A stretch of 22,957 bases of DNA, from IMG/VR virus record IMGVR_UViG_3300050122_000002, positions 1-22,957 of that record, one strand, 5' to 3'. Under the pieces are notes generated by a model, which was not told the DNA's origin, did no database searches, and saw nothing but the letters and a program-made list of their open reading frames with translations. Positions 1 through 22,957 of the stretch are shown piece by piece. The translations under genes and the position numbers were made by a program. The DNA comes from a virus. How positions within the stretch are numbered: the stretch's first letter is position 1; every line of letters starts with the position of its first letter.

Positions 1-2
1 AA

Positions 3-302
3 CTGGCAGCAAGCTCACGGCGCGGGCCTTTGCGCGTGTTCACACTCAACAGAGTGGCACTCATGGGCGATGGGGCTTGCCATCCTACTCAGAAGCCCCT
101 CGCGCTGATGAAGTGGTGTCTTTCCCTATTCCCCGACGCAAAGACGGTTCTAGACCCCTTTGCAGGCTCAGGAACCACCCTTGTAGCGGCGAAGGCTATG
201 GGGCTGACTGCAATCGGGATTGAACTGCATGAACCATACTGCGAGATCGCAGCCAAGCGCCTGAGCCAAGAGGTATTCGACTTTGGAGGGGATGCGGCAT
301 GA
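3..302 (+). CDS. DNA methyltransferase, C-terminal part (5' end outside window)
   Basis: The frame is open from the left edge to the TGA at 300-302, so only the C-terminal ~99 residues are seen. Visible motifs are HPTQKPLALMKW followed by DPFAGSGTT, the S-adenosylmethionine-binding motif I. They are in the order of beta-class N6-adenine or N4-cytosine methyltransferases, whose DPPY catalytic motif lies N-terminal and would be upstream of this window. The acidic residue in IGIELHEPYCEIA fits the ribose-binding end of motif II. Phages use such solitary enzymes to modify their own DNA against host restriction; the target base and site cannot be read here. An in-frame TTG at 30 is possible but unlikely as a start, because coding sequence continues upstream of it. 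The next gene starts in a 4-bp ATGA overlap. Confidence 0.88.
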   Translation: MAASSRRGPLRVFTLNRVALMGDGACHPTQKPLALMKWCLSLFPDAKTVLDPFAGSGTTLVAAKAMGLTAIGIELHEPYCEIAAKRLSQEVFDFGGDAA

Positions 303-535
303 GATATAGGCGCGCAGAAGAGGAAATGCTTGCAGAGCCCACGCCGGTGATGTATTCCAAGCGCCAGATTGCCTTGCGCGACGGCGTGCGAAGCAGTTTT
401 CCATGCTGGCGCGGGTCAAGTCCGTTTGACTTCCGTAACGGTTGGACACGCTTAGGTGATTTCTTTGCTGAGGGATACTACCCGCGTGACGAAATGAAAG
501 AATTGGTGCATAATCGTTTTGGGGTCAACATATAA
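299..535 (+). CDS. Small phage protein of unknown function
   Basis: This 78-aa product is not recognised. It is charged, with R/E-rich ends (RYRRAEEEM at residues 2-10), and aromatic in the middle (FPCWRGSSPFDFRNGW), with no membrane segment, signal peptide or obvious metal site. Reality is supported by context: it begins in the ATGA that ends the methyltransferase and its TAA shares a base with the portal ATG (TAATG at 533-537), leaving no gap on either side. It lies where some phages carry terminase-associated or DNA-modification accessory genes, but no function can be assigned. Confidence 0.7.
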   Translation: MRYRRAEEEMLAEPTPVMYSKRQIALRDGVRSSFPCWRGSSPFDFRNGWTRLGDFFAEGYYPRDEMKELVHNRFGVNI

Positions 536-2079
536 TGCTTACCGAACCAGAGACCACCGCCCAAGAAAAGACTCGTGATCGTGTCCGCCGTTACCGCGAG
601 AGGAAACGTAAAGGTAACGAACTTGCAACACAGAGAATCAGCCCGTCGGCAGTTCGGTTGGCTCTTGAGGAACCAATTGAACGCGTCCACTACCCCATCA
701 GGATCCCCGTGATACCGAAGGGAGTAGTGCCGCAAGGGACAACGGCTCAAGTGGCAATGGACTCCGCCCCGGCCTATGAATGCGCTCGGCTGGCAATGGA
801 TGCTGGGCCTCAGTTCGGTTCACAACTCTATGCGTACAGCAATATTGAAGGCTTTCCCGGATACCCGTACTTGATGCTCTTAGCTTTGCGCTCGGAATAC
901 CGCAACATGGCGACCGCGCTGGCTACAGAACTGACGCGCAAGTGGATTAAATTCAACAGCACAGACACCGAGGACGAATCGACCAAGACGAAGATCACCG
1001 AGATTGAGCAGGCGTTCACTGCGCTTGGGATTCAGGGCATCATCCGCAAGGCTGCCGAGCATGATGCGTTCTACGGGACAGGCCAGATTCTCATCAATAT
1101 CAAGGGAGCGGATCTAAAGACTCCGCTCATCATTGACCCGCGCACAGTCAAGAAAGACAGCCTGATTGGATTCAAGAACGTTGATCCGATCTGGACCACG
1201 CCGTTGATGTACAACTCCCTTACGCCTTCCAGCCCAAACTTCTACAGGCCGGATAGCTGGTGGGTGATGGGTGAGCATTGGGACGCATCGCGGATAATAG
1301 TGACCATCACCCGCGAAGTACCGGACATATTCAAGCCCGCGTTCAACTTCTCCGGCATGAGTCTTTCGCAACTTGCCGAGCCTTATGTAAATAATTGGCT
1401 ACGGACTCGGCAGAGCGTTTCGGATCTCATCAACAACTTCTCTATCGTTGTGCTCAAGACGGCCATGGACCAGGTGCTCACGGGGGGAGATGATGGTTCT
1501 AACCTGTTTGCCCGAATCAAACTGTTCACTGCCACGCGGAGCAATAAGGGCGTGATGGCGCTGGATAAGGACCGCGAGGAGCTTGAGCAGACTGCCGTTC
1601 CCTTGGGCGGGTTGCATGAACTCCAATCACAGGCGCTAGAGCAGCTTTGCGTCGTGTCGAGGGAACCTGCAACCGTTCTGACGGGCATCACTCCATCAGG
1701 GTTCGGCAACGTGGCCGAGGGCGAGGTTCGCATCTGGTACGACTACATCCACGCCCAGCAAGAGGCACACTGGCGCAGCGCGATAGACAAGATGTTTAAG
1801 ATCGTCCAGATGTCGATGTATGGGAAGATCGACCCTGAAATCACGTTTGAATTCATCCCGCTCTACGAAATGACCGAAGAGCAGGAATCGACCATCCGCG
1901 TCAATGACAGCATCCGGGCCGGGAACCTGATTGACAGGGGCGTTATCGACTCTCAAGAGGAGCGCGAGCGGCTGGCACGTGATCCAGAGTCGGGGTATCA
2001 AGGCATCGATATTTCCAAGGAGATTGCTCCGCCAGACGAAGCGGAGGAGCAGGCGCAACTTGGAAGGGGAACAGCATGA
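535..2079 (+). CDS. Phage portal protein, DUF1073 family
   Basis: The 514-aa product matches the DUF1073-type portal family (PF06381). The clearest signature is GITPSGFGNVAEGEVRIWYDY near residues 382-402, followed by a Q-rich helix (HAQQEAHW). The stretch with FRPDSWWVMG-like and SRIIVTITREVPD sequence is also typical. Portals form the dodecameric ring at the capsid vertex through which DNA is packaged and to which the neck attaches. The first ~30 residues are unusual: a very basic TRDRVRRYRERKRKG segment precedes the family-like region. An internal ATG at 757 would remove it but has no clear ribosome binding site, whereas the ATG at 535 is tied to the upstream stop by TAATG. The C-terminus is acidic and Q/E-rich (PPDEAEEQAQL). 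Confidence 0.92.
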   Translation: MLTEPETTAQEKTRDRVRRYRERKRKGNELATQRISPSAVRLALEEPIERVHYPIRIPVIPKGVVPQGTTAQVAMDSAPAYECARLAMDAGPQFGSQLYAYSNIEGFPGYPYLMLLALRSEYRNMATALATELTRKWIKFNSTDTEDESTKTKITEIEQAFTALGIQGIIRKAAEHDAFYGTGQILINIKGADLKTPLIIDPRTVKKDSLIGFKNVDPIWTTPLMYNSLTPSSPNFYRPDSWWVMGEHWDASRIIVTITREVPDIFKPAFNFSGMSLSQLAEPYVNNWLRTRQSVSDLINNFSIVVLKTAMDQVLTGGDDGSNLFARIKLFTATRSNKGVMALDKDREELEQTAVPLGGLHELQSQALEQLCVVSREPATVLTGITPSGFGNVAEGEVRIWYDYIHAQQEAHWRSAIDKMFKIVQMSMYGKIDPEITFEFIPLYEMTEEQESTIRVNDSIRAGNLIDRGVIDSQEERERLARDPESGYQGIDISKEIAPPDEAEEQAQLGRGTA

Positions 2080-2219
2080 ACAATAACGACACATTCATTT
2101 TGCGCAAGCCAAGGCCGCTGAGGAAGCTGGAAGTGGTTGACATTCACCTACTCGTCAAAGCGACACATCCCATGCTCGGCTTGCCGCCGAAAACTGAGCC
2201 ATGCAAGTCAGCAAAGTAA
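2076..2219 (+). CDS. Tiny basic ORF between portal and head protein genes
   Basis: An ATG at 2076 overlaps the portal TGA by 4 bases (ATGA) and opens a 47-codon frame ending in TAA at 2217-2219. The product is basic at its N-terminus (MNNNDTFILRKPRPLRKLEV) and has LGLPPKTEPCK near the end. It overlaps the start of the next gene by 19 bases. Without it there would be a 121-base gap in an otherwise gapless block, which supports it. The family is not recognised. It may mainly carry ribosomes to the downstream start. Confidence 0.55.
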   Translation: MNNNDTFILRKPRPLRKLEVVDIHLLVKATHPMLGLPPKTEPCKSAK

Positions 2220-3001
2220 AGGCAATCCGCGCTATCTGGCCCAATGCCGGTATCCGGCAGCGGTATCAGCGACGCATGACCGCTCTCATAAGGGAGATGG
2301 CCGATTCTGTGGAGTATTGGCTACAGGCCCAGCGCAAGGCCGCGCCGCCAGTCCTGGCAACTGACTCAACCCCCGCAGAGCAGATGCAGTTTGAATTTAG
2401 GAAGTTGGCCGAACGCTGGCAGGGCAAGTTTGACGACATGGCTCCTAAAGTGGCCGACTCATTCCTAAAGAATCAATTCAGGGGCACCAGCGCGGCTATG
2501 AGGATGGCTCTACGCGAGGCTGGCTGGTCGATTGAGTTCACTATGACCCCGGCCATGCGGGATGCGTTTGAGGCGTCACTGGCGGAGAATGTGGGGTTAA
2601 TCAAGTCCATACCGGCGCAATACCTGCACGAGGTTGAGGGCATCGTGATGCGGAACTATGCAGCGGGCCGTGATCTCAAGTCAATGGCGGCGGAGATTCG
2701 GGCGCGTTACCACGTGGCGGCGAACCGGGCTGTGCTGATCAGCCGGGACCAGGCAAACAAGAGTTCAGCCGTGGTACAAAGAGCCAGACAGCTTGAAATC
2801 GGGATCAAGAAAAGTATTTGGATGCATAGTCATGCAGGTAAGGAACCACGTCGATCTCATGTGGCAATGAATGGTAAAATATATGAAGTAGACAAGGGAA
2901 TGTATGATCCAGACGTGAAGGCGTTTATCTTCCCGGGTCAGTTGATAAACTGCCGCTGCCAGTCGAGATCAGTTCTCCCATGGACCCTGGTGGAGAAATA
3001 G
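2201..3001 (+). CDS. Phage head morphogenesis protein, SPP1 gp7 / Mu gpF-like
   Basis: The product is 266 aa. The C-terminal third carries the Phage_Mu_F (PF04233) signature: a helix with SRDQANKSSAVVQRAR (about residues 181-196), then IWMHSHAGKEPRRSHVAMNGK with its conserved R-x-S-H, and finally FPGQLINCRCQSR, the diagnostic P-G-x-x-x-N-C-R-C motif. The N-terminal half is helical and charged. Proteins of this family are minor head components associated with the portal, or that enter the head, in SPP1 and Mu. It follows the portal as expected. Its TAG at 2999-3001 directly abuts the stop codon of the convergent minus-strand cassette, with no spacer and no visible terminator. Confidence 0.9.
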   Translation: MQVSKVKAIRAIWPNAGIRQRYQRRMTALIREMADSVEYWLQAQRKAAPPVLATDSTPAEQMQFEFRKLAERWQGKFDDMAPKVADSFLKNQFRGTSAAMRMALREAGWSIEFTMTPAMRDAFEASLAENVGLIKSIPAQYLHEVEGIVMRNYAAGRDLKSMAAEIRARYHVAANRAVLISRDQANKSSAVVQRARQLEIGIKKSIWMHSHAGKEPRRSHVAMNGKIYEVDKGMYDPDVKAFIFPGQLINCRCQSRSVLPWTLVEK

Positions 3002-3553
3002 TCACCGTTTGACGCAAACATCTTTAGCGATTGCTCCTATAACCGAGTGAGACGGAGCTAGTTGCCAACCTGAAGAGGATGTTCCGGTCTCATCGTTATC
3101 GATGAAAAACATAAAGTGCCCAGCGCAATCGAAGATCATCGGTTTGGCGACGATGTCTTCACCTTGTATTTGTCCCATAACTATGACGCCCAATTGTGTG
3201 CGCCGAGTAGTACCTATATTTGCTCTGAAATATTCGCCATTCGCGGCTATATACACTTTCCAGACAGATTTCGGCTGTGGATGCTTCTTTCTCTCCGCCG
3301 CACAGATGTTTGCCTGCTCTGGAGAGAACGCTGTGGGGTTATACCCGGACGTGCAAGCCGCTACGGAGCATTGTTCGTCCGCTTTGTCTCTATTCGGTCG
3401 GAACTGTGAATCTAAAACGTAGCATTCAGATCTGGCCGCTTCCTGTGAATGGCGTTGCTCTAGAGGCCAGGACAGACTGTTTTGTGCAAAGCAGACAGAA
3501 GCTGCAATTAGCGCCAATCCAGTGAAGATTGAAAATATCTTATTGCTTTTCAT
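3002..3553 (-). CDS. Exported cysteine-containing protein (moron candidate)
   Basis: A 183-aa protein starts at the ATG complementary to 3551-3553, chosen because GGAGG lies 5 bases upstream and because this start exposes a signal peptide: MKSNK, a hydrophobic core IFSIFTGLALIAASV and a CFA-QN cleavage site near residue 23. An upstream in-frame start at 3583 would bury it. The mature part has six cysteines (44, 62, 67, 84, 143, 180), an even number suited to disulfides in the periplasm. The C-terminal pattern FDCAGHF..W.LAPSHS..DVC loosely recalls surface-adhesin-E-like small exported proteins; this is only a weak resemblance. It is the last gene of the opposed minus-strand cassette, starting in an ATGA overlap with the 27-aa peptide. 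A role in altering the lysogen envelope or excluding other phages is inferred from context. Confidence 0.8.
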   Translation of the reverse strand: MKSNKIFSIFTGLALIAASVCFAQNSLSWPLEQRHSQEAARSECYVLDSQFRPNRDKADEQCSVAACTSGYNPTAFSPEQANICAAERKKHPQPKSVWKVYIAANGEYFRANIGTTRRTQLGVIVMGQIQGEDIVAKPMIFDCAGHFMFFIDNDETGTSSSGWQLAPSHSVIGAIAKDVCVKR

Positions 3554-3633
3554 TTGTGCCTCCAGCACTCGATAGCCCACCATGCAAGCACGGCAAGCGC
3601 GATGAATACCGCGTTGGCGAAAATCTCAGTCAT
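3550..3633 (-). CDS. 27-aa single-pass membrane peptide
   Basis: The start codon is complementary to 3631-3633 and the TGA to 3550-3552; the 27 residues are MTEIFANAVFIALAVLAWWA followed by IECWRHK. Residues 4-21 form one hydrophobic helix with a double Trp and a basic C-terminal tail, suggesting a C-in membrane orientation. GAAGAAAG lies just upstream as a possible ribosome binding site. The gene overlaps the 44-aa gene before it by 8 bases and the exported-protein gene after it by 4 bases (ATGA), which argues that the three are translated together. Such peptides can be regulators of a membrane partner, small toxins or holin-like peptides; nothing here decides. Confidence 0.6.
   Translation of the reverse strand: MTEIFANAVFIALAVLAWWAIECWRHK
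3559..3563 (-). promoter_or_regulatory. Ribosome binding site of the exported protein gene
   Basis: GGAGG on the minus strand lies 5 bases before the ATG at 3553. It decides the start of the exported protein in favour of the form with an intact signal peptide, and it sits inside the 27-aa peptide gene. Confidence 0.75.
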
Positions 3634-3760
3634 GCGCTTTCTTCTGTTTCGCCCGCCACTCCCGCAGGTACCTGGACTGGCATATAGGGCAGCGTTGGCG
3701 TTTCTTGCTCGTTTTGAGCAAGTGTCCATTGATGCAGCGGATTCGACGTAATGGCGGCAT
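3626..3760 (-). CDS. 44-aa zinc-finger protein resembling a homing-endonuclease tail
   Basis: The ATG is complementary to 3758-3760 and the TGA to 3626-3628. The 44 residues include C9-x-N-G-H13 and C24-P-I-C27 followed by a basic helix (RYLREWRAKQKK). This C-x-NGH-L-x-T ... C-x-I-C arrangement is the same as the C-terminal finger of GIY-YIG endonuclease 1 at 7448-8437 (CKNGHLRT ... CVICHRQWAQRNK) and is common in phage HNH/GIY-YIG nucleases and small phage proteins. It probably binds one zinc ion and nucleic acid. It may be a solo regulator of the cassette or the remnant of a nuclease. It is the first gene of the minus-strand cassette. No good ribosome binding site is visible, and the promoter candidate would make the transcript nearly leaderless. 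Confidence 0.55.
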   Translation of the reverse strand: MPPLRRIRCINGHLLKTSKKRQRCPICQSRYLREWRAKQKKAHD

Positions 3761-3768
3761 GACCAAAC

Positions 3769-3796
3769 AGTACACGTCTTGCCTTTCTTTTGTCAA
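3769..3796 (-). promoter_or_regulatory. Promoter candidate for the minus-strand cassette
   Basis: Read on the minus strand, a perfect TTGACA (complement of 3791-3796) is followed after 16 bases by TGTACT (complement of 3769-3774, 4 of 6 matches to TATAAT). Transcription would start near 3762, two bases before the first cassette ATG. This gives the cassette its own expression, independent of the plus-strand late transcript. It is seen by eye only. Confidence 0.4.
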
Positions 3797-3840
3797 CTCC
3801 TATCTTGCGCTCGTGTTTTCATAGTGCAATTCTCAAATCC

Positions 3841-5175
3841 ATGGAGATTGCGTGCGACGCAGCCTTAAAGAATCGGCGATACGACGCGGACGGGCGTTTG
3901 CACATTCTGCGTACGCCCATCTCCAAGGCGACGGTCAATCCCTATTACGGACGCGAAATACCAGACGCAGACAAGCTGGGCCTGGAGCCGGAACGGGTGT
4001 ACTATCTGCTGCGCGATCCGGGGGAACTGGCGAAAGCAGCCTCGTCGTTTGCGCGGAATCAGTTGATGTTCGTTCATACTCCGGTGAGTGCGGACGATCC
4101 GAAGCAGGAATCAGTAGCCGGGACAATCGGCTCGGAAGTGGAATTTCTTGCGCCGTACCTGATAGCGGACATTTGCGTTTGGGATGCGGAAGCAATCGCC
4201 GGAGTGGAGACGGACACGGTACGGGAACTATCAGCCTCGTATCGCTACCGGGCCGACATGACGCCGGGGATGTACGAGGGACAGCGGTACGACGGTGTGA
4301 TGAGGGACATTCAGGGCAATCACGTAGCATTGGTTAAAGCAGGCCGCGCCGGGTCAGATGTGATGGCAGCGGACAGCAAACTGGAGATGAAGATGGAAAC
4401 GAAATTCGGCAAAGCTCTTTACGCAATTCTCTGTGCTGCATCGCCCAAGCTGGCAGCGGACTCCGCTCTCAAGCCCCTGGTGATCGGCCTGACGCGCAAG
4501 CAATGCGATTTGCGGGCGCTCGAACCCAAACTGCTCGCCATGGACGCCGAGCTTCGCAAGCCGGAAACCCTGGCCGCGATGCAAGCTGCCAAGGACGCGG
4601 AATCCGAAGAGGAGACCGAGGCTGAGAAGAAGGCCCGCGAAGAGAAAGAAAAGGCCGCAAAGGACAAAAAGGCGAAGGACGGCAAGCGCGGCAAGGACGA
4701 ATCTTTCGGGGAATGGGCGAAGGAAGAAGAGGACGAGTCCGACCACAAGGCCAAGGACGCCGAAGAGGAGTCCGAAGAGGAGTCCGAGGAAGAGCGCAAG
4801 GAACGCCTCGAAAAACGCGCCAAGGACAAAAAGGCCAAGGATTGCTCAGCCAAGGACGAGGAAGAGAAAGCTGAGGACAAGATGAAGCACGCAATGGATG
4901 AGTTCAAAGCTGACCTTCGCGCCGCCGACGAAGCGCGCCGCGCTGTTCGCACGGTGGTTGGGGACGTGCTGGCTCAGGATTCGGCGGAAGGCATCTACAG
5001 CTTCGCCCTTGACCAGATGAAGGTTGACCACAAGGATGTGGTTGGCGTGCCGGCTCTTCGGGCGCTTTTCAATCTCGCACAAGTGGCTTCCAAGCCCGCA
5101 GTGCGGCAAGCGTTCGATGCGGTTTCAGTGGAAGAGAAGTTCACCGGCGCAGGCCGTCAAATTCAGGTGATGTAA
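3841..5175 (+). CDS. DUF2213 phage protein, putative protease-scaffold fusion
   Basis: The product is 444 aa. Residues 1-175 match DUF2213 (PF09979): GRLHILRTPISKATVNPYYG, LGLEPERVYYLLRDP, then RELSASYRY with Ser131 and IQGNHVALVKAGRAG with His161. The ELS-x-x-Y and N-H-x-A-L-V elements resemble the Ser and His of HK97/herpes-type prohead proteases, so a maturation protease role is inferred. Residues ~250-345 are an almost pure K/E/D region (coiled-coil or disordered), and ~350-430 a helical charged tail, as expected for a fused scaffold. It sits directly before cement and capsid genes, where protease and scaffold belong. I chose the ATG at 3841 because family members start at this point; TTG codons at 3790 and 3805 would extend it into the cassette promoter, and no start has a good ribosome binding site. 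Confidence 0.85.
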   Translation: MEIACDAALKNRRYDADGRLHILRTPISKATVNPYYGREIPDADKLGLEPERVYYLLRDPGELAKAASSFARNQLMFVHTPVSADDPKQESVAGTIGSEVEFLAPYLIADICVWDAEAIAGVETDTVRELSASYRYRADMTPGMYEGQRYDGVMRDIQGNHVALVKAGRAGSDVMAADSKLEMKMETKFGKALYAILCAASPKLAADSALKPLVIGLTRKQCDLRALEPKLLAMDAELRKPETLAAMQAAKDAESEEETEAEKKAREEKEKAAKDKKAKDGKRGKDESFGEWAKEEEDESDHKAKDAEEESEEESEEERKERLEKRAKDKKAKDCSAKDEEEKAEDKMKHAMDEFKADLRAADEARRAVRTVVGDVLAQDSAEGIYSFALDQMKVDHKDVVGVPALRALFNLAQVASKPAVRQAFDAVSVEEKFTGAGRQIQVM

Positions 5176-5185
5176 GGAGAAGATC

Positions 5186-6364
5186 ATGGGAAGTCCTTTG
5201 ATTGGTAGTTTTCAGACGCGAGTCAACCTCAATAACCCTCTTGGGGTTGAGGGAGACTTTGCCAGCGCAAATCCTCGTGCTACTGCCCTCACTCCTGATG
5301 GCGGAGCGTTCGTTGCCGGTCCTGGTGGCGTAACCGTTGGAAAGTTCGCATGGGTTGCCCCAGACGGTCGCACGGTAAATAGTTTCGGCGTCGCTGGCGT
5401 TGCTCCTTCCGGGTTCGTTCATCGCGACCAGCAGGGCCTTTTGACGCAATACTTGCAGGCGGCTGGGATGCTCATTCCTCCGGGCTTCCCTGTCACGCTG
5501 ATGGTTGCGGGTGATTTCTTGGCCAAGAATGCGGGCACTAGCTCCAGCACGGTTGGCGAAGCCATCTATGCACTGTACGCCGATGGCTCGGTTCTTCCAG
5601 GCGTGGGGTCCTTGCCTGCCGTTCCTTCGGCCATCACCGCCGCGCTCGGATCGACCAACACTGGAGCTCTTGGTGCTACCTTCACGGCCAGCGCGCATGC
5701 GGGCGACTCGACACGCATCGACGTAACCGCAGTGACGGGGCTGCTCAGCATCGGAGATACAATCGCGAACGTGTCCGGCATTGCCGGAAGCCAAACGATT
5801 ATATCTCAGGATACCGGCGGCACAACGGGCGGCGCGGGGACCTATGTGCTTAGCGGCACAAATACCCTCAGCGCGGCTACCTGCACATGCTTTGGCAACG
5901 TGGTCAAGATTACTGCATCGGCTGGACTCGTATCGGTTGGCGATTACATCGCTTCCGCCGCATCCGGCTTCCCGGTAGGCGCAACGGTGACGGGAATTGT
6001 CAGCGGCGGGGGAGTGGCCACGGCTGGTGTCTACACCATCAGCGTTCGCGGTGCCTCTTACGTGGCTAGCGCAACCGGCATGACCACCTATGGCACAGTG
6101 CTGGATGTGACCGCAGTTACCGGCACACTGCTTCCTGGAATGCCAATCACGGCCACGGGCGGAATCCCGGCTGGTACGAGCATTGCTGGATTCATCAGCG
6201 GCACGTATGGCGGGGTTGGGCTCTACAGCCTCAACATTCCGGGGACCGCTTACACCGCCTCCGGCACTGTGGTAATCACAGCCCAGGGCATCATCACCAA
6301 GTTCACTGCCAAGTCTGTCGCCGCTGTTGGCGAACTTGTGCAAATCTCAACGTGGGGAAATTAA
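5186..6364 (+). CDS. Structural cement (capsid decoration) protein with inserted repeats
   Basis: The product is 392 aa. The N-terminal part (NNPLGVEGDFASANPRAT, AGPGGVTVGKFAWV) matches the phage structural cement protein family (Gp24-like) usually encoded between DUF2213 and DUF2184 genes. The family's C-terminal strand reappears at residues 370-391 (ITKFTAKSVAAVGELVQIST). Between them, residues ~178-363 hold three ~60-residue repeats, so this copy is longer than a bare cement domain. The repeats are Gly/Thr/Ser-rich and predicted beta, and probably project from the capsid surface. Cement proteins sit on capsid capsomers and stabilise the shell after expansion. AAGGAG precedes the ATG at 5186 (AAGGAGAAGATC). 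Confidence 0.8.
   Translation: MGSPLIGSFQTRVNLNNPLGVEGDFASANPRATALTPDGGAFVAGPGGVTVGKFAWVAPDGRTVNSFGVAGVAPSGFVHRDQQGLLTQYLQAAGMLIPPGFPVTLMVAGDFLAKNAGTSSSTVGEAIYALYADGSVLPGVGSLPAVPSAITAALGSTNTGALGATFTASAHAGDSTRIDVTAVTGLLSIGDTIANVSGIAGSQTIISQDTGGTTGGAGTYVLSGTNTLSAATCTCFGNVVKITASAGLVSVGDYIASAASGFPVGATVTGIVSGGGVATAGVYTISVRGASYVASATGMTTYGTVLDVTAVTGTLLPGMPITATGGIPAGTSIAGFISGTYGGVGLYSLNIPGTAYTASGTVVITAQGIITKFTAKSVAAVGELVQISTWGN
5717..6274 (+). repeat. Three protein-level repeats inside the cement protein
   Basis: Repeats cover residues ~178-235, 239-299 and 305-363 (5717-5890, 5900-6082, 6098-6274). The shared pattern is hydrophobic-x-VTAVTG-x-L-x-x-G-x-x-I, then GIP-x-G or similar, I-S-G, and G-x-Y-x-L-S. 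They have diverged at the nucleotide level, so the duplication is old. Confidence 0.7.
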
Positions 6365-6373
6365 GGAGCTGAC

Positions 6374-7423
6374 ATGGACCGTCATCTTGAAGCAGTATCG
6401 CAGAAGTGGGGAATCAATTTCATGGGGGTTGATGCCCAGTTGCAGCAGACCGAAAAGGAACGCGGTGGTCGGCTGGCTATGGATGCTCAACCCGCTTTGG
6501 TGACAGTCTCGAATAGCGGCATCCCCGCGTTCTTGTCTACCTACATCGACCCCAAGGTAATTGAAGTTCTTGTGGCCCCGATGAAGGCTACTGAGATCGT
6601 CGGTGAGGAAACCAAGAAGGGTGACTGGACTCTCGAAACAGCAATGTTCCCGATTGTCGAGTCTACCGGCATGGTTTCTTCCTACGGTGACTACGCTGAG
6701 TCAGGCATCGCTGGCGCGAACGTGAACTGGGTCCAACGCCAGTCGTATACCTACCAGGTCATCACTCAGTGGGGTGAGCGTGAACTGGAAAAGATGGGCC
6801 TTGCGCGCATCGACTGGGCTAACCGACAGAGAATCGCTTCGGTTCTGACGCTGAACAAGTTCCAGAATAAGAGCTACTTTTTCGGCATTCAAGGGTTGGC
6901 GAACTACGGGCTGCTAAACGATCCGTCGCTCTCGGCTCCGATTGCTCCCATTCCCGCAGTCACCAATCTGGTCACTTGGGCGCAGAAAGCAACCGACACG
7001 AATGGCGCGGTCTGGGTCTATAACGACATCAAGGCGCTGTACGGCCAGCTTGTCGCCCAAGCCAACGGCCTTGTGGAACTCGACATGGCTTCGCCGATGA
7101 CTTTGGCAATGTCGCCAGCCTCTCAGGTGTATCTCACCTTGACGAACAGTTATAACGTCAACGTGCAGGATATGCTCAAGAAAAACTTCCCGAAGATGAA
7201 GATCGAGACGGCACCCGAATACGCAACCACGTCGGGCAATCTCGTGCAGTTGATCGCGGATGAAATGCAGGGGCAGAGGACGGCAACCACCGCCTTTACC
7301 GAGAAGCTGCGTGCGCATCCGATCAAGATTGAGCTGTCGAGTTTCAAGCAGAAGACCAGCCAAGGCACATGGGGGACTTTGCTCTTCCGTCCATTCTTAT
7401 TGGCCTCCCTTTTGGGCGTTTAG
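6374..7423 (+). CDS. Major capsid protein, DUF2184 family
   Basis: The 349-aa product matches DUF2184 (PF09950), the capsid family that accompanies DUF2213 and cement genes. Typical elements are IPAFLSTYIDPKVIEVLVAP (about residues 50-69), ETKKGDWTLETAMFPIVE, YGDYAESGIAGANVNWVQRQ, NKSYFFGIQGLANYGLLNDP, and the C-terminal TWGTLLFRPFLLASLLGV. It would adopt the HK97 fold and form the shell. AAGGAG at 6363-6368 precedes the ATG at good spacing. Directly downstream a homing endonuclease gene is inserted instead of the next head gene, a common site for such genes because capsid sequences are conserved targets. Confidence 0.92.
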   Translation: MDRHLEAVSQKWGINFMGVDAQLQQTEKERGGRLAMDAQPALVTVSNSGIPAFLSTYIDPKVIEVLVAPMKATEIVGEETKKGDWTLETAMFPIVESTGMVSSYGDYAESGIAGANVNWVQRQSYTYQVITQWGERELEKMGLARIDWANRQRIASVLTLNKFQNKSYFFGIQGLANYGLLNDPSLSAPIAPIPAVTNLVTWAQKATDTNGAVWVYNDIKALYGQLVAQANGLVELDMASPMTLAMSPASQVYLTLTNSYNVNVQDMLKKNFPKMKIETAPEYATTSGNLVQLIADEMQGQRTATTAFTEKLRAHPIKIELSSFKQKTSQGTWGTLLFRPFLLASLLGV

Positions 7424-7441
7424 CGAAATTTCTGCTAGAAT
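7412..7441 (+). promoter_or_regulatory. Extended -10 promoter candidate before endonuclease 1
   Basis: TG-C-TAGAAT at 7433-7441 is a 5 of 6 match to TATAAT with the extended TG. A weak TTGGGC at 7412-7417 lies 18 bases upstream. The expected start is at or next to the ATG at 7448, so the message would be leaderless. Free-standing homing endonucleases often have their own promoters; this one is judged by eye only. Confidence 0.35.
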
Positions 7442-7447
7442 AGGTAC

Positions 7448-8437
7448 ATGGACAATTTCTATGTGTACATGTACCTGAGAGCGAACGATTCAGAACACGG
7501 CAAAGCGGGATCACCGTACTACATTGGGAAGGGAAAAGGCATGAGGGCATTCGACAAAAATCATCGTTGCAAGCCCCCTTCCGATTTCGCTCGCATCGTG
7601 TTCGTAGTGCGTGATGTTTCAGAATCCGCCGCTCATGCAGAAGAAAAGCGTCTCATTGCCATCTATGGACGAATCGACAATGGAACCGGGTGTCTTGCAA
7701 ACTTGACAGACGGAGGCGAGGGGCAGTGCGGACGTATTATGCCTCCCGAAGAGCGGCGTCGCAAATCCGAATGGATGAAGGCGCATCCGAACGAGGGCAA
7801 CAGACTTCTTGCTGTAACGTGTCACACGCCAGAAGCAAGAGCCAAGGCCGCCGCTAGCAATCGAGGCCAAAAACGCACACCTGAATACTGTAATGCCGCG
7901 AGTGAGCGCATGGCAGGCAAGTCCGCACCTTGGGCCATTGGCAATAAATACTCGCTCGGTAACACGCATACCGAGGAATGGAAAGAGGAAGCCAGGGAGC
8001 GCGGCAAGAATCGTATCGCGCCTTCTACTTTCACAATGGCTGGCCGTCATCACCGCGAAGAAAGCAGAGAGAAAAGCCGGGAATCAAATCTAAATGCTTG
8101 GACTCCAGAGAAACGGGCCGAGCATGGCGAGATGATGAAAGCTCTCCCGAATCTTCATATCCCCATTCACAACACGCCCCACAGTCAAGCGTCAATTGAA
8201 AAGATGCGGCAATCTCACTCGGGGAGTAAAGCGTCCGAAGAGACGAAAGCAAAGATGGCTATTTCTCAGCGGTGCAGGGTTCGAGAAGTTATCACGCATT
8301 GCAAGAACGGCCATTTGCGCACGCCAGAGAATATCCGAGCAAACGGGAAAGGTTGCGTGATCTGTCATAGGCAGTGGGCCCAACGCAACAAGGTAATTCA
8401 ACAGGAGCCGCCATTGCGCGGCCTCAGCGCGGCCTAG
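7448..8437 (+). CDS. GIY-YIG homing endonuclease 1 with NUMOD3 motifs and zinc finger
   Basis: The product is 329 aa. The GIY-YIG nuclease domain covers residues 1-~95: YVY at 5-7 stands for GIY, SPYYIGKGKGMRAF at 22-35 contains YIG and Arg33, HAEEKRLI supplies the metal-binding Glu, and LANLTDGGEG ends the domain with Asn85. Further on come repeats of the NUMOD3 DNA-binding type, such as HTEEWKEEARERGKN and SEETKAKMAISQR. The C-terminus is a zinc finger, C285-KNGH ... C303-VIC. Such enzymes cut a target in phages lacking the insertion and copy themselves by repair. The gene stands free between capsid and the next head gene, with a 24-base gap upstream that holds a promoter candidate; its flanks look intact. 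Confidence 0.88.
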   Translation: MDNFYVYMYLRANDSEHGKAGSPYYIGKGKGMRAFDKNHRCKPPSDFARIVFVVRDVSESAAHAEEKRLIAIYGRIDNGTGCLANLTDGGEGQCGRIMPPEERRRKSEWMKAHPNEGNRLLAVTCHTPEARAKAAASNRGQKRTPEYCNAASERMAGKSAPWAIGNKYSLGNTHTEEWKEEARERGKNRIAPSTFTMAGRHHREESREKSRESNLNAWTPEKRAEHGEMMKALPNLHIPIHNTPHSQASIEKMRQSHSGSKASEETKAKMAISQRCRVREVITHCKNGHLRTPENIRANGKGCVICHRQWAQRNKVIQQEPPLRGLSAA

Positions 8438-8459
8438 TGCCGCTCCTTGAAAGGGAACC

Positions 8460-8819
8460 ATGGCAAAGGAAACAGTTCTCATTGGTTGCCGTCTACCAAA
8501 CGGCCTTGTGTTGCATCACCCCAAGAACCGCAACCTGACAGTGACGCTTGCGGGTGTTTACGAGGCGAAGACTGAAAGCGGCCTCTATCTTCCGCCCAAG
8601 ATGTTTTCTACCACGCCTGTCGATGCTGAATTTTGGGCGGAGTGGAAAGCGGCTTATGAGGGTTTTCCGCCATTGAAAACGCGGGCTGTATTCGAGGCGC
8701 ATTCTGAGCAGGAAGCGCAGTCGAAGGCGAAGAACGCGGAGAAGGTCAAGACTGGGTTTGAGCCGATGAGCAAGACAGCCAAGATTGATGGAGTTACGCT
8801 GGAGCCGGCCAATTCGTGA
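8460..8819 (+). CDS. Conserved phage head-region protein, function unknown
   Basis: The product is 119 aa. The N-terminus (ETVLIGCRLPNGLVLHHP) and the segment TPVDAEFWAEWKAAYEGFPPLKTRAVF resemble a small family of unnamed proteins encoded between capsid and DUF4054 connector genes in related phages; this is from memory of the family pattern. The C-terminal third is K/A/E-rich with no membrane segment or catalytic motif. AAAGGG precedes the ATG by a suitable distance, and the gene ends in a GTGA overlap with the next. Before the insertion of endonuclease 1 it would have followed the capsid gene directly. A minor head or connector role is inferred. Confidence 0.75.
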   Translation: MAKETVLIGCRLPNGLVLHHPKNRNLTVTLAGVYEAKTESGLYLPPKMFSTTPVDAEFWAEWKAAYEGFPPLKTRAVFEAHSEQEAQSKAKNAEKVKTGFEPMSKTAKIDGVTLEPANS

Positions 8820-9286
8820 TAACTGTTTTCAATCCCGCCGTTTTCGTTGGCCGCTATCCTGAGTTTACAGAGGCCTACAACGTTAATCCGTCGCTGTTCT
8901 CTTCGATGTTTGCGGAAGCTGGCCTATACCTCAATAACACAGATTGCAGTGTGGTGCAGGACGTGAATATTCGCGGTGCGCTGCTCAACATGGTAACAGC
9001 GCACATTGCGTTTCTTGGCGGAATACTCACCGCAGACGGCCAGCCCCGTCCCGTGGGGCGCGTCAGCGCGGCCAATGAAGGGGCGGTGGGCGCTACCTTC
9101 GACTTTACGCCAGCGACGCCTGGAAGCGGCGCATGGTTCGCGCAAAGCCAGTATGGAGCGGCGTTCTGGCAAGCTACGACCTGTTATCGGGGAATGAAGT
9201 ATTTTGCAAACCCGACGCGGGTGGAAGGGTTCTTAGGTATAGGTGCACTTCCTGGAAGGGGCGTCGACGGTTACGCTCTCGATTGA
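8816..9286 (+). CDS. Head-tail connector, DUF4054 family
   Basis: The 156-aa product starts with GTG in a 4-base GTGA overlap. It matches DUF4054 (PF13262): F-x-G-R-YPEF near residues 10-17, a helix ending in GLYLNN, RGALLNMVTAHIAFL (54-68), then GRVSAANEGAVGATFDF and WFAQSQYGAAFWQAT. DUF4054 proteins have the all-helical fold of head-tail adaptors such as HK97 gp6 and bind under the portal. Position between capsid and neck genes agrees. Confidence 0.85.
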   Translation: MITVFNPAVFVGRYPEFTEAYNVNPSLFSSMFAEAGLYLNNTDCSVVQDVNIRGALLNMVTAHIAFLGGILTADGQPRPVGRVSAANEGAVGATFDFTPATPGSGAWFAQSQYGAAFWQATTCYRGMKYFANPTRVEGFLGIGALPGRGVDGYALD

Positions 9287-9419
9287 CGCTTCCGAATTGG
9301 AGCGCGATCTGGAGCGAATCGAGAATGAAGAGTTGGAGTTACCGACGGTTTCGGCAGTCAAGGTTTCGTGTGATGGGGTTTTCGAGGAACAGGTGCCGAT
9401 TTGGCTACCAGAGCAATAA
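9243..9419 (+). CDS. Small acidic ORF between connector and tail-completion genes
   Basis: A GTG at 9243 opens 58 codons to the TAA at 9417-9419. The product (MHFLEGASTVTLSIDASELE at the start, VPIWLPEQ at the end) is acidic, with a charged ELERDLERIENEELE helix at about residues 18-32. It overlaps the connector gene by 44 bases and fills the space between it and the ATG at 9422 that would otherwise be empty. The ribosome binding site is poor (AGG close to the start). No family is recognised. Confidence 0.5.
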   Translation: MHFLEGASTVTLSIDASELERDLERIENEELELPTVSAVKVSCDGVFEEQVPIWLPEQ

Positions 9420-9421
9420 AG

Positions 9422-9922
9422 ATGTCCGATGCGGTGACAGCCAAGCTCCTCGACTTGGCAAAGCGGGCGCACGGAACAGTTCAGGTGGGCTTCATCGACA
9501 GCGATCAGGCTCCTATTGCGTTCTGGAATGAGTTTGGACACAAGGGCAGGTTCCCTGCACCGCCGCGCCCCTTCTTCCGCACAATGGTATCGAACGAGTC
9601 TCCCAAGTGGCCTCAGATGATGGCTGGAGAACTGAAGCGGTCGAAGATGGACGGTCATCGGACTCTGGCTTTTATGGGCGAAGAGATTGAAGGCGCTCTC
9701 AAGCAAAGCATCATTGACCTGACAGCTCCTCCGCTCTCTCGCACCACTCTCCGTTTGCGCCTCAAGTTTGGCAACAATCCACAGAACATTCGTGCGCGTG
9801 ATGTAGTGCAGGCTCAGAGAGACGTTGCCGCGGGTGAGCCGGTTGCATCCGGTACACAGGCCAAGCCGCTTATCTGGACGGGAACTATGCTCTCCAGCAC
9901 CTCATATAAGGTGGCCGACTGA
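9422..9922 (+). CDS. Tail completion / neck protein, HK97 gp10-like
   Basis: With the ATG at 9422 the product is 166 aa; a TTG at 9401 with AGGTG upstream would add seven residues and overlap the previous ORF. The recognisable part is VQVGFID ... AFWNEFGHKG followed by PPRPFFRTMV and PKWPQMM, the N-E-F-G and P-R-P-F-F-R pattern seen in many phage neck proteins of the HK97 gp10 / Mu G-like type. The C-terminal GTMLSSTSYKVAD (L-x-x-S-x-x-Y) is also typical. These proteins cap the head-proximal end of the tail. The gene ends in a TGATG overlap with the next. Confidence 0.75.
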   Translation: MSDAVTAKLLDLAKRAHGTVQVGFIDSDQAPIAFWNEFGHKGRFPAPPRPFFRTMVSNESPKWPQMMAGELKRSKMDGHRTLAFMGEEIEGALKQSIIDLTAPPLSRTTLRLRLKFGNNPQNIRARDVVQAQRDVAAGEPVASGTQAKPLIWTGTMLSSTSYKVAD

Positions 9923-10293
9923 TGGATTTGCGAGGAATTGCGAACGGAATATCAGATACGATCAATCCCAATATCTCTGTCACTGTGAAGGCATCGACCG
10001 GATATGCTATCGGATCTGGCCTCAAGCAGGTTCCTAGCTATGCCGCTCCCGTTACTGGATTTGCTCAAGTCCAGGCGTTGACCGCTGCTGATCTTCGCCA
10101 CCTTGACGGCCTCAACATTCAGGATGCCACGCAGTCGATCATTCTTCGCGGTCCATTGAACGCCGTTGTGCGGGCGCATTCCAAGGGCGGTGATCTTGTT
10201 ACCATCGGAACTGACACTTTTCTTACCGTCGCAGTATTGGAGCAGTGGCCGCTGTGGACTCGCGCGGCACTCGTTATGCAGGTGCCAGCATGA
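9922..10293 (+). CDS. Conserved neck-region protein, function unknown
   Basis: The product is 123 aa. The pattern MDLRGIANGISDTINPN ... VQALTAADLRHLDGLNIQD, then LRGPLNAVVRAHSKGGDLV and VLEQWPLWTRAALVMQ, is a conserved but unnamed family in the neck region of similar phages, recalled as a pattern rather than by a name. It is small, beta-rich and soluble. A head-closure role is inferred from the size and the place between tail-completion and neck-terminator genes. It is joined by TGATG upstream and ATGA downstream. Confidence 0.7.
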   Translation: MDLRGIANGISDTINPNISVTVKASTGYAIGSGLKQVPSYAAPVTGFAQVQALTAADLRHLDGLNIQDATQSIILRGPLNAVVRAHSKGGDLVTIGTDTFLTVAVLEQWPLWTRAALVMQVPA

Positions 10294-10604
10294 GTATAAA
10301 GATTAGAGTGGCGACAGATGGAATGGCGATATTCGAATGCCCCGGATGTGGAGAAAGCCATGGTATTCCAGTGCGTGGAGATCATGTGTGGGGATGGAAT
10401 GGAAGCGTTGAATCACCCACCTTCACGCCGTCGATATTGGTTAGATACCCAGCAAATCCGAACGCTATTGAGGAGTTCAAGGAATGGCGCGCTGAACGGC
10501 GATGCCACAGCTTTGTAACCGATGGCCGTATCCAATTCCTTGACGATTGCACGCATTCTCTCTCGGGGAAGACGGTGGACCTGCCGGATTGGGGAAGTGC
10601 ATGA
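10290..10604 (+). CDS. DUF6527-family zinc-binding protein
   Basis: I start this at the ATG at 10290, in an ATGA overlap with the previous stop, rather than further upstream, giving 104 aa. The sequence has FECPGCGESHGIP (C17, C20, H24), WNGSVESPTFTPSIL, RCHSFVTDGRIQFLDDCTHSLSGKTVDLPDW (C72, H73, C87, H89). This C/H pattern with PTFxPSI is the DUF6527 signature and should hold one or two zinc ions. The family occurs in phages and has no known function. Its presence inside the neck operon is odd for a non-structural-looking protein, and it may be a moron. Confidence 0.75.
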   Translation: MSIKIRVATDGMAIFECPGCGESHGIPVRGDHVWGWNGSVESPTFTPSILVRYPANPNAIEEFKEWRAERRCHSFVTDGRIQFLDDCTHSLSGKTVDLPDWGSA

Positions 10605-11119
10605 GCGCACCAGTCCAATACATTTCTTCAATCGCCATCGATACGGTAATCGAGGCGCTGGGTGCATTCATCCAACCCTTTGTGGGAACTACGCAGATCA
10701 TCCGCGCCCAGGCAAACCGCGTAGCGATGCCTGTCGGCGCATTCGTCGAGCTTACTGAAATATCCAGCATCGATCTTGAAGTTCCTCGCCAGTGGTATGA
10801 CGGCGCAAATGCGCAGAAGGATATTATCGGTCCAAAGCGCATCATGATTCAGTCCGACTTCTACGGTGAGTCGTCGGGCGATTGGTGCGCAGCGGTCAAG
10901 ACGGTTTGGCGCACGTCTTACGCAACAGAACAATTCGCTGCTGGTATTGCCCCGCTTTACTGTGACGATGGACGCGAAGTTCCGCTGGTCACAGGTGAGG
11001 AGCAGTATGAACGCAGGTGGGAACTGAATATGATGCTTCAATACAACCCTGTGATCTGTGTACCGCTCCAGAGTGCTGATATACTGAGCATGAACATCGT
11101 TAAGGGTGTGACAGCATGA
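10601..11119 (+). CDS. Phage neck terminator protein, LIC_12616-like
   Basis: Starting at the ATG at 10601 (ATGA overlap), the product is 172 aa. It fits the LIC_12616 / gp12-like neck terminator pattern: IIRAQANRVAMPVGAFVELT, a KRIMIQSDFYG strand, then APLYCDDGREVPLVTGEEQYERRW and MLQYNPVICVPLQSA. Such proteins form the tail terminator ring at the head-proximal end of contractile tails. It lies directly before the sheath in related phages; here endonuclease 2 intervenes, beginning in the ATGA that ends this gene. Confidence 0.8.
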   Translation: MSAPVQYISSIAIDTVIEALGAFIQPFVGTTQIIRAQANRVAMPVGAFVELTEISSIDLEVPRQWYDGANAQKDIIGPKRIMIQSDFYGESSGDWCAAVKTVWRTSYATEQFAAGIAPLYCDDGREVPLVTGEEQYERRWELNMMLQYNPVICVPLQSADILSMNIVKGVTA

Positions 11120-11727
11120 CAGGCCACATTTATCTAATCCGCAACCTCCTTAACAGCAAGGGCTATGTTGGCAAGACGGAGTTGTCTGTCGATCACAGAT
11201 ATGCTCAGCATCTCAGAAACGCATCCGGTTTTGTCAATACTGCACTCTATCGCGCAATACGCAAGCATGGGGAAGGAAAATTTTCCGTATCTGAGGTAGC
11301 GTCGTGCGATTCTTCTCTTTTGAACGATCTTGAGAAACACTACATCAAATTCTACGGAACGTACGCCCCGACAGGTCACGGATACAACATGACTAAAGGT
11401 GGAGAGGGTCAACTTGGATTGGTTCACTCCGAAGAGACGAAGATGAAAATGTCAGCGTCTCACATGGGGCATATCGTCACTACGGAAACAAAACTTAAAA
11501 CATCCCTAGCTAATAAAGGCAAAAAGCCTTCTAAGGCGTGCATGGATGCTGTAATCCTTGCCAATACCGGGAAAGTTCATTCTGCGGAAACGAAAGCTAA
11601 ATTATCGGCTATCCGCAAGGGGAAAAAACGTGGCCCGATGTCGGAAGGTTCCAAAGAGAAGCTCTCAACTGCAAAAAAGGGTCAAGTCCCTTGGAATAAG
11701 GGAATGACGCATAAGGAGAAACAATGA
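11116..11727 (+). CDS. GIY-YIG homing endonuclease 2 with NUMOD3 repeats
   Basis: The product is 203 aa. The nuclease domain at residues 1-~95 has HIYLIRN (IY at 5-6), KGYVGKTE (YVG at 17-19), Arg28, DLEKHYIKFY with Glu73, and HGYNMTKGGEGQ with Asn91. Residues ~104-190 contain four or five NUMOD3-type repeats such as HSEETKMKMSASHMG, HSAETKAKLSAIRKGKK and SEGSKEKLSTAKKGQ, which bind the target along the DNA. The gene starts in the ATGA of the neck terminator and ends in the ATGA that starts the sheath. Its last codons carry AAGGAG, which serves the sheath ATG. Codon use is more A-rich than in neighbours, as expected for a mobile gene. Confidence 0.88.
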   Translation: MTGHIYLIRNLLNSKGYVGKTELSVDHRYAQHLRNASGFVNTALYRAIRKHGEGKFSVSEVASCDSSLLNDLEKHYIKFYGTYAPTGHGYNMTKGGEGQLGLVHSEETKMKMSASHMGHIVTTETKLKTSLANKGKKPSKACMDAVILANTGKVHSAETKAKLSAIRKGKKRGPMSEGSKEKLSTAKKGQVPWNKGMTHKEKQ

Positions 11728-13274
11728 CGATCCCGGCTTCGCAAATTGCAAACGTAATCCCCGGCGTATTGAGTCCTGGTGGGGCAGGGCTAGTGATGAG
11801 CGGCCTTGTACTGACGCAAAACCCCCTGATGCCCGCTGGGCAAGTTCTTAGCTTTGCCAGTGCACAAGCTGTTTCAGACTTCTTTGGCCCATCATCGGCC
11901 GAGTTCGCCTATGCGTCTATCTATTTTGCGGGGATGGTGAATGGAACACAGCTTCCATCGGCGCTCTTGTTTGCACCATACAACGCGGCGGCGCGGGCCG
12001 GTTGGCTTGCTTCTGGTTCTCTAGCAACTGTTCCGCTGGCTACGCTCCAAGGCTACAGTGGAACGCTGACCATTGATTTTGCTGGTGTGCCTCTGACATC
12101 AAGCTCCATCAATCTTACTGGAGTTGCAAGCCAAAGCCTGATGGCGGCAGAGATTCAGGCTGCTTTTACGTCGCCGCCCTTTGCGGTTACGTGGAATGCG
12201 GTGCAAGGTACGTTTGTTTTCACAAGCACACTGACCGGAGCAACGGAGACTATCGACTACGCAACAGGCACACTTGCTGCCGATCTGTACCTCACACAAG
12301 CCACCGGGGCAACGCTTTCGCAGGGCGCTACTGCTGATACACCCTCAAGCGCCATGAGCAACGTCGTAGCGATTTCCCAGAACTGGGCGACGATGAGCTA
12401 TCTTGTTGAGCCGACGCTGGCAAATAAAGAACTCTTTGCCGCATGGTTCAGCGAACAGGATGACGAATATCTGATGGTCGCGTGGGATAGCGACGTTCAG
12501 GCCAGCGTGCAGGGCGCAACTGAGCCTTTCGGCGTAGTTGCCAAGACAAATCATTATGAAGGCGTCATGTGCATTGGTGGCGATCCTGCTCTTGGTTCGC
12601 TTGCCCCTCTGGTTATGAATACTGCGGCGTTCGTGCAGGGCATGATCGCCTCTATCAACTTCTCGCAGACAAACGGGCGCATCACGCTGGCTGGGAAATC
12701 GGCTATGGCGGCGGCGGTCCTCCCAACGTGCGCAAACCTCCAGACCTACACAAACCTTCTGGCGAATGGTTACAGTTGCTACGGGGCATTTGCATCCCGC
12801 AACGCGGGTTTTACGTTCTTCTCGAATGGCAATATGCCTGGGAGTTTTCCGTGGGCCGACCAGTACATCGATCAGATTTGGTTAAGCGCGCAGCTCCAAC
12901 TTGCCTTACTCAATCTCTACACGGCGGTGAATGACATTCCTTATGACCCGACCGGATACGGATTGATCCGAGCGGCTTTGGTTGGCCAACCGACCGCGAA
13001 CGGTGGAGTGACGTTTGATGGGCCGATCAACAACGCGCTGAATGCTGGCGTGATTCAGACCGGCGTAATACTTTCATCGACTCAGGCCGCTGCGGTAAAC
13101 AATGCTGCTGGCGCAAGAGTGGCGGGAACGATTCAGTCTAACGGTTACTACCTGCAAATCCTCGATCCGGGTGCAACTGCGAGGAATGCGCGGCAAACGC
13201 CGATCATCAATCTCTGGTACACCGATGGTGGCGCGGTTCAGCAGTTTAGTTTGGCAAGCATCGACATTCTCTAA
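11724..13274 (+). CDS. Contractile tail sheath protein, DUF3383 family
   Basis: The 516-aa product matches DUF3383 (PF11863). The N-terminal part has GLVLTQNPLMPAGQVLSFAS and VSDFFGPSSAEFAYASIYFAG. Residues ~108-205 are the inserted beta domain usual in this family (YSGTLTIDFAGVPLTSSSIN ... TGATLSQGATADTP). The C-terminal part (YIDQIWLSAQLQLALLNLY, YGLIRAALVGQP and the last strand PIINLWYTDGGAVQQFSLAS) is the part that packs on the tube. It forms the contracting cylinder. It starts in an ATGA overlap with AAGGAG 7 bases upstream, inside endonuclease 2. Confidence 0.9.
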   Translation: MTIPASQIANVIPGVLSPGGAGLVMSGLVLTQNPLMPAGQVLSFASAQAVSDFFGPSSAEFAYASIYFAGMVNGTQLPSALLFAPYNAAARAGWLASGSLATVPLATLQGYSGTLTIDFAGVPLTSSSINLTGVASQSLMAAEIQAAFTSPPFAVTWNAVQGTFVFTSTLTGATETIDYATGTLAADLYLTQATGATLSQGATADTPSSAMSNVVAISQNWATMSYLVEPTLANKELFAAWFSEQDDEYLMVAWDSDVQASVQGATEPFGVVAKTNHYEGVMCIGGDPALGSLAPLVMNTAAFVQGMIASINFSQTNGRITLAGKSAMAAAVLPTCANLQTYTNLLANGYSCYGAFASRNAGFTFFSNGNMPGSFPWADQYIDQIWLSAQLQLALLNLYTAVNDIPYDPTGYGLIRAALVGQPTANGGVTFDGPINNALNAGVIQTGVILSSTQAAAVNNAAGARVAGTIQSNGYYLQILDPGATARNARQTPIINLWYTDGGAVQQFSLASIDIL

Positions 13275-13284
13275 GAGGTGATTT

Positions 13285-13749
13285 ATGGGCGGATTTATGA
13301 ACGCGGTGACGGGCGGCGCAAGCACGATCACCTCTGCAAATTCGGTAGTCAGCATGACAGTCGCGGGGCTTTTCCCGTCTCCTGTGCAACTTCAGGGATA
13401 CTCGGCTGACAAGGCGTGGGATACGGCTGCGGTCGTGGTCACTGAGACACAGATCGGCGTGGATGGCCGCAAGACAGCGGGCTTGGTTTTCAACCCAGTA
13501 AAGCAGACATTCGCATTCCAGGCCGATTCTCCTAGCGTCCAGATTTTCGAGGCGATCTTCGCTGCGCAGCGCGCGGCCCGCGACGTGTACTATATCTCGG
13601 CGACTATCGATCTGCCCGCAACTGGAGAATCCTACGTATGCAATAAGGGCACGTTGGAGGATTACAACTCAGTTGCATCGGCGGGCAAGGTGCTTACCAT
13701 GCGCGAATTTTCGATCAACTGGGCGTCAATTCAGCCTTCAGTCAGCTAG
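13285..13749 (+). CDS. Tail tube protein, DUF3277 family
   Basis: The product is 154 aa, with VSMTVAGLFPSPVQLQGYSA near the N-terminus, AWDTAAVVVTETQIGVDGRK, AGLVFNPVKQTFAFQADSPS and LTMREFSINWASIQPSVS at the end. This is the pattern of DUF3277 (PF11681), the tube protein encoded next to DUF3383 sheaths. It polymerises into the inner tube through which DNA passes. AGAGGTG precedes the ATG at 13285; an ATG at 13297 is an alternative that would drop four residues. Confidence 0.85.
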   Translation: MGGFMNAVTGGASTITSANSVVSMTVAGLFPSPVQLQGYSADKAWDTAAVVVTETQIGVDGRKTAGLVFNPVKQTFAFQADSPSVQIFEAIFAAQRAARDVYYISATIDLPATGESYVCNKGTLEDYNSVASAGKVLTMREFSINWASIQPSVS

Positions 13750-13767
13750 CGAAATTGGGGGGGCACT

Positions 13768-14244
13768 ATGGCGCGAAAGACGAGTACCTACACAGTAGAC
13801 TCTGAGGGCAGGGACAAGGGAAAGCAATTCCTGCTCACAGAGATGGCCGCGACGAAAGCGGAGGACTGGGCTATTCGTGTGATGCTTGCGCTCGGAGCGG
13901 CTAATGTGGATATTCCTGATGGTGCTTTGCAGTTGGGCATGGCGGCGCTTGCAGAAATTGGCCTCAAGAAGCTGTTTGCGATTGACGCCGTATCAATCAG
14001 ACCGCTACTCGCAGAATTGATGGAGTGCGTCGAGTTTGTTCCGAATCTGCAGAAACCGGCGGTCAAGGTGGGATACCCGCTGTTTGAAACGCAGATTGAA
14101 GAAGTCAAGACGCTGCTGATGCTCAAATGGGAAGTGCTCAAATTGCATTTAGATTTTTCTCTCGCCGCCGGCCTCTCGGAATCACTCGGCAACACACTGG
14201 CGGCGGCAAAACACAAGCCGGGTACGCGAACGTCCCAAAAATAA
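13768..14244 (+). CDS. Tail assembly chaperone (short form)
   Basis: The product is 158 aa and mainly helical (VDSEGRDKGKQFLLTEMAAT, WAIRVMLALGAANVDIPDG, LLAELMECVEFVP, LLMLKWEVLKLHLDFSLAAG). It lies exactly between tube and tape-measure genes, the standard place of the chaperone that coats the tape measure during tail assembly. In most such phages a fraction of ribosomes shift -1 near the end to make a long form. Here the following -1 frame encodes a chaperone-like tail (see 14241-14366). A G-run ribosome binding site precedes the ATG at 13768. Confidence 0.8.
   Translation: MARKTSTYTVDSEGRDKGKQFLLTEMAATKAEDWAIRVMLALGAANVDIPDGALQLGMAALAEIGLKKLFAIDAVSIRPLLAELMECVEFVPNLQKPAVKVGYPLFETQIEEVKTLLMLKWEVLKLHLDFSLAAGLSESLGNTLAAAKHKPGTRTSQK
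14237..14241 (+). promoter_or_regulatory. Candidate -1 slippery site (A5 before stop)
   Basis: In the chaperone frame the last codons are TCC CAA AAA TAA, so five A residues at 14237-14241 directly precede the stop. The Lys tRNA on AAA can slip one base back onto AAA, after which ATA ATT GGG follow. The heptamer is not a canonical X-XXY-YYZ in the zero frame, so the exact site is uncertain; A4 at 14213-14216 (GCA AAA CAC) is the other candidate. Confidence 0.4.
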
Positions 14245-14366
14245 TTGGGGTCATAGTCGGCAGAAGATTGGCGACACTTTTGGAGCTTCAAACGGTCTAC
14301 GGGGAAGAAGATGCTCATAACCTTCTCGAAATCATTGCCGTAGATTCAGAAAACGAGAGGGAGTAG
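14241..14366 (+). CDS. Chaperone C-terminal extension, reached by -1 frameshift
   Basis: The -1 frame relative to the chaperone is open across its stop and encodes IIGVIVGRRLATLLELQTVY then GEEDAHNLLEIIAVDSENERE, ending at the TAG at 14364-14366. The R-R-L-A-T-L-x-E-L-x-x-V-Y-x-x-E-D-x-x-x-L-L-E-I pattern is typical of the second half of tail chaperone fusions. No ATG or GTG lies at its start, only a TTG at 14268 and an ATG far upstream at 14127 whose first residues read as out-of-frame chaperone. A fusion would be 199 aa. It therefore looks like a frameshift product, not a separate gene. Confidence 0.65.
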   Translation: MIGVIVGRRLATLLELQTVYGEEDAHNLLEIIAVDSENERE

Positions 14367-14369
14367 ACC

Positions 14370-16157
14370 ATGGCAACAGTGATTGACAGCCTGATCGTCA
14401 CCCTCGGACTTGACAGTAAAGACGTTGACGCAAAGGCTCCCGGTGTACGCAATAAGCTCGCCGATCTGGAAAAGTCCGCATCGAAGACCGTGCATGGCGT
14501 AAAGGGAATCGGCACTGCATCTAAAGGAACTGCATCTGAGCTTACAGTATTATCCGCAAAACTAGGTTCATTCCTCGCTGTTCTCGGCGGGACCGCGGCT
14601 GTCCGTGCGTTCGTCAAAGACACCATTGAGACGAATACTCAGCTTTACTTTCTCTCTCGCAATTTGGAGATGAACACGCAAAAGCTCTTTGCGTGGGGAG
14701 CGGCAGCGCAAGAGATTGGCGGAAGCAAGGGTTCGATTCAGAATTTCATGCGGACTATCGCGGGGATGCCGGGAGAATTGCTGATCGGGAAGATGCCTCA
14801 ACTGCTTCCGCTCTTTGCACGCCTGGGCATAAACTTTCGTGAGCCGTTCGATCAGATCATGGTGGATCTGTCGAAACGATTCGCAGGCATGGACCGCAAG
14901 GTTGCTTTCAGCTTCGGCATGGCGAGCGGAATCCCCGAAGATGTGATGAACCTGATTTTGCAAGGGCCAGGAGCTATGCAGGGGGCACTGGCAAGAACAA
15001 AGGGATTCGGACCTACGGGGAAAGAGGCCGAGTCGGCGGCACAGTTGAAACTCCGCTTTACTGATCTGGAATTGTTGATTGTCAAGATCGGCTATGACCT
15101 GCTCTACAAGGTCACGCCGCACCTTGAGAAGTTTCTCGACATTCTCCAGAAGATCGGAGTTTGGGCGCAGCGTCACGAGAAGATTGTAGCTATCATTGCC
15201 GGGGTTGCAGCGGGCCTGCTTGCTATTGCCGGACTCGCCGGGGCTATCGGTGCCGTGTCGCTCGCATGGACGGCTCTATCGGGCGCTTTTGTAGCCGCGC
15301 TGCCAGTTCTTGCTGTAGTTGGGATTGTTGCGGCGCTCGGAGCCGCGATTCTGCTCCTTTGGCAGGATTACAAGGTGTGGTCCGAGGGCGGAAAATCCCT
15401 GTTCAACTGGGGGGATTTCGCGGAGGGGATCGATGTCTGTTCCACTGCGTTTGACGGACTCGCGGACAAGATCGAAAAAGCTACCGACAGATACGGGAAA
15501 TGGTTGAAGTCTCATGGAATTGATTTGCCTGCCATAGGATCGGCGATAGGCGGAGTCATCACTGGAAGCAGTGCGGCTGCTAATGGGCAGGCATTGCGTA
15601 AAAAGTTCGATGTATTCATGGCGACGCATTCCGATAAAACCCTTTCCCAAGATGCGATAAACGGGTTTATCCTTCATGCGATTTATGAGGGAGAGGGTTT
15701 TTACGATTACTCTAAAGGGCAAAACATACCCCAGAGAGCGCACAACCCCGGAGACATAGAGTACGGGGATTTCGCAAAATCGCACGGAGCTACGGGTTAC
15801 GTTCTCGCCCAAGGTGGTAAGAAGATTGCCACCTTTGCTAATGACGATATTGGTAAAGCCGCAGCCCGGGCTCTGCTTGGCACTAAAGGGTATGCGAGTC
15901 TTTCTCCAGAACAGAAACTTTCTAGGTGGCAAACAGGTTCCTCATTATTAAACGGCGTCTCGAATGCTTCCAGGGTTCCGGCTTCGGTGTCTTCGGCGAC
16001 AAATACGAGTAGTACCAGCAACGACAACAGCAAGGTAACACACATCGGAACGATCAATATGAGCAATCCGGCCGGAAGCTCTGCCATGACGCCTTCGATG
16101 GTGCGCGGGATGGATTGGAACACGCTTTTAACGCAACAGAACTTTGGACTTTACTGA
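14370..16157 (+). CDS. Tail tape measure protein with muramidase-like segment
   Basis: The product is 595 aa. Residues 1-~265 are helical. Residues ~271-332 are strongly hydrophobic (KIVAIIAGVAAGLLAIAGLA ... AALGAAILLLWQDYKVW), the membrane-active part typical of tape measures, followed by the WQDYKVWSEGGKSLFNW motif shared with Mu-like relatives. Residues ~431-525 contain IYEGEGFYDY, QRAHNPGDIEYGDF and LSPEQKLSRWQTG, resembling the E-G-F ... N-P-G-N-(I/L) region of phage-borne peptidoglycan hydrolases, with Glu440 or Glu442 as possible catalytic acid. It sets tail length and probably opens a path through the cell wall. The ATG lies three bases after the frameshift product's stop. Confidence 0.85.
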   Translation: MATVIDSLIVTLGLDSKDVDAKAPGVRNKLADLEKSASKTVHGVKGIGTASKGTASELTVLSAKLGSFLAVLGGTAAVRAFVKDTIETNTQLYFLSRNLEMNTQKLFAWGAAAQEIGGSKGSIQNFMRTIAGMPGELLIGKMPQLLPLFARLGINFREPFDQIMVDLSKRFAGMDRKVAFSFGMASGIPEDVMNLILQGPGAMQGALARTKGFGPTGKEAESAAQLKLRFTDLELLIVKIGYDLLYKVTPHLEKFLDILQKIGVWAQRHEKIVAIIAGVAAGLLAIAGLAGAIGAVSLAWTALSGAFVAALPVLAVVGIVAALGAAILLLWQDYKVWSEGGKSLFNWGDFAEGIDVCSTAFDGLADKIEKATDRYGKWLKSHGIDLPAIGSAIGGVITGSSAAANGQALRKKFDVFMATHSDKTLSQDAINGFILHAIYEGEGFYDYSKGQNIPQRAHNPGDIEYGDFAKSHGATGYVLAQGGKKIATFANDDIGKAAARALLGTKGYASLSPEQKLSRWQTGSSLLNGVSNASRVPASVSSATNTSSTSNDNSKVTHIGTINMSNPAGSSAMTPSMVRGMDWNTLLTQQNFGLY

Positions 16158-16870
16158 TGCCGCTGATACCCTATCCGTCGGTCCCGAACTATCCTGGTGT
16201 GCCAGCGATTCCCCGAATCGCGCCCGGATCGCCGAGTATCAATATCAGCATCGCGCCTGCTGCAGAATGGGTAAACCAATCGCCGGGAGAATTGCCGTGG
16301 GGAATCTTCACTTTAGCAAATGAGCCCGTCTATACGCCAACAGACGGCGGAACGCTTTCCGTTCTATCGTTCGGGTTTATGCGCTCGATGCAAGTGAGCG
16401 ATTTCCCGATTGAAGCGAACAATGTAAGTCAGGGAGCATCTTTTGCGAGTTTCAATAAAGTTTTCGTTCCATCAAATCCAGTTGTCACTTTAGCTCTCAG
16501 CGGTACTGAGGGTGAGAAAATAGCCTTTCTTGCTGCGATTGATGCGGCCTGCCAGTCAACTTCTCTCTACAATGTCTACACCCCAGATGCTTCATATAGT
16601 GGATCGCAGGGGGCTTGCACGATAGAGCGGTACAGTTACCAGCGCACGGCCACGCATGGCGCTACCATGCTGATCGTAGAAGTATCACTCAAGCAGATTT
16701 TACAGGTCACGGCGGCGCTGAGCAATGTGGCAAATGGAACGACTGCGATTACTTCGCCGCAATCCCCAAGCGCAACGTCTCAGGTGAGCAACGGAATCAC
16801 GCAGCCTTCTACGCCTCCTACTTCATGGCTGGCACAGATATTTGGGGGCGGCACGGTGGGAGTCAAGTAA
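16157..16870 (+). CDS. Baseplate-proximal tail protein, unnamed conserved family
   Basis: Starting at the ATG at 16157 (TGATG overlap) the product is 237 aa. It opens with a proline-rich stretch (PLIPYPSVPNYPGVPAIPRI) and then WGIFTLANEPVYTPTDGG, MRSMQVSDFPIEANNVSQGA, SFASFNKVFVPSNPVVTLAL, TSLYNVYTPDASY and CTIERYSYQRTATHGATMLI. This set is conserved after the tape measure in DUF3383-type phages. An end-of-tail protein joining tube to hub is inferred from the position. The C-terminus is Ser/Thr/Pro-rich and probably flexible. Confidence 0.75.
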   Translation: MPLIPYPSVPNYPGVPAIPRIAPGSPSINISIAPAAEWVNQSPGELPWGIFTLANEPVYTPTDGGTLSVLSFGFMRSMQVSDFPIEANNVSQGASFASFNKVFVPSNPVVTLALSGTEGEKIAFLAAIDAACQSTSLYNVYTPDASYSGSQGACTIERYSYQRTATHGATMLIVEVSLKQILQVTAALSNVANGTTAITSPQSPSATSQVSNGITQPSTPPTSWLAQIFGGGTVGVK

Positions 16871-17193
16871 TGCAGCAGATCGTTCTTCAATCCGTGCCTT
16901 CACAGCAGACACAGGTTGTGCTTGATGCACAGTCATGCTCTATTTCTGTGTATGTGAAAAACCAATGTATGTTCTTTGACTTAGCTGTGAATGGGACGCA
17001 GATCGCTTACGGCGTGCAATGCAAGAACCTCGTATCGCTTGTGTCTACATCCTACCTTGGATTTTCGGGATGGATGGTCTTTTTCGATACGCAGGGAACG
17101 GATGATCCCGTTTACACTGGGCTCGGTACGCGCTGGGTTTTGCTCTATCTCGACTCAGCAGACTTGGAGGCGTTCAATGGGATCGGCTCCTAG
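16870..17193 (+). CDS. DUF6983-like baseplate region protein
   Basis: The ATG at 16870 overlaps the previous TAA by one base (TAATG), giving 107 aa: QQIVLQSVPSQQTQVVLDAQ, CSISVYVKNQCMFFDLAVNG, then YLGFSGWMVFFDTQGTDDPV and YTGLGTRWVLLYLDSADL. This resembles the DUF6983 family of small beta-rich phage proteins encoded just before the hub gene. The function is unknown; a tail-hub or tube-initiation part is inferred. It overlaps the hub gene by 17 bases, and that gene's ribosome binding site is inside it. Confidence 0.72.
   Translation: MQQIVLQSVPSQQTQVVLDAQSCSISVYVKNQCMFFDLAVNGTQIAYGVQCKNLVSLVSTSYLGFSGWMVFFDTQGTDDPVYTGLGTRWVLLYLDSADLEAFNGIGS
17166..17170 (+). promoter_or_regulatory. Ribosome binding site of the baseplate hub gene
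   Basis: GGAGG lies six bases before the ATG at 17177 and decides that start over upstream in-frame codons. It is inside the end of the preceding gene. Confidence 0.75.
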
Positions 17194-18121
17194 TTCTTTC
17201 CAAAACACGAAAGCATTAAGGTTTATTTTCACACTGGCGAACGGATCACTGTTTTCCTCTGGCGGGCAAACGGGAAACACGATTACTCTTGAAGGATTAC
17301 GCGCCTCAGTTTACATCGACAATGCGGGCGGAGCGATGATGGGGACGCTTCGGGCGCAAATATTCGGCGTGACGGCAAGCGACATGAACACGCTGACCAG
17401 CATGCTATGGGACGACTTGGTTGTGAGTTCTTCGGGATCGTCGTTTGCGTTTAACTCGATTCAGGTATTTGCTATTGACGGGACACAGCAAACTCTTGTC
17501 TATAACGGAGACATTCTGAATTGTTGGGGCGTCTATACCTCGATGCCAAACGCGTATCTCTACGTCGAAGCGCAGATCGGTTACTCCGCACTTGTGCAGC
17601 CCGTAGCTCCTCTCAGCATCGCAGCGAATACCGATGTGGCAACAGTCATGCAGCAGATCGCTTCTGGCATGGGATACCAGTTTGAGAATAACGGTGTGAA
17701 TATCGCGGTGGCCAAAGGTTCATACTGGGGAAACACTCTAATGGAACAGGCCCGCTCACTCATGCAAGCATACAAATTTTGGATGTATCTCGACAGCACA
17801 AAGCCTAATACGCTAGCGATTTCTCCTTACGGGCAAGCTCGCAATACGGCGGTTCCTCTCATTTCTCCGCAGACCGGATTGGAAGGCTACCCGATATTCA
17901 ACAGTACCGGAGTCAATTTCGAGACGCTATTCAATCCTGCCATCACCTTTGGGGGCGCGGTTCAAATAGCTCAGACTGATCAAAATGTTCCAAAGGCGAA
18001 CGGGACTTGGATCGTGGTTTCGATGTCGCATCAGCTTTCAAGCCAGACGCCTGGCGGTTCATGGATGACAACGGTTAATGCTGTATCGCCGACGACCGGC
18101 GCGCCGCAAGTGGGGGCATGA
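17177..18121 (+). CDS. Baseplate hub protein (T4 gp27 / Mu gp44-like role)
   Basis: From the ATG at 17177 the product is 314 aa. Its first half is a beta-rich domain (LRFIFTLANGSLFSSGG, ITLEGLRASVYIDNAGGAMM, LRAQIFGVTASDMNTLTSML). Its second half has VATVMQQIASGMGYQFENNG, YWGNTLMEQARSLMQAYKFW and WIVVSMSHQLSSQTPGGSWM, the order seen in phage hub proteins (Phage_base_hub type). The hub forms the ring that carries the spike. It ends in ATGA with the spike gene. Confidence 0.8.
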   Translation: MGSAPSSFQNTKALRFIFTLANGSLFSSGGQTGNTITLEGLRASVYIDNAGGAMMGTLRAQIFGVTASDMNTLTSMLWDDLVVSSSGSSFAFNSIQVFAIDGTQQTLVYNGDILNCWGVYTSMPNAYLYVEAQIGYSALVQPVAPLSIAANTDVATVMQQIASGMGYQFENNGVNIAVAKGSYWGNTLMEQARSLMQAYKFWMYLDSTKPNTLAISPYGQARNTAVPLISPQTGLEGYPIFNSTGVNFETLFNPAITFGGAVQIAQTDQNVPKANGTWIVVSMSHQLSSQTPGGSWMTTVNAVSPTTGAPQVGA

Positions 18122-18816
18122 TGGGATCAGTCACCAATCCGGCGGGAATGTTGCAACCCTCGACGCTATGGGGAGTACACAATAATCTCGCGTTCATCAT
18201 TCAACAGGCACTCTCTAAGGTGCAGACGGCGACGGTCGTCAAGGTCATTGCCTGCTCAAATGACGGCGGTGTGTCCCCTGTTGGCACGGTCGATGTGCAG
18301 ATTCTAGTGAACCAGATCAGCGGGCAAAAGGTCGCCACTCCTCACGTAACAATGTACGGGCTTCCCTACCTACGCATCCAGGGCGGAGCGAATGCGGTAA
18401 TTATTGACCCGCAACCAGGAGACATTGGCATTGCAGTTTTTGCGAGCCGCGATATTACGACCGTAAAAAGCACTAAAGCGCAGGCCAACCCCGGAAGTTT
18501 CAGGATGCACGACTTTGCGGACGGGATGTATCTGGGCGGCCTGTTAAATGGAGTGCCCAGCCAGTACGTCCAGTTTGGCTCAGGAGGCGTCACGGTCGTT
18601 TCTCCTGGTACTATCACCCTTCAGGCTCCAAATATCGTCCTACAGGGCGCTGTGGCCCAAAGCGGGGGTAATGTGACCATGGCGGAAGACCTGACGGTAG
18701 GCGGAGACGTTGTGGCTGATCTCACCGGCAGCACGTTTGATGGAATCCCGTTTGCAACTCACAAACATACAGGGGTAACATCGGGTAGTGGAAACACTGG
18801 AGGGCCAATAGCATGA
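18118..18816 (+). CDS. Baseplate spike protein, Gp138 N-terminal domain type
   Basis: The product is 232 aa. Residues ~25-130 are the OB-like Gp138 N-terminal domain, with VTMYGLPYLRIQGGANAVII followed by DPQPGDIGIAVFASRDITTV. Residues ~150-205 are short beta-helix repeats (GVTVVSPGTITLQAPNIVLQ, GGNVTMAEDLTVGGDVVADL). The tip carries H215-K-H217 in THKHTGVTSGSGNTGGP, the H-x-H motif that binds an iron ion at the apex of P2 gpV and phi92 gp138 spikes. It pierces the outer membrane on contraction, which fits a Gram-negative host. Two ATGs, 18118 and 18121, are possible. Confidence 0.87.
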   Translation: MMGSVTNPAGMLQPSTLWGVHNNLAFIIQQALSKVQTATVVKVIACSNDGGVSPVGTVDVQILVNQISGQKVATPHVTMYGLPYLRIQGGANAVIIDPQPGDIGIAVFASRDITTVKSTKAQANPGSFRMHDFADGMYLGGLLNGVPSQYVQFGSGGVTVVSPGTITLQAPNIVLQGAVAQSGGNVTMAEDLTVGGDVVADLTGSTFDGIPFATHKHTGVTSGSGNTGGPIA

Positions 18817-19175
18817 GTTCGCCCCTTAATACGCTGCTTTTGGACAATTTGGCCTGGGACTTGGTTCTCGACTCTAATGGCGACATTGCGCTTGCGGCTC
18901 CTCCCTATGCCGTTGCTCAGGACGTGGCAAGTGCAATACGGCTGTTTTTAGGGGAGCTTTGGTACGACACGACCCAAGGCGTGGCCTATTGGCAGCAACT
19001 TTTAGGCCAGAATCCTGCTACATCTCAGATCGCGGCGGCATTCAATAAAGCGGCTTTGACAGTACCGGGAGTGGCCACGGCAAATACGGTCATTACCTCG
19101 ATTGTGGGCCGCAAAGTAAGCGGGCAAGTGCAATTTACTACCAGCGACAGAACCGGCACTACGGTGAACTTCTGA
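18813..19175 (+). CDS. Baseplate wedge protein, GPW/gp25 family
   Basis: The product is 120 aa with LAWDLVLDSNGDIALAAPPY, AVAQDVASAIRLFLGELWYD, TTQGVAYWQQLLGQNP and VPGVATANTVITSIVGRKV, which follow the gp25 fold pattern including the D-V-x-x-x-I-R-x-F-x-G-E-x-x-x-D core. It initiates sheath assembly on the baseplate. ATGA upstream and TGATG downstream link it to spike and J genes. Confidence 0.87.
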   Translation: MSSPLNTLLLDNLAWDLVLDSNGDIALAAPPYAVAQDVASAIRLFLGELWYDTTQGVAYWQQLLGQNPATSQIAAAFNKAALTVPGVATANTVITSIVGRKVSGQVQFTTSDRTGTTVNF

Positions 19176-20386
19176 TGAGCACCAGTGTACCTCCTATTTC
19201 GTGGACCCCAGAAGGCGTGATACTTCCGACTGATGCGGCGATTCTTGCCGGGGTGCAATCGGACATCAACGCGGCTTTTGGCGGCGGCGTCAACCCGGGA
19301 ATGTCTACCCCTCAAGGTCAGATCGCCTCTAGCGACTCGGCCATCATTTCCGATAAAAACAGCGCCATCGCCTACATTGCAAACCAGGTCGATCCGCAAT
19401 ATGCTGAAGGCCGCTTCCAGGACGCAATCGGAAGAATCTACTTCATGACGCGCAACCCGGCTTCTTCCACGGTCGTCATTGCTACCATCGGAGGCTTGCC
19501 GGGAACCTACATTCCCGCAGGTGCTCTTGCGCTGGATACCTCTCAGAACGTCTACCAGCTTCTAGGCGCGGTCACAATCGGTCCCGGGGGCACAGTCCCT
19601 GCCGAGTTCGCCAATGTCTCTACAGGGCCGATTCCATGCGTGGCGGGAAGCCTAACACAGCTTTATCGGACCGTGCCAGGATGGGATACGGTGACAAATT
19701 CGGCGGCTGGTATCCTTGGCTCGGATGTGGAGAGTTCACAAGCCTTTGAACTTCGCCGCCAGAACTCCGTTGCGCTTAACAGCCATGGAACGCCAGATGC
19801 TATTTTTGCAAACGTGTACGCCGTTGCTGGCGTGCTTGATTGCTACGTGATTGACAACCCTTCAGGAAACACGGTGGACTATGGACCGACAAATTATCCG
19901 CTTGCCCCACACTCAATTTATGTTGCGGTCGTTGGCGGCTCGGCCAGCGCAATCGCACAAGCTATATGGAACGCCAAAGACGGCGGCTGCAACTACAATG
20001 GAAACACAACAGAAACCGTCTATGATACCCGCTACGCTGCCCCACAGCCCGCCTACGCGGTGACATTCGAGATACCGTCGCCTGTTCCGGTGTATTTCGC
20101 CGTAACCGTGACGAACGCGGTGGCACTTCCTTCCGACTATGCGACTCTGATTCAAAACGCGATCATCGCGCAATTTAACGGAGAGAACGGCAATACGCCT
20201 GCCGGAATTGCCTCGCTGATTCTGGCGCTCAGTTATACTGGGGCAATCTTTGCGGCGGTTCCAGGGCTTTCGCTCGTAAGCATTTTTGTTGGCCTGACGT
20301 CTTCGCCAACCGGATACGAAGCGGCAATGGGAATTGACCAGAAACCAACTCTGGACCTGAGTGGAATAACGGTGACTGCGATCTAG
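19175..20386 (+). CDS. Baseplate J-like protein
   Basis: The product is 403 aa. Recognisable parts are ILAGVQSDINAAFGGGVNPG, STPQGQIASSDSAIISDKNS, the DPQYAEGRFQDAIGRIYFMT stretch, then RTVPGWDTVTNSAAGILGSD with VESSQAFELRRQNSVALNSH, and SIYVAVVGGSASAIAQAIWN. These are the marks of the baseplate_J (PF04865) family, the Mu gp47 / T4 gp6 homologue that forms the wedge ring. It follows gp25 directly, as usual. Confidence 0.9.
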   Translation: MSTSVPPISWTPEGVILPTDAAILAGVQSDINAAFGGGVNPGMSTPQGQIASSDSAIISDKNSAIAYIANQVDPQYAEGRFQDAIGRIYFMTRNPASSTVVIATIGGLPGTYIPAGALALDTSQNVYQLLGAVTIGPGGTVPAEFANVSTGPIPCVAGSLTQLYRTVPGWDTVTNSAAGILGSDVESSQAFELRRQNSVALNSHGTPDAIFANVYAVAGVLDCYVIDNPSGNTVDYGPTNYPLAPHSIYVAVVGGSASAIAQAIWNAKDGGCNYNGNTTETVYDTRYAAPQPAYAVTFEIPSPVPVYFAVTVTNAVALPSDYATLIQNAIIAQFNGENGNTPAGIASLILALSYTGAIFAAVPGLSLVSIFVGLTSSPTGYEAAMGIDQKPTLDLSGITVTAI

Positions 20387-20388
20387 TT

Positions 20389-20961
20389 ATGGAAAATGTT
20401 CTACAGTCCGCGATCAGCCAGTATGGGAACAGTCCGACGATCCTTGCGCTCATCGAATCGTTTAACGCTGCCGTTGATCCCTCCAGCGATATAGACAACT
20501 TCTATGTGTGGGTTTGGGATGTGGCAACGGCGCAAGGGTTCGGACTCGACGTATGGGGGCGCATCGTTGGAGTCACCAGAATGATTCCAACAAACCCAGT
20601 AACGATATTGACCGACGCACAGTTTCTTGAATTGATTCTGCTCAAGGCGCTTGCCAACATTTCACGGGACAGTTCGTATTCAATCAATACCCTGCTCATG
20701 GACTGGATGGCGGGGCGAGGGCGGGCATACGTCAACGATCTAGGCAACATGGAAATCCGGTATATGTTCGAGTTTGTTCTAGAACCGTTCGAGATTGATA
20801 TTATTACTCAGAGCGGAATCTTTCTGAGACCTGCGGGCGTGGGCGGATGGATGGTCAATACCGATCTCCCGGTTTTTGGATTCAAGGGAATGACGGACGG
20901 GGCGGCTCCATTTGGGCAAGCTCCGTTTATGAGCGAAGGTAATCCGTATGCAGTAGCGTGA
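20389..20961 (+). CDS. DUF2612 baseplate protein
   Basis: The 190-aa product begins two bases after the J stop. It contains SSDIDNFYVWVWDVATAQGF, GLDVWGRIVGVTRMI and ILLKALANISRDSSYSINTL, then VNDLGNMEIRYMFEFVLEPF, matching DUF2612 (PF11041). This family takes the place of gpI / gp48 proteins that join the wedge to the fibres. The C-terminal PVFGFKGMTDGAAPFGQAPF is also common in it. Confidence 0.88.
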   Translation: MENVLQSAISQYGNSPTILALIESFNAAVDPSSDIDNFYVWVWDVATAQGFGLDVWGRIVGVTRMIPTNPVTILTDAQFLELILLKALANISRDSSYSINTLLMDWMAGRGRAYVNDLGNMEIRYMFEFVLEPFEIDIITQSGIFLRPAGVGGWMVNTDLPVFGFKGMTDGAAPFGQAPFMSEGNPYAVA

Positions 20962-20970
20962 GGAGAGACA

Positions 20971-21852
20971 ATGCAGCTAAGCAACGCACCCGCACAGATT
21001 ATTAAGGCATGGGCAACAGCGGGCAGTAAGAATAACCCGATCCCCGTTCCATCTCAGGTCGGAATAACTCCCGGCGCGGCATCCTGGACTGACGGATTTC
21101 CGCCGCTTTGCGATACCCCGCTTATATCGGGTGGTATCCCGCCTTCGATGCAGGATATGAACGGCGGCCTATTCCAGATGTCAGCCGTTGATGTGTGGAT
21201 GTGCGCGGGCGGTGGTTTCCCCTACAACTCTTCTTTCCAAACAGCCATTGGCGGCTATCCCAAAGGCGCACGCGTCCTCATGGCCAGCGGTAACGGCTAC
21301 TGGGTAAGCACGGTAGACAATAATATGACTGACCCCGATACGGGCGGTGCGGGATGGGCCAGTGCGGATGAGAACGCGATCACAGTTCTTACCGGAGATG
21401 TGACAGCAACCGGCCCAGGAAGTGCGGCGGCAACCCTCGCGGCAAGCGGAGTGACGGCGGGGAGCTATACCGGGGCGAACATCACTGTCGATGTGAAAGG
21501 CAGGGTGACAGCCGCAGCGAGCGGCGGGAGTGGGTTTAATTGCACACGAATAGATAAAACCGGAACTTATTTGTCTGGAGTCACCCACACAAACAGTACG
21601 GGAGCTGCCGTCTGTGAAGAAGTTACTTTGGCTGGAGGCGCAGGCGGTGCCGCCGGCGTGGATTATTTGTTGGTATCGACAATTGCCGGTATTGCAGGAC
21701 CACAAGCTTCGATTACTAATGATTCAGAGGGGTGGAATTCTGTTACATTTTGGGTACCAGCAGGCGCTACTTTCTCTGTTACAGTGTCGTCGAACAATGG
21801 GGGCTACCCGGCTTCAATCAGCAAATGGACAGAAGTCTCATTTAGCCTTTAA
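20971..21852 (+). CDS. Tail fibre protein
   Basis: The 293-aa product has GGAGAGAC before its ATG. The N-terminal ~115 residues (GSKNNPIPVPSQVGITPGAA, WTDGFPPLCDTPLISGGIPP, SMQDMNGGLFQMSAVDVWMC, YPKGARVLMASGNGYW) are the conserved attachment part of fibres in this phage type. Then comes a stalk, LTGDVTATGPGSAAATLAAS with GVTAGSYTGANITVDVKGRV, and a C-terminal ~100-residue beta domain that probably binds the receptor. It has no signal peptide, unlike the next gene. Placed after DUF2612, as expected. Confidence 0.82.
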   Translation: MQLSNAPAQIIKAWATAGSKNNPIPVPSQVGITPGAASWTDGFPPLCDTPLISGGIPPSMQDMNGGLFQMSAVDVWMCAGGGFPYNSSFQTAIGGYPKGARVLMASGNGYWVSTVDNNMTDPDTGGAGWASADENAITVLTGDVTATGPGSAAATLAASGVTAGSYTGANITVDVKGRVTAAASGGSGFNCTRIDKTGTYLSGVTHTNSTGAAVCEEVTLAGGAGGAAGVDYLLVSTIAGIAGPQASITNDSEGWNSVTFWVPAGATFSVTVSSNNGGYPASISKWTEVSFSL

Positions 21853-21856
21853 GGAG
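21851..21856 (+). promoter_or_regulatory. Ribosome binding site of the exported fibre-like gene
   Basis: AAGGAG lies five bases before the ATG at 21862 and overlaps the stop region of the fibre gene. It fixes the start, and so the signal peptide, of the next product. Confidence 0.8.
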
Positions 21857-21861
21857 TCACG

Positions 21862-22957
21862 ATGAAGCGGATTTGGATATCTTTGTTTTTACTCGGCAGC
21901 GTGATCTTTCCTGCTATGGTCTATGCGCAGACGAGCGGCACCACACCTCCGCCTCCGCCAGTATGCGGATCGACAAACGCTGGGGCGATCTACACGAGCA
22001 CTGGCACAAGTCCAGCGACGGTTTATACGTGCTCCTACTACAATCTAGCGTGGCAGTGGGTTGTTAATCCGAGTTATGGCGGATTAGTTTCCTATCCCAC
22101 AGTCCCATCAACTTGCTCTGGAACGTTGCCTGTTTTCTTGGCTGGATGGCCTAATACTAAGATGTATGTTTGCGTAAGCGGATTCCCGCAGGCCATTGGA
22201 GGATCTGGTACTTTTACTTTTCCCGGTGCAAATACGATAGCTATAGCCAACACGGATAACACGGGATGGCGCACACCGCTTTACAGTGATGTTACGGCTC
22301 TCTGGGCTACCTGCACGGCGGGATATCTCAAGTGGGATGGGACCTGTTCTACGCCAGGCGGTTCTGGAACCGTCAATTCCGGCACAACCGGCCAGATCGC
22401 TTATTATCCTGCAAATGGCGCAGCGGTATCCGGCGAGAATACGGTGCCAGTCAACGCAGGCGGCACAGGTGCAACCACGGCAGCAGGGGCACTGGCGAAC
22501 CTGGGCGCGGTCTCAACCGCAACAACGGTTAACGGCCACGCATTAAGCAGCAACGTCACAGTTTCCGCTTCAGACTTGACCACTGGCACATTGCCTCACG
22601 CGCAGTTGCCCACACTGCTTTCCGGCGACATACCAAACAACGCAGCGAATACCACAGGCAACGCGGCCACAGCCACCTATGCGACTAGTGCGGGAACTGC
22701 CACAGACCCGACGAAACTTCCCCTCACTGGCGGAACGCTGACCGGCGCACTCAACGGCACCAGCGCATCGTTCTCAGGCACCGTCGCGGCTGGCAGTGAG
22801 ACGCTTGGATCGCCATTGCTTCCGGCGTCGGGCGGCACAGGTGCAACCACGGCAGCAGGGGCACTGGCGAACCTGGGCGCGGTCTCAACCGCAACAACGG
22901 TTAACGGCCACGCATTAAGCAGCAACGTCACAGTTTCCGCTTCAGACTTGACCACTG
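21862..22957 (+). CDS. Fibre-like protein with Sec signal peptide (3' end outside window)
   Basis: The frame is open to the window end (365 codons seen). Residues 1-22 form a signal peptide: MKRIW, a hydrophobic core ISLFLLGSVIFPAMV, and VYA-Q as cleavage site. A Pro-rich linker (TTPPPPPVC) follows. Residues ~35-165 have six cysteines (35, 57, 85, 104, 151, 162) and Trp/Tyr-rich sequence. From ~165 on the sequence is a fibre stalk: GTVNSGTTGQIAYYPANGAA, then NAGGTGATTAAGALANLGAV and LPLTGGTLTGALNGTSASFS, all well known from tail fibres. The start is fixed by AAGGAG. Virion proteins normally stay in the cytoplasm, so an export signal here is unexpected. It could be an exported decoy or receptor mask, or the N-terminus may act as a hydrophobic anchor. 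The gene contains the 127-bp repeat. Confidence 0.8.
   Translation, partial: MKRIWISLFLLGSVIFPAMVYAQTSGTTPPPPPVCGSTNAGAIYTSTGTSPATVYTCSYYNLAWQWVVNPSYGGLVSYPTVPSTCSGTLPVFLAGWPNTKMYVCVSGFPQAIGGSGTFTFPGANTIAIANTDNTGWRTPLYSDVTALWATCTAGYLKWDGTCSTPGGSGTVNSGTTGQIAYYPANGAAVSGENTVPVNAGGTGATTAAGALANLGAVSTATTVNGHALSSNVTVSASDLTTGTLPHAQLPTLLSGDIPNNAANTTGNAATATYATSAGTATDPTKLPLTGGTLTGALNGTSASFSGTVAAGSETLGSPLLPASGGTGATTAAGALANLGAVSTATTVNGHALSSNVTVSASDLTT
22459..22585 (+). repeat. 127-bp perfect direct repeat, copy 1
   Basis: Identical over 127 bases to 22831-22957 at an offset of 372 bases, a multiple of three, so both copies encode the same 42 residues (GGTGATTAAGALANLGA ... ASDLTT). The left boundary is a clear mismatch (A at 22458, G at 22830). 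Confidence 0.95.
22831..22957 (+). repeat. 127-bp perfect direct repeat, copy 2, cut by window end
   Basis: Second copy of the repeat at 22459-22585. Its right end is the end of the window, so the true length may be greater. No silent differences between copies are seen, which argues for a recent duplication or gene conversion, or an assembly effect. Confidence 0.95.

Follow-up and report, generated by a model that had tools for sequence, protein, structure and literature searches.

Tail-fibre-like proteins of many soil phages, including two cultured Acidobacteriota phages, very probably carry removable export signals and paired cysteines

Introduction

Is a phage protein that is built like a tail fibre, and that starts like a secreted protein, sent out of the host cytoplasm, and what would it do if so? 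Tail fibres are generally taken to be cytoplasmic proteins. The question is raised by the last gene of an IMG/VR virus record of 22,957 bases, the whole of which was analysed and is called the window below. A first-pass annotation, made from the sequence alone, had proposed that the product of this gene may be exported and could serve as a decoy or in superinfection exclusion, or that its signal may tether unassembled fibres to the membrane. We followed up these proposals computationally. In an earlier phage survey, absent signal peptides were taken as support for the phage origin of diversified binding proteins (PMC6199706).

Results

The window carries the modules for head, tail and baseplate of a phage that has a contractile tail and a DUF3383-type sheath; among isolates, Pseudomonas, Pantoea and Bcep781-like myophages come nearest, with 38-41% identity. 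Two plus-strand genes that separate head from tail genes resemble free-standing GIY-YIG-type homing endonucleases (7448-8437 and 11116-11727). Because related genes occupy other positions in relatives (for example, L002:5854-6576), these genes appear to be mobile within the phage group. A small conserved protein, FECPGCGESHGIPV..., is encoded between tail genes in the window (10254-10604, plus strand) and at the lysis end in contig G004 (49044-49376). The head module also holds a lone minus-strand gene (3002-3553) for a protein of 183 aa with a signal peptide, MKSNKIFSIFTGLALIAASVCFA^Q, and no Pfam match; its product is a probable exported moron.

The fibre-like protein encoded at the end of the window (SP-fibre, Table 1) starts MKRIWISLFLLGSVIFPAMVYA^QTSGTTPPPPPVC and continues with a four-cysteine domain, two further cysteines and stalk repeats. 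Its cysteines are at residues 35, 57, 85, 104, 151 and 162, and its stalk matches phrog_23426 (tail protein, E=7e-9) and phrog_1591 (tail fiber, E=8e-6), so that the six cysteines, proline-rich linker and stalk repeats described at first are all present. The N-domain matched neither a Pfam nor a PHROG family, hence no known virion-docking domain was found. The gene is truncated, since the contig breaks off within a stalk repeat of 127 bp that is exact. A repeat of this length ending at the contig end is a sign of an assembly-graph break, as expected for an assembler with k=127. The 3' end of the gene is thus unreadable in the window.

Table 1. Features of the fibre-gene region at the end of the window
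Feature	Position	Strand	Basis or remark
Fibre-1, ordinary fibre gene, 293 aa	20971..21852	+	phrog_12796 N-terminal domain (E=3e-40), alignments; without signal peptide
Shine-Dalgarno AAGGAG	21851..21856	+	5 nt before ATG at 21862; overlaps fibre-1 stop TAA (21850-21852)
Fibre-like protein, very likely exported (SP-fibre)	21862..22956	+	365 codons visible, 3' end cut by contig end
Predicted Sec signal peptide, residues 1-22, predicted cleavage A22^Q23	21862..21927	+	rule-based call, orthologs
Conserved mature N-domain	21928..22200	+	73-91% identical to window in 12 relatives; Cys 35, 57, 85 and 104 invariant (alignment)
Proline-rich linker TPPPPPV	21940..21960	+	sequence and alignment
Third cysteine pair C151/C162, before stalk	22312..22347	+	sequence
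Tail-fibre stalk repeats, GGTGATTAAGALANLG type	22366..22957	+	phrog matches and stalk search
Exact 127-bp repeat, copy 1, within stalk	22459..22585	+	sequence
Exact 127-bp repeat, copy 2, end = contig end	22831..22957	+	sequence

Signal peptides were called by a rule asking for a basic start, a 9-residue uncharged hydrophobic core and small residues at -3/-1. On the 37 genes of a 49-kb E. coli stretch, it caught all 7 exported proteins and called no cytoplasmic one, while two membrane proteins were falsely called; applied to the window, the rule picks out 2 of 29 ORFs. Residues 1-22 of the SP-fibre contain two basic residues, a 9-residue core with a mean Kyte-Doolittle value of 2.7 and a V-Y-A^Q site. 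The protein thus displays the features of Sec export and signal peptidase I cleavage, namely a basic n-region, a hydrophobic core and small residues at -3/-1 (MKRIW...VYA^Q). The AAGGAG, MKRIW start, core and VYA-Q site of the first-pass annotation were all found in place. The +1 residue is Gln, and the lipobox cysteine expected there in a lipoprotein is absent.

The gene directly upstream, fibre-1, consists of a conserved N-terminal domain (phrog_12796), likely the virion-docking part, and a short variable tip; homologs occur in 131 isolate phages. The overlap between the fibre-1 stop codon and the ribosome-binding site of the SP-fibre gene recurs in most relatives, and inspection of the sequence upstream of the SP-fibre gene revealed no promoter-like site of its own. 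Because of both features, SP-fibre expression should be late and driven from the structural operon. Pfam searches of 8 related contigs revealed no tyrosine integrase, and lysogenic conversion was rejected on this ground. Diversification by a DGR was likewise rejected, as 10 contigs contained no reverse transcriptase.

We then collected relatives in two scans of viral contigs, one giving L002-L012 and the other, with fibre-1 as query, L014-L037. Where the same fibre-1 was present and the start of the next gene was visible, that gene carried a signal peptide at 18 of 19 loci (the window, L013-L015, L017, L019, L021-L024, L026-L031, L033 and L035), some of which are close relatives and do not represent 18 independent events. 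One of them, L023, is the same as L005 and reads MRAIRGLIIAIGLMLCAGLAQA^Q once its start is corrected from the ORF call. At the lone exception, L037, a small membrane protein rather than a signal-bearing fibre follows fibre-1. By contrast, none of seven proteobacterial phages with a homologous fibre-1 has a signal on the following gene, and in two of them, PA-1 and RCIP0114, this gene encodes an ordinary signal-less tailspike. The premise that tail fibres lack Sec signals would fail for the phages studied here if their genes encode virion fibres.

The mature domain of the window SP-fibre had no match in 84,980 bacterial and archaeal species genomes, and a fibre-1 search of the same genomes returned one small contig in a 'Patescibacteria' MAG, which is probably misbinned. 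Among isolate phages, neither the window protein nor those of L011 and L136 found a match, and for L125 the matches were limited to short stretches in phages of actinobacteria.

A second contractile lineage, L067, whose gpJ is 28-29% identical to that of the window group, reveals how the gene moves. High identity to the window group is confined to two parts, the tip of fibre-1 (47-71%) and the N-domain of the SP-fibre (81-83%); the baseplate proteins are just 25-40% identical and the docking part of fibre-1 is unrelated. This distribution indicates that tip and SP-fibre travel as one cassette, independently of the docking part of fibre-1. Because they move together, the two are suggested to act on the same host surface, although plain adjacency could also explain their joint movement. 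The idea that the N-domain docks onto the tip of fibre-1 found poor support and was rejected, since the same N-domain occurs with two unrelated tip types. The cassette lies at L067:3543-7624, and the C-terminal module of its SP-fibre is shared (52% identity) with the SP-fibre of a 143-kb phage contig, L010.

Signal and mature protein evolve differently. Among 15 orthologs, mean identity was 0.32 in the signal versus 0.79 in the first 88 mature residues. Every ortholog kept the signal-like character and not the letters, which argues that the signal is more than a chance resemblance. The pair L005 and L007 is the clearest case, with 100% identical mature N-domains and 27% identical signals. Their DNA is 93-100% identical most of the way to the fibre-1 tip and again just past the cleavage site, but mostly 28-62% identical over tip, ribosome-binding site and signal, with the boundary at the cleavage site; the pair L003 and L009 has the same pattern. 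As read from these alignments, replacement of signals by unrelated, still signal-like ones is the pattern that selection for export would produce.

Export followed by pairing of all cysteines should leave a mature protein with an even number of them. To gather fibres irrespective of their N-termini, we used a stalk-only query without the signal, which found 79 loci in viral contigs, about 73 of them with a visible N-terminus. About 42 of these 73 genes bear a signal (36 at the chosen start and 6 at a later one), so that signals precede fibre stalks in other phages as well; the 31 genes without one form a natural control with the same stalk. For parity, the stalk loci were combined with the window relatives and the cultured phage Tunturi_2, near-duplicates were removed and cysteine-containing proteins retained. 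Mature signal-bearing proteins had an even cysteine number in 35 of 42 cases (p=7.5e-6), compared with 23 of 42 for the full-length sequences. An odd number within the signal was found in 18 proteins, and 15 of these turned even on its removal. Signal-less fibres and tail proteins were even in 16 of 47 cases (Fisher p=2.2e-6 against the mature signal-bearing proteins), and median cysteine density per 100 residues was 0.54 in signal-less versus 1.62 in signal-bearing proteins (p=3e-9). After strict de-duplication the counts were 31 of 35 (p=1.7e-6) and 7 of 28, respectively; in all these comparisons cleavage sites are predicted, some modules are shared between proteins, and the controls are mixed and include fibres from other hosts. 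The earlier remark that an even count fits an exported protein thus extends well beyond the window. Cysteine parity provides independent statistical evidence for signal cleavage, and hence export of SP-fibre proteins from the host cytoplasm is very likely.

In at least three types of phage, signal-bearing fibres fill the slot that follows the genes for tail tip or baseplate. These are myophages (the window group, L067 and L105, the last with three consecutive genes), podophage-like contigs (L102, L132 and G007) and a siphophage-like contig, L103, in which the gene lies between a lambda-J-like protein and a tail-fibre-assembly gene (phrog_4912). On the contig of L035 (G005, 1-10596), five consecutive signal-bearing fibre or tailspike-like genes follow fibre-1, with products of 1934, 733, 249, 251 and >359 aa.

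Among cultured phages, the lytic Tunturi_2, which infects Tunturiibacter (PMC11924767), has signals on gp12, gp13, gp14, gp16 and gp17, with 20, 10, 20, 1 and 34 mature cysteines, respectively. Of these, gp13 is given as a tail fiber, gp14 as a pectin lyase and gp17 as a virion structural protein. No common N-terminal anchor was seen among the five proteins, and a single-sequence viral scan with gp12 gave no match. Tunturi_1 carries a gp12 ortholog with an almost identical N-terminus. No signals were found on the fibres of Tunturi_3, 4 and 5, whose hosts are identical or related. Although the strain used to isolate Tunturi_1 and Tunturi_2 also yielded Tunturi_3, the latter is signal-less, indicating that the trait is a property of the phage rather than one imposed by the host.

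Tunturi_2 also provides a link to the host of the window phage. Contig G007 has a stalk 95% identical to that of the window, and the N-terminus of its second SP-fibre is 47% identical to gp12; via this connection we infer a host among the Acidobacteriota. Gln occupies +1 in 34 of 43 signal-bearing fibre proteins (the window at 21928 and L061, for example) and in 4 of 5 of those of Tunturi_2, the site-scoring rule giving Gln a small bonus; the -1 residue is A, G or S in all 43, a choice that the rule itself favours. This Q-rule has been described as Bacteroidetes-specific (PMC5837995), and on these counts Acidobacteriota may follow it too.

Pfam domains in 28 relatives include GDSL esterase (3), chitobiase-type (2), NHL/SGL propeller, pectate-lyase-like and beta-helix domains. 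The gene after the L008 SP-fibre is itself signal-bearing and encodes a laminin-G/ConA lectin domain. Neither an outer-membrane anchor family nor the C-terminal YadA-type membrane anchor of trimeric autotransporter adhesins was detected by Pfam in the 28 relatives, the window gene being truncated. The structure prediction called for at the outset was uninformative: AlphaFold models of the N-domain (pLDDT 64.5) and of the L010/L067 C-terminal module (27) were too low in confidence to interpret, and a PDB fold search with the N-domain model gave no result. A PLL-lectin match in a PDB sequence search (E=2e-5) was rejected as local, with no domain passing alone.

Discussion

Judged from sequence comparison, many soil phages, including two cultured Acidobacteriota phages, very probably encode tail-fibre or tailspike-like proteins that have a removable export signal and paired cysteines and so are sent out of the cytoplasm. 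Our preferred explanation, to which as a whole we give roughly even chances, is that the SP-fibre is an extra exported protein of this kind, made late from the structural operon. Its opening step, in which the N-terminal 22 residues would act as a Sec signal cut off before Gln23, is strongly supported; orthologs, swapped signals, cysteine parity and the contrast with signal-less fibres all bear out the export and cleavage first proposed. Pairing of the mature cysteines in the oxidising periplasm is strongly supported statistically. Folded, probably trimeric fibres would then build up in the periplasm and be freed at lysis without an outer-membrane anchor. Least certain is the final step, in which variable C-terminal modules (in relatives beta-helix, beta-propeller, GDSL esterase, chitobiase-type and lectin) would bind or degrade glycan on the host surface and so help the progeny by clearing or masking debris and exopolysaccharide; with the same low certainty, released SP-fibres may also attach to virions. 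We favour periplasmic build-up and release at lysis over a decoy or a tether because expression is expected to be late and neither a membrane anchor nor an integrase was found. A cleaved signal, moreover, does not tether. Counted against this explanation are the tail-fibre-assembly gene after the L103 SP-fibre, easier to square with a virion fibre than with a free protein, and the signal-less fibres of Tunturi_3, 4 and 5, according to which infection of that host does not depend on export.

For T4 and P22, it is classical that fibres and tailspikes can be attached to completed particles in vitro. This lends some plausibility to a second explanation, which we hold only tentatively: receptor-binding fibres or depolymerases might be Sec-exported, cleaved, folded under oxidising conditions in the periplasm and then attached, during or after lysis, to virions built in the cytoplasm, making the periplasm a second assembly compartment. 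The receptor-binding-protein slot occupied in several phage types, the usual fibre pattern of a conserved N-part and variable C-part, the assembly gene directly behind the SP-fibre of L103, and L132 and Tunturi_2, where no signal-less fibre is seen beside the tail genes, all speak for such a fibre. It is harder to reconcile with one N-domain recurring behind the divergent baseplate and unrelated fibre-1 docking part of L067, or with five Tunturi_2 proteins that share no anchor, and we know of no precedent for tailed-phage fibres maturing outside the cytoplasm. On the choice between free and virion-attached proteins, then, the L103 assembly gene would favour the virion, whereas the Tunturi_2 proteins and the L067 swap would favour free proteins.

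A surface decoy, with the exported fibre covering the receptor of an infected cell or imitating it, appears unlikely. An exported receptor-binding-like protein would suit this role, and T5 Llp sets a precedent of a phage-exported protein that blocks the receptor and spares progeny (PMC9586334). However, a late-operon gene with no promoter-like site of its own would come late for exclusion, surface display would have no route given the lack of a lipobox and of an anchor family in 28 relatives, and the 8 related contigs, in which Pfam showed no integrase, give no sign of lysogenic expression. We consider it very improbable that the SP-fibre is an ordinary virion fibre whose uncleaved hydrophobic N-terminus serves as an anchor; stalk and operon position would agree with this, but the N-terminus is the least conserved part, has been exchanged between proteins that are otherwise nearly identical and invariably ends in a signal-peptidase-like site, and cysteine parity fits only after its removal. 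A host-type adhesin or moron carried by chance, conceivable as signal-bearing tailspike-fold proteins such as Pantoea WceF exist in cells (PMC7949094), is scarcely credible in view of the fixed position behind fibre-1 at 18 loci, the near absence from 84,980 species genomes, where one small Patescibacteria MAG contig was the exception, and the presence in cultured lytic phages.

Should SP-fibres be virion parts, tailed-phage assembly would have an extracytoplasmic step; should they be free, lytic phages would direct a family of secreted or released glycan-active proteins against the host surface or matrix. The cultured pair of Tunturi_2 and Tunturiibacter makes the question testable now. Among the titles and papers seen in searches of an open-access library, none reported a recurrent class of signal-bearing tail fibres, and word searches of the Tunturi paper (PMC11924767) gave no mention of tail-fibre signal peptides.

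Several known systems share part of this behaviour. Fibres of Bcep781/Naesvirus-like and related myophages (Pantoea phage PA-1 ORF080, Klebsiella phage RCIP0114) resemble the SP-fibre in lying behind a homologous fibre-1 and in their elongated form and variable C-terminus, but have an ordinary cytosolic N-terminus without a signal peptide. Tunturi_1 and Tunturi_2 gp12-gp17 share Sec signals predicted to be cleavable, cysteine counts that are high and mostly even, and a fibre or pectin-lyase-like nature; these phages, however, are podophages with unrelated virion genes. T5 Llp, likewise exported by an infecting phage, could protect progeny from debris, but is a small acylated lipoprotein made early and not a fibre; exclusion proteins reportedly prevent phages from adsorbing to infected cells as well as to post-lysis fragments (PMC9586334). 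Porphyromonas gingivalis phages encode five genes of unknown function with Q-rule signals, host-style signal peptides that also expose Gln at +1; unlike SP-fibres, these are not reported as fibres and belong to phages integrating at tRNA-Pro (PMC10367356). Finally, WceF of Pantoea stewartii is, like the proposed SP-fibre, an exported trimeric glycan-active enzyme of tailspike fold, but it is encoded by a bacterial gene, carries a Tat signal and acts on the bacterium's own biofilm (PMC7949094).
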